Source of the DNA: a virus
Strand: one strand, 5' to 3'
IMG/VR virus record: IMGVR_UViG_3300031787_000010
Location: 1-64,000 of that record
Length of the DNA stretch: 64,000 bases
The notes beneath the pieces are model-generated. The model saw only the letters and a list, made by a program, of their open reading frames with translations. It searched no databases and was not told the DNA's origin. How positions within the stretch are numbered: position 1 is the stretch's first letter; the number at the start of each line of letters is the position of its first letter. This document shows, in pieces, positions 1 through 64,000 of the stretch. The position numbers and the translations under genes are program-made.

Positions 1-2264
1 ACAATTTTCTTAAATATTTCAGGATTAAATCTACCATATACTTTTGTAAAGATTTCCTTTTTAGCCCGTTCAGTAATTCTCGGGTCGCCCATTACTTGGC
101 GAAGTTGAGTACCACTAATGTTCTTACCATCTACTGACAATTGAAATTCTGGTGCTACAATAAAGTACCCACGGTCAGCAAACCCTTCTGTTGATTTTCC
201 ATCTTCATATGGTCTAAAGTATTTACCTTTTGAACCCAATCGTTCTGCATCCTTCTGACTGACAGCGGTAACGTAAGTTGTGTTCGGTGGTAATTTTTCT
301 AATACTTCCGTTGGAGCATATGGATTTGCTACTTGAACTACGTGATCTTCTGGAACATCAAACATTGTTGTGATAATTTTGTGTTTTTCGTCAAACCCAA
401 ACGGAGAACGAACTGGGTCTGTAACATCTGATGAGGCAATATATACGTTGTCCTTACCAAATTTCTTTACCAATGCCTCATAAACACTATAATGTCCAGC
501 GTGAAATGGTTGGAATCGTCCAGCAAAGATAGCTACAGTACGTTTTGGTCCTCGTGCTTGTGTTTTATTTGCTACAGTTGGTTGTGCCGCAGGAGATGCT
601 TTACGTTCTGCTGCCTTTTCTGGTGATTCTGCTGGTTCGACTATTTCGGCTTTTCCAGCAGCAAACTTCAAGGTGCCTAAAATTTGGTTAACTGGGGCAA
701 ATGTGCCTGTAAACTTATAAGGTTTACCGTTATAGACGAACACCATACCTTCTGATGGAACGATGTTATCTACCCCTAACGCCTGTAGTCGTTCTACTTG
801 CTGTTGAAGTTTAGCTAATTTGTTCTGGTCATCGGTGTTTTGAAGTTCTCGGATAGTATCTAACACTTCTTTCTTTAATTGAGCAGCTAGTTGTGGATTA
901 TTAGAACCCAAGAAGTCCGTGACTCGACGCATTGCATCCGTACCTACTTGCAAGAAGGTACGTTCTAATGGTTGTGCTGCCTTACGTTGGAGACTTGGAA
1001 CGTGTTCACTTTCAAATTCTTTGACTTTCTTTTTCAGTTCTTTATCTTCAATATCTTTTGGGCCAAACTTCTTGATACCCATTGCCCAACGACCAATTAA
1101 TCCTTCTCGCTGTTCATCGGTTAAATCCCACCCCATTGCATCAATTTCACGACCCCACCATTCACGCTTGTACTCTTCAACAGTAGAATCGTCATCTAAT
1201 CTATACTCATTTTGCAATCGCTGAATACGACGAATATACTCTTGCATCTTTTTCTTGTTGCGAGAGGTATCTGTATCACTAAATGTAATGGTTTTTGGAC
1301 CAGAGATACCGAATGTTTTTTGCTTACTCGCATTTGCCTTCACTAATGCATCGTGTACGGCCTTTGCATCATCTTGTGAACGACCAATCTCTTCCCCCGA
1401 TTCGTCATATTCAATAGTTCCGTGAAATACCAATACTGATTTATCGTATGGTATAACGTTTTTTGTATCTGGAAAAATGATTTCCACATTCATAAACTTA
1501 CTACCGTTACCAAAAATAGCGTCACGTTGTTCAGGTGGCATTTTAGCAACTGCATCTCGTAAATCTTCTGCGGCTCCAGTAAAAGCTCGTTCAATATTGC
1601 CTCTACCCGCAAACATATTTCGGATACCAGCTACATCTAATGCATTTTGACCACGGTTCTTAACTTGTCCTTTGTTACGAGCAAACCGAATTTCCCCGTC
1701 ACGAATAGTAAATGCAATATTTTGACCATCTAATTTTTCGGTAACGGGAGCTTCTGCGTCTAATGCCCCCACCAATCCACGATGAATCATTTCTTTTACT
1801 TGGGCAAACGTCAACGAGTCATCTTCGTATGGATGTGCCATATGACCAGCGGCACCACCTTCCACAATCATACGAAATACTTCATTAACTTTATCTCTAC
1901 CGTGATCTTTTTTAGTTAAACGTGCGTTACCGTTATGTGGACCGTTTGGATGATGGACATCGTGATTTTTCATTTTAGTTTTTCCATGTTTTGCGACAGC
2001 TTTACGTCTGTCTCTGTTACGAGCAACACGATCATCTTGTGTCTTTTTTAGATATTGACGTACTTTTTCTCTATTTTTTTTATTATATCGACGCATACGG
2101 GTTGTACTAGAATCAGCTTCAATTAAATCATCATCATTGCGCTGTTCTACACCAGATTCATCGTCCACATATTTTAATGTAAGTGATTTTTTTAAAGTAT
2201 CTACAGGATGTTTGTGTTTACCTGTAAATTTAGGAATTGTATAATCTAGTACGTTTTCTTCCAT
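1..2264 (-). CDS. RNA-ligase-like / NMN-adenylyltransferase-like fusion protein (3' end outside window)
   Basis: Open frame of at least 754 codons from the ATG at 2264 (reverse strand) running off the window edge without a stop. The middle carries covalent nucleotidyltransferase motifs of the ATP-dependent ligase superfamily: motif I EKLDGQN (Lys177), a motif III-like FMNVEIIF, and a motif IV-like SEGMVFVY followed by YKFTG. The C-terminal part is a class I nucleotidylyltransferase domain: AIFAGRFQPFHAGH (HxGH at about 588-591) and ISGTQLR. The N-terminal 120 residues are very basic. Ligation or adenylylation of RNA coupled to NAD-type metabolism is an inference; the two catalytic signatures are seen directly. 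The motif V lysine pattern is weak, so the ligase half may be divergent. Confidence 0.75.
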   Translation of the reverse strand, partial: MEENVLDYTIPKFTGKHKHPVDTLKKSLTLKYVDDESGVEQRNDDDLIEADSSTTRMRRYNKKNREKVRQYLKKTQDDRVARNRDRRKAVAKHGKTKMKNHDVHHPNGPHNGNARLTKKDHGRDKVNEVFRMIVEGGAAGHMAHPYEDDSLTFAQVKEMIHRGLVGALDAEAPVTEKLDGQNIAFTIRDGEIRFARNKGQVKNRGQNALDVAGIRNMFAGRGNIERAFTGAAEDLRDAVAKMPPEQRDAIFGNGSKFMNVEIIFPDTKNVIPYDKSVLVFHGTIEYDESGEEIGRSQDDAKAVHDALVKANASKQKTFGISGPKTITFSDTDTSRNKKKMQEYIRRIQRLQNEYRLDDDSTVEEYKREWWGREIDAMGWDLTDEQREGLIGRWAMGIKKFGPKDIEDKELKKKVKEFESEHVPSLQRKAAQPLERTFLQVGTDAMRRVTDFLGSNNPQLAAQLKKEVLDTIRELQNTDDQNKLAKLQQQVERLQALGVDNIVPSEGMVFVYNGKPYKFTGTFAPVNQILGTLKFAAGKAEIVEPAESPEKAAERKASPAAQPTVANKTQARGPKRTVAIFAGRFQPFHAGHYSVYEALVKKFGKDNVYIASSDVTDPVRSPFGFDEKHKIITTMFDVPEDHVVQVANPYAPTEVLEKLPPNTTYVTAVSQKDAERLGSKGKYFRPYEDGKSTEGFADRGYFIVAPEFQLSVDGKNISGTQLRQVMGDPRITERAKKEIFTKVYGRFNPEIFKKI

Positions 2265-2302
2265 AATATTCTACTAAAAGTTGTTGTGTAGTTATAACAA
2301 TT

Positions 2303-4348
2303 TTATGTACATAAAAACTGACTTCCACCACAGTCTACATAATCCACGCATGCTAATACATAGGTTCCAAACGAACAATAATATAAATCTACCCCAAAAC
2401 AGGCATATGTGTCGTGTTGACACGAAGATGTCGGAGCAGGTGTAGGCGCAGGTGCTTCTGGTGATGGCGTTTCTGGTGATGGAGTTATTGGTGATGGTGT
2501 TTCAGGTGATGGCGTTTCTGGTGATGGAGTTATTGGTGATGGCGTTTCTGGTGATGGAGTTATTGGTGATGGCGTTTCTGGTGATGGAGTTATTGGTGAA
2601 GGAGTTATTGGCGAAGGAGTTATTGGCGATGGCGTATTTACACAAGAACCTCCACTACAAATTTGATCAGTTAAATCGCAATTTTGTACTGTGTAATTTG
2701 CTACCGTAGAACAGTTAGCAAATTGATAAGTGGTACATCCTACTAAATATAAATCTTTACAATAAAGTGAACCTATACACCCAACTGAACATGCTACTGG
2801 CGAAGGCGTTACCGGCGAAGGCGTTACCGGCGAAGGCGTTACCGGCGAAGGCGTTACCGGCGAAGGCGTTACCGGCGAAGGCGTTACCGGCGAAGGCGTT
2901 ACCGGCGAAGGCGTTACCGGCGAAGGCGTCACCGGCGAAGGTGTTGGTGATGGCGTTGGCGAAGGCGTCACTGGCGAAGGCGTTGGTGATGGAGTTGGTG
3001 ACGGCGTTACTGGCGATGGTGTTTTTGTTACAGATGGTGTTACTGTTCTAGTAATACTTGGCGTTCTAGTAATAGACGGTGTTACAGTTATTGATGGCGT
3101 AATACTTGCTGTTTTAGTAATACTTGGCGTTCTAGTAATAGACGGTGTTGTGGTAACAGAAGGTGTAATACTTGGCGTTCTAGTAATAGACGGCGTTGTG
3201 GTAACAGAAGGTGTAATACTTGGCGTTCTAGTAATAGACGGCGTTGTGGTAACAGAAGGTGTAATACTTGGCGTTGTAGTAATAGACGGTGTTGTAGTAA
3301 TACTTGGTGTAGTCGTAATAGATGGTGTAATACTTGCAGTTCTGGTAATAGATGGTGTTGTAGTAATAGATGGTGTTCTGGTAATACTTGGAGTTGTTGT
3401 AATGGATGGGGTTATACTTGGAGTTATAGTAATACTTGGGGTAGTGGTAATACTTGGAGTAATTGTAATTGATGGTGTAGTAGTTACTGATGGTGTAGTA
3501 GTGATACTTGGTGTTCTAGTAATAGAAGGCGTAGTAGTAATACTCGGTGTTTTAGTAATGGAAGGCGTTGTAGTTATAGAAGGCGTAATACTAGGTGTTG
3601 TGGTAATTGATGGCGTTGTAGTAATACTAGGTGTTGTGGTAATTGATGGCGTTGTAGTAATACTAGGTGTTGTGGTAATAGATGGTGTAATACTTGGTGT
3701 AGTTGTGATAGACGGTGTAGTTGTGATAGATGGGGTAATACTTGGGGTGGTAGTAATTGATGGCGTAGTGGTAATAGACGGTGTTGTGGTAATAGACGGT
3801 GTTGTGGTAATACTTGGAGTAATACTAATAGATGGAGTTCTAGTAATTGATGGCGTTGTAGTAATAGATGGTGTTCTGGTAATACTTGGAGTTGTTGTAA
3901 TGGATGGGGTTATACTTGGAGTTATAGTAATACTTGGAGTAATACTAATAGATGGAGTTCTAGTAATTGATGGCGTTGTAGTAATAGACGGCGTTTTAGT
4001 AACAGATGGTGTAGTAGTAATAGAAGGGGTAATACTTGGTGTTGTGGTAATAGATGGTGTTCTGGTAATACTTGGCGTTGTGGTAATAGATGGAGTAGGT
4101 GTAATTGATGGTGTTGTGGTAACACTAGGGGTAGATGTTATTGATGGTGTTGGTGTAATAGTTGGTGTAACTGATCTTGATGGAGTAGTTGTTTGTGTTA
4201 CAGTTGGTGTTATTGATGGAGTTTTTGTAAGTGATGGAGTTATTGTTACACTAGGTGTTATTGATGGAGTTGGCGTAGGCGTTACTACCATCATAAATCC
4301 AAAACCACGGGCTGCTGCAGCACCGATATTGTTTACAATAGGAGTCAT
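2303..4348 (-). CDS. Threonine/proline/serine-repeat virion protein with cysteine-rich C-terminal knots
   Basis: 681 residues. A short N-terminus rich in Ala and Gly (IGAAAARGFGFM) is followed by about 350 residues of TPSIT and TPSIR-type repeats, then TPSPV repeats, a cysteine-rich module (about ten Cys between roughly 530 and 585), TPSPE/TPSPI repeats, and a final Cys-rich module of about 40 residues. It starts 2 bases after the stop of the putative fibre gene upstream and shares the TPSP-repeat and Cys-knot architecture with the genes at 20244-22310. A stalk-like, possibly glycosylated adhesin or virion decoration is likely, but function is inferred from composition only. Reading frames on the opposite strand here are repeat artefacts. 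Confidence 0.7.
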   Translation of the reverse strand: MTPIVNNIGAAAARGFGFMMVVTPTPTPSITPSVTITPSLTKTPSITPTVTQTTTPSRSVTPTITPTPSITSTPSVTTTPSITPTPSITTTPSITRTPSITTTPSITPSITTTPSVTKTPSITTTPSITRTPSISITPSITITPSITPSITTTPSITRTPSITTTPSITRTPSISITPSITTTPSITTTPSITTTPSITTTPSITPSITTTPSITTTPSITPSITTTPSITTTPSITTTPSITTTPSITTTPSITPSITTTPSITKTPSITTTPSITRTPSITTTPSVTTTPSITITPSITTTPSITITPSITPSITTTPSITRTPSITTTPSITRTASITPSITTTPSITTTPSITTTPSITPSVTTTPSITRTPSITPSVTTTPSITRTPSITPSVTTTPSITRTPSITKTASITPSITVTPSITRTPSITRTVTPSVTKTPSPVTPSPTPSPTPSPVTPSPTPSPTPSPVTPSPVTPSPVTPSPVTPSPVTPSPVTPSPVTPSPVTPSPVTPSPVACSVGCIGSLYCKDLYLVGCTTYQFANCSTVANYTVQNCDLTDQICSGGSCVNTPSPITPSPITPSPITPSPETPSPITPSPETPSPITPSPETPSPETPSPITPSPETPSPEAPAPTPAPTSSCQHDTYACFGVDLYYCSFGTYVLACVDYVDCGGSQFLCT
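2799..2940. repeat. 15-bp tandem repeat coding for TPSPV units
   Basis: About nine and a half near-perfect copies of a 15-bp unit (GGCGAAGGCGTTACC as read on the plus strand). They encode the Thr-Pro-Ser-Pro-Val repeats of the reverse-strand gene. Longer, less exact repeats of 30-36 bp fill 2455-2640 and about 3040-4130. Slippage at such arrays would change stalk length. Confidence 0.9.
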
Positions 4349-4350
4349 AA

Positions 4351-6975
4351 TTACAAAAACATTACTTGTGATGCAAACACTGTAAACGTTGCATTTGCTG
4401 TTTTTATGATGGTGTAGGTGTAAATGTCTACAGCATTAGTGTTTCCCGACGAAGGAACTGCACCACCTTGCCATTTTGGTGTTATAACGTTTCCATCTAT
4501 AGTGTGAGATGTTGGATAATATCCAGTACTACCGTTTGTTACTAAAAACGCCAGTGTCAACGTTTGTCCAACTGCCATCAAAGTATTTAATGAAGTTGTA
4601 GAATCTCCTCTAAAATTCAAGGTCCAATTATTGGTAGAATTTAAAGTATAATATAACACCACCTGTTTAGCAATGTCGTAATTTATTGTACCCGTGGCTG
4701 CAGTATTTTGAATTTGTGCTTTTTCTAAAATAGCCTGCATTGCTGTTGTTCCAGTAACATCTAATCCACTTCCAGACACCGTAAGAGAACCCGTTATCAA
4801 CGCAGATCCACTGTATGGAAATGCGTTTTCAGCAAATTCTGCATAGCTTGCGGTAACAGCATTACTTATGTTTCCTAAAAATGATCCACTAAACGAACCA
4901 GTTAAATTTTCTGTGACGTTTAGAAATGCTCGTACTAAAATATTAGATTGACTTGGTGGTGCGGAAATGAAAGATAATGTTGTACCAGATATACTATAGT
5001 CTATTGTTTCTGTATATGTTAAGCCATCAACTGACACTATAATTGATGTAGAGTCATATGGCTTTGACAAAGCAAAATTATTTGTAATAGCATCACCAAC
5101 AAATGTATCCGTTTCAATTGTAAATGGATAACTGCCACCACTTCCAGATACAGCGTCTGAACCTACAAAGTATGTTGGCAATGATACTGTAGATATTCCT
5201 ATAGAGTTGTTATTGATATCCAGATATTCTGCTTTAAACGTTACAAACTTATTTCTATAATTTACGTTAGGGATTAATGTATCAAATTCATCTGGACTAA
5301 AGAATGGTTCTGTTGCTGGTTTGATGGATACATTTGCTATATCCCAAAATCCCCCATAAACTATAAATCGTAAAGCAAACGTTCCAACTTCCTTGGTTTT
5401 TGGAATAAAATTATATTCTAATGTTTCAAAATTTTGTCTTTGAAAAGTCTGCGATGGTGTTATTGTCGCTAATCTTTGACCTCTTGGATCTGTACCTAGT
5501 ACTTTAGAACCAGACAATGGAATTAAATAAACTTCCATAGAATAATCTGATTGATTTAGTGTAATTGAACCGGAAGTTCTGGATACAAACGCTTCAAACG
5601 ATAAAGTATATTCTGTTTGTGGGAATAGTTGTAGAGAGGATGAAGCACGAGTTCCAATAAAGTACGAAACATCATTTTCAAATGTAGTATTACTACTAGA
5701 AATTGGTGGATTGGCGTTTACAGAATCTAGTAAGTTTATACAACATTGATTTAAAAAATTTGACGTTGTTATTAACGAAGAAGATAAATAATAATCTGGA
5801 ACAGAATCCGGGTGATCGGTTTCTGGAAATTTTTGTAGTGACATAGTAGCACTATACCAGTATGTGTCTATATCAATTTCTCTAAATTTTCCAACTTCTG
5901 CTATTTTACTGCCACTATCAACTGCTAATAATTCACTAACATTTGAACGTACATCACCTAATACGACAAACTCACCTGGTTCTGTTGCTGGCTTATACGA
6001 CAGTCGTATTTTGTTAATTTCACCTGATATAGTATTTAAGTTTACTAGTCGTATTTTAGCGAAGGATATTGCTTCTTTTGTTAAGAAAGTTTGTAATTGA
6101 TTGTATTCAATATTTAAACTACTTGTCAAGTTTACATTATTTGATTTATTAATTGCAGTGGAATATTGACCACTACTACTAATAAATCCACTTAATATTA
6201 AATTATTTTTATCCGTGTATATCAACGAACCTTCTGACTCAGCGAAACTTCTATTATATATTCGAGTTATTGGTAGATTTATACTAGCAGTTTCTGCACC
6301 ATTAGGTCCATCGTATTTTATTGACCCAGTAACAACTCCGCCTAAATAATCAGAAAAAAATCTAGTACTAGTATCCGGTCCATTTATTTTTAACAAATAT
6401 CCGTTTGGAAACACACTAAAATATTTAGGTGAGATTTGTAAATCAACTTGTTCTTGTGCGGATTGAGTAAAAGCAGAAGAACTTGGTGCAAGATAAAATT
6501 TTTCCTCTACTATAAGTTCAGGCGAACGTAAAAATCTTATAGGTGTTCTATTTTCTACTAAAGGTGAAATTACTACATCAGAAATCCATCGAACATTAAA
6601 TTTATCAGACCATTCAGATGGAATAGGTTTTCCATCGATATAGGTATCGGCACATCCTAATATAACAATCTTCCCAGGTCCAATAGGCGTATCTGAATAA
6701 ATTTCTACTTGAATTAATCGTGAATTACCTTCAACAAACGATTGAACCGGTACGCTGTATACTGTATCTCCATCTGAATTTAATATTTCTACTAAAATTT
6801 TAGAATTTGGTCGCAGAACACCGGCGCCCGCAATGAGAAACGCATTGCGGCCGCCGTAGAAATATCCATCAAATTGTGATATTTTAAAGTATTCTGATCG
6901 AGTCCCTTTATCTTCAATTAATACATTATATTTAATAAGATTAAGGGGTTGTATCGATTTTCGTGTACGCGCCAT
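4351..6975 (-). CDS. Large virion protein, probable tail fibre or appendage
   Basis: 874 residues, beginning MARTRKSIQPLNLIKYNVL after an ATG 12 bases from the next upstream gene. Rich in Ser, Thr and Asn, with no membrane segment, like fibrous phage proteins. Around residues 625-690 is a beta-rich module (DTFVGDAITNNFAL ... VDGLTY) of a kind seen in appendage proteins of marine phages. The last 130 residues (from about TGTTAMQAILEKAQ to FASQVMFL) resemble a C-terminal module of aquatic-phage fibres. Recognition is by general similarity, and the receptor-binding role is inferred from position next to repeat adhesins. Confidence 0.65.
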   Translation of the reverse strand: MARTRKSIQPLNLIKYNVLIEDKGTRSEYFKISQFDGYFYGGRNAFLIAGAGVLRPNSKILVEILNSDGDTVYSVPVQSFVEGNSRLIQVEIYSDTPIGPGKIVILGCADTYIDGKPIPSEWSDKFNVRWISDVVISPLVENRTPIRFLRSPELIVEEKFYLAPSSSAFTQSAQEQVDLQISPKYFSVFPNGYLLKINGPDTSTRFFSDYLGGVVTGSIKYDGPNGAETASINLPITRIYNRSFAESEGSLIYTDKNNLILSGFISSSGQYSTAINKSNNVNLTSSLNIEYNQLQTFLTKEAISFAKIRLVNLNTISGEINKIRLSYKPATEPGEFVVLGDVRSNVSELLAVDSGSKIAEVGKFREIDIDTYWYSATMSLQKFPETDHPDSVPDYYLSSSLITTSNFLNQCCINLLDSVNANPPISSSNTTFENDVSYFIGTRASSSLQLFPQTEYTLSFEAFVSRTSGSITLNQSDYSMEVYLIPLSGSKVLGTDPRGQRLATITPSQTFQRQNFETLEYNFIPKTKEVGTFALRFIVYGGFWDIANVSIKPATEPFFSPDEFDTLIPNVNYRNKFVTFKAEYLDINNNSIGISTVSLPTYFVGSDAVSGSGGSYPFTIETDTFVGDAITNNFALSKPYDSTSIIVSVDGLTYTETIDYSISGTTLSFISAPPSQSNILVRAFLNVTENLTGSFSGSFLGNISNAVTASYAEFAENAFPYSGSALITGSLTVSGSGLDVTGTTAMQAILEKAQIQNTAATGTINYDIAKQVVLYYTLNSTNNWTLNFRGDSTTSLNTLMAVGQTLTLAFLVTNGSTGYYPTSHTIDGNVITPKWQGGAVPSSGNTNAVDIYTYTIIKTANATFTVFASQVMFL

Positions 6976-6987
6976 TCATATCCCCAA

Positions 6988-9900
6988 TTACACCGAAATT
7001 TGCGAGTACCCATCCTCCTTGCGAATTTCGATTAAGTTATCTACCATGTCTCGTGCACTCTCCAAGTGACTTACTATAAGTATAAAATCAAAATGAGTTT
7101 TGAGGATATTAAACAATGTTTGCATGGAATGAAGATTATCTGCGTCCAATACTCCGAATCCTTCGTCAATAATCATAAAGTTGGACTTGGGGAGATTCGA
7201 AGCGTTCATTAATGCGACACGGATTGCCAAGCTACTGACAAATCGTTCCATCCCCGACGAGTTTTCCAGCGGCCAGATACGGTCATTATCATACGTTAGC
7301 TTTCCGCTGATGTTCTTACCATCCACCTCTAGCGACACAGTAAAGTCTACAATCTGTGATAAAATCGTATTAATCTCTGCTTCAATATTTGGAATAGCCT
7401 TACTCATCAATTCATACGGCACCCCGTCACGACCAACTGCCATCATATAATGGTTATAGGCTTCGTAGGTTGTTTCCAATTCTTCGGCTTCCTTTAGTTT
7501 TGCTAATAGTTCTTCCTTTTTTGCCTTTAATACAGAGATTGTGCCGTGGATTTCACGAAGTCTATTATCAACTTTTTGTAAAGCCTTTTTGTTTTCCGCA
7601 ATCTTCTGTTGAATCTCTTCTAACTTACTATCAATATCTGCATTATATAAGATATTTTCTTCGTTGGTCTTATATGTTACGATATCCGATTCGACGGCTG
7701 AAATTACATTCTGTGTCTTTTCTTGTGCAAGTGTTAGGGTGGCAAGAGCTGTCTCGGATTCGTTCAATTTTTGCTTCCACGTATTGATTGTATCCTTTAA
7801 CTCTTGTGCTTCTTCATATTCCTTTTTGTCATTTTCCAACGGTTCCATCTGTTCAATAATTCTGGTGATAGAATCTTCTTGAATTAACCGTTTGGCGTTC
7901 AACTCATCCAACTCAGCGTTTACTGCCGTTAAATCTTCGATAACTGAAGCGTTGTTCGCAACACAAACATCACACTTCGGATTGTACTTATACCCCGATA
8001 GTTTAGTCTTAAACTTGTCCTTCTCTTCTATCTTGGTGTTAACAACACGAAGGGCGCTATTTCCCTTACTTAACAAATCATTTAACTTGTTCCAGTTTGC
8101 AATAGACTCTTCTAGTTTAGCAATATCATATTGTTCAAAGTCATCCTCTACCATCTTTAATTCATTACGTTCCGATTGTACCTTCATATCGGTGTATGAC
8201 ATATCTTCTTGAATCTTCTTCAACTTGGTCTGATGCTTTTTAAGTGTTGATTCTAGTTCGTCAATATCTCCCGATGTTTCGGGTACGGGGCGTTTTAATG
8301 TATGTTGTACTTTATACTCTTCATTCAGTCCAAGTATAAAGTTTTCATAGTATTCTTTTTCTTCTTCCACCTCTGTCATTACAACTGACTCGGTAGTTAA
8401 TTTATTCTGCGTTTCAGCAATCTGGTCGGTGACATCAGACTTTTTAAATCGCTTGAGGACGCCGGAGATTTCTTTACTCTCTCCGTGAGCCGCATCAAAC
8501 AGTTTATCAAATACATTCAATCCCATAAACTGAATAAGTAAGTCTTTTCGTTCCGAGTGTGATTTGTCGATGAAGAGGGCATTACTGTTTTGACTACTCA
8601 ATGCTGTCATCACGAAATCTTCATAGGTTCCCACATACGAACGAATGCTAGCGTTCGTATCTCGTCGGTCCTCACCGTTGAGATTGAGTTTGTCTCCGTT
8701 GTCTTGCACCTTCCAAAATGAGGCATCAACCTTGACATCACCATTCTTCTTTCTGGTACCAACCCGCTTAATACCAAACACTTCGTTGTTAATTTCAAAT
8801 GTGAGTTCACATTCAAAGCTATCTTTTCGGTTATTGATGATGTGGTCACCCTTAAACGCACGTGGAGTCTTGTCATAGAGACAGAACATCAACGCATCCA
8901 TAATAGAACTTTTTCCAGAAGCGTTTGGTGCGAATACACCATACACACCCTTCATGTCGGTGAAGTCAATTTCGTTATCTTCCCCATACGAGAACATATT
9001 GGAGAAGGTAAACTTCAGCGGACGCCAATGGATATTACGAGAATGATCATCGTGTGCAATCTTCCCGTTCAAATCCTTGTTAATCTTTTCAATTGCCCGT
9101 AACACATCGGGATCCAATGTAGAATAATTACGTCCTAACCATTGATTGATGAGTGTATTCTGTGTCGGCACGTCTGTTAAATCTAACGCATCGTGTGTCG
9201 CATTTGCGAGACGAGTAACTGTCTTGTTAAATCGATTCTTACTGACACTCAATTCGATGATGTTGTAGTTGTTTCGCAGTGTGGTAATAATTTTCTTGAC
9301 TTGTGTGTTTTCCAAATCACCTGTAAACAGACGCATTCTGGCGTTCTTGGGCATATTCGCAGGGTATGTAATCTTTGTATCATGTACTTCAAGTGTTACA
9401 TATCCGTAGTCATTTTCAAGTGGGATAAATTCAAAACTCTTTGACGGAATATCCCAGAGACACCAACCGTGATTCTCGAGCGTCTCTCCGTGGTTCTGTT
9501 GAATAAGACTTGAAGCATAGACAATAATTGGGTCAGCTTCCTTAAGAACTTGATGCTTGTGAATGTCTCCGAGCATAACGATATCATACCCATTGAATGA
9601 ATCAACGTGTACGTGGCGATTAGTAATGGTAAAGTTTGCGTCGGTAGTAGAACCGTGCACCGGCCCGTGATAGAGAGCAATTTTTGTTCCTTCGTCAATC
9701 TCATCAGCGGTTGGCCAGTTCTCTTGTTCGTCAAAGATAGAACACACCGCAAACGTGGTATCAGCAACCTCGACCAATGCACTTTCTCTTACATAATAGA
9801 GATTGGGATGTTGGAGGTTGTTTACGATGGGTGTAAGTGCATCCATACGATTTGTATTTGCAAGATTACAATCGTGGTTACCTGCAATCATAATGGTCGG

Positions 9901-10149
9901 TGCAATATCCGAAATAGTCTTTAAGAAACGAGAAGTCACCTCAACCATTTCTGGACTCATATCGGTTTTAGCGTGAACGATGTCACCGGCTAATACGATG
10001 ACAAAGTTCTTCAACTGCTTATCACGAATGTCTTGATATAAACGACTAAATGCCTGCTCATATTCATCGTGTCTACGGAACAAACGAATATGGATATCGG
10101 CTAAATGTATAACGTGCTGTAATTTCTTAAACGGAACTTTTATTTTCAT
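6988..10149 (-). CDS. gp47/gp46: Fused Mre11-like nuclease and Rad50-like ATPase (gp47-gp46 fusion)
   Basis: One uninterrupted 1053-residue frame holds both halves of the phage recombination nuclease. The N-terminal half is an SbcD/Mre11-type metallophosphoesterase: HLADIHI (Asp18, His20), AGDIVH, AGNHDCN and a later LGDIHKH. From about residue 375 follows an SbcC/Rad50-type ATPase: Walker A in APNASGKSS (about 405-415), coiled coils around a CDVC zinc-hook motif (about 724), a signature-like SSGMERF (about 964) and Walker B FMIIDEGFGVLD (about 990). In T4 these are separate proteins, gp47 (339 aa) and gp46 (560 aa), which process DNA ends for recombination-dependent replication and degrade host DNA. 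Its stop lies 12 bases before the fibre gene; its start overlaps the primase stop by 4 bases. Confidence 0.93.
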   Translation of the reverse strand: MKIKVPFKKLQHVIHLADIHIRLFRRHDEYEQAFSRLYQDIRDKQLKNFVIVLAGDIVHAKTDMSPEMVEVTSRFLKTISDIAPTIMIAGNHDCNLANTNRMDALTPIVNNLQHPNLYYVRESALVEVADTTFAVCSIFDEQENWPTADEIDEGTKIALYHGPVHGSTTDANFTITNRHVHVDSFNGYDIVMLGDIHKHQVLKEADPIIVYASSLIQQNHGETLENHGWCLWDIPSKSFEFIPLENDYGYVTLEVHDTKITYPANMPKNARMRLFTGDLENTQVKKIITTLRNNYNIIELSVSKNRFNKTVTRLANATHDALDLTDVPTQNTLINQWLGRNYSTLDPDVLRAIEKINKDLNGKIAHDDHSRNIHWRPLKFTFSNMFSYGEDNEIDFTDMKGVYGVFAPNASGKSSIMDALMFCLYDKTPRAFKGDHIINNRKDSFECELTFEINNEVFGIKRVGTRKKNGDVKVDASFWKVQDNGDKLNLNGEDRRDTNASIRSYVGTYEDFVMTALSSQNSNALFIDKSHSERKDLLIQFMGLNVFDKLFDAAHGESKEISGVLKRFKKSDVTDQIAETQNKLTTESVVMTEVEEEKEYYENFILGLNEEYKVQHTLKRPVPETSGDIDELESTLKKHQTKLKKIQEDMSYTDMKVQSERNELKMVEDDFEQYDIAKLEESIANWNKLNDLLSKGNSALRVVNTKIEEKDKFKTKLSGYKYNPKCDVCVANNASVIEDLTAVNAELDELNAKRLIQEDSITRIIEQMEPLENDKKEYEEAQELKDTINTWKQKLNESETALATLTLAQEKTQNVISAVESDIVTYKTNEENILYNADIDSKLEEIQQKIAENKKALQKVDNRLREIHGTISVLKAKKEELLAKLKEAEELETTYEAYNHYMMAVGRDGVPYELMSKAIPNIEAEINTILSQIVDFTVSLEVDGKNISGKLTYDNDRIWPLENSSGMERFVSSLAIRVALMNASNLPKSNFMIIDEGFGVLDADNLHSMQTLFNILKTHFDFILIVSHLESARDMVDNLIEIRKEDGYSQISV

Positions 10150-11051
10150 GCGATAGATAACCTCTGTTCAATAAACTGCTTGAAATTCGTTGTTTTTGCG
10201 GAATCAATTGCATCCCACGAAGTTGTGAATCCCATCTCACTCGCATCTTTTCCATCGGTCAAGACGAGTTTTGTGTCAATCTCATACTGCTTCAATCGGT
10301 GTTCAAGTTTCAATGCATCCATCCGAGCATCAGCGTCAAGAAAGATGACGATGTTCTCTACACTATGACGGAGAAGTGCGTACTCTAAATTCTTGGAAAT
10401 TGTTTTTCCCATCAACGGGATAGCGTTCTGTCGAAGAGCAATTGCATCGAACATTCCTTCGCACAGAATAATTGGTTCTTCCCAATCAATCATATTTTCA
10501 AATATAATAGTATTCTTGCTGACCGGAGGATTCTTATATTTCATTCCGCCGTCATAGAACGACCGTGCGGTAAAATAATTTAATTGGTTATTACTGTCAT
10601 ACGAGGGAACAATGATTCGACCAGCGTAAGTCCCCGTTTCACAATATCCCATTCTATACCGAAGAATATCTTCCGCTGTGATTCCTCTATTCTTCAGATA
10701 GGTCAATGCGTGAAGATACGGGTAACTTTTCTCTGACTTCCACAACGGTTTATATTCGGCGGGTAATGTAAGATGTTGTGGTTCATCTGTACTAATGTAT
10801 TTACTACGACTTTCTTCTCCCAACAATTCTTTAAATTTAGTAATAACTTGTTTGGGGAGATTCATCCGCTTTAATAGCGATATAAGTCGAGCACCCTTTG
10901 CATCACATATCCAACACTTCCACTTATTACTTACTATATTGATAGATAGTTTTTTCTTGTGATGGTGGCAGAACGGACAACGGAACAAATATTCGTCCCG
11001 TTGTTGTGTGTGTTGTCCAAGATATTCGTCGAGTAAAGTTAATATAGTCAT
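10146..11051 (-). CDS. gp61: DNA primase (T4 gp61 type)
   Basis: 301 residues. The N-terminal zinc-binding motif has Cys25-x2-Cys28 and Cys46-x2-Cys49 around a basic loop, as in CHC2-type primase fingers. A TOPRIM domain follows, with EGMFDAIAL (glutamate near 199) and IFLDADAR (aspartates near 240). T4 gp61, which makes RNA primers for lagging-strand synthesis with helicase gp41, is 342 residues, so length fits. The stop codon overlaps the start of the gp47-gp46 fusion, indicating translational coupling of replication and recombination genes. Confidence 0.85.
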   Translation of the reverse strand: MTILTLLDEYLGQHTQQRDEYLFRCPFCHHHKKKLSINIVSNKWKCWICDAKGARLISLLKRMNLPKQVITKFKELLGEESRSKYISTDEPQHLTLPAEYKPLWKSEKSYPYLHALTYLKNRGITAEDILRYRMGYCETGTYAGRIIVPSYDSNNQLNYFTARSFYDGGMKYKNPPVSKNTIIFENMIDWEEPIILCEGMFDAIALRQNAIPLMGKTISKNLEYALLRHSVENIVIFLDADARMDALKLEHRLKQYEIDTKLVLTDGKDASEMGFTTSWDAIDSAKTTNFKQFIEQRLSIA

Positions 11052-11069
11052 ACTCGAAACCTAATATCT

Positions 11070-11432
11070 TTATTCGGTTTTGTCAATAGGTTTTGGTCGC
11101 TTAATTAGTTCGAAAAAATGTTCGGCATCTAACGCCACGTACATCTTACTGCGGTTTCTCTTAAAAAATAATATAGGATGTGTTTCTTCCTTCGTATTTT
11201 TTTCCGCTTGTTCAAGTGACGACCATACATTCAATTTTTCTTGATTCTTACATTCAACGGAATATGGAAATTGTTGACGAGCGGCGTGGGACAATTTAAT
11301 ATCTGTACCACTATCACCCATCAATGTCGATACAACGTCATCTTCATGCAAATTAGGGAAATGAGAGAGTATCATTTCCCTAATCATATTTTGGGCACGT
11401 TTACCCTTATTTTTTGCCGATCTTGCTTTCAT
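11070..11432 (-). CDS. PD-(D/E)xK nuclease, possible Holliday-junction resolvase-like
   Basis: 120 residues, strongly basic at the N-terminus (MKARSAKNKGKRAQ). The pattern GDSGTDIKLS ... YSVECKNQE gives the Asp and Glu-x-Lys of a PD-(D/E)xK fold, and Gln/Glu residues follow in the next helix. Size and arrangement match small archaeal or phage resolvase-like or VRR-type nucleases. Its place directly upstream of primase and the recombination nuclease supports a DNA-processing role. The exact substrate cannot be told. Confidence 0.65.
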   Translation of the reverse strand: MKARSAKNKGKRAQNMIREMILSHFPNLHEDDVVSTLMGDSGTDIKLSHAARQQFPYSVECKNQEKLNVWSSLEQAEKNTKEETHPILFFKRNRSKMYVALDAEHFFELIKRPKPIDKTE

Positions 11433-11457
11433 AAAATAACCCTTTGTTTAAATTGTA

Positions 11458-11910
11458 TTAACCGCCCAAACCAGCCGGCGATGGTCCTACTGCACCACCG
11501 TTTACTTTACCTTTTGAAAGTTCACCTAACTTTGTGATAAAATCTTTACCAGACAATCCATTATATTTTTGTACGATTGTGTTAGCGTTACGAACATCAT
11601 TAATTGTAGTAAATCGGTTGTTGGTTAAATAGGTATCACCTTTATCTACACCTTTTTGCAACCAACGGCTGAGTGAGTATGTACCTGCTACTTTACCACC
11701 ACCACCGTAACGGAAATCTCCCGCGGCGTTTTTAGTAAATTCAGTTTGTACTTCATCTGGTGCTGCGGTTGCGTCGGGCGACCAGGCACCACGACCATCA
11801 CCGTCCAAGAAATTTACACCTGCACCAGCTTCACCACCAGCCTGAAATGATTTTACTCGACCAACATATGTTTCATTACCAGCTGCGTTATATCTTTCTT
11901 CTAACGTCAT
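11458..11910 (-). CDS. Small virion-associated protein of unknown function
   Basis: 150 residues from the ATG at 11910, chosen because GGAG lies 6 bases upstream; a TTG four codons further up is unlikely. Gly- and Asn-rich, ending in a PSPAGLGG tail, with no recognised domain. It sits between structural genes and the nuclease gene, on the same strand with short spacers. A structural or baseplate-accessory role is guessed only from position. Confidence 0.55.
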   Translation of the reverse strand: MTLEERYNAAGNETYVGRVKSFQAGGEAGAGVNFLDGDGRGAWSPDATAAPDEVQTEFTKNAAGDFRYGGGGKVAGTYSLSRWLQKGVDKGDTYLTNNRFTTINDVRNANTIVQKYNGLSGKDFITKLGELSKGKVNGGAVGPSPAGLGG

Positions 11911-11925
11911 ACGAATCTCCAAAGG

Positions 11926-12855
11926 TTATTCGGTATCAAACCTAACTATAAATATCTGTTCCGCATCAAAAGTACGTTGAATTGGACCACTTAATTTTGC
12001 AACCGCCAGTAATTCATACTGGTCGTTGTATAACCCAATTGTTGTTATATACGGCTTAATTATTTCTGCACCCATTAGATTGTATAACGACCAACTATTT
12101 TCTGTCTTTGGATCGATATTATTTTCTATAAAGGATGCGGTTACACTACCAGTACTACTATATATTGATTTTATTGTTGGATTGAAGGCTGAAAAATTAA
12201 AATCATTTGCTCCCAATCTTACGTTTATCTGATATTGTTGAAACTCTACATTACTATTGTATGTTAGTTCTACTGAAGAACCGCTGACAATTTGTATACC
12301 ATCAGTTGACACAGTTGGGGATAGTGACGCGGTGTTTTGTTTTATTATTGCAATTCCCCGTGAATAAATAATACGACCAACGTAGTTTGTTGCTCCAGAC
12401 TGTGTATAATACAGATTTCCTATTGAGTCATCTACAATTTTTGGTAAAGACGAAGAACTTACGATTAATTCAAATGATCCAGGTTTTATTTTGTCACCAT
12501 ATAAATTTTGCGCAATGCTTATTACAAAAGCATCATTAGGAAGTGCCACTACACTTTCTGTAACTAGTCTGGTACCGCTAACGAACGCATTGTGTTTAGA
12601 ATTATAAAACAAATGTTTCAACGATCGATGTAAAACATACCCACGGGTACCCGTATCTACGTTTACAAAATCCTCATATTCATTTGCTGTGGCTCTGTTA
12701 ATCGTTATAGTGCCATCCAATCCATTAATAGATTCAGTTGGATACGTTATTTCCATGCCATTTGAAGATGACAAAAACTGCCAAGTTAAATTAGCATATG
12801 TAGTATACGTTCTTTCTGTTATATCTTTTTTATCTATCGTGCTAAATGTTTTCAT
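11926..12855 (-). CDS. Structural protein sharing a C-terminal module with its neighbour
   Basis: 309 residues, beta-rich and without membrane segments. The last 40 residues (PYITTIGLYNDQYELLAVAKLS ... FDAEQIFIVRFD) closely match the end of the protein encoded at 12940-14115. The shared tail suggests a common docking site in the baseplate or tail. Known only as a hypothetical structural type in aquatic T4-like phages; assignment inferred from context. Confidence 0.6.
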   Translation of the reverse strand: MKTFSTIDKKDITERTYTTYANLTWQFLSSSNGMEITYPTESINGLDGTITINRATANEYEDFVNVDTGTRGYVLHRSLKHLFYNSKHNAFVSGTRLVTESVVALPNDAFVISIAQNLYGDKIKPGSFELIVSSSSLPKIVDDSIGNLYYTQSGATNYVGRIIYSRGIAIIKQNTASLSPTVSTDGIQIVSGSSVELTYNSNVEFQQYQINVRLGANDFNFSAFNPTIKSIYSSTGSVTASFIENNIDPKTENSWSLYNLMGAEIIKPYITTIGLYNDQYELLAVAKLSGPIQRTFDAEQIFIVRFDTE

Positions 12856-12939
12856 TGATAAATATGTCTTATAGTATTATGACCACTCCCCTATAACTAG
12901 AGTCGTGGTCACAATACGTTTCAGATTGTCCTTATTTTA

Positions 12940-14115
12940 TTAGAAGTCTAATCTAACTCTTAACAATAATTCTTCGTCAAACGATTTTTGAACCGGCTTA
13001 CTTAACTTAGCCACTGCCAATAATTCACTAGAATCATTATACAAACCGACAGTAGTAATGTATACTCTAGGATCTTTTCTAAATTCAGAGAATACTAGTG
13101 TTCCAGTATCTGCGTTATAGAAGGTAGGATTGTTAGAGTAATTATATTCTTTGTTACGAAGTCTTACAAAGTAATGTGTTGAAGAAATTGTTTCTGCTGA
13201 ACGTGCTTTAAATTGATAATCTTCATCTCGTAACAATGCTTGTTTCATAGAAACAAACAATGATGCGTGATTATACGTTGATTCTGTTGTACCCCAAGTT
13301 AATGAATGTGTTACCGGAGCATATGGTTTGGTTGCAGAAGCAATAGTAGCTTTTGTGTACAAAGCTGTTGGGCTTGTTATTGAACTCGTAGCAGCAGATC
13401 CTGTAGTTATTCCTGAACCCGATGTGAAGAATCCAACCATTGGTCCAATTGCATTTGGATTAAGTATGATAATACCTAAATCTGGATAGACAAGTCCGTA
13501 TCCCGACCCATTAAATGAACTACTGACTGTACCCGTTGCTAGGGTAGAACCAGATACACCTGTTAATGAACCAGAAACTACGTTATAAACTCTTCCTGCT
13601 TTTGTGTTTGAGGTAAGTGCGCCGCGAGTTTGACCACTATCGTCAATAAATAAATGAACACCATTTGCACCTGATAATGGTAATACCCAATTACCTGGAT
13701 CTAGTTGTTCACGAATACGTGCACGTTGTATGTTAATTACATAAAAATGATCAGACGAATCACCTTGTGAGAAAGTAAATTTGGTATCGCCTGGATCTAA
13801 TAATAAATTACGATATTGACTGTATATTGCTTTAGTTGCTAAAGTTGCTTGCTCATTGTCCGTTAACGTTGGCGAACCACCTCCGTTAACGTGTCCGTAT
13901 GCTACAGCAAATTGTACTTCTGCTAAACTATCCGTGGTGTCTTTGTTATATACATCAAAATAATATAATCCGGAATCACCGTTAACTTGTGAATCTTTTA
14001 AATACATTGAAGTACTAACCAATGAACCCGTATCACCTGACCAAAGCCCAGTAGTTACTACTGTCGGGTTTGCTTCAACTATGTCGTCAGGACTAAAACG
14101 TGTATAAATACTCAT
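12940..14115 (-). CDS. Structural protein, baseplate or tail appendage
   Basis: 391 residues, beta-rich. Residues 105-130 contain a charged segment QRARIREQLDPGNWVLPLSG, and Gly/Ser-rich stretches follow. The C-terminus (VYITTVGLYNDSSELLAVAKLSKP ... LLLRVRLDF) repeats that of the gene at 11926-12855. The 84 bases downstream (12856-12939) contain no gene. Confidence 0.6.
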   Translation of the reverse strand: MSIYTRFSPDDIVEANPTVVTTGLWSGDTGSLVSTSMYLKDSQVNGDSGLYYFDVYNKDTTDSLAEVQFAVAYGHVNGGGSPTLTDNEQATLATKAIYSQYRNLLLDPGDTKFTFSQGDSSDHFYVINIQRARIREQLDPGNWVLPLSGANGVHLFIDDSGQTRGALTSNTKAGRVYNVVSGSLTGVSGSTLATGTVSSSFNGSGYGLVYPDLGIIILNPNAIGPMVGFFTSGSGITTGSAATSSITSPTALYTKATIASATKPYAPVTHSLTWGTTESTYNHASLFVSMKQALLRDEDYQFKARSAETISSTHYFVRLRNKEYNYSNNPTFYNADTGTLVFSEFRKDPRVYITTVGLYNDSSELLAVAKLSKPVQKSFDEELLLRVRLDF

Positions 14116-14130
14116 ATATTATTCCTAATG

Positions 14131-14769
14131 TTATACGGTGAGTCGTGGGTTAATAGTAACAGGAACACTTATAGTTGCACCAGTTTGGTTACCAACAATT
14201 ACTAATTGTGTTTCTGTTACGGTAGTGACATCTCTTGGAATTAATGTAAAGCTAGTTCCACGAACAACAATAGCATTACTTGTAACAGCGTCACCTATAA
14301 ATGTTGGTACAGTTGGCGCACCGGTTAATCCTGTTCCGGTTAATAACGCAGCTTCACCGTCGTAAAGAATTGCGGTATATCCAAATGGTGCTGAGTTAAG
14401 TCCGTCTGTAGTGGTAACCGTAATAATTTGTGACGGGGTTGATGTTGCACTATATGTAAGTTCAATTGACTTTGGATTGACCTGAATTTGAGGAATAGCG
14501 TTTGCACCTCGTGCCAAAGTTACTAACTTATAACGTAGTGATTGTGTTTCATCCGGTGATGCTTCTACTAGTGGTAAATTTTCAATTGATGAACCATAGT
14601 ATTCTGTGCCAAGCGGATGTGCCGGATCATATAATCCATAATCAATTTCATCATCCGCTACAGCAAATTGCGTAACGTTAAATGCCGAACGGCCTCTTGC
14701 AAGGAGCTCCCGTCCCTTTTTCGTCAAAATTGCATCAACCGTGACGCTTGAATTGTTTAAATATCCCAT
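14131..14769 (-). CDS. Structural protein of aquatic T4-like type
   Basis: 212 residues. The N-terminus MGYLNNSSVTVDAILTKKGR ... FAVADDEIDYGLYD is a conserved-looking opening seen in structural proteins of aquatic myoviruses. The C-terminal half is a run of beta strands resembling an Ig-like or BACON-like fold. Co-linear with the two preceding structural genes, it probably belongs to the same sub-assembly. Confidence 0.6.
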   Translation of the reverse strand: MGYLNNSSVTVDAILTKKGRELLARGRSAFNVTQFAVADDEIDYGLYDPAHPLGTEYYGSSIENLPLVEASPDETQSLRYKLVTLARGANAIPQIQVNPKSIELTYSATSTPSQIITVTTTDGLNSAPFGYTAILYDGEAALLTGTGLTGAPTVPTFIGDAVTSNAIVVRGTSFTLIPRDVTTVTETQLVIVGNQTGATISVPVTINPRLTV

Positions 14770-14836
14770 ACTGTTAAACTCCGAGTGTTAAGAGGTCTAA
14801 TATAAATATATAGTTTGCAAAGATTTATTCCGTTGG

Positions 14837-17800
14837 TTATTGTACTTGCAACGTTCCACCACCACCGGTTTGAATCTCTGTGTTTGTTTGTGTCGGTGAT
14901 ACGACAAGTTCGTTTCCTTCACCAATAAATACTTGTACCGGCGGTAAACCATCAATTGTTGTATCTACGGTATTTTTACATCCTTCATAGTTTCTACGTT
15001 TAGTTGCTGTAGATGTGTCTCTGTAGAACCGATAATGTTTTGGTAGATATCCAAATGGAATTCTTGGTTCAATTTCAAGTGCGAAATAAAATGCATATAT
15101 TGTTGTACCAAGTTTATCTGTTCCTGTTAGATTGTTAATTGTGTAGTATATTGTGGCATTTGGTGGGAACTCTCCAGCAACAACAAGAGGTATTGGATTT
15201 GTTAATGTCAACTGACTAACGTTCGGTAATACTGTATCAAGTAGTACACCGTGTGACCCTGTTGGAAGTGTTGTAATTGAACGATTAATATCATTAGTCC
15301 GTGCTTCGTCTGTACTATAGAATCGTACTCTTATGTCCGATGTGTTAGATTGAAGTGCAAATAAAACTAATGTATTTTGAAGAACCGCTTCACCTATTGC
15401 GTAAGATCCAGAACCAATACTTGCTACTCTAATAGTATCAACATAACGATCTGGAATGTCTACTATTCTGTCTACAGAAACCGTTGTTGTTCTGTAGTTA
15501 TTTAATTCCGGCTGCGATACTGTAAATATATCGTATACAATTTTTCTAGGTTCTCGTACTTCGGTTGGCTTAAACTTTAATAACTGCCAATTATTTCTAT
15601 CCAACGATGGTGGCAAATAACTTGGAGTTCCACCTAAATAATAGGAAGTTCCATCAGAAGGAGCGGCATACGCAGCTCTTGTGTTAAATACATAGTATCT
15701 ACCATTACCACCTTGTGCGGTTGATGCCACACTCTCTAAATTTTGATCATATAATGATACGTCTTGATATACTACATCATAAATATTGTATGTTTGCCCG
15801 TAAGACCAAGTAGTTGCTGCTTCAAAATTAATTGGTTTAGGATATACTGGTAGTTTTTCTGTCTTAGCAAAGAGATATACACCTTCTGGGTTATTGAAAT
15901 ATGTTCTGGTACCAACATCTGTCAAATCCGCTATTGGTTTGATTTCACGCAATGCAGGGATATACAGACTTGTTACTCCACCAGTTCTATTAATTTCAAT
16001 TTCTTGTTTAAATAATTTTCTTGTGTATACTCTTCTATAAGGCTCAGCTCCCTCACTACCATAATTAATATCGTTGTACTTGATTTTATTTCCTATATCA
16101 TTTTCTAAATTAATTATAGTTTGTGGTTTTGGACGATTCCACGCATATCCCGGCGAACCCTTATAGGAACCAGTAACGTCCGAGTCAACTTCATTCATCA
16201 GTCTGTATGTGGCTGATTCTCCAATAAATCTAAAATCATCATATCTGTTTATTACTGAGCTGGTGTAATAGTTTACCGTAGCATAAGGTATTTGTTGAAC
16301 TATACTATTAGTCACATATCCTTTAATAGTATTGTTTGCGTTAGATTCAATTGTAAGTGGTTGTTCTAAACTACCGCTAATTTTTTGTAAATCTGCTGAA
16401 GTCTCTGCTACAAGGTTTGGTAACGTAGTTTTTAAACTACTAGTAACGGTTGTTAGTGCTGTAGACTGTAGTACTTGTATCGGCGTTGACGGTACCGTTG
16501 CTAATAATTTTCCGTTTTGAGAAGCAATGGAAGATTCTATACTAATATCCGATGACTTACTAATTGCTGATTGATATGAATTGTATTGTGCTGTTAATCT
16601 ATTTTCCGCTGATTGCGACAATGATGTTCTGTAATCTGCGTATTTTGCATTAACTTCTGTTTCTTGTAAAAATTCAATTTCTGTTTTAAAGTTACTTGGT
16701 TTACCGGACATCGACAACAAATCGTTACTGATATCAATATCTGTTTTATATGATGTTGACGAACCGAGTACCGTTCTTTCTTGTTCTAAATCAATTTGTT
16801 GGCTAAGATTAAATGTTGCCGCATAGTCAGGTTTACTTCCAGTTAATGACGATGCAGCGTTTAATGTTTTTCTTGTACCAGCACCGTAAACACGAAGATT
16901 TTTTGTCAACGGAATTGTTGTTCTTTCTAGAATATTTGGTTCTATTAGTATGCCCTTAAATAATGTAGCTTTTGATGGAATAAAATAATTCAAAGTTTGA
17001 TCGAGTACAGAACTGATACCGGAGAGAATTCTTATAAATTTATTTATGTTTATTGGGGCATAGTAGAACTGGCTATAATACTCTTGTAAAGTGGAAATTG
17101 TTGGATTTCCTGTTCTATAAAAATCAACTGGCAATCCTAATATATTATTAATATTTTCTGCGCCAAGATTTCTTATGATATTTTGATTGACGAAATCTGT
17201 TGGTGATAACGCAAGTAGTATCTCGTTTCGTGTAGCTTGTAGTCGTTTTTTCTCAACACTAACAATACTAGTTGATCGTGATAATTTTTTCACACCACCA
17301 GTTGTTAAGTTTTCTGCATTGAATACTGGTTCTGGTGCTATTCTAATTTTATTTGTGACATAAGTTTGTGATCCGACAGTCGGCGCAATCTGTCGAACTA
17401 TTCTACTGTATCTGTTAAACGATCCTGTATTAATGTTATATGTTTCAAATTGCTCAATAGACGGTGAATCGGTAAGTTGTGCATATGGACTTTCATTTAT
17501 TATATAATTTGGCGCAGAACCAGTTAATAGAGAGTTGTCAATTCTATTAAACGATAACTGTGCATATAAGTAATCAGATGGATCGGAATACTCATCTCCA
17601 GCGTTAGAACCAGGATCATATGCATTTGTTTCTATTGTGCCCTGTGATAATGTTTTACCCCACATTCTAAACTCATCTACCGTTCCGTCCATTCGAGCTT
17701 GTACTGCTGATCCAGATCCACCCAAATACAAATATTGAGTATTATTCCAAACAGAATTCAATGGTGCAGTAGATGTTATTTGTGGAGATTTAAATATCAT

Positions 17801-19732
17801 CGTATCACCTTCAGTTGACATTAACTGTAGTGACACCGCTCCTGCTATATTTTGTACTGTGATATTGATTAAATCGTTTGTAAATATTGGGTAGTAGTCT
17901 GTTAGTATCGTGGCTGTACTTCCAGACAATAACATTAATCTTCCTTGTTCTGTTATTGTTGGATGTGGCAATGTGTGTAATCCCCAAGAATCATCACCTG
18001 TTAAGATTGTATTAACTTGTGATGTGGGCAACAGTATGTTAAATTGTATTGCTTTTGGTTCTCTTAATGATGCGGAAAACGGTATTTTTACATACGAAGT
18101 TGTAGTGCTATCAAAATCTAAACCAGTACTAAATTCATCAAATATTTTATACGAACTAGTTGTTGCCGTACCAACTTCTCTAACTGATATAAATTCAGGC
18201 GGGAGTCCAAATGATCGAAGTAGTGTATTTAATGAACTTCTTGTACCTTTAGATTTTGCAAACAAAGAAAGATTATGTAGTAATCTCTTGTATGTTTGTG
18301 CAGTATAAAGTCGTCTTGAATCATTATTTCCAGTACCCAGTACAGTAGAACTTAAATCATATACCGAATCTAATGTTGGTAATTTAAATCCGTATGATTC
18401 TGCTACTTCATTAATTAAATCTTTTGCTAATTCTTCATCAGGATTTAATGCTCTACTATTGATGTCACCAAACTTATCAATATAAGGTTTAATTGTATCA
18501 AAGAAGTGACCAATCATAGACACAAACGTAATATATGCTTGTGAATTTTCATCTTCTCTGATGTGTGTTGGTATTGTGTTGACTAGATTATTTTGATTGA
18601 ATTCGTCATATCGTTGTGCAATTTCAAATTGAGTGTCAAACCAAGTTAATGCAGTACTACTAGTTACTGGCCACAATGCACTTCCAGATTTTGGCCAGTA
18701 TCCCAGAGAGTTATATTCAACACCACCGTCCACATAATCAAACGATGCAGTATACGGACTATTTGATCCGGACAAAGTAAAATACAGATATTGTTCGTAT
18801 TTATCAAATGCTCTAATAATTGATTCTTTTTCTTTTGCTAATTCCGCAGTTTGTTCTTGAACGTAGATACTACCAGCACTTGATATACTACCTGTAAATG
18901 ATGAGCTGATAAATTGCGTTCGTTGTGTTTCTATTTTTTCTATGCGCTTAAGCTTTTCCCTAAACGCCACCAATCGTAATGCTGCTGAACTGTAAAATAT
19001 AAAATTATTATAGTCGGTAAAATCAATGTTTATGTCAGCGGAATTAAAATCGTCAGTATACCATTGTCTGAATATCTGATCTTCAAATGATATATTATTG
19101 TAATTATCCGTTGTCCCGATTGAGCCGGAGTTTAATGACAACCGTTGTAAAGTTATATTTTTTAATCGTTTTCCTAAATTTGGATTAAACGGAATTTTTG
19201 TATTTTTTGGACGTAAAAATGGAGTGTTGTCGATGGGTGGAGCAAATCGTATCTTAACCGTATCAATTAATGATTTAACAACTTCACGACTTAAGAATAC
19301 GGAATCGTTCAGATTTACATCGTCGGGTACAGGTTGTAGTAGTTTTAATTGAATAGACTTTTCTCGTGCACCAGATCTGTATGCTAGCACAACCGACTGT
19401 CTATCTTCACCGTAATTTAATAAAGTTTTTAACTCTCTATCTTCATCAATATAATTAAGAATCGCATCATTGACGAATCTACTAGCGACAGATATGAGTG
19501 GATCAGAAATATTAATATTAATTGGTAACGTTGTAATATTAAACGGATATACCAATCGTGTGGTAGCCTCTGGTGTAGCTATCGGTGTTATACTAACCAC
19601 CACCGGCGCTACTACGTTTATTGCAGGTAACGGTGGGGCAATCTGAACAACAATACTTGCATTAAATGTGATAGTATTTACTACTTTTGGTGATATTTCA
19701 ACTACTATTTGTGCTGTATAGTTGTATGCCAT
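14837..19732 (-). CDS. Very large tail or baseplate protein with LamG-like domain
   Basis: 1631 residues, the longest gene in the window. The N-terminal 60 residues are hydrophobic beta repeats (VVEISP, IVVQIAP, VVVSITP). Around residues 520-750 a concanavalin/LamG-like domain is suggested by YLYLGGSGSAVQARMDGTVDEFRMW. The centre (about 820-1180) is Gln/Glu/Ser-rich and probably helical, and the C-terminal 500 residues return to beta structure. It lies between baseplate genes and smaller structural genes, so a baseplate-to-fibre scaffold is likely. No enzymatic motif was seen. Confidence 0.65.
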   Translation of the reverse strand: MAYNYTAQIVVEISPKVVNTITFNASIVVQIAPPLPAINVVAPVVVSITPIATPEATTRLVYPFNITTLPININISDPLISVASRFVNDAILNYIDEDRELKTLLNYGEDRQSVVLAYRSGAREKSIQLKLLQPVPDDVNLNDSVFLSREVVKSLIDTVKIRFAPPIDNTPFLRPKNTKIPFNPNLGKRLKNITLQRLSLNSGSIGTTDNYNNISFEDQIFRQWYTDDFNSADINIDFTDYNNFIFYSSAALRLVAFREKLKRIEKIETQRTQFISSSFTGSISSAGSIYVQEQTAELAKEKESIIRAFDKYEQYLYFTLSGSNSPYTASFDYVDGGVEYNSLGYWPKSGSALWPVTSSTALTWFDTQFEIAQRYDEFNQNNLVNTIPTHIREDENSQAYITFVSMIGHFFDTIKPYIDKFGDINSRALNPDEELAKDLINEVAESYGFKLPTLDSVYDLSSTVLGTGNNDSRRLYTAQTYKRLLHNLSLFAKSKGTRSSLNTLLRSFGLPPEFISVREVGTATTSSYKIFDEFSTGLDFDSTTTSYVKIPFSASLREPKAIQFNILLPTSQVNTILTGDDSWGLHTLPHPTITEQGRLMLLSGSTATILTDYYPIFTNDLINITVQNIAGAVSLQLMSTEGDTMIFKSPQITSTAPLNSVWNNTQYLYLGGSGSAVQARMDGTVDEFRMWGKTLSQGTIETNAYDPGSNAGDEYSDPSDYLYAQLSFNRIDNSLLTGSAPNYIINESPYAQLTDSPSIEQFETYNINTGSFNRYSRIVRQIAPTVGSQTYVTNKIRIAPEPVFNAENLTTGGVKKLSRSTSIVSVEKKRLQATRNEILLALSPTDFVNQNIIRNLGAENINNILGLPVDFYRTGNPTISTLQEYYSQFYYAPININKFIRILSGISSVLDQTLNYFIPSKATLFKGILIEPNILERTTIPLTKNLRVYGAGTRKTLNAASSLTGSKPDYAATFNLSQQIDLEQERTVLGSSTSYKTDIDISNDLLSMSGKPSNFKTEIEFLQETEVNAKYADYRTSLSQSAENRLTAQYNSYQSAISKSSDISIESSIASQNGKLLATVPSTPIQVLQSTALTTVTSSLKTTLPNLVAETSADLQKISGSLEQPLTIESNANNTIKGYVTNSIVQQIPYATVNYYTSSVINRYDDFRFIGESATYRLMNEVDSDVTGSYKGSPGYAWNRPKPQTIINLENDIGNKIKYNDINYGSEGAEPYRRVYTRKLFKQEIEINRTGGVTSLYIPALREIKPIADLTDVGTRTYFNNPEGVYLFAKTEKLPVYPKPINFEAATTWSYGQTYNIYDVVYQDVSLYDQNLESVASTAQGGNGRYYVFNTRAAYAAPSDGTSYYLGGTPSYLPPSLDRNNWQLLKFKPTEVREPRKIVYDIFTVSQPELNNYRTTTVSVDRIVDIPDRYVDTIRVASIGSGSYAIGEAVLQNTLVLFALQSNTSDIRVRFYSTDEARTNDINRSITTLPTGSHGVLLDTVLPNVSQLTLTNPIPLVVAGEFPPNATIYYTINNLTGTDKLGTTIYAFYFALEIEPRIPFGYLPKHYRFYRDTSTATKRRNYEGCKNTVDTTIDGLPPVQVFIGEGNELVVSPTQTNTEIQTGGGGTLQVQ

Positions 19733-19741
19733 CTAATTTCC

Positions 19742-20242
19742 TCAAACAAACTGTATATTATTTGGCAACGTAATTTTTTCCAGTGGCCCCAGTTCACTAG
19801 CTTTTCTGATTAATTCGTTGTTTGGATTAAACTTAACAATAACTTCCATATTTGTGTTTACGTTTTCCATCAATTCCATAGAAACATCGTTTGATACCAG
19901 TATTTGTATTTGTTTTTTTTGTTTCGGTGGCAACGTAATAGTTGATTTATACTTTCCAGAGTCGGTTAATTGTGATGATGCTCCAGAATTTATATTTAGC
20001 ATAGATTTATTATAGAGAATATCTACGATAAGATTTGCATTTTGTGTTAAATTTAGTAATTCTAAAGTACCGACAACCGGCGTTTTATTGGTTGTACCAA
20101 TAGAATACTGTATTGAGGTTGGTGTTGGGACGATGTTATATGAAAACATATTATTTATATTTTCTTCTAATTCTACGTCGGTATATACCTCAAACTTTTG
20201 TAAAAAATCTACAGTACCCGTTGGTGTGGTTTTAATAGGCAT
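19742..20242 (-). CDS. Structural protein of unknown function
   Basis: 166 residues from ATG 20242 (MPIKTTPTGTVDFLQKF); a longer version would need TTG and overlap the upstream gene. Pattern of short beta strands with Asn-rich turns. Lies between the 1631-residue protein and the repeat adhesins, with 2-10 base spacers, so it is likely co-expressed with virion genes. Confidence 0.55.
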   Translation of the reverse strand: MPIKTTPTGTVDFLQKFEVYTDVELEENINNMFSYNIVPTPTSIQYSIGTTNKTPVVGTLELLNLTQNANLIVDILYNKSMLNINSGASSQLTDSGKYKSTITLPPKQKKQIQILVSNDVSMELMENVNTNMEVIVKFNPNNELIRKASELGPLEKITLPNNIQFV

Positions 20243-20243
20243 A

Positions 20244-21398
20244 TTAGCGTTCCGTTGCTTCAATATTCATATTTAACGTAGACACACCATCTGCTAACTT
20301 ATCAAGTAACTCGGGTGTTACTGATACGATTACAGTTTGTGATGCTCTTGGTCCTATGTTAAACGAAGCTACTCCGTTACGTTCTACACCATTTACTGAA
20401 ATTTTTACACTATCGTTAGTTCTAATTTGTATTCCGTATGTAATTCCAAATGACGGATTAATAACCTTAAATAATTTAGTCTCTGGATAAATTGACGATC
20501 CTCTTCTCCAGGTAAATCTTAATGCCTCACTCAAACTTGGTTCAAATGCAATTTCAGTTCTAGGTTCCCAACACGTTCCACCACCCGCACCTTGAAATGC
20601 AGATTGTACGTATCCATCTGGAATATTACCTTCTTTTATTAACCCATCTATGCAACTTCTCCAGGTAAAAATTGGTGCAGGAGTTGGTGCCGGTGTTATT
20701 GGCGCCGGAGTTATTGGAGCCGGGGTTGTTGGTGAAGGCGTTACATTTGGTGCATTTGGTGATGGAGTTATTGGTGAAGGCGTTGGTATTAATTCAAATT
20801 CTGCTTCAAAAGTTTCCCCAGATATAAATCCTAATCCATTTGATAACGTATTAGCTGTTTGTGGGGTAAATGTTAATGTATTATCAGATGTAAATGTACC
20901 TCCTGCTTTTTTCCATCTAACAAATCTCCACCCAACTGTAGGAGTTGCTAGTGCGGTAACTGTTTCTCCAATTTGTCTACCTACAATAATTTCATTGGTA
21001 ATTTCTTGACCATCTATAGTAAATTTACCAGCATTTGAATTTGCAGGAGTTACTCGAAGTCTAAATGAATAAATTACTGCTTCAGGTGATGGAGTTGCAA
21101 CTGCTTCAGGTGATGGAGTTATAGGTGATGGAGTTGCAACTGCTTCAGGTGATGGAGTTATAGGTGATGGAGTTATAGGTGATGGTGTTGTAGCTATTGG
21201 CGACGGAGTTACCGGCGACGGAGTTACCGGTGATGGTGTTACCGGCGACGGAGTTACCGGCGACGGAGTTACAGGTGATGGCGTTACAGGTGATGGCGTT
21301 GTAGCTATTGGCGACGGAGTTACCGGCGAAGATGTTACTCGTTCAAATACTGGTGTTATTTCGTAATTAGCATCTACTGTTATAGTTAATTGTGCCAT
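20244..21398 (-). CDS. TPSP-repeat adhesin with InlB-B-like beta domain
   Basis: 384 residues. After about 30 residues comes a stalk of TPSPV/TPSPI repeats (to about 115), then a domain SFRLRVTPANSNAGKFTIDG ... GWRFVRWKKAGG typical of divergent InlB B-repeats of bacterial surface proteins, a second Pro-rich linker (TPAPI), and a C-terminal beta domain. The stalk matches that of the gene at 2303-4348 at both DNA and protein level. Surface binding is inferred. Confidence 0.65.
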   Translation of the reverse strand: MAQLTITVDANYEITPVFERVTSSPVTPSPIATTPSPVTPSPVTPSPVTPSPVTPSPVTPSPVTPSPIATTPSPITPSPITPSPEAVATPSPITPSPEAVATPSPEAVIYSFRLRVTPANSNAGKFTIDGQEITNEIIVGRQIGETVTALATPTVGWRFVRWKKAGGTFTSDNTLTFTPQTANTLSNGLGFISGETFEAEFELIPTPSPITPSPNAPNVTPSPTTPAPITPAPITPAPTPAPIFTWRSCIDGLIKEGNIPDGYVQSAFQGAGGGTCWEPRTEIAFEPSLSEALRFTWRRGSSIYPETKLFKVINPSFGITYGIQIRTNDSVKISVNGVERNGVASFNIGPRASQTVIVSVTPELLDKLADGVSTLNMNIEATER

Positions 21399-21401
21399 AA
21401 A

Positions 21402-22310
21402 TTACTCCGCGAATTCAATGCCGTCATTACGAACACAAACATTATTAATACATCTAAATGTATTAAAAGCTTCACCACTTAACGGATCTTGACAATCAAA
21501 ATCAGATGCACAAGATACTTCCGTAGGACCACCACCGTTTCCTACAGGTGGAAGTGAGAATACCGGCGCGGGCGTTGGTGCCGGCGTTGGTGCCGGTGCT
21601 GGTGGTGGTGCTGCGACACATCGTGATGCTGGTATTGGGAATCCAAATGTGGTATATCCTACATTTACAATTTGACAAGTAAATCCTGATGGGCAGTTTT
21701 GTAGGAAAATATCACACTCGTCATTATTTGATATAGGAGCTGGTGTTATTGTAATAGGCGGTGGCGTTGGTGCTATTGGTGATGGTGTTGGTGCCGGCGG
21801 TGTACACGGTACACATCCAGATGGACATGGTCTATTTGGTGCATATCCATCAACACATCCATTACCACAGTTACAATATCCGTATGACAACGCAGCTGGA
21901 GCAGGTGTTGCGGGTGGTTGTGTTATTCCACACGGAAATGGTCCATTTAATCCACCAGCATCAAGCGTATAGTATTGACCACTACCTGCGCCATAAATTC
22001 CATATGGAGCAGGTTGTGTTCCATTTGCATCTGTATAGTATGAACGGCCGTCAGTCCACAACCAACGAGAAAGTTCAGTTTGTAAATTTCCGTAGCAAAT
22101 AGAATCTACTGTTGTAGAATATCCGCCAACTGCAATTTCTTCAAATTGTACTGGAGTTTTAGTAGTTTGAAATCTGACAAATCTCCAACCAGCTTCTGCT
22201 TCTGCTGATATGGTAACTTGGCGTCCATAATTTCCAGTTGCCTGACCAGCACTAATATATGCGCGGCCGCCTTCTGCTCCATTTACTAGTACGCTTGTTT
22301 GTATAGCCAT
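21402..22310 (-). CDS. Cysteine- and proline-rich virion protein with InlB-B-like domain
   Basis: 302 residues. The N-terminal 60 residues contain GRQVTISAEAEAGWRFVRFQ, the same repeat-domain signature as in its neighbour. The middle and end alternate Cys-rich modules (CNCGNGCVDGY ... CPSGCVPC; CDIFLQNCPSGFTC; CASDFDCQDPLSG) with APTP/TPSP linkers. Disulphide-stabilised knobs on a stalk are suggested. Three bases separate it from the next gene, so the adhesins form one transcription group. Confidence 0.6.
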   Translation of the reverse strand: MAIQTSVLVNGAEGGRAYISAGQATGNYGRQVTISAEAEAGWRFVRFQTTKTPVQFEEIAVGGYSTTVDSICYGNLQTELSRWLWTDGRSYYTDANGTQPAPYGIYGAGSGQYYTLDAGGLNGPFPCGITQPPATPAPAALSYGYCNCGNGCVDGYAPNRPCPSGCVPCTPPAPTPSPIAPTPPPITITPAPISNNDECDIFLQNCPSGFTCQIVNVGYTTFGFPIPASRCVAAPPPAPAPTPAPTPAPVFSLPPVGNGGGPTEVSCASDFDCQDPLSGEAFNTFRCINNVCVRNDGIEFAE

Positions 22311-22328
22311 GTATATTTTCCTATGCTG

Positions 22329-23207
22329 TTAAGTTACAACAATACGACGATCAATTGTTTGTTGTAACTGATGTATGTTACTTTTTACTATTCGTTCTAT
22401 GATGCTGAACATTTCATCTTGCTGAATTCGTTCATCACCACCCAATCCTTTAATAATTATTTCTTCCCTAGCCATTTCAAACAGTTTTGGTATGAACTCG
22501 TTTAGTTTATTAGAAAAATCTTGATTAATTGACACACGTTCAAGTTTACCAATAGTTTCGTCATATGTCTGTTCAGGTACTACACTTATTGCTCCAATAA
22601 CATTATTCGCAGTTGCTCCTTCGGTGTCATCAGAAAATTGAACTCCAGATTTAAATATTTTTTCCAAAACACCCACAGCATCAGCTCTATTAAAAGATTT
22701 TTGTAGAAATTCACGCAATAACAACGAGTTTTCAACTACGGCTACTTCACTATTATATTCATTGTTGAATATCAATTCAACTTCAGTTCGAGACGGTCCC
22801 ATTTCCACCATAGACAATCTACGGTCTGCGTATGAACCAATTTCGTCAGAAAAAAAGTTCATAACAAGTTTATATGTGCCTGGTATTAGTACTAAATTGT
22901 TTATTTCGAATAGCTTTGTAAAATCTATCTGTAGGTAATTTTTATATGTTCCGTCCGTATATCCTACAATATGTAATTTTACTATTCCATCGGACAATTT
23001 TGTAACTACACTTAATATTAAATCATTTGAGTTTACAATAGTACTATAGAAATGAAATTCTACATTATCTTCGTTATCGTAACCAAAGCTTCCTGGCAGT
23101 TCTTCCAATAAAACTCCATCTTCTGGATATTTTACTATTCTTGATGCTAGAAATCTTGGTTCTGTTTTTGTAGTTATGTCACTTCTAAAGTTATTTTGAT
23201 TTGGCAT
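22329..23207 (-). CDS. Structural protein of unknown function
   Basis: 292 residues. The N-terminal half is beta-rich with EFHFYSTIVNSNDLILSVVTKL; the C-terminal half is helical with many Glu and Gln and ends in a basic motif. No domain recognised. Sits in the baseplate gene run. Confidence 0.5.
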   Translation of the reverse strand: MPNQNNFRSDITTKTEPRFLASRIVKYPEDGVLLEELPGSFGYDNEDNVEFHFYSTIVNSNDLILSVVTKLSDGIVKLHIVGYTDGTYKNYLQIDFTKLFEINNLVLIPGTYKLVMNFFSDEIGSYADRRLSMVEMGPSRTEVELIFNNEYNSEVAVVENSLLLREFLQKSFNRADAVGVLEKIFKSGVQFSDDTEGATANNVIGAISVVPEQTYDETIGKLERVSINQDFSNKLNEFIPKLFEMAREEIIIKGLGGDERIQQDEMFSIIERIVKSNIHQLQQTIDRRIVVT

Positions 23208-23215
23208 AATTTAAC

Positions 23216-23629
23216 TTATAAAGGTGGTAACCCGTCACCAGAATCATTAAACTCTGCGTTATCTAATTCTGTAAAGGTCTTGTCTAAACTTAAAATAACA
23301 GATGGTCTATATCTTTCAAAATATACTGGTGCGTAATAATGTTGCGATGCGGTTGGTACGTTTTCTATTGTTGGGGTTAGTATGATCGTTGACCCATCAA
23401 TATCAACAGGTGTTACTACTTTAAATGGATAAACTGATGACACTTCTGGTTGCAGTTCATTTAATGACTGTGTTGTTTGTATTACGTTTGGCGAAATAGC
23501 ACGTTTATCTAGTGTATAAACGTCTCCTAAAGCAGAAAAATTGCTAGAGGAAACAAATATTATATCTTCATTTTCCCGATTTACATTTACTAAAAATTTA
23601 GGTATGTAAGTGTTAAACGTATTACTCAT
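23216..23629 (-). CDS. Small structural protein
   Basis: 137 residues, beta-type sequence, no recognised domain. It overlaps the upstream gene by 8 bases, so translation is probably coupled. Baseplate-region context is the only clue. Confidence 0.5.
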   Translation of the reverse strand: MSNTFNTYIPKFLVNVNRENEDIIFVSSSNFSALGDVYTLDKRAISPNVIQTTQSLNELQPEVSSVYPFKVVTPVDIDGSTIILTPTIENVPTASQHYYAPVYFERYRPSVILSLDKTFTELDNAEFNDSGDGLPPL

Positions 23630-24662
23630 TGCTGTCTATTTTAAAAGTATAATTAAATTCTGGGAAGAATACTAAATTTTGTGATTGTATTTTTAAATCT
23701 ATATTGTAGTATCTATTGATGTTTAATCCGTTTGTGTCTAGAATAATATATGAACCAGAAGCGTCACAGTTTATTGCAGAATATGCATCAAATCTAAATA
23801 ATTCAACATCAGCAGCGACATCCCGTATTCTAAAATACGATTGGGACGGAAGATAGTACATATTTCGATAACGTTGTACCGCATCAAATCGTTTATCAGG
23901 ATATAAGTCTCGAACTACCAAATAAATCTTATCAACCTCACCACTAGTGTATGATTGTTTAATATTTTTTGGTACAATTGAAAGATTACTATTTGGAATA
24001 GGCTTTAAACTTCCTGTTATAAACACTTGGTCGTTCCACACGACTTCTAGTAACGGTTCATATACCGTATGCGTGTTTCCAGAAAAAAATTTAATGTTAC
24101 CTTTGTTGCTCTGATCTATTTCGTCTACATTTGGTAACTTAACTATAAGTCCATTCCACGGTGTTGTATTTACACCTTGTATTACCGGTCCAATTAAATT
24201 TGTTACATTAATTCTTATGTTGGATGATATTGGAACTTCTGAAAACGTATAGGATGCGGTTGTGGTCGTGGTAAAATCACTTCCAGCATTACTCCATGAT
24301 GTTAATCGTGTTGCTTTTTCCCACGTTACACCATCTTCCACATTTCTATTATCTTGATAAAAATATCCACTACCTTCAATCCAACTACGAGATATTGGAC
24401 AAATTTCTATAGCTTGATATCTATTTACAAATTTTGCATCAGCAATGTGTAAATTCAAATAATATTGCGCACTTGATGTATATGAACCGCTTACTAAATT
24501 AAAATTAAGTAGTGTGCGCACGGAACCGGTAGCGTACATTTTATCAGCATCTGTCGGTTTTACCCACTTACCAACTTCTAATATTTCATCTAATCCAGAA
24601 TTATCAAATGGTAATCTTTGATAGATACTAGCGTCTTGTGTAGTTTTAACAAAAGTTCTCAT
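23622..24662 (-). CDS. Baseplate-region structural protein
   Basis: 346 residues. The layout, an N-terminal SIYQRLPFDNSGLDEILEVGKW and later SGSYTSSAQYYLNLHIADA ... ICPISRSWIEGSGYF, resembles DNRLRE-type beta domains of appendage proteins. It immediately follows the gp6 gene in transcription order (12-base spacer). A wedge-associated role is likely but not proved by sequence. Confidence 0.55.
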   Translation of the reverse strand: MRTFVKTTQDASIYQRLPFDNSGLDEILEVGKWVKPTDADKMYATGSVRTLLNFNLVSGSYTSSAQYYLNLHIADAKFVNRYQAIEICPISRSWIEGSGYFYQDNRNVEDGVTWEKATRLTSWSNAGSDFTTTTTASYTFSEVPISSNIRINVTNLIGPVIQGVNTTPWNGLIVKLPNVDEIDQSNKGNIKFFSGNTHTVYEPLLEVVWNDQVFITGSLKPIPNSNLSIVPKNIKQSYTSGEVDKIYLVVRDLYPDKRFDAVQRYRNMYYLPSQSYFRIRDVAADVELFRFDAYSAINCDASGSYIILDTNGLNINRYYNIDLKIQSQNLVFFPEFNYTFKIDSNE

Positions 24663-24674
24663 AGTAATTCTCTA

Positions 24675-26663
24675 TTATTGTCGAGCACTTCCGATAATAT
24701 CCGTTTCTGGATAACGTATCTCGAAGATACAAGGGTCTAACGATGGATAAATAACATCATCTTCTATTGCTTCGTCCATCGGATAACGGTATTCTTGATA
24801 ATCACGACCATCTTGGAACTTATATTTATTAATTATTTCTACATTTGTCACGGTTTGTACACCGTCCACCGAACCAATTGTCAATCGTAAATCATTAAGT
24901 ATGATTGGTTGATTGATTTGCCAACGGTCAATATCAAAAAATTGTTTAACTGCATCAATTGCTCTAGCTAATACATCATTCATATTGTAATTACGATAAA
25001 CTACAATATCAAATTTTACAGCAATATTAACTACGAACGCATCGACAATATTCACATCATCAGTTAAAACACGATATTGTTCTAAATAATTCGCTAAATT
25101 TTTCTTTACTAACGAATTTAATGTAGTAAGTTTTTTCTGTGCGTTGTATCCTAATACATAAAGATTTACAGCATTTGGAGAAACTGGATCGTTTACGTAT
25201 GCTCTGTTGTTAAATGGATTTTGGTCATTATTTACTACCAATTTTGTTGCATCTTGTTCCATTACTGAATTAATTTGTTCGTCACGTACAACAAATACTT
25301 TAGCAACTGCGCCAAATTTTGACGGCATTGCTAAACTACGAACAATATAATCTGCGTCTGTAACTACTCTATTTTGTGCATTAAAGTAGGCTAGTGCATT
25401 TTGACGAAGTTCTTCTATAGTCTCAATTCCGGCTCCACCAGTTGCGGGTTCATCATTTGTAATTGCTACACTTTCTACACTACGTGCAAAAAGATTTTGT
25501 TCTGATGAAGCGTAATCAACTGCTCTATTTGCTATTAGCACCGAATCGACATTTACAATTGTATTAGATGCAACATTTGATTCTACACCGCCACCAACCG
25601 TATATGTAATTGTTAACGTAGTATTTGCAGGTGCGACACCAAACGTATCTGACGCTAAAAAGTCTGAAGGGTCTATTGCCGTATTTGCTACATTTTGATT
25701 GTATTTTGTATTTGCAATTTGAATTGGTCCAAGTGTCATAATATCTTGATCAGCAGATGTAGCTCCACCTGACCCAAACCACACTTCCAATTTTAAATTA
25801 TTGTTTATTCTAGTAGTAAATCGACGCGACTTTCGTATAAAGCGTGCTATTTTTGCCGGAGGTAACGAACCGGTGGTCATTAATTCTGCTTGTAAAAAGG
25901 CAGAAGAGGCTCTTGGTGAAATATCACGTTCTTCAATTACAATATCTTGACCTAGATAATCAACTTCATACCAATCATTTCCATCAGAATCGACAATACT
26001 AACAATACTAATTACGTCATTTTCTGGAAGTTCTATTCTGGTGAACGGTTCGGGTGATCCAAATGTATATGTAGCAGTTTTTATATCCGCCGATATTAAT
26101 TTAATTTTTTTAGACACGACATAAGACGTAGGTGCTAATGACGCATCTCTCGTTAAAATTCTTATAGTACGATTACGTTCATCTGCGAAGTCTACATCTT
26201 CTATAGACCGAAATGATTTGATAGGCGGTGTGTTGGTAGAAAATTTAGAGTTAGTTAATATCTTTAAGAAGAATCTTTTATCTGGATCGTAATTGTTTGC
26301 GACACCAAGAGCTGGAACAATTTGATGTACCGTTGCTTCTACCGTCGCGGCCGCGGTCAATCTTGGTTTATATCCCATAGCCTGTGAGATAGCGATGATA
26401 TTTTGACGCTCTTGTGCAAATAATAAAAGATTTTCTCTAAATTGTGTATCAATATAGTATGTTAAAACGTCACCGACGTATGCTGCCATTTCCATAAACA
26501 TCATACCCGGTGAAGTTTCATTAAAATCCGTATATGTGTTTGGATAATATGCTTTAGCAAACTCAATTAAATTACTTCGAAACTCGGTAAAGTTTTTAGC
26601 AAGATAACTTACGTCTTTTGTATTCGGTATGAATTTTTTAATTATCGGTTGCGTTACCGCCAT
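24675..26663 (-). CDS. gp6: Baseplate wedge protein gp6 (baseplate J-like)
   Basis: 662 residues, almost the length of T4 gp6 (660). The N-terminal segment (NFTEFRSNLIEFAKAYYPNTYTDFNETSPGMMFMEMAAYVGDVLTYYID) and the region ETIEELRQNALAYFNAQNRVVTDADY are hallmarks of gp6/J-type wedge proteins, which form the inner baseplate ring and clamp the wedge. Followed within 12 bases by the structural gene at 24662 and preceded by gp25, the same order as in many T4-like phages. Confidence 0.9.
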   Translation of the reverse strand: MAVTQPIIKKFIPNTKDVSYLAKNFTEFRSNLIEFAKAYYPNTYTDFNETSPGMMFMEMAAYVGDVLTYYIDTQFRENLLLFAQERQNIIAISQAMGYKPRLTAAATVEATVHQIVPALGVANNYDPDKRFFLKILTNSKFSTNTPPIKSFRSIEDVDFADERNRTIRILTRDASLAPTSYVVSKKIKLISADIKTATYTFGSPEPFTRIELPENDVISIVSIVDSDGNDWYEVDYLGQDIVIEERDISPRASSAFLQAELMTTGSLPPAKIARFIRKSRRFTTRINNNLKLEVWFGSGGATSADQDIMTLGPIQIANTKYNQNVANTAIDPSDFLASDTFGVAPANTTLTITYTVGGGVESNVASNTIVNVDSVLIANRAVDYASSEQNLFARSVESVAITNDEPATGGAGIETIEELRQNALAYFNAQNRVVTDADYIVRSLAMPSKFGAVAKVFVVRDEQINSVMEQDATKLVVNNDQNPFNNRAYVNDPVSPNAVNLYVLGYNAQKKLTTLNSLVKKNLANYLEQYRVLTDDVNIVDAFVVNIAVKFDIVVYRNYNMNDVLARAIDAVKQFFDIDRWQINQPIILNDLRLTIGSVDGVQTVTNVEIINKYKFQDGRDYQEYRYPMDEAIEDDVIYPSLDPCIFEIRYPETDIIGSARQ

Positions 26664-26675
26664 GTAAGTCTCCTA

Positions 26676-27056
26676 CTAAAACGTTAATACGATTGTATCT
26701 TGTATATTTGGATTAGTTCGTAATCGATATCCAACATACAATCGCAACCTATTTTGATCTAAATCTTCTGGTGCAGCGTTTAACTCAAACCTAATTAATT
26801 CTAAAAACGGCATCCATTTTTCAACCGCATCTAAAACCGAAAGTTTAGCTCCTTCTATGTTTTCCGGAGTCAACTGCTCAAAAAGATAGTCGTGAATACC
26901 ACACCCAAACTCCGGTTGATGAACACGCTCCCCCTTTCTAGTAAGTATCAAATTTATAAAATTTGATTTAACTTGAGTGAGAGTATCGAGTGATTGTTCA
27001 AAATAACCTGTATTTCCTATTTGTAATGGTAGTGTTATTCCGATACCTTTAGCCAT
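26676..27056 (-). CDS. gp25: Baseplate wedge protein gp25
   Basis: 126 residues, the usual length. It contains SNFINLILTRKGERVHQPEFGCGIHDYLFE, the GPW/gp25 signature with the invariant Glu-Phe-Gly-Cys-Gly segment. gp25 is a lysozyme-fold-like protein that caps the wedge core and starts sheath assembly. The gene sits directly upstream of gp6. Confidence 0.92.
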   Translation of the reverse strand: MAKGIGITLPLQIGNTGYFEQSLDTLTQVKSNFINLILTRKGERVHQPEFGCGIHDYLFEQLTPENIEGAKLSVLDAVEKWMPFLELIRFELNAAPEDLDQNRLRLYVGYRLRTNPNIQDTIVLTF

Positions 27057-27068
27057 AAAAATCTCCTA

Positions 27069-27449
27069 TTATACGATTTTCATCGCTTTCATTAATTGCG
27101 AATAATCTTTTGTCAAAGCGTCTCGAACGTTCGGATCTACAGAGGTGGCTGGGACTTGTATTTTATTTCCTGCAGAATCCACTGTAGTAAACGTATTATG
27201 CGCAGTAATATTAGATGTATTCGCACTAATAGTTCCAGATTCACGATTATAGTCAATACCCATTAATTCTGCAAGTCTACCTCTATCAATTTTAGGTTTG
27301 ACTGCTTTAGGTTTTTCTGTTATAGATTCATTTAGTTTGGATACGTTTTTTACTTCTGCAACGGCTTCCGCTAACAATTCAGGTAAAATACGTTGTACTT
27401 CTTCTTCGACTATAGTTCTTATATATGCTTTTAATAATTGTTTATCCAT
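27069..27449 (-). CDS. Baseplate-region protein with acidic N-terminal helix
   Basis: 126 residues. The first 35 residues form an amphipathic helix (AYIRTIVEEEVQRILPELLAEAVAEV); a Lys/Pro linker and a beta segment follow. No known catalytic motif. Conserved-looking in the baseplate cluster between gp25 and the Ala-rich gene. Confidence 0.5.
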   Translation of the reverse strand: MDKQLLKAYIRTIVEEEVQRILPELLAEAVAEVKNVSKLNESITEKPKAVKPKIDRGRLAELMGIDYNRESGTISANTSNITAHNTFTTVDSAGNKIQVPATSVDPNVRDALTKDYSQLMKAMKIV

Positions 27450-27472
27450 ATATATCTCCTTACGTAGACGAT

Positions 27473-27988
27473 TTATGTTAATGTGGATGGAAACGGTAAC
27501 GCTGGTAACGGTGGTATTTTTGGTGCTTGTACTACTGTACTTGGTGGGGTTAATGGAAATTTAAATAATTCTTTTCCTTTTGCCAAATTTTGTTTTCCTG
27601 CATTTCTTTTTTCTTTTGCTAAATCTTTTATTTGTTTTAATGCGGATAGTGTAGCTAAAATTTTAGGATCAACTAATGGGGGTTTTGGTATTTTTGCTAA
27701 TAATCCAGCTACAGCTGCACCCGCTGCGGCAGTAGCAGCACCTTGTAAATTACCTGCAGCAGCTTTTGCTTTATTTACTGCTTCTTCTTTTGCTTTTAAC
27801 GCAGTTTCTTTTGCTTCGGTAACTTTTAACTGTGCTTCTGCTTCCAATTGCCGTTTTACTAAATTTGGATCAGGAACTACAGGAACTTTTGCTTTAATAT
27901 CAGTTAATGTTACTGGCGGAATTGGTGGTGTTGGAATTGACGTTATGGTTCCTGCCTTTTGTACTGCTGCTTGAATTGGGTCTAACAT
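27473..27988 (-). CDS. Alanine-rich coiled-coil protein
   Basis: 171 residues with Pro-rich ends and a long Ala/Lys/Glu helix (about 50-140). It lies between gp25-associated genes and the spike gene, suggesting an inner-baseplate or hub accessory, but this is positional only. The open frame on the other strand mirrors the skewed composition and is rejected. Confidence 0.5.
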   Translation of the reverse strand: MLDPIQAAVQKAGTITSIPTPPIPPVTLTDIKAKVPVVPDPNLVKRQLEAEAQLKVTEAKETALKAKEEAVNKAKAAAGNLQGAATAAAGAAVAGLLAKIPKPPLVDPKILATLSALKQIKDLAKEKRNAGKQNLAKGKELFKFPLTPPSTVVQAPKIPPLPALPFPSTLT

Positions 27989-27989
27989 A

Positions 27990-29492
27990 TTAGGTTACCT
28001 TGTAATAAGATTCTGATAGTATCCATTTATTATTTTCTGTTTTTACTTGTTGACCTTGTTCAAATTCGTTTAGTTCAATTTTTGGTTCTTCATTCTGTAA
28101 CATTACATAATTATCTTCGCTGTTGAACGGAGCTTTCTTAAATGTACCTGTTTTTAACTCGTTGTATAACGTTAGTAACGCAGTTTCTATAGCTGGATTT
28201 AGTTTACCAGGACCAGTGGGTGTAATCACATGAAAATTTGATGCAATGGCCGGCTTTCCACCGGACAAAGTTATTCTAGAATTTGCTTGTGTCTGTGCAC
28301 GTATTCCTGTTGGAACACCCATCAACGCCTCTATCAATCTAGCTAAGAATATTGCAATACTTGTACCACCCACAAGTGGTTCATCTTCATTTTCTACACT
28401 TCCTACATAGATTTTATCAGCAAGAAATGAAGTCTTTTTAATTGAAATAGATAGTATGTCGTTTCCGGCATTTATGATATGATCTTTATCTGCAATATCT
28501 TGTATGTTGTTAGTAGCTTTTTGTATTATATCAACAAATGCGGTTAGTATGATATTACTATCTGTATCTATGGATGTATTTTTAAAGCTATTGAGGTATA
28601 TTTCTTCGTTAGCGAACATCATAATATGTGTTAGTTTTGAATCTAACACAATTCTATCTGAATTTAGTAGTATCGTTGCTTTGTCAAATTTTTGTGGTGG
28701 GTTTTGTATAGAACGATAAAAAGCACCTATATTAATCGTAATAGGTTCAAACGGTATTACTTGATCAGAAGTCATCCAAATTGACGATGCATCTTTGTTT
28801 ACATCTTCAAGTATTAATCCAAAAGGACTTTGTTTAGTTGCATCAGTTTTTTCTAAATCCTTACCTTGACCAGTGCGCAAGATAATATTTGGCGCCAATC
28901 CTTTGCTACTCGGGTCAATTTGACTTGAACCAAATCGTATACTATGCCCCATTCTACCTTGAAAAATTACATCACCTTCAAAATGTTTTAATGGGCGAAC
29001 TCGACTGTCTGGTTTAAAGTATTTACCAAACTGATGTCGTTCTACACTTAATTCATCACCCGATGCTACTGCAGCAGCTAACGTATTTGTCAATCGTTTA
29101 TTTAACGCATCGTTTAGTTTTAACATACCGTTTTCGGGTACTCTATGTGCTAACGGAACTCTACGACCATAAAAAAAGTTACCTCTAATTTTTTGAAGAA
29201 TTACTAACTCTCCAATTAGGGGTAACTGTTGCACTTCAAAATCTATTGGGTCTGCCCAAGGCAATAATTCTTGGTCTACTGTATGTGATACAGAGAAAAT
29301 ACGTACTTTTGCTGCTCCTACGTTATATCCGTCTTTAGGTGAATACTCTGGATGTGTATGATCTACTATTATGTCTACGACAAGACCCTCATATACAGAT
29401 TCTTGTATACTTCTAGCTGATTCTGTGTTGCCGGAGATCGCCATATCTCCAGTAGGTCTACCTCTATAAACAATACGATCACCGGATGCCAT
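27990..29492 (-). CDS. OB-fold baseplate hub/central spike protein (gp5-like, no lysozyme domain)
   Basis: 500 residues. The N-terminal quarter has the gp5/VgrG OB-fold character (GLVVDIIVDHTHPEYSPKDGYNVGAAKVRIF ... GELVILQKIRGNFFYGRR). A long region of short beta segments follows, as in spike needles. T4 gp5 carries a lysozyme domain between OB fold and needle; no such domain is visible here, so cell-wall opening is probably done by another protein such as the one at 30928-31461. Identification rests on fold-type pattern and gene order. Confidence 0.65.
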   Translation of the reverse strand: MASGDRIVYRGRPTGDMAISGNTESARSIQESVYEGLVVDIIVDHTHPEYSPKDGYNVGAAKVRIFSVSHTVDQELLPWADPIDFEVQQLPLIGELVILQKIRGNFFYGRRVPLAHRVPENGMLKLNDALNKRLTNTLAAAVASGDELSVERHQFGKYFKPDSRVRPLKHFEGDVIFQGRMGHSIRFGSSQIDPSSKGLAPNIILRTGQGKDLEKTDATKQSPFGLILEDVNKDASSIWMTSDQVIPFEPITINIGAFYRSIQNPPQKFDKATILLNSDRIVLDSKLTHIMMFANEEIYLNSFKNTSIDTDSNIILTAFVDIIQKATNNIQDIADKDHIINAGNDILSISIKKTSFLADKIYVGSVENEDEPLVGGTSIAIFLARLIEALMGVPTGIRAQTQANSRITLSGGKPAIASNFHVITPTGPGKLNPAIETALLTLYNELKTGTFKKAPFNSEDNYVMLQNEEPKIELNEFEQGQQVKTENNKWILSESYYKVT

Positions 29493-29493
29493 A

Positions 29494-29877
29494 TTACTTT
29501 CTCAATTGTGTTATCGTATTATCTAATTCGTCTTGTTCTGCTAAAACTGCATCGAAGTCCGATTTTATATTGTTTAATAACTGGTTTTTTTCCTCTTCTG
29601 ATAGCAGTTCCGTACTTGCAGATTTACTATTAACTGATACCAATCGTTGTGCTATCTGTACTAGTCGGACAATGTGTTCATCGTTCTTTACGTTTACTTC
29701 TAAAAAGTCTTTAACTACCGGTCCAAGTACAGCAGCATCCTCTGGAGTACGAATTAGTTTGACCATACTTGCTACAAATTGATTTATTTGGGCACGTTTA
29801 GCTTCTGTGTTCTTATACACATCAGAAAACAAATCCGCTAAGGTCTTTCCATCAAAAATAACGTTATCAAATGCCAT
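29494..29877 (-). CDS. Helical baseplate-region protein
   Basis: 127 residues, nearly all helical with heptad-like Leu/Val spacing, beginning MAFDNVIFDGKTLADLFSDVYKN. One base separates it from the spike gene. No domain recognised. Confidence 0.5.
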   Translation of the reverse strand: MAFDNVIFDGKTLADLFSDVYKNTEAKRAQINQFVASMVKLIRTPEDAAVLGPVVKDFLEVNVKNDEHIVRLVQIAQRLVSVNSKSASTELLSEEEKNQLLNNIKSDFDAVLAEQDELDNTITQLRK

Positions 29878-29916
29878 ATTTTACTCATTTATGTAAACAG
29901 TCTATAATATAAATAT

Positions 29917-30678
29917 TTACTTCTCGTACTTATAGACAAAATGCATGGACGGATCTGATAAATGTCCAGTTTTTCGGTATTCTTTCATTTGTTCGAGTAC
30001 GTGGACTTTCATTTTGTTGATAACTTTCGTAATATGAACAGTTTTATGATTAGTCATTTCACGAATTAACAAATATAAAGCTTTTTTGTTAAAATTTTCT
30101 ATGGAATTTGAACGCCGGAGAAGTTCTACGACAGCGTTAGCAATTTCTACATCCTTTTTCTTTCTAAAAATCTTGGTAAGATTGAAATCCCAATACTGCA
30201 CCAATAAATTGATAAAATCTTTGGCATCACTGTGAGCTGTTTCTGTCTCTGGTGCAACCATTAGTACTTCTTCAAGAACAAACGAGTCATCGCCAGCTGA
30301 ATCAGTTAGGTATGCTGAACGCATGCCATCCCGATATGCGTTGTTGTTGTGTAAAATAAGATAGTTTTTTGCAACTACAGAAAAATACGAAAAGGCTTTA
30401 CCTTTATCTTCCGTAAATTTGTGTAAATTCAACACTAAAAATGATACTACTTGATTTTTAATATCATCAAAACTCTCTTCAATATACGGGAACTTAAATC
30501 TATTAATGATATTTTCTGCTAGTTTGTTAAACGCAGGGTGAATACGTTTTTTAAAAATTAGTTCTCGTTCAAATTCATCTGTACATTTATTATATTCAAT
30601 AATTGCAGCTTCTGTATCCGAACTAAAGTAAATTTTTCCGGCTGGCTTTGGTTGTTCAATTTTTGCTGGTTCCGTCAT
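29917..30678 (-). CDS. gp55: Late-transcription sigma factor, gp55 type
   Basis: 253 residues from ATG 30678 (MTEPAKIEQPK), chosen because the longer frame to 30711 overlaps the upstream gene by 56 bases and GGGG precedes the shorter start. The segment FPYIEESFDDIKNQVVSFLVLNLHKFTEDKGKAFSYFSVVAKNYLI resembles sigma-70 region 2. T4 gp55 (185 aa) directs host RNA polymerase to TATAAATA late promoters together with the sliding clamp; this version is longer. Position beside baseplate genes is common in T4-like phages. Confidence 0.8.
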   Translation of the reverse strand: MTEPAKIEQPKPAGKIYFSSDTEAAIIEYNKCTDEFERELIFKKRIHPAFNKLAENIINRFKFPYIEESFDDIKNQVVSFLVLNLHKFTEDKGKAFSYFSVVAKNYLILHNNNAYRDGMRSAYLTDSAGDDSFVLEEVLMVAPETETAHSDAKDFINLLVQYWDFNLTKIFRKKKDVEIANAVVELLRRSNSIENFNKKALYLLIREMTNHKTVHITKVINKMKVHVLEQMKEYRKTGHLSDPSMHFVYKYEK

Positions 30679-30931
30679 CCGATGCCCCATATAAAAGTGG
30701 ACGCAAATCATTGACGGTATCTGTTATTTGTTGGAACACGGTGCCCACATCGTCATCAGATTCAAACATTTGCTTTTCGTCAATCATTCGCATAGTATGT
30801 AATGTAATATTCAATCTAGAATAAAAATCTTCTATTGTCTGTTCATAAAATTCATTTTTACGAAACAGATTGGTTGTAACAAATACAAAAATTATGTTTA
30901 GTATTATTGAGATTATCAGTATAGTAATCAT
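30656..30931 (-). CDS. Small membrane-anchored protein
   Basis: 91 residues with one N-terminal transmembrane helix (ITILIISIILNIIFVFV) and an acidic C-terminal half. It overlaps the gp55 gene by 23 bases and the muralytic gene by 4, so the three are coupled. Function unknown. Confidence 0.6.
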   Translation of the reverse strand: MITILIISIILNIIFVFVTTNLFRKNEFYEQTIEDFYSRLNITLHTMRMIDEKQMFESDDDVGTVFQQITDTVNDLRPLLYGASDDGTSKN

Positions 30932-31461
30932 ATAGTTTTACTGTTTAGTGATGGTAAATAAAAACTACTAAAATACGACATATACTTGGTTATAGTAGTT
31001 CCATTTGCATCAGAAGTAACTCGACCGTTAAAAAATTGTTGAATGCCGCCGGCGCCAGCAAAGTGTGCTCCAGCTAGAATTCCCGCTCGAGTAATTTTAA
31101 TTCCACGAACAGTCTTTCCTTCGTATTTTTCAATATAACGAGAAAGTTTGTTTTCATGTAACTTCATAAGACGAACCATTGCTGTATCTTGTAATGTCGG
31201 ATTATTTAAAAACTCTCGCTGAGAGGTTCTGATACCAACGGCTCGAATTGCCGGCATACTAAATTGATACTTACCCATCATTCCGAATCGATTCACAATA
31301 CGATGGTTGCCACCGCTTTCAATAGTGGCGACCCGTTCAAGAAACTGTTCCACTGGCGTTGGTTCCGACAATGGTAATGATTTTATTGAAATTTTTGTAG
31401 AATTTTCTGTAAGATATATAGAACTAAGCAGTGCTATAATTAGTATAATAAATTTTTCCAT
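30928..31461 (-). CDS. Secreted or virion-associated muralytic protein (transglycosylase-like)
   Basis: 177 residues. An N-terminal hydrophobic segment (FIILIIALLSSIYL) looks like a signal peptide or anchor. The motif FLERVATIESGGNHRIVNRFGMMGKYQFSMPA is like the catalytic Glu-Ser-Gly-Gly region of lytic transglycosylases, and GAHFAGAGGIQQFF follows. It may open the wall locally, substituting for the lysozyme domain missing from the spike protein. Glutamate role inferred by family pattern. Confidence 0.65.
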   Translation of the reverse strand: MEKFIILIIALLSSIYLTENSTKISIKSLPLSEPTPVEQFLERVATIESGGNHRIVNRFGMMGKYQFSMPAIRAVGIRTSQREFLNNPTLQDTAMVRLMKLHENKLSRYIEKYEGKTVRGIKITRAGILAGAHFAGAGGIQQFFNGRVTSDANGTTITKYMSYFSSFYLPSLNSKTI

Positions 31462-31471
31462 ACTTATATCC

Positions 31472-32506
31472 TCATAGAAGATGTGGGCGGGCTTCGTTAA
31501 TCCCAGCGTTTGTTACACGCACATAATCAGGATAAAACTCTGCTATGTTATTAGCTCCCGCATAAGAAAGTGCTGAGCGCAATCCGTCTAGTAGACCTTC
31601 AACGATAAACTTCACTCCACCCTTAAAAGGTACAACCGTAGACTCTCCCTCAACGTTCCTAATTGATTGCCCATGCACACTCTTTGTTTCAAGTGATGCA
31701 GCACCACGATACCGCTTATATAATCCATTCGACTTCTCAATAATTGCTCCAGGTGCTTCTTTTGTTCCTGCGATAAGTGAACCTAAAATAACAGAATCAG
31801 CTCCAACAGCCAAAGCTTTTGCAATATCACCACTATTACGAATACCGCCGCACGCAATAATGGGTACATTTGCCTCTGTAGCACAGTGCTGTAGTGATGT
31901 TACGTTTGGTACGCCGAACCCCGTCTTTACTCTAGTCGTACACAAAGAGCCACCACCAATTCCTACTCGAATTGCATCTGCACCCCAAGACTGTAATGCG
32001 TGGGCTGCTTCTCCAGTAGCTACATTTCCAGCAATAACATCTACTTTAGACGGTAACGTTTTTTTCAAATTTTCAATAGCGTCCTTTACAAATTTGTGAT
32101 ATCCGTGTGCTACATCAATCAATATAATATTGACCCCAGCATCTACAAGTGCCTGAGCACGTTCCAGATAATCACCGTTTGCCCCCACCGCTGCCATAAC
32201 AGGAATAGGACAATTCCACTCCTTATGCAAATCTTCGTCATTTATTGCAGAAATAACATGCAAGACTTCTACGATTTGTTCCGAAACCGTATTAAATCTG
32301 TGGATACATCCAACTCCACCCAATCGTGCCATTGCTACTGCCATATCGCTTTCACAGACAGTATCCATTGGTGATGCAATAAGAGGGACCATTAACTTAT
32401 AATTAGTGGTCAATCGTGTTGATAAATCAATTTTCTGTCTAGATTCAATCTCCGAATACCTCGGAATTAATTGAATATCATCATAAGTTAGCGATTCATT
32501 AGCCAT
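31472..32506 (-). CDS. guaB: IMP dehydrogenase-like enzyme without CBS domains
   Basis: 344 residues. N-terminus SLTYDDIQLIPRYSEI and APMDTV-like SPMDTVCESDMAVAMARLGGVGCIHRF match IMP dehydrogenase more than GMP reductase. The catalytic loop GIGGGSLCTTRVKTGFG holds the active-site cysteine that attacks IMP, and a C-terminal flap region LYKRYRGAASL follows. Bacterial GuaB is about 490 residues because of a regulatory CBS pair between strands; this gene lacks it. It would raise GMP supply and escape nucleotide feedback. Spacing of 2 bases to the next gene suggests co-expression. Confidence 0.88.
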   Translation of the reverse strand: MANESLTYDDIQLIPRYSEIESRQKIDLSTRLTTNYKLMVPLIASPMDTVCESDMAVAMARLGGVGCIHRFNTVSEQIVEVLHVISAINDEDLHKEWNCPIPVMAAVGANGDYLERAQALVDAGVNIILIDVAHGYHKFVKDAIENLKKTLPSKVDVIAGNVATGEAAHALQSWGADAIRVGIGGGSLCTTRVKTGFGVPNVTSLQHCATEANVPIIACGGIRNSGDIAKALAVGADSVILGSLIAGTKEAPGAIIEKSNGLYKRYRGAASLETKSVHGQSIRNVEGESTVVPFKGGVKFIVEGLLDGLRSALSYAGANNIAEFYPDYVRVTNAGINEARPHLL

Positions 32507-32508
32507 AA

Positions 32509-33135
32509 TTACCTCTGTATTGTTCCATAATAGTCGTTCTGTTTGCGTTGTCTTTCAATATCTTTCACATGATACAAAGACCACTCTTCTTCCGGTGGTA
32601 AATTTGCTATAGTTTTACATCCGACAATTCGTTCGTGGACTTTTCCTTCCCATTTGATATCTTTAGAATTTCTATATAGTCGAGTTTGATAATCTGGGAA
32701 CATTACCCATCCTAATTCATTTACTTGCCATCCCCAACGACGAATATCTTCTTCAGTCAATCCACTGACGACATTAACACGCGGAATTAAAAATAAATCT
32801 ACGTTAGTATTATTATACACAATATCATGCATGTATGTCAAGAGGTTTGAATGAAATTTTTCATCAGCGTCTACTTGAAAAATATAATCACCTCGACACA
32901 AAGAGTTTAGATAATTTTTGTGCTCAGAAAAATCGTTGTCTAACGAGTGACTATATAACCGAATTCTGTCGGCGTCAAAATGTGTGTATAAAATTTGTGA
33001 TGTGAACTCATCTGTGGAGTTGTCATCAACGACGACAATCTCATCTCCCGTATTTTCGCAGTGGGGGATGAGTTGATCGAGAAGGTCTTGGATATATAGT
33101 CCTTCGTTGTGTGTTGTTATCGCAAATGAAATCAT
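32509..33135 (-). CDS. Family 2 glycosyltransferase
   Basis: 208 residues with the GT-A fold pattern ISFAITTHNEGLYIQDLLDQL, DEIVVVDDNSTDE and the nucleotide-sugar binding DxD-like VDADEKF. It could glycosylate DNA, phage proteins or host polymers; the acceptor is not known. It overlaps UV endonuclease by 4 bases. Confidence 0.8.
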   Translation of the reverse strand: MISFAITTHNEGLYIQDLLDQLIPHCENTGDEIVVVDDNSTDEFTSQILYTHFDADRIRLYSHSLDNDFSEHKNYLNSLCRGDYIFQVDADEKFHSNLLTYMHDIVYNNTNVDLFLIPRVNVVSGLTEEDIRRWGWQVNELGWVMFPDYQTRLYRNSKDIKWEGKVHERIVGCKTIANLPPEEEWSLYHVKDIERQRKQNDYYGTIQR

Positions 33136-34031
33136 ACCAACTCTCTGTATTTAAATAATGCCAGTTCTTTTGCTTTCGCTTCAAGGTCAACATCAATTGT
33201 CAGTCCAAAATCATCAATCACAGTAAACACATAATCGGCATGAGCACGTGGATTACCTTTGACGTTTTCGTTGATATTTTTACTTTCACTATAATGAAAC
33301 AATGGAGTGATACCTTCTGGCCAAGTTCCAGCGGAAAGTTCTGCAGCGTCTTGTGTGGTTAATCCATCTGAATGAAACTGGTGATGAAAATAGTCGAAGG
33401 TAAGTGGAATACCAAGCTCTGTATGTAGATATGTAAACAGTTGAATAATAGAGAATGCCGATTCCTTGTCATCGTTTTCGACGACCATACGTGCTTGAAG
33501 ATTCGGTGACAAACGACGATAGTTGTCAATCCAACGTTGTGCGGTTTCTTCGGAAAAGTTCATACCAACGTGGATATTGATGGCGTTGTACGGACTGGCT
33601 TCCAGACCCATATAGTCAAATACGGTAGAATGAAGTTCCAAATCCTTTATAGAATTCAATACAACCGACTCTTTCTCCGAACCCAACTTTACAAAGTGAT
33701 CGGGGTGTGCGGTGATACGTTGACCAGTTGCCTTGGCAAAATCACCACATTCCTTCAACTTACTGACAATCGCAAAATAGTCGGGGAGGTGCGTTTCTTT
33801 GTATTCTGTACCCCACGGGAAAATACCCGACCCCATACGGAACACCTTGACACCATTATCGGCGTTCCACTTTAGAATAGTCAGTAGGTCATTAGCGTTA
33901 GCAAGTGCGAGTTCAGATGCGTACTTCAACCCCTTAGCTTCAAAGGTTGCTTTACGCATAGCGCGACCTGTAGTAATTTTTTTCTTTTGTAGTGTAGTAT
34001 TGATACAACAATAACCAACGTTATGTGGCAT
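33132..34031 (-). CDS. uvdE: UV damage endonuclease (UVDE family)
   Basis: 299 residues. Start MPHNVGYCCINTTLQ, FRMGSGIFPWG, ITAHPDHFV, NIHVG, VVENDDK and PLTFDYFHHQFH give the metal-binding His, Glu and Asp residues of UVDE TIM barrels. These enzymes nick 5' of UV photoproducts. Repair of sunlight damage fits a phage of surface water. A sigma-70-type promoter lies 28-56 bases upstream. Confidence 0.92.
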   Translation of the reverse strand: MPHNVGYCCINTTLQKKKITTGRAMRKATFEAKGLKYASELALANANDLLTILKWNADNGVKVFRMGSGIFPWGTEYKETHLPDYFAIVSKLKECGDFAKATGQRITAHPDHFVKLGSEKESVVLNSIKDLELHSTVFDYMGLEASPYNAINIHVGMNFSEETAQRWIDNYRRLSPNLQARMVVENDDKESAFSIIQLFTYLHTELGIPLTFDYFHHQFHSDGLTTQDAAELSAGTWPEGITPLFHYSESKNINENVKGNPRAHADYVFTVIDDFGLTIDVDLEAKAKELALFKYRELV

Positions 34032-34058
34032 GAAAACCCCGCTTAAAAGTATAAGTTA

Positions 34059-34087
34059 AATATACTCGTAAGCGGAGTGTTTGTCAA
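34059..34087 (-). promoter_or_regulatory. Sigma-70-type promoter for the uvdE gene
   Basis: Reverse-strand TTGACA (34082-34087), 17-base spacer, TATATT (34059-34064). It points at the uvdE-glycosyltransferase-guaB group and matches the promoter family used across the early genes. Confidence 0.8.
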
Positions 34088-34092
34088 GACTT

Positions 34093-35208
34093 TTATCTAT
34101 TTGGAGCTATACGTTGATTATAATAATTAACTGCTATAGGGTCATTTTCCCATTCATGTTTTTTACTCCAATCGAAATCTCCACGCAAATAGTACTGTGG
34201 ATCGTTTCTGTTTACCGCACCGTGAAGTTTAGGTTCTTCTACTATTACTTGTTCGGATTCCGGTTCTATGGGTTCTTCTTTAATAAATACTTTATAAGGT
34301 TCGTCGTCTTTTAATAATTGTTTAAGTGCTTCGGTTGGTTCCGGTGGATTTTCTATTAACTCTTGTATTTTATCAAATGCCTCGTCACTTACAATAATAT
34401 TTTTATTTTCTATATTATTAATCAATGTTTTTTCTTCTGTTTTGTTTTTTAATAGAAAATTTACCGCGATAACCAACGCTACGGCAAGTGGGTCAAACAC
34501 CAATACAATAACAAGTGTAAACCACTTTACTACAACATCGAGTGGAACGCCAAACATCTTTGCAATATATACGAACGTACCAATGTCACCGTTTGTTTCA
34601 ATTTCTACTTGCTTTCCAATGGTGATACCACGGAGACTGTCTCGTTGTTCCGACAGTTTTGATATTTCGTTTTGTAATGTCGTTACGTTTCTATCTGCAG
34701 CAGTTAATGCTGATTGAGCAGAACGAATAGTCGTATTATTACCCGTTGTGGAACGAGATACTAATTGGTCAAGTCGAGTTTCCTGTTGTGCTCGTAAAGA
34801 AATTAATTGATTTAATCTATCTTCTTTACGTTTAATATCTTGTTCAATACTTCCAATACGACCATCGGTAGCTTGGATATCCGCACTTAATTGTAATGGT
34901 GTAGCAGCAACTTTTGCATACGCTGACGACAAGTATCCATAGATACCTGCTGACGTAATAATCATTAAAACCAGTGCGGCAATTGATAAATAACTTTTTA
35001 ATGCTCTCGGTATCTCCTTCCAATATTGATACAAGAATGAAATACTTACGACTTTACCCAGTTCCAATGCCGATGCCATAATAGCCGCACTTAATGCAGC
35101 TCCAGCAAAGAGTTTAGCAATACCCGTCACCGAAAACACTGCGGCACAGAGTGCGACAAATGTTGCGGTCAACGAGGTAATAGCTATTAAAGAATTTCGT
35201 GTGTTCAT
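34093..35208 (-). CDS. Polytopic membrane protein with coiled coil
   Basis: 371 residues. About three hydrophobic helices lie in the first 100 residues, a coiled-coil or helical domain rich in Gln/Arg spans about 110-195, another hydrophobic helix (TLVIVLVFDPLAVALVIAV) follows, and a Glu/Pro-rich cytoplasmic tail ends the protein. Similar proteins occur in aquatic T4-like phages without known function. No ribosome site precedes the ATG, which stands just after a terminator-like hairpin. Confidence 0.65.
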   Translation of the reverse strand: MNTRNSLIAITSLTATFVALCAAVFSVTGIAKLFAGAALSAAIMASALELGKVVSISFLYQYWKEIPRALKSYLSIAALVLMIITSAGIYGYLSSAYAKVAATPLQLSADIQATDGRIGSIEQDIKRKEDRLNQLISLRAQQETRLDQLVSRSTTGNNTTIRSAQSALTAADRNVTTLQNEISKLSEQRDSLRGITIGKQVEIETNGDIGTFVYIAKMFGVPLDVVVKWFTLVIVLVFDPLAVALVIAVNFLLKNKTEEKTLINNIENKNIIVSDEAFDKIQELIENPPEPTEALKQLLKDDEPYKVFIKEEPIEPESEQVIVEEPKLHGAVNRNDPQYYLRGDFDWSKKHEWENDPIAVNYYNQRIAPNR

Positions 35209-35221
35209 ATTAGTTGTATTG

Positions 35222-35258
35222 AAAAACGCGACTGACGTTGAGAACCCATCAGTCGCGT
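35222..35258 (-). terminator. Intrinsic terminator
   Basis: Reverse-strand 10-bp stem ACGCGACTGA / TCAGTCGCGT followed by TTTT. It lies between the Cys-rich peptide gene and the membrane-protein gene. Confidence 0.75.
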
Positions 35259-35312
35259 ATTATTCTCCAAAGTAGGGTTACTATTTTGACGTAACTGTTA
35301 GGATCACCTCCC

Positions 35313-35378
35313 TTAATAAGTTACGTTGTTGATGGTGGAAATACAGCATTTGCAACTACAATTACCACATCCACACAT
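35313..35378 (-). CDS. Cysteine-rich 21-residue peptide
   Basis: Reverse-strand ATG at 35378 preceded by a strong GGAGG ribosome site 5 bases upstream. The product begins MCGCGNCSCKCC and has seven cysteines in its first 12 residues, then ISTINNVTY. The Cys-x-Cys spacing is metallothionein-like. Too short for ordinary gene callers, but the ribosome site and its place between Hsp20 and a terminator make it a likely gene. Metal or cluster binding is inferred. Confidence 0.6.
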   Translation of the reverse strand: MCGCGNCSCKCCISTINNVTY

Positions 35379-35406
35379 ACTAACCTCCATTTAATTTAAG
35401 GTTTGA

Positions 35407-35910
35407 TTACTTAATAGAAACCTTTTTAACTTTACTTTCTGGTTCGACCGGCTTTTTCCGCGGAATTACTAGTGTAAGCAGACCGTCCCTAAAAGATGCA
35501 TCGATACTATCGGTGTCCAACTGATCGTCGAGCCTAAATGAACGACTAAACGAACTACGTTTAAGTTCTCGTAAAAGATAAACACATTTATCGGTTTGCT
35601 CGTTCAGCTGGGACGCCTTTCCAACAATATGTAAAACATCCTTTTCTACTTCGACAGAAACATCGTCTTTATTGTATCCAGCAATTTCTGCTTCAATTTC
35701 AATTCTATCGTCAAATGATACTACGTTAACTTTTGGAAATGCTGCTTTACTAAATGGGTCAATTCCAAATGTTTTATATACTTCTGGGAATTGTCCACGA
35801 AAAGCTTCATCAAAAAACCTATCGAATGTGTTCAACAAATTGTCTCGGTTGAATTCGATTTCCTTCTCAATAACACTTTTAGGTACACGTTGTACTGTCC
35901 ATCTGGTCAT
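35407..35910 (-). CDS. Small heat-shock protein (Hsp20/alpha-crystallin)
   Basis: 167 residues. The alpha-crystallin domain (about 60-155) shows VNVVSFDDRIEIEAEIAGYNKDDVSVEVEKDVLHI and the closing motif ASFRDGLLTLVIPRKK. The N-terminal arm is helical. Phage Hsp20 proteins are thought to help virion protein folding. It starts with MTRWTVQRVPKSVIEKE after AAGGAGAAATCTT. Confidence 0.93.
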   Translation of the reverse strand: MTRWTVQRVPKSVIEKEIEFNRDNLLNTFDRFFDEAFRGQFPEVYKTFGIDPFSKAAFPKVNVVSFDDRIEIEAEIAGYNKDDVSVEVEKDVLHIVGKASQLNEQTDKCVYLLRELKRSSFSRSFRLDDQLDTDSIDASFRDGLLTLVIPRKKPVEPESKVKKVSIK

Positions 35911-36001
35911 AAGATTTCTCCTTATTATGTGTTACCATTTCCACTATCGGACAATGGTGCGTAAGACCCTTGCGGCGTCGTACTAAAGATAAATATAACA
36001 A

Positions 36002-36041
36002 AACGGACAAAAAGTAAACGTTATGTTACCTTTTGTCCGTT
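36002..36041 (-). terminator. Hairpin terminator, possibly bidirectional
   Basis: 16-base arms AACGGACAAAAAGTAA / TTACCTTTTGTCCGTT around an 8-base loop. On the reverse strand the stem is followed by TTTGTTATATTT, ending the HD-hydrolase transcript. Confidence 0.7.
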
Positions 36042-36046
36042 AGTTA

Positions 36047-36682
36047 CTAAAATCGAGTTTTGTCGTTTTCTACTCGACTTGAAATATGATCAGCCCAATG
36101 AATGATATATGGGAGATTTGTTTTCATCGCATATGGTGCGAAGTTAATTAGGTAAGATTTGTTACCTTCGTCGTAGATACCATCGGAGAGCTTGATAGCC
36201 AACCACTCGTTCTGTGTTACCTGTACACCGTACTTCTGTAGGAGGAAGAGTCCACGTTCTGGGGCCTTCATGTACTGAATATTCTCATTCTGACGGTAAA
36301 GTTCACCACGCTTCCGATGCCAATCACTATCTTGCTCAACGTAGTATGGGCCCTCTTCGGGATTTCCAAGTTTACCAAGGTCGTGATGAAGGGCGGCAAA
36401 GATAAGTTCTTGCTTGGTGAAATTGATATCACCTTCCATTCCCTTATATAGACCAGCAATCTTCAACGCGGTATCGGTAACACGGAGAATGTGGTCGAGG
36501 TATCCGCCGGGAAAAGCATTGTGAAAATGAACCTTTCCAGATGCGGGCGCAATCAAAAGTTCATCTTGTAGTACATCATAGAGTGGCTTCAACTGTTCCC
36601 AACGGGGATCAGCTTGGAGATACTCCATAAATTTGTTATAATTTTCTTGAATTTTTTCTTCTGAATTTTCGATTGTAAACAT
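36047..36682 (-). CDS. HD-domain phosphohydrolase
   Basis: 211 residues. The HD motif AALHHDLGKLG lies near residue 96, with an upstream His (NAFPGGYLDHILRV) and a downstream Asp (IHWADHISS). Such enzymes hydrolyse nucleotides or cyclic signals; substrate unknown. Begins with an acidic helix MFTIENSEEKIQENYNKFMEYL. Confidence 0.8.
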   Translation of the reverse strand: MFTIENSEEKIQENYNKFMEYLQADPRWEQLKPLYDVLQDELLIAPASGKVHFHNAFPGGYLDHILRVTDTALKIAGLYKGMEGDINFTKQELIFAALHHDLGKLGNPEEGPYYVEQDSDWHRKRGELYRQNENIQYMKAPERGLFLLQKYGVQVTQNEWLAIKLSDGIYDEGNKSYLINFAPYAMKTNLPYIIHWADHISSRVENDKTRF

Positions 36683-36709
36683 AGTAACCTTTTAATTTGT
36701 TGTGATGAT

Positions 36710-37243
36710 TTACGATATAAGATGTTTTTCAAACATATGACGCTTATTGGAATGCTTCATCCATAGTTCAAATATAGTCGGTGTGGTTGGAATTTTCAAG
36801 AGGGTCATATTAGTATCATCTAACATATAATGTGCTTTTTTATTGTTGCACGTAGAACAAGCGGTAACAAGATTATCCCAGGTAGATTTACCACCCCTAT
36901 ATTCTGGAATAATATGATCTCTAGTCAAAAACTCTCTAGTTCTAAATTCAGATTTATGTCTACCGCAGTATTGACATGTATTATTATCTCTAGTAAAAAG
37001 ATTTTTCTGTGTCAATGTCGCTTTGGTTTGAAAGATTTTTCTACACTTTACAAATTCTTTCAAAGCTACCATAACTGGTACTTTAAAACTTTGACGTACA
37101 GAACGGACTACTAGATGTGGATGTTCTTCAACCACAGTAGCCTTGCCTTCAAAAATAAGGAGTAACGCACGTTTGGCGGTTACAATAGAAAGTGGTTCAT
37201 AACTAGCATTTAGAACCACACACCGTGAACTTTCGAATTCCAT
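36710..37243 (-). CDS. HNH endonuclease
   Basis: 177 residues. Zinc-finger HNH core: NTCQYCGRHKSEFRTREFLTRDHIIPEYRGGKSTWDNLVTACSTCNNKKA, with two CxxC pairs and the DHI/N/N triad. The layout, with an N-terminal VLNASYEPLSIVTAKRAL, matches the common free-standing HNH family rather than intron homing enzymes. Confidence 0.88.
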   Translation of the reverse strand: MEFESSRCVVLNASYEPLSIVTAKRALLLIFEGKATVVEEHPHLVVRSVRQSFKVPVMVALKEFVKCRKIFQTKATLTQKNLFTRDNNTCQYCGRHKSEFRTREFLTRDHIIPEYRGGKSTWDNLVTACSTCNNKKAHYMLDDTNMTLLKIPTTPTIFELWMKHSNKRHMFEKHLIS

Positions 37244-37247
37244 AAAA

Positions 37248-37559
37248 CTAAACCTCGTTGGACTCTTTAATCAATTTATTTATGTGATATTCATCGATAA
37301 TCTTTTTTGTTTTTCCTGCGTACTCGTAATCTTCTACCTTGATAAATTCTTTTAACGCATCTTCTAACATAGGTAGATAGTGCCTTTGCTGAACTACTCT
37401 AGGTTCAGATTCATCACCAAATTTAAATAACTCTACTGTATCTAAATTTTGCTGAATTGCTTTTTTAATCTGTTTTACTGTATATTTGTATACTATAATT
37501 TTATTTTCTTTAAAGAACCGTTGCCAAACTACTGCAGTTTTATCTGGAAGATTTAGCAT
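37248..37559 (-). CDS. Small protein with UVR-like motif
   Basis: 103 residues from ATG 37559 (MLNLPDKTAVVWQRF), preferred over a longer frame because it overlaps the upstream gene by only 20 bases. The C-terminal MLEDALKEFIKVEDYEYAGKTKKIIDEYH resembles the UVR helix pair of UvrB/UvrC and ClpC-type proteins, a protein-protein contact motif. Function unknown. Confidence 0.55.
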   Translation of the reverse strand: MLNLPDKTAVVWQRFFKENKIIVYKYTVKQIKKAIQQNLDTVELFKFGDESEPRVVQQRHYLPMLEDALKEFIKVEDYEYAGKTKKIIDEYHINKLIKESNEV

Positions 37560-37929
37560 TAGCCTTCCTCGGTTTTTTCGATTTCGTTTTTTTAACAACC
37601 GTTTTAGGTTTTGATGATGTGTGGGTTTTTCTTAACCGTGCAATTTCATCTTCTTCGACAATTTCCACACCCCTCACATAAACCTTTCCTTCGTGTTCAA
37701 AATAAGCTTTGAAGTGCCAACCTTTAGGTTTATCGGACTTTTCCTTTTTAACATAGTTATCTGGCGGAGCTACCATACGTTGTACACAATATGCACATAT
37801 TACTTTACCTATGTCCATATTAACTTCTAATTCTTCTTCACCACACTCACTACACATTAACCATTTTGTACCCGTTATTTTGGCTGCTTGTGCTTTTGAT
37901 AACTTACGAGTTCTTCTACGCAATGACAT
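37540..37929 (-). CDS. Zinc-ribbon protein with basic tail
   Basis: 129 residues. Two CxxC pairs (CSECGEEE ... CAYCVQRM) make a zinc ribbon near residues 25-50, and the C-terminus is a Lys/Arg-rich tail (KPKTVVKKTKSKKPRK) able to bind nucleic acid. No family recognised. Confidence 0.6.
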   Translation of the reverse strand: MSLRRRTRKLSKAQAAKITGTKWLMCSECGEEELEVNMDIGKVICAYCVQRMVAPPDNYVKKEKSDKPKGWHFKAYFEHEGKVYVRGVEIVEEDEIARLRKTHTSSKPKTVVKKTKSKKPRKANAKSSR

Positions 37930-37932
37930 ATA

Positions 37933-38214
37933 TTAACCTCTTGATTTCCACAATCGATATTTTTTATTCCAATATCTTACAACTACTTGAACCTTTCCCC
38001 GTGCCCAAGGTGGATTCCCAAGTCGTTCAATATGGTTTCTAAACGCCTTAAGGTCTTGCCGTGCTGATAGTAGTTCGGTAAGCGTTGTTGCAAAGAATAT
38101 TGTTTTTAACAATTCCTTATACTTTTCTTCTACAATCTGTTGTTCAGACACAGTTGTGTATCCGAATACAAAAGCCAGAAAGCGTTTAAATTTCTCATAC
38201 ATAGTACTCTCCAA
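37933..38214 (-). CDS. Hypothetical protein
   Basis: 93 residues, or 89 from the second Met (MYEKFKRFLAF). Helical N-terminus and basic C-terminus (YWNKKYRLWKSRG). It directly follows the tmRNA gene in reading direction. No recognised domain. Confidence 0.5.
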   Translation of the reverse strand: MESTMYEKFKRFLAFVFGYTTVSEQQIVEEKYKELLKTIFFATTLTELLSARQDLKAFRNHIERLGNPPWARGKVQVVVRYWNKKYRLWKSRG

Positions 38215-38244
38215 CTAAAATTTAAACACTAACCGTCTTTTTTA

Positions 38245-38582
38245 TGGACCCGGCGGGAATCGAACCCGCGTCCGAAATTGCTTCCTATCAAGGATTTATG
38301 TGTGTAGTCAGTTATTGAAATTCATCCAGTTCTCGTTAACTAACAAACGTAAACTGAACATAGAACCGAAGTATCACCTTGAATACGGTTCCTATCAAGG
38401 CTATACCGTATGAATAAACAAATTAACCGTATACGGTCTATCGGGTTAATTCGTCAGGCTGCAATTAAGCAGCGAGGGCTAAATTATAGTTGCCAGTTAG
38501 ATTTTTTGGTCTGTTTTACTCGTCTTACCAAACGAGACACAAAGCTTAATCATCCACACCCCGTCGAAACCAAGACGGGCCC
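38245..38582 (-). ncRNA. ssrA: tmRNA (ssrA)
   Basis: About 338 nt. The 5' end GGGCCCG pairs with CGGGTCC at the 3' end to form the 7-bp acceptor stem, and the 3' segment ends in a T-arm with GGGTTCGATTCCC. The 5' part has the conserved GGTTTCGACGG motif. A reading frame in the middle (GGC at 38492-38494 to TAA at 38465-38467) encodes the tag GNYNLALAA, ending in the LALAA type recognised by ClpXP-like proteases. It would rescue ribosomes stalled on broken mRNA and mark the products. No CCA is encoded. The exact resume codon is inferred from the tag frame. Confidence 0.93.
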
Positions 38583-38588
38583 GTAAAC

Positions 38589-38735
38589 TTATATTTGAAA
38601 TTTTGTATTATCGTTATTATCACCATCAGTACCACCACCGCCGCCACCGCCGGAAACTACAGTCTTAACATCTTTCTTAAATCCAAACTTCCAAATTAAC
38701 ACTGCTGCAACAGCTATTATCAATAGTACTTTCAT
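38589..38735 (-). CDS. Small membrane protein with glycine tract
   Basis: 48 residues from ATG 38735: one hydrophobic helix MKVLLIIAVAAVLIWKFGF, then a run of seven Gly and an acidic tail. A longer frame starting at 38801 adds a poorly supported extension. Function unknown. Confidence 0.55.
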   Translation of the reverse strand: MKVLLIIAVAAVLIWKFGFKKDVKTVVSGGGGGGGTDGDNNDNTKFQI

Positions 38736-38808
38736 ATACGTTTCTCTGTTGGAGTAAAAGTTTATACTACTAATATAAATAGTAACTATAATAAAAGTCA
38801 AGTGGTTT

Positions 38809-39276
38809 CTACTGATTATGCACCGTGGTAATTTGTAGTATTTTGTACTCTACTGTACTCGACGGTAGTTTAACTTTTACCACATCCTTTACTTTTTTTC
38901 CTTTCATCGATTGTCCAATTGGTGAGGAAATCGTGACATGATTATATTTTTCATCACCATCGTCGATATCACCTAATACAAACTTAAAATATTCAATTTT
39001 ACTAGTATTTAAATTTCTAGCTTTAACTATGGAACCAATATGCACCGCATCTTTCGGTAATAAATTTATATCTATTTTACGATATGACTCCAAACGTTCT
39101 AATAACTGGTGTAGCCTGACGCCGATGAAATGTTGACGTTCTGCTATAGCAGAATAGTCGGAGTTTTCTCGTATGTCACCCATTGACACTGCCGAATCAA
39201 ACTCTTGTGGGATAGTAACAGATAATTCATATTTTAACTGTTCTATTTCTTCTATTAAATTTTTTAATGGATCCAT
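38809..39276 (-). CDS. greA: GreA-like transcript cleavage factor
   Basis: 155 residues, the length of bacterial GreA. The N-terminal coiled coil carries GDIRENSDYSAIAERQ, matching the acidic tip GD-x-REN-x-x-Y that enters the RNA polymerase channel, and the C-terminal globular domain has VTISSPIGQSMKGKKVKDVVKVKLPSSTVEYKILQI. Expected to rescue backtracked polymerase. Confidence 0.9.
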   Translation of the reverse strand: MDPLKNLIEEIEQLKYELSVTIPQEFDSAVSMGDIRENSDYSAIAERQHFIGVRLHQLLERLESYRKIDINLLPKDAVHIGSIVKARNLNTSKIEYFKFVLGDIDDGDEKYNHVTISSPIGQSMKGKKVKDVVKVKLPSSTVEYKILQITTVHNQ

Positions 39277-39299
39277 AAAAACACCCTATACAAAGTAAT

Positions 39300-39338
39300 A
39301 CAGAATGGAAACGAGTTATATACCCATTTCCATTCTGT
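39300..39338. other. Inverted repeat between greA and the gene at 39378
   Basis: 12-base arms ACAGAATGGAAA / TTTCCATTCTGT separated by 15 bases. No U-run follows on the reverse strand, so it may be an mRNA-stabilising or regulatory hairpin rather than a terminator. Confidence 0.5.
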
Positions 39339-39377
39339 ATAAGTATTTCGAGAGTTTTTTAAACTATCGTAATTATA

Positions 39378-39686
39378 TTACGCGATAGTCCACTCTGAAA
39401 TAGCACGTCCACGAGCCGCCGGTCGAGTCGAAGCCGTCATACCAACGTACTCAAAGTTAGGTTCACGGAGAACCGAGTTGATGAACGAAAGACGGGTACG
39501 AACCTGCTGTGGACGGACCCCTTCACGGTCAAGATAACGATGAGCGTCATCAGCCGTAACAGTACCCTCTGTACGCTTACGAGCGAGACTATAAAGATAC
39601 GAACGCATCCGGTTAGCGGTACGGTCGAACTCTTCGTTCGTGAAGGTCTTGACGGTGAAACGGCGAGTAGTGTTCTTGTTAGCCAT
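39378..39686 (-). CDS. Basic DNA-binding-like protein
   Basis: 102 residues from ATG 39686, which is preceded by AGGAGGAAGT. Arg/Thr-rich; the centre TVTADDAHRYLDREGVRPQQVRTRLSFINSVL looks like a winged-helix or HTH pattern. It is G+C-richer than its neighbours. Function unknown, possibly a regulator. Confidence 0.55.
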   Translation of the reverse strand: MANKNTTRRFTVKTFTNEEFDRTANRMRSYLYSLARKRTEGTVTADDAHRYLDREGVRPQQVRTRLSFINSVLREPNFEYVGMTASTRPAARGRAISEWTIA

Positions 39687-39761
39687 ACTTCCTCCTAAAA
39701 ATAACATTTATACAAGGTTGATATTATAGTATCTTGATGCCTTGTTCATCAAAGATACTGA

Positions 39762-39790
39762 ATCTTAATCAAATTACTGTGTCTTGTCAA
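39762..39790 (-). promoter_or_regulatory. Sigma-70-type promoter for the gene at 39378
   Basis: Reverse-strand TTGACA (39785-39790), 17-base spacer, TAAGAT (39762-39767). A hairpin with arms AGTATCTT / AAGATACT lies in the leader. Confidence 0.75.
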
Positions 39791-39808
39791 GGGGGTATTT
39801 AAACTATA

Positions 39809-40057
39809 TTAAATACACTCAACAAAATTAAAGTCAGAATCTACAATATATACCTTCTGTTGAATTTTCTGACCTAGAGAAACACACTTGGCGGCCAACG
39901 TGTCACGGTCTGTATCGCCGTACCAAATCTTACCAAATTCACGGGTACCAATACCGATATTCATTACGCCGCTGTTGTGTACCATACGTCCAGTAGGTCC
40001 AAACTCTTCAATTGCTGCATTTACTGCAGGCTGTACATCTTCTTCTGTCCAAAACAT
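39809..40057 (-). CDS. Hypothetical small protein
   Basis: 82 residues, ATG preceded by TTGAGGTTATT. Contains GVMNIGIGTREFGKIWYGD and a C-terminal FNFVECI. No recognised domain. Confidence 0.55.
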   Translation of the reverse strand: MFWTEEDVQPAVNAAIEEFGPTGRMVHNSGVMNIGIGTREFGKIWYGDTDRDTLAAKCVSLGQKIQQKVYIVDSDFNFVECI

Positions 40058-40064
40058 AATAACC

Positions 40065-40403
40065 TCAATTTGAGATTGTTGCAGTGTCCGCTTGATCTAG
40101 GGCATCTACCTCTAGAGCGTAACACCTCCAGCAGAGACACATCGTTTCAGGAAGATAGGAATCTCTGCGTGTTCCGTATTTCCCACAAATTTCACATATA
40201 CGTGCAGATTCACGTTCTATTTTATATGTTACGCAATTTATAACATATTGGCGGTCTTTGTCAATAGCCTCTATTTCTATTCGCAACATTCCTAAATGTC
40301 TTTTAATAGATAATACTTTACTTTCTGGAAATAGAGTTAATAACGTTTGTATCTTTTGTTCAAACGCTTCTACCCATCCTGTTTTAAAATTGCGTAATAT
40401 CAT
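40065..40403 (-). CDS. Hypothetical protein with C-terminal zinc ribbon
   Basis: 112 residues. The C-terminal third has CEICGKYGTRRDSYLPETMCLCWRC, two CxxC pairs for zinc. The N-terminal part is a mixed alpha/beta stretch. No function assigned. Confidence 0.55.
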   Translation of the reverse strand: MILRNFKTGWVEAFEQKIQTLLTLFPESKVLSIKRHLGMLRIEIEAIDKDRQYVINCVTYKIERESARICEICGKYGTRRDSYLPETMCLCWRCYALEVDALDQADTATISN

Positions 40404-40453
40404 GTTGTTTATTATTTTAGCGTTTTCTTTTTGCTACTTTTTCTTTTATAAGA

Positions 40454-40510
40454 GTTTACTATAGCGCAAACGATTCCTGCACGGGAAGTTTAGCAAATCC
40501 CGTAGTAAAC
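40454..40510 (-). ncRNA. Structured leader RNA
   Basis: On the reverse strand 8-base arms GTTTACTA and TAGTAAAC close a 57-nt element containing an inner CGGGA / TCCCG hairpin. It lies in the about 140-nt leader between the promoter at 40545-40572 and the gene ending at 40065. A regulatory leader or small RNA is plausible; no known riboswitch class was recognised. Confidence 0.45.
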
Positions 40511-40544
40511 GTAATAATTGTCATTTCGGCGCCTAGTTTTACTT

Positions 40545-40572
40545 AATATACTGACTAATTTTTTGTTGTCAA
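40545..40572 (-). promoter_or_regulatory. Sigma-70-type promoter
   Basis: Reverse-strand TTGACA (40567-40572), 16-base spacer, TATATT (40545-40550). It overlaps the last codon of the upstream small gene and feeds the structured leader. Confidence 0.65.
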
Positions 40573-40733
40573 GAGGTGAATGGTAATTTTTTCATTTCAT
40601 TGAAGATTTCACTCGACGTATCTTCTACCACATCTTCTTTTTTAACCTCAACTTTCTTCGGTGCTGGTTTTTGAGCTACCTTTTTTTGAATTTTCTTGAT
40701 AAGTGAGGCTACCTCTTTATCGGTTGGAAACAT
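40569..40733 (-). CDS. Short basic-then-acidic protein
   Basis: 54 residues (MFPTDKEVASLIKKIQKK ... EIFNEMKKLPFTS) with AAGGATGATTA before the ATG. A Lys/Ala/Pro-rich helical protein, missed by long-ORF calling. Its stop overlaps the promoter at 40545-40572. Function unknown. Confidence 0.6.
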   Translation of the reverse strand: MFPTDKEVASLIKKIQKKVAQKPAPKKVEVKKEDVVEDTSSEIFNEMKKLPFTS

Positions 40734-40746
40734 TAATCATCCTTTG

Positions 40747-41172
40747 TTAAAGTATATTTTCTTCTTCGTCGTCATCTTCTTCAAATAACTTACGAAGTCC
40801 ATCAATCTCTTCTTCTGAAAGATATGATTTTTCTTCACCATTATCTTTGATTTTATCAATCAAATCTTCTAACGATGTGGCCGCGTACTTACCATCTATA
40901 GTTCTGTATAACATACCACCACGCGGGCCCATCTGATCATTCATTTTGTCTACCAAGTTTTCTACCATAGCAGTAAACTGTCCAAACCCGTTACCCAATT
41001 TATTTAAGAACATATCTTGTTGTTGCATTCTATTAAGAATATTACCCAATCCATTGTGCATCTGTGACGATAAGAACTTTATACCGACGATATCACGAAT
41101 TAAAAGAATCACAGCAAACAATAAAACTATGTTCACTACTACTAAAAAACCTACAATTAAAGTTATATTCAT
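40747..41172 (-). CDS. Membrane-anchored acidic protein
   Basis: 141 residues, N-terminal transmembrane helix (TLIVGFLVVVNIVLLFAVILLI), a Met/Gln-rich helical middle and a very acidic end (EEDDDEEEN). Function unknown. Confidence 0.6.
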   Translation of the reverse strand: MNITLIVGFLVVVNIVLLFAVILLIRDIVGIKFLSSQMHNGLGNILNRMQQQDMFLNKLGNGFGQFTAMVENLVDKMNDQMGPRGGMLYRTIDGKYAATSLEDLIDKIKDNGEEKSYLSEEEIDGLRKLFEEDDDEEENIL

Positions 41173-41188
41173 ATACTTTTCCTATAAA

Positions 41189-41503
41189 TTAACCGATACC
41201 AAATCCATACAATCTTGATATTTGTGGTGGTACTTTTGATACATCAATTTGTTCAAACTCATCAAGTATTGTATTGTGCTTAAACCAAAGTTTTTCACCT
41301 GATTGTATATACGGACGAACTGTGTTCAACAAAGTTTCCTCAATAACAGCATATTGATATAAATTATTATCTGCTAAATCAGATTCGTTTTCACGAACAG
41401 TTTGTATTGCTCGTTCAAGAGATGTAAATATTGCTGGAGTTCGTCGATTACCTAAAACTGGATCACCTAACACATCCAGAACTGTTATCGCATATACAAT
41501 CAT
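41189..41503 (-). CDS. Hypothetical protein
   Basis: 104 residues, begins MIVYAITVLDVLGDPVLGNRRTPAIFTSLERAIQTVREN. The opening looks like a small alpha/beta fold seen in phage accessory proteins. It overlaps the upstream gene by 4 bases. Confidence 0.55.
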   Translation of the reverse strand: MIVYAITVLDVLGDPVLGNRRTPAIFTSLERAIQTVRENESDLADNNLYQYAVIEETLLNTVRPYIQSGEKLWFKHNTILDEFEQIDVSKVPPQISRLYGFGIG

Positions 41504-41883
41504 TTAAGGTACTCGTCTTGCGAAGGCCAACCATTATTTTTACGTTCTCCTTCGGCTGGAAAAATACCACTTATACGTTTATACTCGTCCAACTCATCTG
41601 TTAATTGTAACATACTCAATCGTAATTGATTTGTCAACTCTAACTGATGATAATATTTTTCTTTCCATTCATCTAGTTCTTTTTGAAGTTGATGCAATTC
41701 TTCTTTTACTGCGTCTAACTCTTCCCGAAGTTCCTTTCGCAATTCAAGGTGTTCAGTAAAATCTTGTTTACGTTTGTCAGAAGGTTTATTTATAAACTTA
41801 AATATTGCCCCGACAAATAACCCCGCGACTGTGGCTAAAATTGCAGAATTAAATTCTTGTATAAAATGTGGGGTCGATACCAT
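41500..41883 (-). CDS. Membrane-anchored coiled-coil protein
   Basis: 127 residues. One N-terminal helix AILATVAGLFVGAIFKFI, then a long Glu/Lys/Leu coiled coil (about 40-105). An i-spanin-like shape is noted, but the lysis genes lie elsewhere, so no role is claimed. Confidence 0.55.
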   Translation of the reverse strand: MVSTPHFIQEFNSAILATVAGLFVGAIFKFINKPSDKRKQDFTEHLELRKELREELDAVKEELHQLQKELDEWKEKYYHQLELTNQLRLSMLQLTDELDEYKRISGIFPAEGERKNNGWPSQDEYLK

Positions 41884-41942
41884 AGTTTCAATTTCTCCAG
41901 TAGGGTAATATAAAGTTATTTACCTTTATAAAACCGTAATGT

Positions 41943-42125
41943 TTACTTTCGAAACCATCCTTTTGAACGATGTGATAAGTGAAAAGTTAAAGTGGAAACT
42001 CCTATAATAAATAGAGTATGCCAATGAGAATCTTCCACCGATACCACAAAAGAACCTATCAGTAATCCGAGTAAAAATATCATTGTACTACAAAACCCGT
42101 TATTACTGGACTCTTGTGTGTTCAT
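41943..42125 (-). CDS. Small membrane protein
   Basis: 60 residues from ATG 42125, which has GGAGA 6 bases upstream. Two hydrophobic helices (MIFLLGLLIGSFVV and LFIIGVSTLTFHL) and a basic end. Confidence 0.6.
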   Translation of the reverse strand: MNTQESSNNGFCSTMIFLLGLLIGSFVVSVEDSHWHTLFIIGVSTLTFHLSHRSKGWFRK

Positions 42126-42168
42126 ACGATTCTCCAAGAAAAACGTCACAACAATATATAGATGGAAA

Positions 42169-42423
42169 TTATTTCAAATTATCAAGAACAAATGAATTAC
42201 ACAAATTTTCTGCCTTCATAACAATTAGAGTATCTCTCGCTGAACGTGAAATACTCAATAGAGATGGACAGATTGCTTCCCGACGTGCCATCTGTCTACC
42301 AGTAAATTTGTCAAACGCAACTAAACTAATTTTATAACCAAGAATCACGATCGATATAATTACAATATAAGTAAACAACTTACTAGCACTACGCGATAGG
42401 GATTCTACACTAATAGGACTCAT
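42169..42423 (-). CDS. Small membrane protein
   Basis: 84 residues, one transmembrane helix (FTYIVIISIVILGYKISLV), start preceded by GAGGAATAAACT. It sits in the first-expressed leftward group. Confidence 0.55.
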   Translation of the reverse strand: MSPISVESLSRSASKLFTYIVIISIVILGYKISLVAFDKFTGRQMARREAICPSLLSISRSARDTLIVMKAENLCNSFVLDNLK

Positions 42424-42426
42424 AGT

Positions 42427-42615
42427 TTATTCCTCTTCTTCAAGTTCATCGTCGTTTAACTCAATATCATCGATAACTTCGATACCAACGATACCATCTT
42501 GGTCTAATAAATCACACATATCAACAGCAGAATATAATGTGTCTAACGCATCTTCTTCAGTTTCTCCTTTAATTATAAGTTTAACATACGCGTTATAATT
42601 GTTTAATTTGTCCAT
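42427..42615 (-). CDS. Small acidic protein, first gene of the leftward early group
   Basis: 62 residues from ATG 42615 (MDKLNNYNAYVKLIIKGETEEDALDTLY), with TTGAGG upstream. Strongly acidic C-terminus ELNDDELEEEE. Directly behind a perfect-spacer promoter, so probably early. DNA mimicry or enzyme inhibition is speculation. Confidence 0.6.
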   Translation of the reverse strand: MDKLNNYNAYVKLIIKGETEEDALDTLYSAVDMCDLLDQDGIVGIEVIDDIELNDDELEEEE

Positions 42616-42646
42616 AATTAATTTCCTCAAAAATTTGGATGTAATA

Positions 42647-42675
42647 AGTATACCCCCCAAACAAATAAATGTCAA
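42647..42675 (-). promoter_or_regulatory. Leftward sigma-70-type promoter at the divergence point
   Basis: Reverse-strand TTGACA (42670-42675), 17-base spacer ending in a G-run, TATACT (42647-42652). Confidence 0.85.
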
Positions 42676-42699
42676 CCTTTGTTAAATTAAATTTTAAAC

Positions 42700-42728
42700 T
42701 TGACATCGAAGGGTCACACCGTTATATA
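42700..42728 (+). promoter_or_regulatory. Rightward sigma-70-type promoter at the divergence point
   Basis: TTGACA (42700-42705), 17-base spacer, TATATA (42723-42728). Its -35 box starts 24 bases from that of the leftward promoter, so the two can be controlled together. Confidence 0.75.
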
Positions 42729-42766
42729 TAATGTACGCGAACGTTAAACACTGACTTGGAGTTGAT

Positions 42767-42988
42767 ATGGAAACGTTGTACGTCATTGGTATTATAACTT
42801 TATTTATTTGTATTAGTTATATGGTTATATTACCTATATTATGGAAACGTATGAATAAATTTAATCAAAGTTTATTTGAACGTTGTTGGGAGCACGAAAA
42901 GTTCTTAATGACTATTTATGATAGGTGTGACGAGCAGATTCAAGAAGAAATAGAAAAATATCTTAATAACGTACCTCCTTTACGATAA
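42767..42988 (+). CDS. Small membrane protein
   Basis: 73 residues with an N-terminal transmembrane helix (VIGIITLFICISYMVILPIL) and a charged helical tail. TTGGAGTTGAT precedes the ATG. First gene of the rightward group. Confidence 0.65.
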   Translation: METLYVIGIITLFICISYMVILPILWKRMNKFNQSLFERCWEHEKFLMTIYDRCDEQIQEEIEKYLNNVPPLR

Positions 42989-43000
42989 CATGGAGTTTGT

Positions 43001-43471
43001 ATGCCACCACGCAAAAAGCGAATCACCAAAAAAGCATTGTTTCAAAAAACTATCGAAATTATCCAACCCATCCTGCGATTGAGTGACTGGAAGATTATGG
43101 TGGTTTTTTCCCATTCTCAGCGGATGAAAGAGACGGCAACGTGTGAAGCTGCACCAGAGTATAAAGTAGCTAAAATTAGATTAAATTCATACGAAATGCC
43201 CAATCTATCTCATGAAGAAATCGTATCCACCGCCATTCACGAAATGTTGCATTGTGTCTTGTGGGAATTGGGAGAATGGGGATATAAACTTAGCCGAAAG
43301 GACGAGACTAAATTAGAATTGAGTAGAAAATATGAAGAAGCAGCCGTCACCAATCTAGAAAAGATTTTTTTACCTCTTCTAGAAGAAACCATCAACGCTG
43401 AACTTAAGGTACACGGATATTATGGGGTTGACTTGACTTTTACTGATTTCGGTGTGTCTACCGAAAGATAA
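43001..43471 (+). CDS. Zinc metallopeptidase-like protein (HExxH)
   Basis: 156 residues. The zinc-binding motif IHEMLHC (His80, Glu81, His84) and the preceding helix fit small SprT- or phage-type metalloproteins; a third ligand may be among the C-terminal Glu or His residues. The basic N-terminus (MPPRKKRITKK) suggests nucleic-acid contact. Target unknown. A strong terminator follows directly. Confidence 0.7.
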   Translation: MPPRKKRITKKALFQKTIEIIQPILRLSDWKIMVVFSHSQRMKETATCEAAPEYKVAKIRLNSYEMPNLSHEEIVSTAIHEMLHCVLWELGEWGYKLSRKDETKLELSRKYEEAAVTNLEKIFLPLLEETINAELKVHGYYGVDLTFTDFGVSTER

Positions 43472-43495
43472 ATAATACTTATATAGGTAAGTTTA

Positions 43496-43542
43496 GAAAG
43501 GGTTTATGTAACAGAAATGTTATATAAGCCCTTTCGTTTTTT
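43496..43542 (+). terminator. Strong intrinsic terminator
   Basis: 18-base arms from 43496 and 43518 around a GAAA tetraloop (two wobble pairs), followed by GTTTTTT. Confidence 0.92.
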
Positions 43543-43566
43543 ACACACTTTAATGTATTGTATATT

Positions 43567-43743
43567 ATGATACACACTATTATTGATGTTTGGGGATACT
43601 TAAACATTATAATGGTTATAGTACTAATACTGTTTGGGTTAAACCCCAGCGGGTTTCTTGATGTGGTAGATTGGGTTCATCGTCGTTATGTTAACATACA
43701 CAAATGGATACGAAATCTATGGCAAAAGAACAAAGTAATTTAG
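43567..43743 (+). CDS. Small membrane protein of the lysis region
   Basis: 58 residues from ATG 43567, one strong transmembrane helix (LNIIMVIVLILFGLNPSGFL) and a basic, Trp-rich tail. No clear ribosome site; overlaps the next frame by 40 bases. Holin-like shape, low certainty. Confidence 0.45.
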   Translation: MIHTIIDVWGYLNIIMVIVLILFGLNPSGFLDVVDWVHRRYVNIHKWIRNLWQKNKVI

Positions 43744-44213
43744 ATCCAAAGATGGCACTTAAGAAAACCCAAATCGAAGCATCTATTGACCTCAAACGCC
43801 AAGAGTTGATGGCTGATTTGGAACTTAAGAAAACTGAAAATGAATTGCGTAAAATGGAAGCTCATTCGACGGCAAAAGATGTCGCCAGTAAGTTTATTGG
43901 TAAGACGGCAATTCCGTGGATTGTACTATTAGTTATTGTCGGCGTTGTATCAAGTGCATTCCTCCCATCTGAATCACTCCCGGCAGTTATCGGATTAGTG
44001 TCTACTGCGGTAATGGCATTTATCACGATGTTGAGTGGTATCACGGGGACTAGAGAAAAAGAAGAGAAGCCGGAAATTGAAATCATCAAGAGCCTTATCA
44101 AGCAATTGGATGAAGCTCGTGAACCAATGAACGTAGAATTGGATGGTGATAATGTAGTAGTGTCAAAAGGCAACACCACAATGAAAACCACAGGCAAGAA
44201 AAGAGGAAGATAA
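43704..44213 (+). CDS. Membrane protein of the lysis cassette, holin candidate
   Basis: 169 residues (or 164 from the ATG at 43719). A charged N-terminal helix of about 65 residues precedes two transmembrane segments (IPWIVLLVIVGVVSSAFLP and AVIGLVSTAVMAFITMLSGI) and a charged C-terminus. Two helices between charged regions and position ahead of the endolysin suggest holin function. The stop codon overlaps the next start (TAATG). Confidence 0.55.
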   Translation: MDTKSMAKEQSNLDPKMALKKTQIEASIDLKRQELMADLELKKTENELRKMEAHSTAKDVASKFIGKTAIPWIVLLVIVGVVSSAFLPSESLPAVIGLVSTAVMAFITMLSGITGTREKEEKPEIEIIKSLIKQLDEAREPMNVELDGDNVVVSKGNTTMKTTGKKRGR

Positions 44214-44578
44214 TGTTCATACCAAATAAAACCTTTCATGCAATAAGAGTAAGCATACTATCGGTTATTACTGTTTTGTTGCTTGTCATTGCCGTCGAAT
44301 CGGTTTTATATATTCAGTTGTCACAAGACACTAATAAAAAACTTACGGATTTATCTGCAACGTTAGATTCAATATCAAATAAAACATCTAACAAGCATAG
44401 AGTTGTAGATAATCAAATAACAGATGCCGTAACATCTATCAGAGAAGTGTCAACTGGTATAAACGTTATCAACGAACAACTAACTACCAACAAGCGATTA
44501 GTCCAAATACTCATCGATAATGAATGTAAAGTTCAGCCATATTATATGGATAGTCGATTGAGGGAGTTTTGTCAATAA
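44213..44578 (+). CDS. Membrane-anchored periplasmic-type helical protein
   Basis: 121 residues, one N-terminal transmembrane helix (ILSVITVLLLVIAVESVLYI), then a coiled-coil-like Ser/Thr/Asn-rich domain. The layout is spanin- or signal-anchor-like. Coupled to the gene before it. Confidence 0.5.
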   Translation: MFIPNKTFHAIRVSILSVITVLLLVIAVESVLYIQLSQDTNKKLTDLSATLDSISNKTSNKHRVVDNQITDAVTSIREVSTGINVINEQLTTNKRLVQILIDNECKVQPYYMDSRLREFCQ

Positions 44579-44595
44579 TCTTTTTGGAGAAAGGT

Positions 44596-44946
44596 ATGCT
44601 TAAAGGCTTTACACAAATTTTCAAAGACAGTAATGATTGGAATGAAAAAACAATTATTGGGTTTATGTCATTTGCTGTAATGGTTGCGATTGCAGTTGTA
44701 GATTTGGTCACAGGATTGGAAGGGGTAAATCTAGAAATTAAAGATTATATCTATCAATCGTTTGTGTACCTTACAATCGGTTCTTTTGGTATTGCCGGTT
44801 TGGAAAAGTTTTCACCTGTAGCTAAGGCACGTGCTGAAGCAGAAATTTCTAGTGGTGATTCTTCTAGTTCGGTTGACGTAGATGTAAACATAGGAACGGG
44901 TAACTGTACTTGCCCAAGTTGCGGTACTGAATTTAACAACGGATAA
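44596..44946 (+). CDS. Two-helix membrane protein with CxxC tail
   Basis: 116 residues from ATG 44596, preceded by TTGGAGAAAGGT. Two hydrophobic segments (IIGFMSFAVMVAIAVVDLV and SFVYLTIGSFGIAGL), a Ser/Asp-rich linker, and a C-terminal CTCPSCGTEFNNG that may bind metal. Holin-like arrangement; role unproven. Confidence 0.55.
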   Translation: MLKGFTQIFKDSNDWNEKTIIGFMSFAVMVAIAVVDLVTGLEGVNLEIKDYIYQSFVYLTIGSFGIAGLEKFSPVAKARAEAEISSGDSSSSVDVDVNIGTGNCTCPSCGTEFNNG

Positions 44947-44950
44947 TACT

Positions 44951-45556
44951 ATGTTTACCCGAGAACAGATAGAAGATGCTGTAAAGGAAAACGGTTATGT
45001 GTGGTTCGAGGGCCCTAAAGATTTTGACTTAAATATAGTTGGTGTTCGTAATCTTATGCCGACTATAAATAAAAAAGTTACAAATCTTTTTGATGATTGG
45101 ATGACCGTCTCCTATAAAGCAGGTGGCGTGTGGAAGTTTCATTGTTGGCCATGCACCACAGATCCCGGCACAAAAGCCGTCAAGGAATTCAGTAATCCAA
45201 AAGGTGTGGCACGGTTGGTTCCAGGACAATATCGTGGTTCGCATACAATTGGATTGCATCAAGGAAAATACGAAGCACTTCGGCAACATCGTCCAGTTAA
45301 AGTATTTCGTGATGCAAACAAAGATATGACGTTTGATGAGAACGTAATTGACGTTGGAATCTTTGGTATTAACATTCATCGTTCAAATCCAAAAACAGAA
45401 TCCACTTATGTAGAAAATTGGAGTGAAGGATGTCAAGTATTTAAACGAGTCAAAGATTTTGATTTGTTTATGAGTATTTGTAATAAAGCAAAGGTTATTC
45501 ACGGTAATAGTTTTAGTTATACGTTATTAACCTCTGGAGATATTCGATGCAATTAG
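44951..45556 (+). CDS. L,D-transpeptidase-like cell-wall protein
   Basis: 201 residues. The segment INIHRSNPKTES ... WSEGCQVF keeps the His, then Ser-x-Gly-Cys about 15 residues later, like the YkuD-type active site (His ... S/T-H-G-C), with Glu in place of the second His. Upstream VPGQYRGSHTIGLHQGKYEALRQ looks like its beta core. It overlaps the endolysin start by 10 bases, so a wall-cutting or wall-modifying role in lysis is likely. Confidence 0.6.
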   Translation: MFTREQIEDAVKENGYVWFEGPKDFDLNIVGVRNLMPTINKKVTNLFDDWMTVSYKAGGVWKFHCWPCTTDPGTKAVKEFSNPKGVARLVPGQYRGSHTIGLHQGKYEALRQHRPVKVFRDANKDMTFDENVIDVGIFGINIHRSNPKTESTYVENWSEGCQVFKRVKDFDLFMSICNKAKVIHGNSFSYTLLTSGDIRCN

Positions 45557-46149
45557 ATAAACTAAAAGGACACGTTCCCGATGCGGTATTAAGTCAAATT
45601 CCACAAGTAATGGAAAAATTCCAAATTAATACCCCATTGAGATTGTGTCACTTTTTAGCACAATGTGCACACGAAAGTGGTAACTTTAAGGCAGTAACAG
45701 AAAATTTAAATTATAGTCCCGTATCATTACTAAAAGTATTTGGTAAATATTTTAATGAAAAGAACGTAGAAGCATATGCACGTAAACCAGAAAAGATTGC
45801 TAACCTCGTATACGGAAATAGAATGGGTAATGGTCCAGAAAGTAGTGGTGATGGATTTAAGTATCGAGGCCGTGGATATATCCAACTAACGGGTAAAGTC
45901 AACTACCAATCATTTGATAAAGTAGTAGATGAAGATATTACCACAAACCCAGACTTGGTAGCAACAAAATATCCATTATTATCTGCGGCATGGTTCTGGA
46001 ACTCCAGAGCGTTGAATGCGTTAGCTGACAAGGGTGCAAGTGAATTAGATGTAACCGCTATTACCAAAAAGGTAAATGGTGGGACACACGGATTGGTTGA
46101 TCGTATTGAGAAATTCAATAAATTCTACGGGGTCTTGACAAAAAATTAA
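45547..46149 (+). CDS. Endolysin, GH19 chitinase/lysozyme family
   Basis: 200 residues. GH19 signature: FLAQCAHESGNFKAVTENLNYSP (catalytic Glu), YGNRMGNGPESSGDGFKYRGRGYIQLTGKVNY and AAWFWNSRALNALAD. No signal peptide, so it depends on a holin. CTGGAGATATTCG precedes ATG 45547. Confidence 0.92.
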   Translation: MQLDKLKGHVPDAVLSQIPQVMEKFQINTPLRLCHFLAQCAHESGNFKAVTENLNYSPVSLLKVFGKYFNEKNVEAYARKPEKIANLVYGNRMGNGPESSGDGFKYRGRGYIQLTGKVNYQSFDKVVDEDITTNPDLVATKYPLLSAAWFWNSRALNALADKGASELDVTAITKKVNGGTHGLVDRIEKFNKFYGVLTKN

Positions 46150-46162
46150 TTTAGTCTATATT
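46135..46162 (+). promoter_or_regulatory. Sigma-70-type promoter
   Basis: TTGACA (46135-46140), 16-base spacer, TATATT (46157-46162), overlapping the endolysin stop and feeding the gene at 46192. Confidence 0.6.
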
Positions 46163-46191
46163 TAAAGTTGTATGACTAAATGAGGTTACTT

Positions 46192-46557
46192 ATGAAAAAG
46201 AAAATATTTGTATTCGGAAGTAATCTTGCGGGGCGACACGGAAAAGGTGCCGCCCTTCGAGCTTATCAAGAACACGGTGCGATATACGGTCAAGGTGTGG
46301 GATTACAAGGTAATAGTTACGCCATACCAACAAAAGACGAAAACATACAATCGTTACCATTAAATAAAATTGAAAGATATGTACAACAGTTTATCAAATT
46401 CGCAAAACTAAACCCAGATTTACAATTTGAAGTAACACGGGTTGGGTGTGGACTTGCTGGATACGAGGACAACGATATTGCTCCGATGTTCACCGAAGCG
46501 CCTTCTAATTGTATATTACCGGTAGGATGGAGAGCATATGCCAGTACGTCAAACTAA
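46192..46557 (+). CDS. Macro-domain-like conserved phage protein
   Basis: 121 residues from ATG 46192 with ATGAGGTTACTT before it. Motifs FVFGSNLAGRHGKGAALRAYQEHGA, GLQGNSYAIPTKD and VTRVGCGLAGYEDNDIAPMF occur in a widespread bacterial and phage family that resembles macro (ADP-ribose-binding) domains. Ligand unknown. Confidence 0.65.
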   Translation: MKKKIFVFGSNLAGRHGKGAALRAYQEHGAIYGQGVGLQGNSYAIPTKDENIQSLPLNKIERYVQQFIKFAKLNPDLQFEVTRVGCGLAGYEDNDIAPMFTEAPSNCILPVGWRAYASTSN

Positions 46558-46834
46558 AGAATTTTTACAACAGAAGCCGGTGACCTTGACAGAAACGGAA
46601 GAACATCTTATTGTTAAGCGTAAGTGGTGGGCCGTCACGTTGTTAATTATCGGTGGCATTATATTAGCAGGACGATTACCGCTTCCACTTTCTCTTCCTT
46701 ATGTCTTGTTTTTCTTTGGTCACGGTGGTATGCTACATTCGTTCTATTTGAAACGAGATATTCCAATGGTCATCGTAAATTCCGTATGGTTATTGATTGA
46801 TGCCGTTGGAGCGTATCGGTGGATTGGGTCGTAA
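46538..46834 (+). CDS. Small multi-helix membrane protein
   Basis: 98 residues, about three hydrophobic helices (WWAVTLLIIGGIILA, LSLPYVLFFFG, VIVNSVWLLIDAVG). Overlaps the previous gene by 20 bases. Function unknown. Confidence 0.6.
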   Translation: MPVRQTKEFLQQKPVTLTETEEHLIVKRKWWAVTLLIIGGIILAGRLPLPLSLPYVLFFFGHGGMLHSFYLKRDIPMVIVNSVWLLIDAVGAYRWIGS

Positions 46835-46986
46835 AATCTCCATGCATCAAAATCTGTAAGATGGATAATAATATCTGTATAGGATGTTATCGTACTATTT
46901 CAGAGATTTCTAGATGGAAAACGCATAACGGCTTGACAAAAGTTTGGATATGGTGTAAGATACTAATCCGAAAAATTTGGAGTTAG
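46819..46986 (+). CDS. DUF1289-type Fe-S-like miniprotein
   Basis: A 55-residue frame, proposed start GTG 46819 with GGAG 7-10 bases upstream; a shorter version would start at ATG 46861. The segment KSPCIKICKMDNNICIGCYR followed by TISEISRW matches the DUF1289 pattern SPC-x3-C ... C-x-GC-x-RT-x-x-EI-x-x-W almost completely, with four Cys. It overlaps the previous gene by 16 bases. The downstream promoter is inside its coding end. Confidence 0.65.
   Translation: MDWVVKSPCIKICKMDNNICIGCYRTISEISRWKTHNGLTKVWIWCKILIRKIWS
46933..46961 (+). promoter_or_regulatory. Sigma-70-type promoter
   Basis: TTGACA (46933-46938), 17-base spacer, TAAGAT (46956-46961), inside the end of the DUF1289-like gene, driving the phosphoesterase gene. 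Confidence 0.75.
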
Positions 46987-46988
46987 AT

Positions 46989-47516
46989 ATGCCAAATGTT
47001 TTTTTAATTTCTGATACGCATTTCGGACATGACAATATGTACCGATTTACGAACGCAGATGGAACACGGGTACGCCATCAGTTTGCGAACGCAGCTGAAG
47101 GTGACCAAACGATGATTGAAAATTGGAATAACGTAGTAAAACCTACGGATAAAGTATACCATTTGGGTGATGTCTTTATAAATCGAAAAGCTCGATTTAT
47201 TTTAGAAGCACTTAATGGTAAAAAAGTACTTATCAAAGGTAATCACGACATCTTTGATTTGGATAATTATGTACCTTATTTTAAAGACATTCGTGCTTAC
47301 CATGTACTAGATAAATTCATAATTAGTCACATCCCGATTCATAAAGATTCAATCGAACGCTTTAGGGGGAATGTACACGGACATCTTCACAGTAATGTGG
47401 TACGGCTTGACAATTCGAGCAATCCAGATGTACATTACAAGTCGGTATGTGTAGAACATATTAATTACACACCAATTGAATTGTCGGAAATACAAACTTA
47501 TTTTAATAGTATTTAA
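46989..47516 (+). CDS. Calcineurin-like metallophosphoesterase
   Basis: 175 residues from ATG 46989 (MPNVFLISDTHFGHDNMYRF), with TTGGAGTTAGAT upstream. Motifs SDTHFGH, HLGDVF, KGNHDIF, SHIPIH and HGHLHS supply the two-metal site. It resembles the small phage/bacterial phosphoesterases of the YfcE type. Substrate unknown. Confidence 0.85.
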   Translation: MPNVFLISDTHFGHDNMYRFTNADGTRVRHQFANAAEGDQTMIENWNNVVKPTDKVYHLGDVFINRKARFILEALNGKKVLIKGNHDIFDLDNYVPYFKDIRAYHVLDKFIISHIPIHKDSIERFRGNVHGHLHSNVVRLDNSSNPDVHYKSVCVEHINYTPIELSEIQTYFNSI

Positions 47517-47536
47517 TACTTATTTAAGATTGGGAC

Positions 47537-47565
47537 TTGACAAACTCAACACGCTGGTGTATAAT
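47537..47565 (+). promoter_or_regulatory. Promoter of the tRNA/ncRNA array
   Basis: TTGACA (47537-47542), 17-base spacer, TATAAT (47560-47565): the best consensus match in the window, opening the RNA gene array. Confidence 0.88.
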
Positions 47566-47572
47566 TAAAGTG

Positions 47573-47718
47573 TGGTCGGAATTACCCCCGAGTAATCGGG
47601 CAGTCCAAAAGACGGTTAGATAATCTCCTTCCACATAAAAGGTTTACTTTCCGAGTTCCCGGCCTCCGACAACGAGGAAATAACTCCGACGTATGGCTCA
47701 CGACACGAGCCACTCTAC
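47573..47718 (+). ncRNA. Structured RNA leader before tRNA-Glu
   Basis: No gene-sized frame. Contains several hairpins: CCCGA / TCGGG around TAA, TGGCTC / GAGCCA, CCTC / GAGG, and an outer TGTGG / CCACA. It starts about 7 bases after the -10 box, so it is a transcribed leader, perhaps the 5' part of a large RNA that continues past tRNA-Glu. Confidence 0.5.
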
Positions 47719-47790
47719 GCCGCGTTCGTCTATCGGTTAGGACATAGCCCTTTCAAGGCTAGAAGGCGGGTTCGATTCCCGCACGCGGTA
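47719..47790 (+). tRNA. tRNA-Glu (TTC)
   Basis: 72 nt, full cloverleaf, anticodon loop CTTTCAA, T-loop GGTTCGATTCC. Acceptor stem has a G-U first pair. Confidence 0.93.
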
Positions 47791-48043
47791 CTTGGTGCAC
47801 CGAAGCGCAGTCGAGGTGATGAAATGAAAGAACGTGCAAAATCTTTCAGCCAAAAGTTCCCGTCAGCTTCAATGGTTGTCTGACGTTAAACAATGAATCA
47901 TTCCGTTTCCACGACACGGGATACGCTGTGGGGTTGGTTAGTGCTTTCTTACCAAACAAGAAACGCAAAGGTTAAGGGGAGCGGGTCTAGACCGCGCGAC
48001 ATCCTTGGGTAACTGGAAACTACCTCAATTGTCACCCCTCTGA
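47791..48043 (+). ncRNA. Structured non-coding segment between tRNA-Glu and tRNA-Gln
   Basis: 253 nt with no convincing coding frame. Clear hairpins: TGAAAGA / TCTTTCA, CGTCAG / CTGACG, TTGGT / ACCAA, and palindromic GGGTCTAGACC within GCGG/CCGC. Probably part of a large structured transcript spanning both tRNAs. Confidence 0.5.
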
Positions 48044-48114
48044 TGCCCACTCGTATAATGGCAATACAGTTGACTTTGGATCAACGAATCGTGGTTCGAT
48101 TCCATGGTGGGCAA
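48044..48114 (+). tRNA. tRNA-Gln (TTG)
   Basis: 71 nt, acceptor TGCCCAC / GTGGGCA, anticodon loop CTTTGGA, discriminator A. Confidence 0.9.
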
Positions 48115-48118
48115 TAAC

Positions 48119-48244
48119 AGATGTGCAACGAGGGCAACGCCTGTGGTGGGGGCTACGTTCGAGTAACATAGTTGTCTAGTAACATTGGTGTGTGAACGAC
48201 ACGTTGAGCGACCTGGTCACATCTACTCTTTTTGTTCCTAGCAG
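48119..48244 (+). ncRNA. RNA closed by 7-bp terminal stem, with terminator-like end
   Basis: Ends AGATGTG (48119-48125) and CACATCT (48228-48234) pair, enclosing about 100 nt with several short stems. CTTTTTG follows and may end transcription. No coding frame. Confidence 0.5.
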
Positions 48245-48274
48245 TTCCTAATTAACTTTTAAATGGAGTACAAT

Positions 48275-48427
48275 ATGTACAAGTTTCTTCTTGTTCTTAC
48301 TGTTGCTACGTTGACCGCTTGCAGCACAAAGGAAGTTGCCGAAACTACGGCAGATTCTACTGCTGTAGCTATCGATTCGGTCAAGGTAACTACCGACAGT
48401 GCTGTTGTTGATTCAACCGCTAAGTAA
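48275..48427 (+). CDS. Small lipoprotein
   Basis: 50 residues, MYKFLLVLTVATLTACSTKEVAE. A signal peptide ends in the lipobox LTAC, with the lipidated Cys at 16. The mature part is Ala/Asp/Ser/Val/Thr-rich (TADSTAVAIDSV). AATGGAGTACAAT precedes the ATG. Hidden within the RNA array; its stop codon lies directly before the hammerhead fold. An outer-membrane role, such as superinfection immunity or lysis control, is a guess. Confidence 0.75.
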   Translation: MYKFLLVLTVATLTACSTKEVAETTADSTAVAIDSVKVTTDSAVVDSTAK

Positions 48428-48546
48428 GCAATACTGATGAGGCCTTAATGGCCGAAAGGTTTCCCACGGCGATTCTAGAGCATGGGGAAATTAAAATGGG
48501 ACACACTCATAGAACGCCGGTCCCTACCTCTATTGCAAGGAGACTT
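48422..48546 (+). ncRNA. Type I hammerhead ribozyme
   Basis: The core is complete: CTGATGA (48434-48440), stem II GGCC-TTAAT-GGCC (48441-48453), GAAA (48454-48457). Stem I pairs GCAATA (48428-48433) with TATTGC (48531-48536), and further out AAGT with ACTT (48543-48546). Stem III pairs AGGT (48457-48460) with ACCT (48526-48529), then CGGCG with CGCCG. The cleavage site follows C48530 in the CUC triplet. The fold begins at the lipoprotein stop codon, so self-cleavage would separate that mRNA from downstream tRNAs. Confidence 0.8.
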
Positions 48547-48621
48547 CCTCGTAAACGTATGTACGAGAATTAGTCTAATCAATGATGGTAAATGGTAAGC
48601 GCACCAGACTCATTGGCCCAC

Positions 48622-48650
48622 TTGACAAGTATTTTACTGACGTTTATACT
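48622..48650 (+). promoter_or_regulatory. Sigma-70-type promoter
   Basis: TTGACA (48622-48627), 17-base spacer, TATACT (48645-48650). A hairpin CTCGTA / TACGAG lies upstream of it and a TATAAATA octamer (48666-48673) downstream. Confidence 0.8.
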
Positions 48651-48696
48651 TAAGAGTGATACTAATATAAATAAAAATAAAAATTTCAGGGGAGTT

Positions 48697-48734
48697 ATGG
48701 TTGTCCCCACAGAAGTGCGCACTTCAACAACCAT
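48697..48734 (+). ncRNA. Hairpin ahead of the tRNA-Gly-like gene
   Basis: Arms ATGGTTGT (48697-48704) and ACAACCAT (48727-48734) enclose an inner perfect palindrome GAAGTGCGCACTTC. Probable leader structure of the transcript starting near 48657. Confidence 0.55.
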
Positions 48735-48737
48735 CCT

Positions 48738-48808
48738 GCGGTTCTAGTGTAATAGCTAGCACGGTTGGCGTCCAGCTAACAGGTCCGGTGCAACTCCGTG
48801 GAACCGCT
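48738..48808 (+). tRNA. Aberrant tRNA-Gly (TCC)-like
   Basis: 71 nt with a perfect 7-bp acceptor (GCGGTTC / GAACCGC), U discriminator and Gly-type D arm, anticodon loop CGTCCAG. Deviations: position 33 is G instead of U, the D-loop lacks the GG pair (AG), the T-loop is TGCAACT so GTTC becomes GTGC, and the T stem is imperfect. It is not ordinary decoding tRNA; see findings. A decayed gene is the alternative. Confidence 0.6.
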
Positions 48809-48813
48809 CTTGT

Positions 48814-48885
48814 CGCAGGGTAGAGCAGAGGCAGCTCGCCACGCTCATAATGTGGAGGCCGATGGTTCGAGTCCATCCCCTGCTA
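48814..48885 (+). tRNA. tRNA-Met (CAT), initiator-like
   Basis: 72 nt. C at position 1 faces U72, an unpaired start as in initiators, and the D arm TAGAGCAG ... CTC resembles fMet tRNA. The anticodon stem lacks the three G-C pairs usual in initiators, so the initiator role is likely but not certain. Confidence 0.8.
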
Positions 48886-48896
48886 TTTGAAATAAC

Positions 48897-48978
48897 GCGT
48901 TCGTGGCGGAACTGGCAGACGCACCAGATTTAGGCTCTGGCGATGTAAATCGTGTGGGTTCAAGTCCCTCCGAACGCA
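48897..48978 (+). tRNA. tRNA-Leu (TAG)
   Basis: 82 nt with long variable arm, anticodon loop TTTAGGC, acceptor GCGTTCG / CGAACGC. Confidence 0.93.
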
Positions 48979-48987
48979 TAGTAAGGC

Positions 48988-49016
48988 TTGACAACTTGAT
49001 AGAATTGATGTAAGTT
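48988..49016 (+). promoter_or_regulatory. Promoter of the large structured RNA
   Basis: TTGACA (48988-48993), 17-base spacer, TAAGTT (49011-49016). Confidence 0.65.
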
Positions 49017-49022
49017 GAATAT

Positions 49023-49463
49023 GTTGTTTGACAACAATCGGCGTGACGATGGTATCCATCCTAATTAATACCGTCACGCATCCGATTAGTAATCCCGCTG
49101 GGGTTACTGTAAACGGGGCACGGCGCCCGGGGTAAAAGTCCTCTATAAACCGCAGTGGTATCCATCGTGTCTTAACCTACGATGTAAAATACAAACCTTC
49201 GGGTAATACGTTAAGCGGTCGTATTGTCGAGACGAATACGCGGTACCCAATAGCCGATAAGTATTGGGAAGAGTGGTCCTCTTGTTGACGGCATAAGGCC
49301 GTTCATCTTAAATCAGCTGGTGTAGATGTGGCTACACCGTCCTGTCAGAATTCACAGGCGAATAGATGGCGTGATACACCATCTACCACAGTCTCCATAT
49401 CCACGATGGATATTGGGACGGGCGCTCTAGTCCCGAAGCGCACAACAAGTCTCGGGATTTTTT
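49023..49463 (+). ncRNA. Large ornate non-coding RNA (about 440 nt)
   Basis: No coding frame, own promoter and terminator. Reading along it gives well over a dozen hairpins: GTGAC...GTCAC, GTAATCCC / GGGGTTAC, CATCGT / ACGATG, CC-TTCG-GG, AATACG / CGTATT, CCCAATA / TATTGGG, ACGGC / GCCGT, GGTGTAG / CTACACC, CCTGT / ACAGG, AGATGG / CCATCT, ATATCCA / TGGATAT, GGGAC / GTCCC. Size, ornate fold and tRNA neighbours recall GOLLD and ROOL RNAs of phages, but membership is untested. Confidence 0.65.
49431..49463 (+). terminator. Intrinsic terminator of the large RNA
   Basis: TCCCGA (49431-49436) pairs with TCGGGA (49452-49457), followed directly by T6. tRNA-Lys begins 2 bases later. Confidence 0.75.
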
Positions 49464-49464
49464 A

Positions 49465-49538
49465 GCCTCCATAACTCAATTGGTCAGAGTAGCTGGCTTT
49501 TAACCAGTAAGTTCTAGGTTCGAGTCCTAGTGGGGGCA
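49465..49538 (+). tRNA. tRNA-Lys (TTT)
   Basis: 74 nt, anticodon loop CTTTTAA between GCTGG/CCAGT arms, T-loop GGTTCGAGTCC. Confidence 0.93.
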
Positions 49539-49541
49539 CTA

Positions 49542-49617
49542 TCCGCCGATGGCCAAATGGTGAAGGCAGCGGTCTTATATACCGAAGATGTGCAGGTTCA
49601 AGTCCTGCTCGGCGGAC
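49542..49617 (+). tRNA. tRNA-Ile (TAT)
   Basis: 76 nt, acceptor TCCGCCG / CGGCGGA, anticodon loop CTTATAT. A TAT anticodon is rare in bacteria, which usually read AUA with a lysidine-modified CAT. Confidence 0.85.
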
Positions 49618-49623
49618 TTTGTT

Positions 49624-49697
49624 GGGCCTTTAGCTCAGTTGGTTAGAGCACCCGACTCATAATCGGGAGTGCCTGGGTTCAAGCCCCAGAGGGCCCA
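49624..49697 (+). tRNA. tRNA-Ile2-like (CAT, lysidine type)
   Basis: 74 nt. Opening GGGCCTTTAGCTCAG and stem CGACTCATAATCG match tRNA-Ile2 whose C34 is turned into lysidine to read AUA; elongator Met is the alternative. Confidence 0.75.
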
Positions 49698-49704
49698 TAT
49701 ATTT

Positions 49705-49787
49705 GCCCTGGTGGTGGAATGGTATACACAGCAGACTTAAAATCTGCCGGCCTTACGGTCTTGCGAGTTCGAGTCTCGCCCTGGGCA
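49705..49787 (+). tRNA. tRNA-Leu (TAA)
   Basis: 83 nt with long variable arm, anticodon loop CTTAAAA in GCAGA/TCTGC arms. One acceptor mismatch. Confidence 0.9.
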
Positions 49788-49796
49788 CTTAAGTAC

Positions 49797-49868
49797 GCAC
49801 GTGTCATATAACGGCTATTATCCTAGCCTTCCAAGCTAGAGACGCGGGTTCGACTCCCGCCACGTGCT
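49797..49868 (+). tRNA. tRNA-Gly (TCC)
   Basis: 72 nt, anticodon loop CTTCCAA, normal T-loop GGTTCGACTCC. This is the ordinary Gly (TCC) tRNA, so the aberrant copy at 48738 is extra. Confidence 0.9.
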
Positions 49869-50064
49869 TGTAGTACAGCAGGACGTATCTTATACGGTTA
49901 GTGGTCGTATGGAAAGGCATCTGATGAAAACCCCCTGGGGTTAGGATGAATAACGACGATGTATAGGGGTGGTCATTCCGGCCGATTGCGGGTCTGATAC
50001 ACAGATAAGAGTTGCAACTACTTATCACCCGATTGCAGGACAACACCTTTCCCGCTGTACTACA
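49869..50064 (+). ncRNA. Large RNA closed by an 11-bp perfect stem
   Basis: TGTAGTACAGC (49869-49879) pairs exactly with GCTGTACTACA (50054-50064). The 174 nt inside hold hairpins AACCCC / GGGGTT and GATAAG / CTTATC, and a direct repeat CCGATTGC. No coding frame on this strand. No known RNA family recognised. Confidence 0.55.
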
Positions 50065-50087
50065 TTTACAAGTTCGATCCAAATACT

Positions 50088-50705
50088 ATGTCACCAGTAT
50101 ATAACAAAATTTATGCGGTAGGAGATTCACACGCTGGTACGTTTTATAGTATTACACATACCATGCCTACTGGTCCAAATACTATGTATACCATTGCTTC
50201 TACTCCCAAAGATCTAATTCAAGAGTGGGGAGTTGCAACCGATGGGTTGATAGTATTTTGCTTTGGTGAAATTGATGTGAGATGTCACATTCACAATCAA
50301 ATCATACAAAAAAATAGATTAGAAGATGAAGTTATAAACACACTAGCAACATCGTACATCAATAAAATTAAAACAGTAGACTCCGATATAGGAGTTATGA
50401 GTATAGTACCACCAGCACGTATTGAAACTCAATCTGATGTAATGAAAAATTCGCAGTATCCGTTCATAGGTTCAGATAGTGATAGAGTTCGATACACACA
50501 AAAATTAAATAATACACTTAAAAGTTTATGTGAAAAATACGGTATATTATATTTTGATATATACACGTTGTATGCTGATAACGACGGACATTTGAAATTA
50601 GATTATTCCGATTCTGATTTAATTCACATCAGAGATAATCAATATCCATCATATGTTTTAAAGTTACTGAATAGTATGGAAAACATACAAAAATATAAAA
50701 TATAA
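50088..50705 (+). CDS. SGNH/GDSL-type hydrolase
   Basis: 205 residues. Block I YAVGDSHAG, block III GEIDVRC and a C-terminal DLIHIRD suggest the Ser, Gly/Asn and Asp-His residues of SGNH esterases, which remove acetyl groups from sugars or peptidoglycan. Alone among tRNA genes, so substrate context is missing. Confidence 0.65.
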   Translation: MSPVYNKIYAVGDSHAGTFYSITHTMPTGPNTMYTIASTPKDLIQEWGVATDGLIVFCFGEIDVRCHIHNQIIQKNRLEDEVINTLATSYINKIKTVDSDIGVMSIVPPARIETQSDVMKNSQYPFIGSDSDRVRYTQKLNNTLKSLCEKYGILYFDIYTLYADNDGHLKLDYSDSDLIHIRDNQYPSYVLKLLNSMENIQKYKI

Positions 50706-50721
50706 TCTACTTATACACATT

Positions 50722-50793
50722 GCCACAATAGCTCAGCGGTAGAGCTCTCGATTTGTAATCGAGCGGTCGTCGGTTCAATCCCGACTTGTGGCT
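50722..50793 (+). tRNA. tRNA-Thr (TGT)
   Basis: 72 nt, anticodon loop TTTGTAA, acceptor GCCACAA / TTGTGGC. Confidence 0.93.
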
Positions 50794-50815
50794 CTTAACT
50801 TGAATGGAGTTGTCT

Positions 50816-50908
50816 ATGCCACATCCAAAAAAATGCGGAAAGGGCCGTCGAAAGATTGGGTCCAAGAAGCGTAATAATCGTTGGAAAAACAGAAAGCGCA
50901 AACACTAG
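50816..50908 (+). CDS. 30-residue arginine/lysine-rich peptide
   Basis: MPHPKKCGKGRRKIGSKKRN then NRWKNRKRKH; 15 basic residues. AATGGAGTTGTCT precedes the ATG. An RNA- or ribosome-binding peptide is plausible from charge only. Similar in shape to mini ribosomal proteins. Confidence 0.6.
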   Translation: MPHPKKCGKGRRKIGSKKRNNRWKNRKRKH

Positions 50909-50915
50909 TTCGACC

Positions 50916-50987
50916 GCGGGTGTAGCTCAGCGGTAGAGTCCGTGCTTGCCAAGCACGTTGTCGTGGGTTCGAATCCCATCGCCCGCT
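50916..50987 (+). tRNA. tRNA-Gly (GCC)
   Basis: 72 nt, acceptor GCGGGTG / CGCCCGC, anticodon loop TTGCCAA. Confidence 0.93.
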
Positions 50988-51008
50988 TAAATCTATAAGG
51001 AGTATAAT

Positions 51009-51137
51009 ATGTGTAAATGTGGAAGAAGTACACGCGAAGACGGTCTTTGTATGGGACTACATAAACTAACAGAACAAGAATATAAGCAGTTGTTGGCGGA
51101 ACAAAAGCTAACTACTACGCAAGAGGGTGATGAGTGA
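51009..51137 (+). CDS. 42-residue CDGSH-like miniprotein
   Basis: MCKCGRSTREDGLCMGLHKL ... with AAGGAGTATAAT upstream. The pattern C-x-C-x2-S ... C-x-G-x-H matches the three-Cys-one-His cluster site of CDGSH iron-sulphur proteins apart from Met for the Asp. A 2Fe-2S role is inferred. Confidence 0.55.
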   Translation: MCKCGRSTREDGLCMGLHKLTEQEYKQLLAEQKLTTTQEGDE

Positions 51138-51140
51138 GGC

Positions 51141-51169
51141 TTGACACTTTACTTAAAATAAGTTATACT
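51141..51169 (+). promoter_or_regulatory. Sigma-70-type promoter
   Basis: TTGACA (51141-51146), 17-base spacer, TATACT (51164-51169), 11 bases before tRNA-Ala. Confidence 0.85.
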
Positions 51170-51180
51170 TAAATCAGTAC

Positions 51181-51253
51181 GGGCCTGTAGCTCAGCTGGG
51201 AGAGCATCCGCTTTGCAAGCGAAAGGTCATCGGTTCGATCCCGATCAGGTCCA
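51181..51253 (+). tRNA. tRNA-Ala (TGC)
   Basis: 73 nt, anticodon loop TTTGCAA, acceptor GGGCCTG / CAGGTCC. Confidence 0.93.
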
Positions 51254-51256
51254 TTT

Positions 51257-51288
51257 AAAAGGTTCACTAGTAATAGCTGAACCTTTTT
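51257..51288 (+). terminator. Intrinsic terminator
   Basis: AAAAGGTTCA pairs with TGAACCTTTT, followed by T and CT, directly after tRNA-Ala. Confidence 0.75.
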
Positions 51289-51308
51289 CTATACTATTGG
51301 AGATTACT

Positions 51309-51440
51309 ATGTTTTTTCTTAAACTTATTCTGTGGTTGGGTATAGTCGTATGTGTTGCCGCTCTTGCTTTATTGTGGACATCGGGAATCACGCATATGAA
51401 TGAAATCCATCCAGACTATAAAGGGGAAGATTTTCCATAA
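51309..51440 (+). CDS. Small membrane protein
   Basis: 43 residues from ATG 51309 with TTGGAGATTACT upstream; one helix FLKLILWLGIVVCVAALALLW and a short acidic tail. Confidence 0.6.
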   Translation: MFFLKLILWLGIVVCVAALALLWTSGITHMNEIHPDYKGEDFP

Positions 51441-51461
51441 CACTAAATGATTTTCAATTGA

Positions 51462-51534
51462 GCCAAGATAGCTCAGTTGGTAGAGCAGCGGTCTGAAGAA
51501 CCGCGTGTCGGCAGTTCGATTCTGTCTCTTGGCA
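51462..51534 (+). tRNA. tRNA-Phe (GAA)
   Basis: 73 nt, anticodon loop CTGAAGA, acceptor GCCAAGA / TCTTGGC. Confidence 0.93.
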
Positions 51535-51549
51535 TGGAGGAAATAATAT

Positions 51550-51750
51550 ATGATACACGAATTTAAAACACCAATTCCAGTTAAAACACCTCACGGTGAC
51601 GGTGAAGCGTATCTTCTCATCGATTACGGTTTAAATGTAAATACGGTATGGCTAGTTCGGCTGAAGGGTGGTAAAGTTAAACATTACTATTCCGATGATG
51701 TCCGTATATACGATAATCCAATGAACGGAAATGGTTTCGATGTAGAGTAA
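51550..51750 (+). CDS. Hypothetical protein
   Basis: 66 residues, GGAGG about 8 bases before the ATG. Beta-rich (DYGLNVNTVWLVRLKGGKVKHYYSDDVRIY). No recognised domain. Confidence 0.55.
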   Translation: MIHEFKTPIPVKTPHGDGEAYLLIDYGLNVNTVWLVRLKGGKVKHYYSDDVRIYDNPMNGNGFDVE

Positions 51751-51761
51751 TCGGAGAAAAC

Positions 51762-51971
51762 ATGAAAGTCTATGAGTTAATCAACTTTCTTCAAACGCTT
51801 GACCAAGAGAAGAGAGTAACTATTTCGGGATACGAAGGTGGCGTCAACGATGTATCCGGTGTGTACGATGTGCATCTAGTAATTGATAAAAACGAAAAGT
51901 GGTATTATGGAAAGCATGAAAATGTACTTCCAGACGAACCACACGATGAAGTAGGATATTTGTTACGTTAA
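51762..51971 (+). CDS. Hypothetical protein
   Basis: 69 residues (MKVYELINFLQTLDQEKRVTISGYEGG) preceded by CGGAGAAAAC. The opening resembles small phage proteins that begin V-x-ELI-x-x-L. Function unknown. Confidence 0.55.
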   Translation: MKVYELINFLQTLDQEKRVTISGYEGGVNDVSGVYDVHLVIDKNEKWYYGKHENVLPDEPHDEVGYLLR

Positions 51972-51984
51972 CACAAAATACATT

Positions 51985-52362
51985 ATGGATGATGAAAAGC
52001 CGTTGTTGACTCCCGAAGATTTTAATGATATTACATCGCTAGACGATGTGATGGCGTGTACCAAACTTGACAGGAATAGTGTGGCAGATTGTGTGTTCGC
52101 AGTTGGGTTACGGTTCATAGAGTTACCAGAAAAGCAAACCATCGTAGATGTCTTTGAATCTGCCGGGTTTATCAAGAGTAAAGGTCAGTTCAAGAAGAAT
52201 CCTACGCAGTTACGAGTGAATGGAAAAAAAGTCAACCCTAATGACCCGTGGAACTTTGGTATCACCGCAGTATTGTGTTTCGGAAAACATAGAAATGAAG
52301 CGGGTGTTATTTGGTTTCGTAAATGCACAGAGAACGAAGATGGTAGTGTAAGAAAGATATAG
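51985..52362 (+). CDS. Hypothetical protein
   Basis: 125 residues. Contains an acidic N-terminus and GKKVNPNDPWNFGITAVLCFGKHRNEAGVIWFRKC near the end. No known motif. Confidence 0.5.
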   Translation: MDDEKPLLTPEDFNDITSLDDVMACTKLDRNSVADCVFAVGLRFIELPEKQTIVDVFESAGFIKSKGQFKKNPTQLRVNGKKVNPNDPWNFGITAVLCFGKHRNEAGVIWFRKCTENEDGSVRKI

Positions 52363-52366
52363 TTAT

Positions 52367-52439
52367 TCCCCGATAGCTCAGTCGGTAGAGCAGCTGACTG
52401 TTAATCAGCGGGTCACAGGTTCGAGTCCTGTTCGGGGAG
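52367..52439 (+). tRNA. tRNA-Asn (GTT)
   Basis: 73 nt, anticodon loop CTGTTAA, acceptor TCCCCGA / TCGGGGA. Confidence 0.93.
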
Positions 52440-52445
52440 CTATTT

Positions 52446-52529
52446 GGGCGGGTGGCCGAGTGGCTGAAGGCATGGGTCTGCAAAACCTTTGGAGTAATCC
52501 CACCGCAGGTTCGAATCCTGTCTCGCCCT
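52446..52529 (+). tRNA. tRNA-Cys (GCA) with extended variable arm
   Basis: 84 nt, anticodon loop CTGCAAA. The variable region carries an extra GGA-GTAA-TCC hairpin, making it type II like Ser/Leu tRNAs, although ordinary tRNA-Cys has a short variable loop. D arm GTGGCCGAGTGGCTGAAGGC also looks Ser-like. Confidence 0.85.
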
Positions 52530-52544
52530 CTGGAGGTAGTAATT

Positions 52545-52781
52545 ATGACAGCAGAAGAATATAAAACATTAGCACACCCAGAAGCAATTGTGTGGGAAGA
52601 ATTTGATGATGCAATTATCGCTGTAGCCATCGACGGTCGTTTGGTCTACTCTACACAAAAGATGATTGAAATTTTAAACGAAACAGATGATATGACAGAA
52701 GAAGATGCACTAGACTATCTTCAATACAATCTGTTTAATACTTATGTAAACGAATATATGCCATATCATACTATGATTTGA
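52545..52781 (+). CDS. Acidic hypothetical protein
   Basis: 78 residues from ATG 52545 with TGGAGGTAGTAATT before it. Helical, acidic (NETDDMTEEDALDYLQYN). Function unknown. Confidence 0.6.
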   Translation: MTAEEYKTLAHPEAIVWEEFDDAIIAVAIDGRLVYSTQKMIEILNETDDMTEEDALDYLQYNLFNTYVNEYMPYHTMI

Positions 52782-52786
52782 TATAT

Positions 52787-52859
52787 GCGTCGGTAGCTCA
52801 ATTGGTAGAGTCCCGGTCTCCAAAACCGGTTGTTACAGGTTCGAGTCCTGTCCGGCGTG
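52787..52859 (+). tRNA. tRNA-Trp (CCA)
   Basis: 73 nt, anticodon loop CTCCAAA, discriminator G as usual for Trp. Confidence 0.9.
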
Positions 52860-52866
52860 TTTACAA

Positions 52867-52938
52867 GGAGCATTGGTCTATCGGTTAGGACGCTAGCCTG
52901 TCACGCTGGAAGGACGAGTTCGATTCTCGTATGCTCCG
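52867..52938 (+). tRNA. tRNA-Asp (GTC)
   Basis: 72 nt, anticodon loop CTGTCAC, acceptor GGAGCAT / ATGCTCC, discriminator G. Confidence 0.93.
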
Positions 52939-52945
52939 TTTATAT

Positions 52946-53021
52946 AGCACGGTGGTCTGAACTGGTTGAGGCACCGCTCTCATAAGGCGGGTTCATGTGG
53001 GTTCGAGTCCCACCCGTGCTA
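52946..53021 (+). tRNA. tRNA-Met (CAT), elongator
   Basis: 76 nt, fully paired acceptor AGCACGG / CCGTGCT, anticodon loop CTCATAA. Third CAT tRNA of the array. Confidence 0.85.
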
Positions 53022-53041
53022 TTGACTTTAGTGGAGAATCT

Positions 53042-53233
53042 ATGTATTATATTACTTACAACGATGTAATCACACCACACCCGTATTTTACCAGAGAAGA
53101 AGCGGTTGCAGAATTGAAGAAAACGTTTGGTGAGATTGAAATTGATTCACACGATGTTGCATATTGGCCAAGTGTTTCAGCACGTGGCCACACCAAAATT
53201 GAAATCAAGAAGTATGAAGGTGAATTAGAATAA
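53042..53233 (+). CDS. Hypothetical protein
   Basis: 63 residues from ATG 53042 after GTGGAGAATCT. Mixed alpha/beta, ends KIEIKKYEGELE. The stop touches tRNA-Tyr. Confidence 0.6.
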   Translation: MYYITYNDVITPHPYFTREEAVAELKKTFGEIEIDSHDVAYWPSVSARGHTKIEIKKYEGELE

Positions 53234-53319
53234 GGGAGTGCTGCAGAGTTGGAGGACTGCACCGGACTGTAAATCCGTCGCCTTAACCGGCCTAGTTGGT
53301 TCGAATCCATCCACTCCCA
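53234..53319 (+). tRNA. tRNA-Tyr (GTA)
   Basis: 86 nt with long variable arm, anticodon loop CTGTAAA, acceptor GGGAGTG / CACTCCC. Confidence 0.93.
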
Positions 53320-53344
53320 TAACAAATTAAAGTAATCCACAAGT

Positions 53345-53821
53345 ATGAATATAAACAAATTTCTAAAAGCTCAATATGTAGGTAAAGATAAAAAGTTATG
53401 TAAAAACTGCAATACCTATAAATCTTGGCCTACAGAATTTCCATCGAAAGGAAATAATAAGAAAGGTGAAAAAATTTATAGACATATGTGCAAACCGTGC
53501 TGGCGTCCTTTCGAACGAACAAAAGAACGAAAGAAAATTGAGAAATGTAGAGATTTTATGGTGGATTTTTTACTTCAGAATCCATGCGTAGATTGTGGAA
53601 ACTCCGATATTCGTGTGTTGGAATTTGACCATATCAAGGAAAAGAATACTGACGTATCAATATTATTATCAAATGGTAAGTTAAAAAGGTTACAAGAAGA
53701 AATAAAATTATGTGAAGTTGTATGTGCTAATTGTCATAGAATACGCACTATGCGCCGTGGTAACTTCTACAGACATCGGTACTACAAAGACACACAACAG
53801 TCCCTTAGCTCAGTTGGTTAG
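53345..53821 (+). CDS. HNH endonuclease, possibly a mobile gene in the tRNA array
   Basis: 158 residues. An N-terminal zinc finger (CKNCNTYK ... CKPCW) and an HNH core (CVDCGNSDIRVLEFDHIKE ... CEVVCANCHRIRT). Its last 23 bases overlap tRNA-Ile, which suggests insertion or shared ends. Free-standing homing-type HNH genes often sit beside tRNA genes in phages. Confidence 0.85.
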   Translation: MNINKFLKAQYVGKDKKLCKNCNTYKSWPTEFPSKGNNKKGEKIYRHMCKPCWRPFERTKERKKIEKCRDFMVDFLLQNPCVDCGNSDIRVLEFDHIKEKNTDVSILLSNGKLKRLQEEIKLCEVVCANCHRIRTMRRGNFYRHRYYKDTQQSLSSVG

Positions 53822-53872
53822 AGCGTTGTTCTGATAAAGCAAAGGTCGCTGGTTCGATTCCAGCAGGGACTA
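53799..53872 (+). tRNA. tRNA-Ile (GAT)
   Basis: 74 nt, anticodon loop CTGATAA, acceptor AGTCCCT / AGGGACT. The 5' end lies inside the HNH gene. Confidence 0.92.
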
Positions 53873-53875
53873 CTT

Positions 53876-53948
53876 ACCCCTGTGGCGCAATTGGAAGCGC
53901 AAGAGATTTCTACTCTCTGGGTTGCGGGTTCGAGTCCTGCCGGGGGTG
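53876..53948 (+). tRNA. tRNA-Arg (TCT)
   Basis: 73 nt, anticodon loop TTTCTAC, acceptor ACCCCTG / CGGGGGT. Confidence 0.92.
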
Positions 53949-53970
53949 TTTTTGTATAGTGAATTTACAT

Positions 53971-54046
53971 GGTGATTGTAGCTCAACTGGTTAGAGCATC
54001 GGATTGTGATTCCGAGGGTTGCGGGTTCGAGTCCCGTCATTCACCC
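53971..54046 (+). tRNA. tRNA-His (GTG)
   Basis: 76 nt, anticodon loop TTGTGAT, discriminator C as in tRNA-His. The base before position 1 is T, so the usual encoded G-1 seems absent. Confidence 0.88.
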
Positions 54047-54075
54047 TAGATTGTGCTATTGTAAATGAGTTAAAT

Positions 54076-54240
54076 ATGAAAACGGTAATTATATTTTTAG
54101 GTGTATTCATTCTGGTATTAGAATTTATAGTTAAACGAGCAGAATATAAATCTAAAAAAATAAAAGAAGAACAAGAACGCCAACGACAAGTTGCTAGAAA
54201 GCAACGTGAAGAGTGGTTGAATAGATATAGAAATTATTGA
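54076..54240 (+). CDS. Small membrane-anchored basic protein
   Basis: 54 residues from ATG 54076: hydrophobic helix VIIFLGVFILVLEFIV, then Lys/Glu/Gln/Arg-rich helix. Weak ribosome site. Confidence 0.5.
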   Translation: MKTVIIFLGVFILVLEFIVKRAEYKSKKIKEEQERQRQVARKQREEWLNRYRNY

Positions 54241-54241
54241 C

Positions 54242-54314
54242 GCTGACATAGCTCAGTTGGCAGAGCACTACTTTGGTAAAGTAGAGGTCACCAGTTCAAT
54301 CCTGGTTGTCAGCT
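54242..54314 (+). tRNA. tRNA-Thr (GGT)
   Basis: 73 nt, anticodon loop TTGGTAA, acceptor GCTGACA / TGTCAGC. Confidence 0.92.
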
Positions 54315-54316
54315 TC

Positions 54317-54389
54317 GCCTCAATAGCTCAATTGGAAGAGCACCGGTCTTCGGAACCGGCTGTTGTGGGTTCGACTCCTGCTTGGGGCA
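54317..54389 (+). tRNA. tRNA-Arg (TCG)
   Basis: 73 nt, anticodon loop CTTCGGA. Reads CGA and other CGN codons, complementing the TCT copy. Confidence 0.9.
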
Positions 54390-54390
54390 C

Positions 54391-54419
54391 TTGACATAAT
54401 TAAAACAATTGGTTATACT
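54391..54419 (+). promoter_or_regulatory. Sigma-70-type promoter inside the array
   Basis: TTGACA (54391-54396), 17-base spacer, TATACT (54414-54419), 12 bases before tRNA-Pro. Confidence 0.85.
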
Positions 54420-54431
54420 TAATAGAAGTTA

Positions 54432-54506
54432 CGGAGAGTAGCTCAGTCCGGTTAGAGCACTCGCTTTGGGAGCGAGGGGTCGCAGGTTCGAATCCTGTTT
54501 CTCCGA
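54432..54506 (+). tRNA. tRNA-Pro (TGG)
   Basis: 75 nt, anticodon loop TTTGGGA, acceptor CGGAGAG / TTCTCCG. Confidence 0.92.
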
Positions 54507-54511
54507 CTTAA

Positions 54512-54626
54512 AATATGTACGTAGACTAATAACCGCCCACCAGTGCGGTGCACAAGAAAGGTATTGACTGCAGCCTATACCAATCATCTGGTACAGAAAC
54601 ACTAGTCACGTTTCTGCGTACATATT
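54512..54626 (+). ncRNA. 115-nt cloverleaf-like RNA closed by 10-bp stem
   Basis: AATATGTACG (54512-54521) pairs with CGTACATATT (54617-54626). Inside, in order: ACCGC / GCGGT, GGTAT / ATACC and CAGAAAC / GTTTCTG hairpins, giving a four-way junction like an oversized tRNA but without T-loop signature. No coding frame. Confidence 0.6.
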
Positions 54627-54702
54627 ATATGTTAGTTGTCAGCCACGGAATCTGGTGGTTAAACCGTGGAAGTAAAAGACCGCGCGGTTCGACTAACATA
54701 TA
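54626..54702 (+). ncRNA. 77-nt RNA closed by 11-bp stem
   Basis: TATATGTTAGT (54626-54636) pairs with ACTAACATATA (54692-54702); inside, CCACGG / CCGTGG and ACCGC / GCGGT. It abuts the previous element, sharing one base, so the two may be processed from one transcript. Confidence 0.55.
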
Positions 54703-54713
54703 CATATGACGTT

Positions 54714-54757
54714 TGGTAGAGTTCGTCACTGGCACCTTCGGGTGATAATAACTACCA
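54714..54757 (+). ncRNA. 44-nt hairpin RNA
   Basis: TGGTAG / CTACCA outer stem and a CACC-TTCG-GGTG inner hairpin, immediately before tRNA-Val. Confidence 0.5.
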
Positions 54758-54760
54758 CTT

Positions 54761-54834
54761 GGACAATTAGCTCAGCTGGTTAGAGCATCGCTTTTACACA
54801 GCGAGGGTCGGCGGTTCGAATCCGTCATTGTCCA
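54761..54834 (+). tRNA. tRNA-Val (TAC)
   Basis: 74 nt, anticodon loop TTTACAC, acceptor GGACAAT / ATTGTCC. Confidence 0.92.
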
Positions 54835-54843
54835 TTCCAGCTA

Positions 54844-54888
54844 GTGATATCAGTGGTCTGCTGGAAACCACAACGTTGCTGATATCAC
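54844..54888 (+). ncRNA. 45-nt RNA closed by a 10-bp perfect stem
   Basis: GTGATATCAG (54844-54853) pairs with CTGATATCAC (54879-54888), with an inner TGGT / ACCA stem. Sits 4 bases before tRNA-Leu. Confidence 0.55.
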
Positions 54889-54892
54889 ACAC

Positions 54893-54974
54893 GCTCTTGT
54901 GGTGGAATGGTATACACGGCAGTCTCAAAAACTGCTTCCCATTGGGATTGTGAGTTCGAGTCTCACCGGGAGCA
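54893..54974 (+). tRNA. tRNA-Leu (CAA)
   Basis: 82 nt with long variable arm, anticodon loop CTCAAAA, discriminator A. Confidence 0.9.
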
Positions 54975-55039
54975 TAAGGATATAGGGCGGTGTAGGTGCT
55001 AGCAGTCGCCTGTTAAATGTTCACAATACTATGTCCTTA
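54975..55039 (+). ncRNA. 65-nt RNA closed by an 11-bp stem
   Basis: TAAGGATATAG (54975-54985) pairs with CTATGTCCTTA (55029-55039) with one wobble pair; inner GGCG / CGCC hairpin. It follows tRNA-Leu directly. Confidence 0.55.
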
Positions 55040-55061
55040 CTACTTTTAGTGTAAAGATTAT

Positions 55062-55808
55062 ATGAAATATGCATTACTCATCTCTGGTCAACCGCGAAAT
55101 GTTAAAGAAGCATACGAAGGTATCTATACAAAAGTTATAGAACCTAACGGCATAAAAGACATTTTTATTCATTCGTGGATTGATCCTGATATGGTCGGTA
55201 AGCAGTATGTAGCACAGTGGCGTAGAAAGTTATTAAAGCAACAACAAAATGAAGAAGCAGAGGAACGATCTGTTGCCAGTAAAGTAGTTCCATCAAATAT
55301 AGATTCTACTATTTTAGAATTATATAATCCAAAAGTATGGAAGTTTGAAAAGCCAAAAACATTTTCATACGATACTTCTGTAGAAGAATATCTATCAGAT
55401 GTAATGTATCCACAAGATATGTTAAGTTGGATGTACTCTATGTGGCAAGCAAATCTTCTTAAAACCGAATACGAAAATTTTCATAAGATAAAATATGATA
55501 TGGTACTTCGTATACGGTTTGATTTCTTACCAGCCGAACCGTTAGACCTAAAAAAGTTTACAGAGATCGACACAATATACGCATCAGATCGTTATCCATC
55601 TGAAATTGGAATGAACGATATATGGTGCGCTTGCAATAGTAATTTGATGGATATCTATACTAGTATGTTTTTAAATTTTGAAAACATATTATCTGACGCA
55701 GGTGATGTTAGATTCAATCACGAAATGATGCTTAAACGTTGGATTGAAGTGATTAATAAAATTAAAGTAGAACGCATAGATTTCGACTTTGGAACTATGT
55801 TGATTTAA
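55062..55808 (+). CDS. Glycosyltransferase-like conserved phage protein
   Basis: 248 residues. N-terminus MKYALLISGQPRNVKEAYEGIYTKVI and IFIHSWIDPD, then YDMVLRIRFDF, resemble sugar-transferase-like proteins of aquatic phages. No certain DxD motif. Position among tRNAs gives no hint. Confidence 0.5.
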   Translation: MKYALLISGQPRNVKEAYEGIYTKVIEPNGIKDIFIHSWIDPDMVGKQYVAQWRRKLLKQQQNEEAEERSVASKVVPSNIDSTILELYNPKVWKFEKPKTFSYDTSVEEYLSDVMYPQDMLSWMYSMWQANLLKTEYENFHKIKYDMVLRIRFDFLPAEPLDLKKFTEIDTIYASDRYPSEIGMNDIWCACNSNLMDIYTSMFLNFENILSDAGDVRFNHEMMLKRWIEVINKIKVERIDFDFGTMLI

Positions 55809-55813
55809 ATCTA

Positions 55814-55898
55814 GGACAGGTGGCCGAGTGGTTTAAGGCAGCAGTCTTGAAAACTGCCGAACTGAAAGGTTCCGTGAGTTCGAATCTCACCCTGTCCG
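55814..55898 (+). tRNA. tRNA-Ser (TGA)
   Basis: 85 nt with long variable arm, anticodon loop CTTGAAA, acceptor GGACAGG / CCTGTCC. Confidence 0.93.
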
Positions 55899-55913
55899 TT
55901 TTTTGGAGGTTTT

Positions 55914-56237
55914 ATGAACGATTTAGTTAAAAAATATTTTGCCGCACTCTCTAACAAAAATTTAACGACATTATCTGAATTATACCACGATGATGTTGTT
56001 CTTTGGGAATGGGGTCAACGTGTTTTCATAGGAAAGGAAGAAGTATTGAAAGCTAACGAAGAACTGTTCAGCTCGTCGGAAACTTTAACGGTGCTCGTAC
56101 AAACGTCTGCTACAGACGGTGATAAACACTACTGCGAATTATCTATTATACTGGATGAAAAATTAATTTCAGTACTTGATGTTCTTACTATAAAAGATGA
56201 TAAGATTTTTTCCGTACAGGCATACCGAGGATTCTAA
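55914..56237 (+). CDS. SnoaL/NTF2-fold protein
   Basis: 107 residues. KKYFAALSNKNLTTLSELYHDDVVLWEWG is the opening helix and strand of SnoaL-like NTF2 domains, and VLDVLTIKDDKIFSVQAYRGF the closing strands. TTGGAGGTTTT precedes the ATG. The stop overlaps the next start (TAATG), so it is coupled to the thioesterase. Confidence 0.75.
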   Translation: MNDLVKKYFAALSNKNLTTLSELYHDDVVLWEWGQRVFIGKEEVLKANEELFSSSETLTVLVQTSATDGDKHYCELSIILDEKLISVLDVLTIKDDKIFSVQAYRGF

Positions 56238-56596
56238 TGCGATTTCTTACCCGCAAACTAGTACAACCAGGAGATTTAAATGCTAACGGTACTCTGTTTG
56301 GTGGTCGTTGTCTTGCTTGGGTTGACGAAGAAGCAGCAATCTATGCGGCAATCGAAACACGACACAAGAAAGTCGTAACGAAAAGTATTTCAGCAATTAA
56401 TTTTGTCGCTCCTGCGTTTCAAGGTGATGTGGTAGAAATCGGTATAGCTCTAAAAAAAGTTGGTAGAACATCACTTACATTAGAAGTTCAAGTACGAGAT
56501 TTGACTACACAAAGAATAATTGTAAATATTGATGAAATGGTATTCGTATGTGTTGATGATACGGGAAAGCCAACACGACACTCTTTGAGCACATGA
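56237..56596 (+). CDS. YciA-like acyl-CoA thioesterase
   Basis: 119 residues, hot-dog fold. VQPGDLNANGTLFGGRCLAWVDEEAAIYA matches acyl-CoA thioesterase II type enzymes, with Asp30 as likely catalytic base, and a later SISAINFVAPAFQGDVVEI. It would hydrolyse short acyl-CoAs. Unusual in phages. Confidence 0.85.
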   Translation: MRFLTRKLVQPGDLNANGTLFGGRCLAWVDEEAAIYAAIETRHKKVVTKSISAINFVAPAFQGDVVEIGIALKKVGRTSLTLEVQVRDLTTQRIIVNIDEMVFVCVDDTGKPTRHSLST

Positions 56597-56603
56597 GGTC
56601 AGT

Positions 56604-57002
56604 ATGATTGAAACTATTGGTATAATTGTTAGTGTTGCTACAGGAATCTTATCTGGAATCGGTACCGTAAAAGGACTACAAGCTGACAAGAAGAATACAA
56701 TTAGCCAATTCTTAAATGTTATCGCTGACACTATTGATGAAGCTGTTGTGAAGTTTAAGAATGATGAGATTCCCCACGGCGCATGTGAACGTATGAGACG
56801 ATACGCCACAGAGTTCCCATATGCATTAGAAGGTTATATGGAAACTGACAAGTTACAAACTTATGCTGACGAGTTATATCGGGCTCACGAAATTGAACAA
56901 CTGTATAAAACAGTAAAGGATAGTCCAGAAAGTATAGCAGAACTGGAACGCGCTGCCAGTGGATTTAGAGTAGCAGCAAATATGATTAAATTTACCAAGT
57001 AG
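56604..57002 (+). CDS. Hypothetical protein with hydrophobic N-terminus
   Basis: 132 residues. N-terminal hydrophobic segment (IGIIVSVATGILSGIGTV), then a helical domain. No recognised family. Confidence 0.5.
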   Translation: MIETIGIIVSVATGILSGIGTVKGLQADKKNTISQFLNVIADTIDEAVVKFKNDEIPHGACERMRRYATEFPYALEGYMETDKLQTYADELYRAHEIEQLYKTVKDSPESIAELERAASGFRVAANMIKFTK

Positions 57003-57010
57003 AGGTTACT

Positions 57011-57265
57011 ATGAACTTAACGCCACAAGATAAGAAAAAGCTCGAGAACGCCTTAAAGGATATGAGCGCGTCAATGGCACGGCAATCAGCCGAACGTGAT
57101 TTGCAAAAGAATGTTATTGGTGATATCTGCGAAGAGTTGGATTTAAATAAGAAAGTGTTTCGTAAGCTAGCGAAGGTCTATCACAAGCAGAATTTCGCAG
57201 ACGAGGTAGCTACTCATCAAGAATTTGAATCTCTCTATGAGACGGTCACTAAAAATACCTTATAA
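57011..57265 (+). CDS. DsbA-like dsDNA-binding protein
   Basis: 84 residues, KKKLENALKDMSASMARQSAERDLQKNVIGDICEEL ... FRKLAKVYHKQNFADEVATHQEFESLYETV. Length and helical pattern match T4 DsbA, a small protein binding near late promoters. Assignment from memory of the family, moderately certain. Confidence 0.6.
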   Translation: MNLTPQDKKKLENALKDMSASMARQSAERDLQKNVIGDICEELDLNKKVFRKLAKVYHKQNFADEVATHQEFESLYETVTKNTL

Positions 57266-57273
57266 TAGACCCC

Positions 57274-57302
57274 TTGACAAATAATTGGTTTTTGGGTAAA
57301 TT
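57274..57302 (+). promoter_or_regulatory. Sigma-70-type promoter
   Basis: TTGACA (57274-57279), 17-base spacer, TAAATT (57297-57302). The TTG of this -35 box is a false start for the next gene. Confidence 0.75.
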
Positions 57303-57330
57303 TCAATATATCCCAAACCAAGAGGTTTTT

Positions 57331-57888
57331 GTGAATCAGATTCAGAAGTATATCGATCATTATGAGAACAAACTTTCCCTTGCAGCTTCTTATGCGAAGA
57401 AAAATGAAAAGGGATTTGTTCGTTCGACGATGGGTGAATTGGTTGAAGGTATGTTGGATTTGATTTGGACGGATGTTGTTGGTGGTTCCTCTAAAAAGAA
57501 TGACTATGTGGTTTCGAAAAGCACGAGCGGAATTAAGCTGAAGTTTCAGGTTGATCGACATCTATACACTCCTTCTAACACTCTTGTCGCGTTAGGGGAG
57601 TGTAAAGCATATCTTGACCGATGCTTTATGGAACGTGCAAGTAGTGATTTTAGTCGAATCACCCGTGGTCTTAAACAGAAACCGGCAACATTTATTCTGG
57701 CACTCGAACAAGCTACTGGAAAAGATGCGTTTCAGTACTATATGGATGAAGGTCATATCGATCATATTTTCTTTTTGTGTGATGGCATTCGTTCACCAAA
57801 GAAGCCTATCTGGAATAACAACTTTTACAAGCCTATCAATCGTAAGAGTTTGCAATCCTTTGTTTCCTTTATTGAATCAATGAGGTAA
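57331..57888 (+). CDS. PD-(D/E)xK-like protein, GTG start
   Basis: 185 residues from GTG 57331, which has AGAGG 5 bases upstream; a longer frame would begin inside the promoter. VALGECKAYLDRCFMERASSDFSR contains an E-x-K pair, with Asp and Glu further upstream, as in type II restriction-like nucleases. Substrate unknown. Confidence 0.55.
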   Translation: MNQIQKYIDHYENKLSLAASYAKKNEKGFVRSTMGELVEGMLDLIWTDVVGGSSKKNDYVVSKSTSGIKLKFQVDRHLYTPSNTLVALGECKAYLDRCFMERASSDFSRITRGLKQKPATFILALEQATGKDAFQYYMDEGHIDHIFFLCDGIRSPKKPIWNNNFYKPINRKSLQSFVSFIESMR

Positions 57889-57891
57889 TTT

Positions 57892-58017
57892 ATGTTATTC
57901 AAAATGGCAATGTTGCTTGTGGGTCTTATCTTTATTGTGGCCACGTTCGGTGCTATATATCTTGGGTATGAAAAAAATACAGAAGAGTATAACAATCGTA
58001 ATAGGAAAGATTTATGA
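57892..58017 (+). CDS. Small membrane protein
   Basis: 41 residues, helix AMLLVGLIFIVATFGAIYLGY, then a charged tail; ATGAGGTAATTT before the ATG, 4-base overlap with the next gene. Confidence 0.6.
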   Translation: MLFKMAMLLVGLIFIVATFGAIYLGYEKNTEEYNNRNRKDL

Positions 58018-58223
58018 AAACGGTTTTTATTGTATTAGGTATTTGGACAATGGTTTCTTTAATATTTTGTTTTGTTATCTGGCCTAGAATTGCAAACCGA
58101 TTTATTCCAGCAACCAACGATACCTTTATCAGATCAAGATGTAGAAAGTGCGGAAATATTCAACGGTGTTGTGCACCGCCTTGTTCAAAGTGTCAGAGTA
58201 TTGACATGGAAATGCTAAAATAA
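58014..58223 (+). CDS. Membrane-anchored zinc-ribbon protein
   Basis: 69 residues. One N-terminal helix (TMVSLIFCFVIW) and a CRKCGNIQRCCAPPCSKCQ cluster. Function unknown. Confidence 0.6.
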   Translation: MKTVFIVLGIWTMVSLIFCFVIWPRIANRFIPATNDTFIRSRCRKCGNIQRCCAPPCSKCQSIDMEMLK

Positions 58224-58231
58224 TAGAAGTT

Positions 58232-58318
58232 GGAAGTGTGGCCGAGTGGTTTAAGGCAGCTGTCTACTAAACAGCCGTGGGATAATACCTACCGTGAGTT
58301 CGAATCTCACCGCTTCCG
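58232..58318 (+). tRNA. tRNA-Ser (ACT)
   Basis: 87 nt with long variable arm, anticodon loop CTACTAA, acceptor GGAAGTG / CGCTTCC. Anticodon ACT (A at 34) is unusual; most bacterial AGY-decoding tRNA-Ser has GCT. Confidence 0.88.
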
Positions 58319-58342
58319 TACTCATACTTAAGGAATACACAT

Positions 58343-59008
58343 ATGATTATGTTACTTGGAGATATTCACGGTGAAACGATGGCACTGCGAGATGCCGTTG
58401 ATAAAGCCGTAAAGACAAACGCAACGGCAATTATCCAGCTGGGCGACTTTGGTATGTTTTCGTATAACGAGAAATCGTTTTATGTCATTGCCGAACAGTC
58501 ACCCATTCCTATCTATTTCATCGATGGTAATCACGATGACTGTATCCGATGGAATCAGTATAGTGATATTACCCGTCTGTGGGATGGACTTGATATGTTC
58601 TATATTCCCCGTGGGTGTGTGTTCGAATTGGATGGTAGAACGTTTGCTGCGATGGGTGGAGCAGCATCAATTGATAAGAATACACGACTGATGTATAATT
58701 GGCATTGGGACGAATACGAAAATATTAGTCCAGAGGAAACTCTTCGCCTTCGAGAGAATATGGAAGGTAAGCAGATTGATATTCTGCTTACACATTGTCC
58801 GCCGAATAGTGTGATTGAAAAACATTTTGATCCACGCCAAAAACTAATGTTTGGTGTGGGGTTGGATTGGCATGACCATAACCAAGATGTCATCCAACAC
58901 ATCTGGGATTCACTAGATAACATTCCAATTTATTCTGGTCACATGCACCGTTCAATTATTGCACCTAACTATCGTATTGTGGATATTAATGAAACTGTAA
59001 TGGTATAG
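58343..59008 (+). CDS. Metallophosphoesterase
   Basis: 221 residues. LLGDIHGE, QLGDFG, DGNHDD, LTHCPP and SGHMHR form the calcineurin-type two-metal site. Second such enzyme in the window. Substrate unknown. Confidence 0.85.
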   Translation: MIMLLGDIHGETMALRDAVDKAVKTNATAIIQLGDFGMFSYNEKSFYVIAEQSPIPIYFIDGNHDDCIRWNQYSDITRLWDGLDMFYIPRGCVFELDGRTFAAMGGAASIDKNTRLMYNWHWDEYENISPEETLRLRENMEGKQIDILLTHCPPNSVIEKHFDPRQKLMFGVGLDWHDHNQDVIQHIWDSLDNIPIYSGHMHRSIIAPNYRIVDINETVMV

Positions 59009-59010
59009 TT

Positions 59011-60021
59011 ATGGAACTTGACATAGTGTATCAAGCAACAAACCACCCAGCATGGAGTCCCCATTATGTCTATGAACAATCTTTTGCGATGCTTAAAACA
59101 AAGTATCCAGAAGTACGGTTCAGCCATATCAATCCAGAACAATTTAACGGATTGGGATTTCCATCGCCGGGTGCGTTTGTTGTAATAAATCCAAAAAATA
59201 ACAAACGAATAATTTTATCTTATCTAGATAATTCTCGATATGTTTTATTGAAGGATGAATCTGTTGGCTGGCAACCTTATACAGTACAGCAATTATTTTG
59301 TTTGTCGGATATTGTTCCAATGAAAGATGCTGCACGACAATATAAAATAAAGAAAGATGAAACGTTGTTGCCATATGTCGGAACAAATGACAGTGTTGCA
59401 CTAGATCTAGATTTGGAAAGAATTATAAAACCGTTCAATCAAGTAGTATTTAGAACCGAGTACGATTTAAAAATTTCCGATAAGTTATATGAAACTAAAC
59501 TATCCGCTAAAGACAGAAAACAATCATTGGTGTTTCGTGGTGCAATGCATTACTCACGCCCGTTTGTGGCGGAACACACCAATCACCCAGAAATTAGTTT
59601 CTTCAAAGACCACGTTCCAGATTATTACGGTGAACTAGCATCACTTCGATGTGGGTTGTCATTGAACGGAGTAGCAGAAATTTGTAATCGTGACTTGGAA
59701 CTTATGGCAATTGGAATTCCTATCATTCGTCCGTTATTTAAAAATGTGCAGTTTCACGAACCATTAATTCCGAATGTACATTACATTCCGTATGATTATG
59801 ATCGGGAATATTATTATGTAGAAGCAACCGATTACCCATACAACCGTGACTATAAACTGCACAGCCAGGCGTTGATTGAAAAGTGGGAAGAAGTAAAAAA
59901 TAATTATGAGTTATTAGAGTTTGTTGGAAAAAATGCACGTGAATGGTATTTACGAACAGGAAAGCTTGATAGGCAAGTTGAATTGTTCGTTAATACGTTT
60001 GATATAAATTTATTAACTTAA
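59011..60021 (+). CDS. Glycosyltransferase, GT-B-like
   Basis: 336 residues. The C-terminal half CGLSLNGVAEICNRDLELMAIGIPIIRPLFKNVQFHEPL has the nucleotide-sugar binding shape of GT-B enzymes. Start 2 bases after the previous stop. Acceptor unknown. Confidence 0.65.
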   Translation: MELDIVYQATNHPAWSPHYVYEQSFAMLKTKYPEVRFSHINPEQFNGLGFPSPGAFVVINPKNNKRIILSYLDNSRYVLLKDESVGWQPYTVQQLFCLSDIVPMKDAARQYKIKKDETLLPYVGTNDSVALDLDLERIIKPFNQVVFRTEYDLKISDKLYETKLSAKDRKQSLVFRGAMHYSRPFVAEHTNHPEISFFKDHVPDYYGELASLRCGLSLNGVAEICNRDLELMAIGIPIIRPLFKNVQFHEPLIPNVHYIPYDYDREYYYVEATDYPYNRDYKLHSQALIEKWEEVKNNYELLEFVGKNAREWYLRTGKLDRQVELFVNTFDINLLT

Positions 60022-60074
60022 TGGTAGGTTGTTATGACACCAGTTGCGTTTGAATGGTACAATCCGGAGGGAGT

Positions 60075-60329
60075 ATGGGACGTAGAAAACACGCGTGGAC
60101 CGCATACGAATACAGTAAAGAATCAGAATCAGAAAACAAATCAGATTTGGTATGGCGTGCCGCTCGAGCAGTCGAGGGGGCAGTTGTCGAAGATTTCACC
60201 GATGCTGTGTTCGAACGTCTTGGGGAATTAGAAGATACCCTCAATTTAAATTCCGATGTTAAGTTAGGGTATGAACTAGCTATGAGAGAACTTCGAAACA
60301 CTTATCTTGATTGGACATCTAACATATGA
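60075..60329 (+). CDS. Helical hypothetical protein
   Basis: 84 residues from ATG 60075, preceded by CCGGAGGGAGT, which decides this start against the overlapping frame from 60034. Acidic helices (AVEGAVVEDFTDAVFERLGELEDTL). It ends 4 bases into the next gene. Confidence 0.6.
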   Translation: MGRRKHAWTAYEYSKESESENKSDLVWRAARAVEGAVVEDFTDAVFERLGELEDTLNLNSDVKLGYELAMRELRNTYLDWTSNI

Positions 60330-61183
60330 TTTACGTTACACTATGTACTGTGCCAGACAGAATGGCATCTGAAGAGTGGTTTAAGGTTTGTTTGGAAAGT
60401 CTTTTAAACCAGGACACCACGGAACCTTACCAGATTGTTTTGAACATCCCATTCAAGTATAACAATTATCCAGACGCAACTATTCCGCAGTGGTTGCAAG
60501 AGTTTGTAAATACACGGTCAAATAAGATTAGAATACTACGGGACAATAATGATTACGGTCCTATATCAAATCTATTGTACCCAATGAAGCATCTACCAAA
60601 TAATCCAAATGATATATTCATTGTAGTTGACGATGATCAAGAATATCATCCAAGTATGATTTCCTATCACCTAAAAAAACTAAAACAGTATTCACATCGC
60701 CACGTTATATGTTACAGAGGTAATGGAATTATTGAAGCACGTACTTGGTATGAGAATGGAAAAAAGTGGGCGAAGATGTATAATACGCACGTACATTTTC
60801 CAACTAAAAAAGACATTTATGTAAGACTCCCCGATCATTGGCATAGTGTTTCATATCCTCGCCATCTACTTGGTAATGATATGTTTGATGAAAAGTTCTT
60901 ATCGATAACGTGGAACAATGATCAACTTATGGGATACTATGGATGGACGCACGATTTCTATTTCTTATGTGCAGAGTGGGATGCGGAAACCGACTATAGA
61001 CCAGTAAACCACGATGGACGAGGTGCCTATTCATTTCCGGTATTACGCACTCTACCAAATATAAACGAAAGTGGATGTTATTTCTGGAGATTCCCCGGCG
61101 ATAAACTCCAACGAACCTTTCCCAATGCGGAAGAAATGAATAAGATACACGAAGAAAAACCCATTATGGAGTGGTTCGTATAG
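60326..61183 (+). CDS. GT-A-type glycosyltransferase
   Basis: 285 residues. MIYVTLCTVPDRM, a long alpha/beta N-terminal domain and FIVVDDDQEYHP (DDD acting as the metal-binding triad), then WRFPG near the end. Forms a pair with the GT-B gene, suggesting joint modification of a surface or DNA component. Confidence 0.75.
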   Translation: MIYVTLCTVPDRMASEEWFKVCLESLLNQDTTEPYQIVLNIPFKYNNYPDATIPQWLQEFVNTRSNKIRILRDNNDYGPISNLLYPMKHLPNNPNDIFIVVDDDQEYHPSMISYHLKKLKQYSHRHVICYRGNGIIEARTWYENGKKWAKMYNTHVHFPTKKDIYVRLPDHWHSVSYPRHLLGNDMFDEKFLSITWNNDQLMGYYGWTHDFYFLCAEWDAETDYRPVNHDGRGAYSFPVLRTLPNINESGCYFWRFPGDKLQRTFPNAEEMNKIHEEKPIMEWFV

Positions 61184-61187
61184 GGTC

Positions 61188-61222
61188 AAAATGGGGTAAA
61201 AATAGGCTAAAATGGGGTAAAA
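61188..61222. repeat. Direct repeat of AAAATGGGGTAAAA
   Basis: Two copies (61188-61201 and 61209-61222), 21 bp apart, in the gap after the glycosyltransferase gene. Possible regulator site; no protein can be named. Confidence 0.5.
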
Positions 61223-61233
61223 TCCCATAGGGA

Positions 61234-61274
61234 GGGGGACGTAAGGCATTGAAAATCATAGCCTTACGTCCCCC
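61234..61274 (+). terminator. Long perfect hairpin, probable terminator
   Basis: GGGGGACGTAAGGC (61234-61247) and GCCTTACGTCCCCC (61261-61274), 14-bp perfect stem. The U-run is only TT, so it may act as a boundary or attenuator; the next promoter starts immediately. Confidence 0.6.
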
Positions 61275-61303
61275 TTGACATACCCTATTAAATAGGGTAT
61301 ATT
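61275..61303 (+). promoter_or_regulatory. Promoter with palindromic operator
   Basis: TTGACA (61275-61280), 17-base spacer, TATATT (61298-61303). The spacer is a perfect palindrome, ATACCCTATT-A-AATAGGGTAT (61280-61300), overlapping both boxes: a likely operator. Confidence 0.8.
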
Positions 61304-61337
61304 TCAAGTATCCCTCAAAATAGGACATCACCAACGT

Positions 61338-62036
61338 ATGAAGTTGCTCACTATCGGTAACACCAAGACTGTCAAGGGCGAGGCTCTTGGGTATATGACT
61401 TTCATCATGCACCTTGCCCCCTCTACTCTTTCGGGTTATAACACCTGTCCGATGGCCTCCGATGGGTGTGCGGCGGCCTGTCTCAATACGGCGGGTCGTG
61501 GTCGTTTCACCGCCACACAGGAGGCCCGTATCCGCAAGACCAAGTGGTTCTTCGAGGACCGCGAGAGCTTTATGATTCAGCTGGTGAAGGATATCCGAGC
61601 CGCTATCCGTAAGGCTAACCGTGAAGGTATGATTCCTGTGTTCCGTCTTAACGGTACGTCCGATATCCGTTGGGAGACGGTATCGTTTACCTTTGAAGGT
61701 ATCGACTTTCGAAACATTATGGAGTTTTTTGGTAACGTGCGGTTCTATGACTACACCAAGCTTACCAATCGTCGTAACATTCCGTCGAACTATCATCTGA
61801 CGTTCTCGCGTAGTGAGAGCAACGATGCGTATGTTACGACGATGTTGAATCGTGGATACAATGTTGCTGTCGTGTTCGACGTTCTCCCCGAGACGTATCT
61901 TGGGTACAAGGTCATCGACGGCACCGAGACTGACCTGCGGTTCCTCGACGAGAAGAACGTTATCGTCGGACTCATCGCTAAGGGTAAGGCTAAGAAGGAC
62001 AACAGCGGGTTCACCATTCTTCGTAAGGCGGCGTAA
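61338..62036 (+). CDS. GP88-family phage protein
   Basis: 232 residues. NTCPMASDGCAAACLNTAGRG is the Cys signature of the GP88 family found in mycobacteriophages and others; VFRLNGTSDIRWE and FYDYTKL follow. The three cysteines may bind metal or a cluster. No ribosome site is obvious. Noticeably G+C-richer than genes to the left. Confidence 0.7.
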   Translation: MKLLTIGNTKTVKGEALGYMTFIMHLAPSTLSGYNTCPMASDGCAAACLNTAGRGRFTATQEARIRKTKWFFEDRESFMIQLVKDIRAAIRKANREGMIPVFRLNGTSDIRWETVSFTFEGIDFRNIMEFFGNVRFYDYTKLTNRRNIPSNYHLTFSRSESNDAYVTTMLNRGYNVAVVFDVLPETYLGYKVIDGTETDLRFLDEKNVIVGLIAKGKAKKDNSGFTILRKAA

Positions 62037-62037
62037 T

Positions 62038-62409
62038 ATGTACCAGACTCACATTCTCACTCCCAACGGGCACAGTATTCCCCGTACCCGATTCACCGCA
62101 ATTTCCCTTTGGGATATCCTCGACTATATGGAGCTTCGTGAGGAGGAAGTAGAAGCCATCAGCGATTTCGGGCTGAGCGAATTGCAGTGGAGTGCTGTTG
62201 AACTTCCACTCATCAACAATGTCGTGGCGCTCGAGTGTATTGTCACAGGGCTTGAGGCATATTACGACGAGCTGATGATGGACGCGGACGAGTATGGTCA
62301 GCCGTCTCGTAGTCTCCCCGCTCGTCTCTATACCCGCAAGGACATCACCGAAATGTTCTGGGCAGTGGTACAGAAAGACGATTACATTAACTTGGAAGGT
62401 AACGGATGA
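62038..62409 (+). CDS. Hypothetical acidic protein
   Basis: 123 residues from ATG 62038, 1 base after the GP88 stop, so translation is coupled. LYTRKDITEMFWAVVQKDDYINLEGNG ends the protein. Unrecognised. Confidence 0.6.
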   Translation: MYQTHILTPNGHSIPRTRFTAISLWDILDYMELREEEVEAISDFGLSELQWSAVELPLINNVVALECIVTGLEAYYDELMMDADEYGQPSRSLPARLYTRKDITEMFWAVVQKDDYINLEGNG

Positions 62410-62504
62410 TGCAAGGATTTATCAACGTGATGACTCTTATCGGTATTCTTTCTGTTGGGGCCCTTGCGGGTATGGTGATGGTTTATATTATGGAGAAATT
62501 CTAA
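62406..62504 (+). CDS. 32-residue membrane peptide
   Basis: MMQGFINVMTLIGILSVGAL ... one hydrophobic helix. Overlaps the previous gene by 4 bases and the next by 1 base, so it belongs to the operon. Confidence 0.55.
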   Translation: MMQGFINVMTLIGILSVGALAGMVMVYIMEKF

Positions 62505-62575
62505 TGGATTTCGGGCTAAAGATTTTCCTCATCAGCACGATCGTGATGTTCATTCTGGATAGACTAATCAAATAA
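62504..62575 (+). CDS. 23-residue membrane peptide
   Basis: MDFGLKIFLISTIVMFILDR plus LIK; one helix. Start overlaps the previous stop (TAATG); GGAGAAATT lies before it. Confidence 0.5.
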   Translation: MDFGLKIFLISTIVMFILDRLIK

Positions 62576-62594
62576 TAGATAATAATAGAGTCAC

Positions 62595-62623
62595 TTGACA
62601 AATCAACCGCACCGTAGTAAATT
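62595..62623 (+). promoter_or_regulatory. Sigma-70-type promoter
   Basis: TTGACA (62595-62600), 17-base spacer, TAAATT (62618-62623). Confidence 0.8.
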
Positions 62624-62648
62624 GCATTTTCACCTTTTAGGAGTAACA

Positions 62649-62843
62649 ATGACCAACGATTGGCGTAGTCCCCGACAGAAGTTGCAGGATGAGTATATCG
62701 CTCGTATTGTGGATAATCTGTCCACTAGGGAGTTGGTGCAGTACGCATACGATAAGCTGTCGGAGGAGTTGGATGAGTATAGCGATGAGGGACTGACGCA
62801 GCAGGTTCAGGATATCTATCCCGACCTTTTGGAGAATGAGTAA
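62649..62843 (+). CDS. Hypothetical acidic protein
   Basis: 64 residues from ATG 62649, TTAGGAGTAACA upstream. Helical (STRELVQYAYDKLSEELDEY). Coupled to the next gene by a 1-base overlap. Confidence 0.6.
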   Translation: MTNDWRSPRQKLQDEYIARIVDNLSTRELVQYAYDKLSEELDEYSDEGLTQQVQDIYPDLLENE

Positions 62844-63037
62844 TGAAAAAGCAACTCCCACATCTTTCCGGCCGGCGGCAATGGGTATACACCGCATACA
62901 GCCAGCACTATAACTGGTCTACTATTGTGGTCGCTCGCACGATTCAAGAAGCCCGTCGAGCAGGATATTACGAAGCAAAGAAAGTTTTTGGTAATCACGC
63001 TACCCTACAACGAGACAACGTTCGAGAACTAGTATGA
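62843..63037 (+). CDS. Hypothetical basic protein
   Basis: 64 residues, MKKQLPHLSGRRQWVYTAYS. Aromatic and basic, no known motif. Overlaps the next gene by 4 bases. Confidence 0.6.
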   Translation: MKKQLPHLSGRRQWVYTAYSQHYNWSTIVVARTIQEARRAGYYEAKKVFGNHATLQRDNVRELV

Positions 63038-63195
63038 CCGATCGATATGAGCAGTACGATGACGAATACGACAATCTACCCACGCGTGGCAAGATGTCCA
63101 GCAACAAAGAGCGTATGATTAACACTAATATGGCTACACTCAAACGCGTCGAAAACGCTCGCAACCGATATGTGAGAGAGGGACTACTAAAGTGA
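63034..63195 (+). CDS. Hypothetical charged protein
   Basis: 53 residues (MTDRYEQYDDEYDNLPTRGK ... YVREGLLK). ATG at 63034 inside ATGA overlap, and TGATG overlap at the end. Unknown function. Confidence 0.6.
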   Translation: MTDRYEQYDDEYDNLPTRGKMSSNKERMINTNMATLKRVENARNRYVREGLLK

Positions 63196-63413
63196 TGACC
63201 CGAACTTGTATTAAGTGTAAGACGATTATTCCCCGCGATCGGCTCGAGGTACTTCCCGACACACATACGTGCGTTGGATGTAGCGGGGTTCAAAAGTATG
63301 TTGGGGCTATGATTTTCGATCATAAGACCGCTCCCCGTCTGGCCTATATCCGCCCAGAGAACAAGCAGGCTGTCGAAACACTCAAGCGATTCATTAACCG
63401 TTCCAGAAACTAA
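63195..63413 (+). CDS. Zinc-finger protein of DksA/TraR type
   Basis: 72 residues from ATG 63195. Two CxxC pairs (CIKCKTIIPRDRLEVLPDTHTCVGCSG) like the zinc finger of TraR/DksA proteins that bind the RNA polymerase channel, although the N-terminal coiled coil is missing. Other small zinc ribbons are possible. Confidence 0.55.
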   Translation: MTRTCIKCKTIIPRDRLEVLPDTHTCVGCSGVQKYVGAMIFDHKTAPRLAYIRPENKQAVETLKRFINRSRN

Positions 63414-63424
63414 CAGAGGATATT

Positions 63425-63802
63425 ATGACTGAAGCAAATACTATTAAGCTTACGGCAGAAGCTAATCACGAAGGATTTGGTCAGACAAGTTTTACCTGCA
63501 CCGTATCCACCGACACCACACTAGATGAGCTGATGGATTCTATTCGTCAGCTGGTACTATCGTTGGGATATATGGAAGGTAGTTGGGACAATGTGATTAA
63601 GAGTCGCGCTGAAGAACTTAATCACACCGAGGCTCGTCGAAAGGCACAGAACGTCTATCAGGTTCCCGTGTCGTTCCAGATTAATGCAGAAGATGCAACG
63701 ATGGCTCGAGAAAAGATGTGGGATGTTCTAATGGAGATTGAAAAGACTGATCAGATTCCCGACTATTCGATTGGCGTAGCCACCCAACTAGAGCTGTTTT
63801 AA
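63425..63802 (+). CDS. Hypothetical protein
   Basis: 125 residues, GAGGATATT upstream. A beta-rich N-terminus and an acidic helical end (EKMWDVLMEIEKTDQIPDYS). Unrecognised. Last gene before the terminator. Confidence 0.6.
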   Translation: MTEANTIKLTAEANHEGFGQTSFTCTVSTDTTLDELMDSIRQLVLSLGYMEGSWDNVIKSRAEELNHTEARRKAQNVYQVPVSFQINAEDATMAREKMWDVLMEIEKTDQIPDYSIGVATQLELF

Positions 63803-63823
63803 AAAATTTTACCCCTAAAAAGT

Positions 63824-63852
63824 TTAGCCCGTCTACACACGTAGCGGGCTAA
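63824..63852. terminator. Bidirectional terminator between converging genes
   Basis: TTAGCCCG (63824-63831) pairs with CGGGCTAA (63845-63852), with inner CTAC / GTAG. T-runs follow on both strands. It overlaps the stop codon of the incoming reverse gene. Confidence 0.75.
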
Positions 63853-64000
63853 CTTATTTTCTCCATATCTTTTTCCCGTGACGGGGTATAATCGTAGGTT
63901 TGTTTCCGTTCCTTCGGTTCCTTACTCTTGGATTTCTTCGGACGCCCCAATTTCGGACCTGCGACCTCTCCCCGAGCAAAGGCCGCCGCAGATTCCCGGT
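63849..64000 (-). CDS. Partial basic protein (start outside window)
   Basis: The last 50 codons of a reverse-strand gene ending at 63849: FARGEVAGPKLGRPKKSKSK ... REKDMEKIS. GRPKK looks like an AT-hook, and the segment is very Lys/Arg-rich. Start lies to the right of the window. Confidence 0.6.
   Translation of the reverse strand, partial: RESAAAFARGEVAGPKLGRPKKSKSKEPKERKQTYDYTPSREKDMEKIS

What the first reader, a model, noticed from the sequence alone, without database searches (positions are those of the whole stretch)
54507..55061. Cassette of small RNAs each closed by a 6-11 bp stem, between tRNAs
Five elements (54512, 54626, 54714, 54844, 54975) have near-perfect complementary ends enclosing 30-95 nt with internal hairpins, none a tRNA. 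Stem sequences differ from element to element while the layout repeats, which is the mark of selection on structure. Possibly a family of phage RNAs using tRNA-processing enzymes for maturation.
Basis: partly seen in the sequence, partly recalled or inferred. Interest (0 to 1): 0.75.

Follow-up and report, generated by a model that had tools for sequence, protein, structure and literature searches.

The report
Structured RNA genes among phage tRNAs
An uncultured large phage carries, wedged between its tRNA genes, a set of small folded RNAs unlike any catalogued RNA; three of the five keep their folds by paired mutations in related phages, so they are real RNA genes, with a job still unknown.

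Summary
The gaps between tRNA-Pro, tRNA-Val and tRNA-Leu (54508-54892) and the stretch after tRNA-Leu are almost filled by five + strand structured RNAs. Two are not simple closed stems: E3 and E4 fold as pseudoknots. Relatives in IMG/VR settle the matter for three. E1 (5 phages) keeps 110/110 pairings with 9 of 22 pairs changed on both sides. E2 (4 phages) keeps 97%, 5 pairs changed on both sides. E4 (2 phages) keeps 19/19 across three interlocked helices, 5 changed on both sides. G-U pairs outnumber A-C 24 to 1, so the + strand RNA is selected. E3 and E5 have no relatives and rest on one-sequence statistics.

The five are not one family: models of E1 and E2 find only themselves, once per genome. 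The same modules sit beside different tRNAs in different phages, 0-7 nt away, like extra tRNA genes. A strong sigma-70-like promoter (54391-54419) precedes the cassette. Rfam, ARAGORN and named phages hold no match. More such elements occur in this array and in relatives.

Best reading: new families of small structured RNAs, co-transcribed with and cut out alongside tRNAs, the same kind as T4 rnaC/rnaD and GOLLD/ROOL. Processing and trans function are inferred.

The parts
54391..54419 (+). sigma-70-like promoter TTGACA-17-TATACT (11 of 12) 12 nt upstream of tRNA-Pro; start of the cassette's likely transcription unit
   Evidence: pattern expected 0.21 times per window, seen 6 times, 4 of them in the tRNA array on the tRNA strand
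54432..54507 (+). tRNA-Pro(tgg)
54512..54626 (+). E1: closing stem 54512-54521/54617-54626, hairpin 54532-54536/54545-54549, variable middle, 3' hairpin CAGAAAC/GTTTCTG 54594-54600/54610-54616 contiguous with the closing stem; its loop GTCA (54605-54608) can pair with 54522-54526
   Evidence: 5 homologs (window, L005, L209, L220, L221), 110/110 cells paired, 9 double-changed pairs
54627..54702 (+). E2: three-way junction; closing stem 54626-54638/54690-54702, hairpin AGCCAC/GTGGTT with conserved loop GGAATCTG, hairpin AACCGTG/CGCGGTT with 14-nt loop, contiguous with the closing stem
   Evidence: 4 homologs (window, L004, L005, L164), 97% paired, 5 double-changed pairs
54707..54757 (+). E3: H-type pseudoknot TGACG/CGTCA with TGGTAG/CTACCA, inner hairpin CACC-TTCG-GGTG
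   Evidence: 19 of 5000 shuffles contain such a pseudoknot; descriptor hits only here among inter-tRNA gaps of the held arrays; no homolog
54760..54835 (+). tRNA-Val(tac)
54836..54888 (+). E4: three interlocked stems P1 54836-54841/54860-54865, P2 54845-54853/54879-54887, P3 54854-54857/54867-54870; fills the Val-Leu gap
   Evidence: homolog L006 17604-17654 (same in L009): 19 pairs kept, 5 double changes, none broken
54893..54974 (+). tRNA-Leu(caa)
54975..55039 (+). E5: 11-bp closing stem TAAGGATATAG/CTATGTCCTTA starting at the first base after tRNA-Leu
   Evidence: z -3.1; no homolog found
49870..50063 (+). F: about 194-nt structured RNA of the same kind elsewhere in the array, closing stem GTAGTACAGC/GCTGTACTAC, directly after tRNA-Gly
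   Evidence: found in 14 IMG/VR stretches by pattern, all beside tRNAs; 14 predicted pairs with double changes

Best explanation
The cassette is one transcription unit in which non-tRNA RNA genes are interleaved with tRNA genes. Shown: E1, E2 and E4 are distinct + strand structured RNAs kept by selection on base pairing, single copy (tested for E1 and E2), exchanged as modules between positions in tRNA arrays of related phages. Inferred from anatomy: transcription from the promoter at 54391 gives a Pro-E1-E2-E3-Val-E4-Leu-E5 precursor. The host's tRNA enzymes (RNase P at tRNA 5' ends, tRNA 3' endonucleases at their 3' ends) free E4, E5 and the E1-E3 block. E1 and E2, whose 3' hairpin runs directly into the closing stem as the T arm runs into the acceptor stem of a tRNA, may themselves be cut at their base. 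The closing stems then protect the ends, giving small stable RNAs. Guess, about 20%: they act in trans during infection as decoys or inhibitors of host nucleases or translation and defence factors, which would suit their mix-and-match distribution.
For: Covariation: E1 (score 0.505 against 0.230 +- 0.046 in shuffles, 0/500; slid registers 30-63% paired), E2, E4 (random placement of the same 10 changes keeps all pairs in 2 of 200,000). Strand: G-U 16 and 8 against A-C 1 and 0 cells. No Rfam match. Single copy of E1 and E2. Modules beside different tRNAs: E1 after Pro, Ser or E2; E2 after E1, Ala, Pro or Ser; E4 between Val and Leu or between F and Thr. Spacing 0-7 nt, as between tRNA genes. Promoter; no + strand terminator-like site in or near the cassette. 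Precedent: T4 rnaC/rnaD next to tRNA-Arg, transcribed late with unknown role (PMC3014915, PMC9697503).
Against: No transcript or processing data. E3 and E5 have no homologs. E1's pseudoknot is invariant and so untested; E4 rests on two sequences. E1+hairpin and E2+hairpin stacks (17 and 20 bp) are longer than the 12 bp of a tRNA, so RNase P cutting at their base is uncertain. The syntenic Pro-Val gap of L033 holds no such RNA but a small ORF-like stretch, so the RNAs are dispensable.
Confidence: 0.74

Rival explanations
1. Spacer or insulator structures: the stems have no product function and only keep neighbouring tRNAs folding and being processed correctly in a long precursor.
For: They lie only in tRNA arrays, 0-7 nt from tRNAs or each other, with closing stems that would isolate them.
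Against: Loops are conserved in sequence (E2 GAATCTG and AAAAGAC; E1 TGAC and GTCA), E4 is an elaborate three-stem pseudoknot, and the same module moves beside different tRNAs; most tRNA pairs in the array do without such spacers.
Confidence: 0.12
2. Decoys for a host toxin or nuclease, such as mimics of type III antitoxin RNA (pseudoknots that block a toxin), on the model of phage phiTE pseudo-ToxI.
For: E3 and E4 are pseudoknots of 50-55 nt; phiTE escapes ToxIN with phage-borne pseudoknot RNA (PMC3475682); modular gain and loss fits an arms race.
Against: No repeats, no match to antitoxin RNA families in Rfam at E<=5, no defence-gene homologs among the nearby proteins tested; E1 and E2 are not simple pseudoknots.
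Confidence: 0.12
3. Decayed or highly divergent tRNAs or other known RNAs.
For: They lie in a tRNA array; a cryptic tRNA-Gly missed by ARAGORN does exist at about 48738-48809.
Against: No cloverleaf: ARAGORN and the tRNA covariance model find nothing in E1-E5; folds are kept by compensation, which decay would not do.
Confidence: 0.03
4. DNA-level elements (recombination sites, small mobile repeats) that shuffle the tRNA array.
For: Inverted repeats; modules occur in different contexts.
Against: G-U to A-C asymmetry 24:1 shows selection on the + strand RNA; E1 and E2 are single copy.
Confidence: 0.03

Closest known systems
Phage T4 rnaC and rnaD (species 1 and 2 RNA)
   Same: Small RNAs (139 and 119 nt) inside a phage tRNA cluster, a few bases from a tRNA, same strand, function unknown (PMC3014915, PMC9697503).
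   Different: No match of the E1 or E2 model to T4; rnaC has a T-arm-like 3' end (CCGGGTTCGAATCCCGG), these do not; here at least 5 and probably many more elements, several per phage.
GOLLD and ROOL RNAs
   Same: Structured phage RNAs of unknown function near tRNA islands (PMC12286853).
   Different: Those are large (GOLLD often over 800 nt), known Rfam families; E1-E5 are 51-115 nt and match neither.
Phage phi80 M3 RNA and other non-tRNA RNase P substrates
   Same: Phage small RNA outside the tRNA family cut by RNase P (PMC11143913); same proposed maturation.
   Different: No sequence or position relation shown; RNase P cleavage here is not tested.
pseudo-ToxI of phage phiTE
   Same: Phage-encoded small pseudoknot RNA (PMC3475682), compare E3 and E4.
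   Different: Not repeated, no antitoxin family match, different topology in E4.

Membership tests
tRNA | Cloverleaf recognised by ARAGORN or the RF00005 model | tested here: not met
Small stable RNAs of phage tRNA clusters (T4 rnaC/rnaD kind) | Encoded within a tRNA cluster on the same strand, spaced like a tRNA | tested here: met
Small stable RNAs of phage tRNA clusters (T4 rnaC/rnaD kind) | Homologous to rnaC or rnaD | tested here: not met
   E1 and E2 models do not hit L222 (T4); E3-E5 not tested by model
Small stable RNAs of phage tRNA clusters (T4 rnaC/rnaD kind) | Accumulates as a discrete RNA during infection | not testable with these tools
   no transcript data
GOLLD / ROOL | Match to the Rfam covariance model | tested here: not met
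Type III antitoxin RNA (ToxI-like) | Tandem repeats of a pseudoknot RNA next to a toxin gene, or Rfam match | tested here: not met
   no Rfam match, no tandem repeats apparent in the sequence, no PADLOC hit in neighbours tested
Self-cleaving ribozymes (hammerhead, twister, pistol, HDV-like and others) | Match to the Rfam model | tested here: not met
   E<=5 on 47400-55100
Non-tRNA RNase P substrates | Cleaved by RNase P | not testable with these tools
   coaxial 3' hairpin on closing stem in E1 and E2 is suggestive only

The most novel reading that the evidence does not exclude
A lineage of large phages treats tRNA arrays as a docking system for a swappable repertoire of dozens of unrelated small RNA genes, each matured for free by tRNA-processing enzymes and each acting in trans on a different host target such as a defence nuclease.
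Probability: 0.2. Interest if true: 0.88.

Novelty: new variant of a known kind. Interest (0 to 1): 0.63.

Why it matters
Phage tRNA arrays are usually annotated as tRNAs plus empty spacers. Here the spacers hold several new structured RNA families with good covariation, absent from Rfam and from the named-phage collection searched. They give testable alignments and models for a long-standing puzzle (what T4's extra stable RNAs are for), and suggest that small RNA genes travel with tRNA genes as exchangeable modules.

Tried and rejected
E2 has an alternative fold (CCACGG/CCGTGG plus ACCGC/GCGGT); in L004 two of its pairs break, while the junction fold keeps both internal hairpins fully paired in all four, so the alternative was rejected. 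An E1 loop complementary to an E2 loop in the window (CCACCAG/CTGGTGG) is not kept in L005. Searches for E3 and E5 homologs by blast, and for E3 by structural descriptor, found none; one search missed elements at gap ends through a loop-bound error and is superseded. An E4 sequence pattern over IMG/VR gave 39 stretches, most of them without the fold and without tRNAs nearby. No homolog in named phages; one F-family pattern found nothing in genome contigs. Extending the E1/E2 models to 50 whole records gave no new members; a pattern scan then added L220 and L221.

Full report
What is there. The window is part of a 166,598-base IMG/VR virus record whose baseplate protein is nearest, at 36-41% identity, to Microcystis phage Mel-JY01, Flavobacterium phage immuto and an uncultured phage. 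ARAGORN finds 29 tRNAs from 47719 to 58319, all on the + strand, plus a tmRNA. None of E1-E5 is called as a tRNA or an Rfam family, even at E<=5.

Is it more than chance. In the Pro-Val gap there are 3 stems of at least 9 bp against 0.29 in dinucleotide shuffles (0/500); the other two gaps reach 0.8% and 3.6%. Fold z-scores are -3.5, -4.8, -1.5, -2.6 and -3.1 for E1-E5. The gaps fold better on the + strand than on the - strand relative to shuffles. Over 43 inter-tRNA gaps without long ORFs in 17 arrays, gaps with stems of at least 10 bp number 9 against 1.4 expected (some arrays are closely related, so the gaps are not all independent).

Relatives. Contigs L002, L003, L020 and L084 match the window at 100% over what was compared and count as the same phage. 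An endolysin search and pattern searches brought in related phages with tRNA arrays. E2 occurs in L004, L005 and L164; E1 in L005, L209, L220 and L221; E4 in L006 and L009.

Covariation. E2 (alignment A1 by MAFFT, not fitted to structure): 97.1% of 103 cells paired, 5 pairs changed on both sides, slid registers 30-39%. With only four sequences in two subgroups the count of double-changed pairs alone does not beat the shuffles (91/500), but cells changed on both sides and the covariation score do (1/500 each). E1 (A7, fitted to a model from three MAFFT-aligned members): 110/110 cells paired, 9 of 22 pairs double-changed, covariation 0.505 against 0.230 +- 0.046, 0/500 shuffles; on the unfitted three-member alignment 78/78 and 7 pairs. 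E4: three interlocked stems, 19 pairs, 5 double changes, none broken; random placement of the same 10 changes keeps all pairs in 2 of 200,000 trials (P3 is aligned by structure, one base out of the sequence register). A descriptor of that topology hits only the window, L006 and L009 in the inter-tRNA gaps of the held arrays. G-U cells outnumber A-C 16:1 in E2 and 8:0 in E1, which points to + strand RNA and not a DNA cruciform.

Folds. E2 is a three-way junction: closing stem, hairpin with loop GGAATCTG, hairpin with a 14-nt loop, the latter running straight into the closing stem. E1 has a closing stem, a 5' hairpin, a variable middle and a 3' hairpin that also runs straight into the closing stem, with a possible loop-to-5' pairing TGAC/GTCA (invariant, so untested). 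E4 has P1, P2 and P3 in the order P1a P2a P3a P1b P3b P2b. E3 is an H-type pseudoknot by sequence alone (19/5000 shuffles). E5 is an 11-bp closed element. E1 and E2 models find only their own element in the genome, once each, so the five are not one family.

Mobility and expression. E1 follows tRNA-Pro (window, L220, L221), tRNA-Ser (L209) or E2 (L005); E2 follows E1, tRNA-Ala, -Pro or -Ser; E4 lies between Val and Leu or between element F and Thr. Spacing to tRNAs or other elements is 0-7 nt where measured, apart from the far sides of some elements in relatives. TTGACA-17-TATACT at 54391-54419 lies just upstream of tRNA-Pro; six such near-consensus sites occur in the window against 0.21 expected, four in the array on the tRNA strand. 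No + strand terminator-like site lies in or near the cassette. A precursor carrying tRNAs and elements, cut by tRNA enzymes, is the simplest reading; it is inferred.

Known kinds. T4 rnaC and rnaD are small RNAs beside tRNA-Arg, expressed late, role unknown. GOLLD and ROOL are large phage RNAs near tRNA islands. RNase P is known to cut phage M3 RNA and other non-tRNAs. E1-E5 share setting and kind with these, not sequence where tested. Verdict: real, new families of a known kind, unusually many and modular; function open.

Noticed in passing
window 49870-50063; L004, L005, L006, L205-L214: Element F, a larger structured RNA with long conserved stretches (TTAGTGGTCGTATGGAAAG, CAGGACAACAYCTTTCCCGCT), variable inserted hairpins and a covarying closing stem, always beside tRNAs; no Rfam match.
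   Followed up: partly
L005:18081-18185; L006-L009, L018, L030, L209, L214, L221: Another conserved non-coding element (family H) in tRNA arrays of relatives; no copy noticed in the window.
   Followed up: no
window 47792-48043, 48115-48812, 48979-49464: Long ORF-poor stretches between tRNAs, conserved in relatives (Glu-Gln gap in many arrays; the last mainly in L033); 49010-49464 folds with z about -3; probably more structured RNAs.
   Followed up: partly
window about 48738-48809: Cryptic tRNA-Gly (anticodon tcc by eye) missed by ARAGORN and Rfam here but called in relatives L004, L032, L033, L036 at about 85-97% identity.
   Followed up: partly
window 38245-38582 (-); L005:706-1045: Phage-encoded tmRNA with tag GNYNLALAA; a relative has one too.
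   Followed up: no
window 50816-50908: 30-codon ORF for a very basic peptide (MPHPKKCGKGRRKIGSKKRNNRWKNRKRKH), DNA conserved in the arrays of several relatives; no Pfam match.
   Followed up: partly
window 47537, 48622, 51141, 54391: Four near-perfect sigma-70 promoters along the tRNA array, suggesting several transcription units read by host RNA polymerase.
   Followed up: partly
L221:5028-5820: Further stem-closed elements, for example TGTGTTGTAGA/TCTACAACACA enclosing about 60 nt just before tRNA-Ser.
   Followed up: no
L220:5959-6149 (-): Group I intron inside the tRNA array of a relative (Rfam RF00028).
   Followed up: no
window 53345-53821: HNH endonuclease gene between tRNAs, a possible mover of array segments (T4 has segB in its tRNA cluster).
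   Followed up: no
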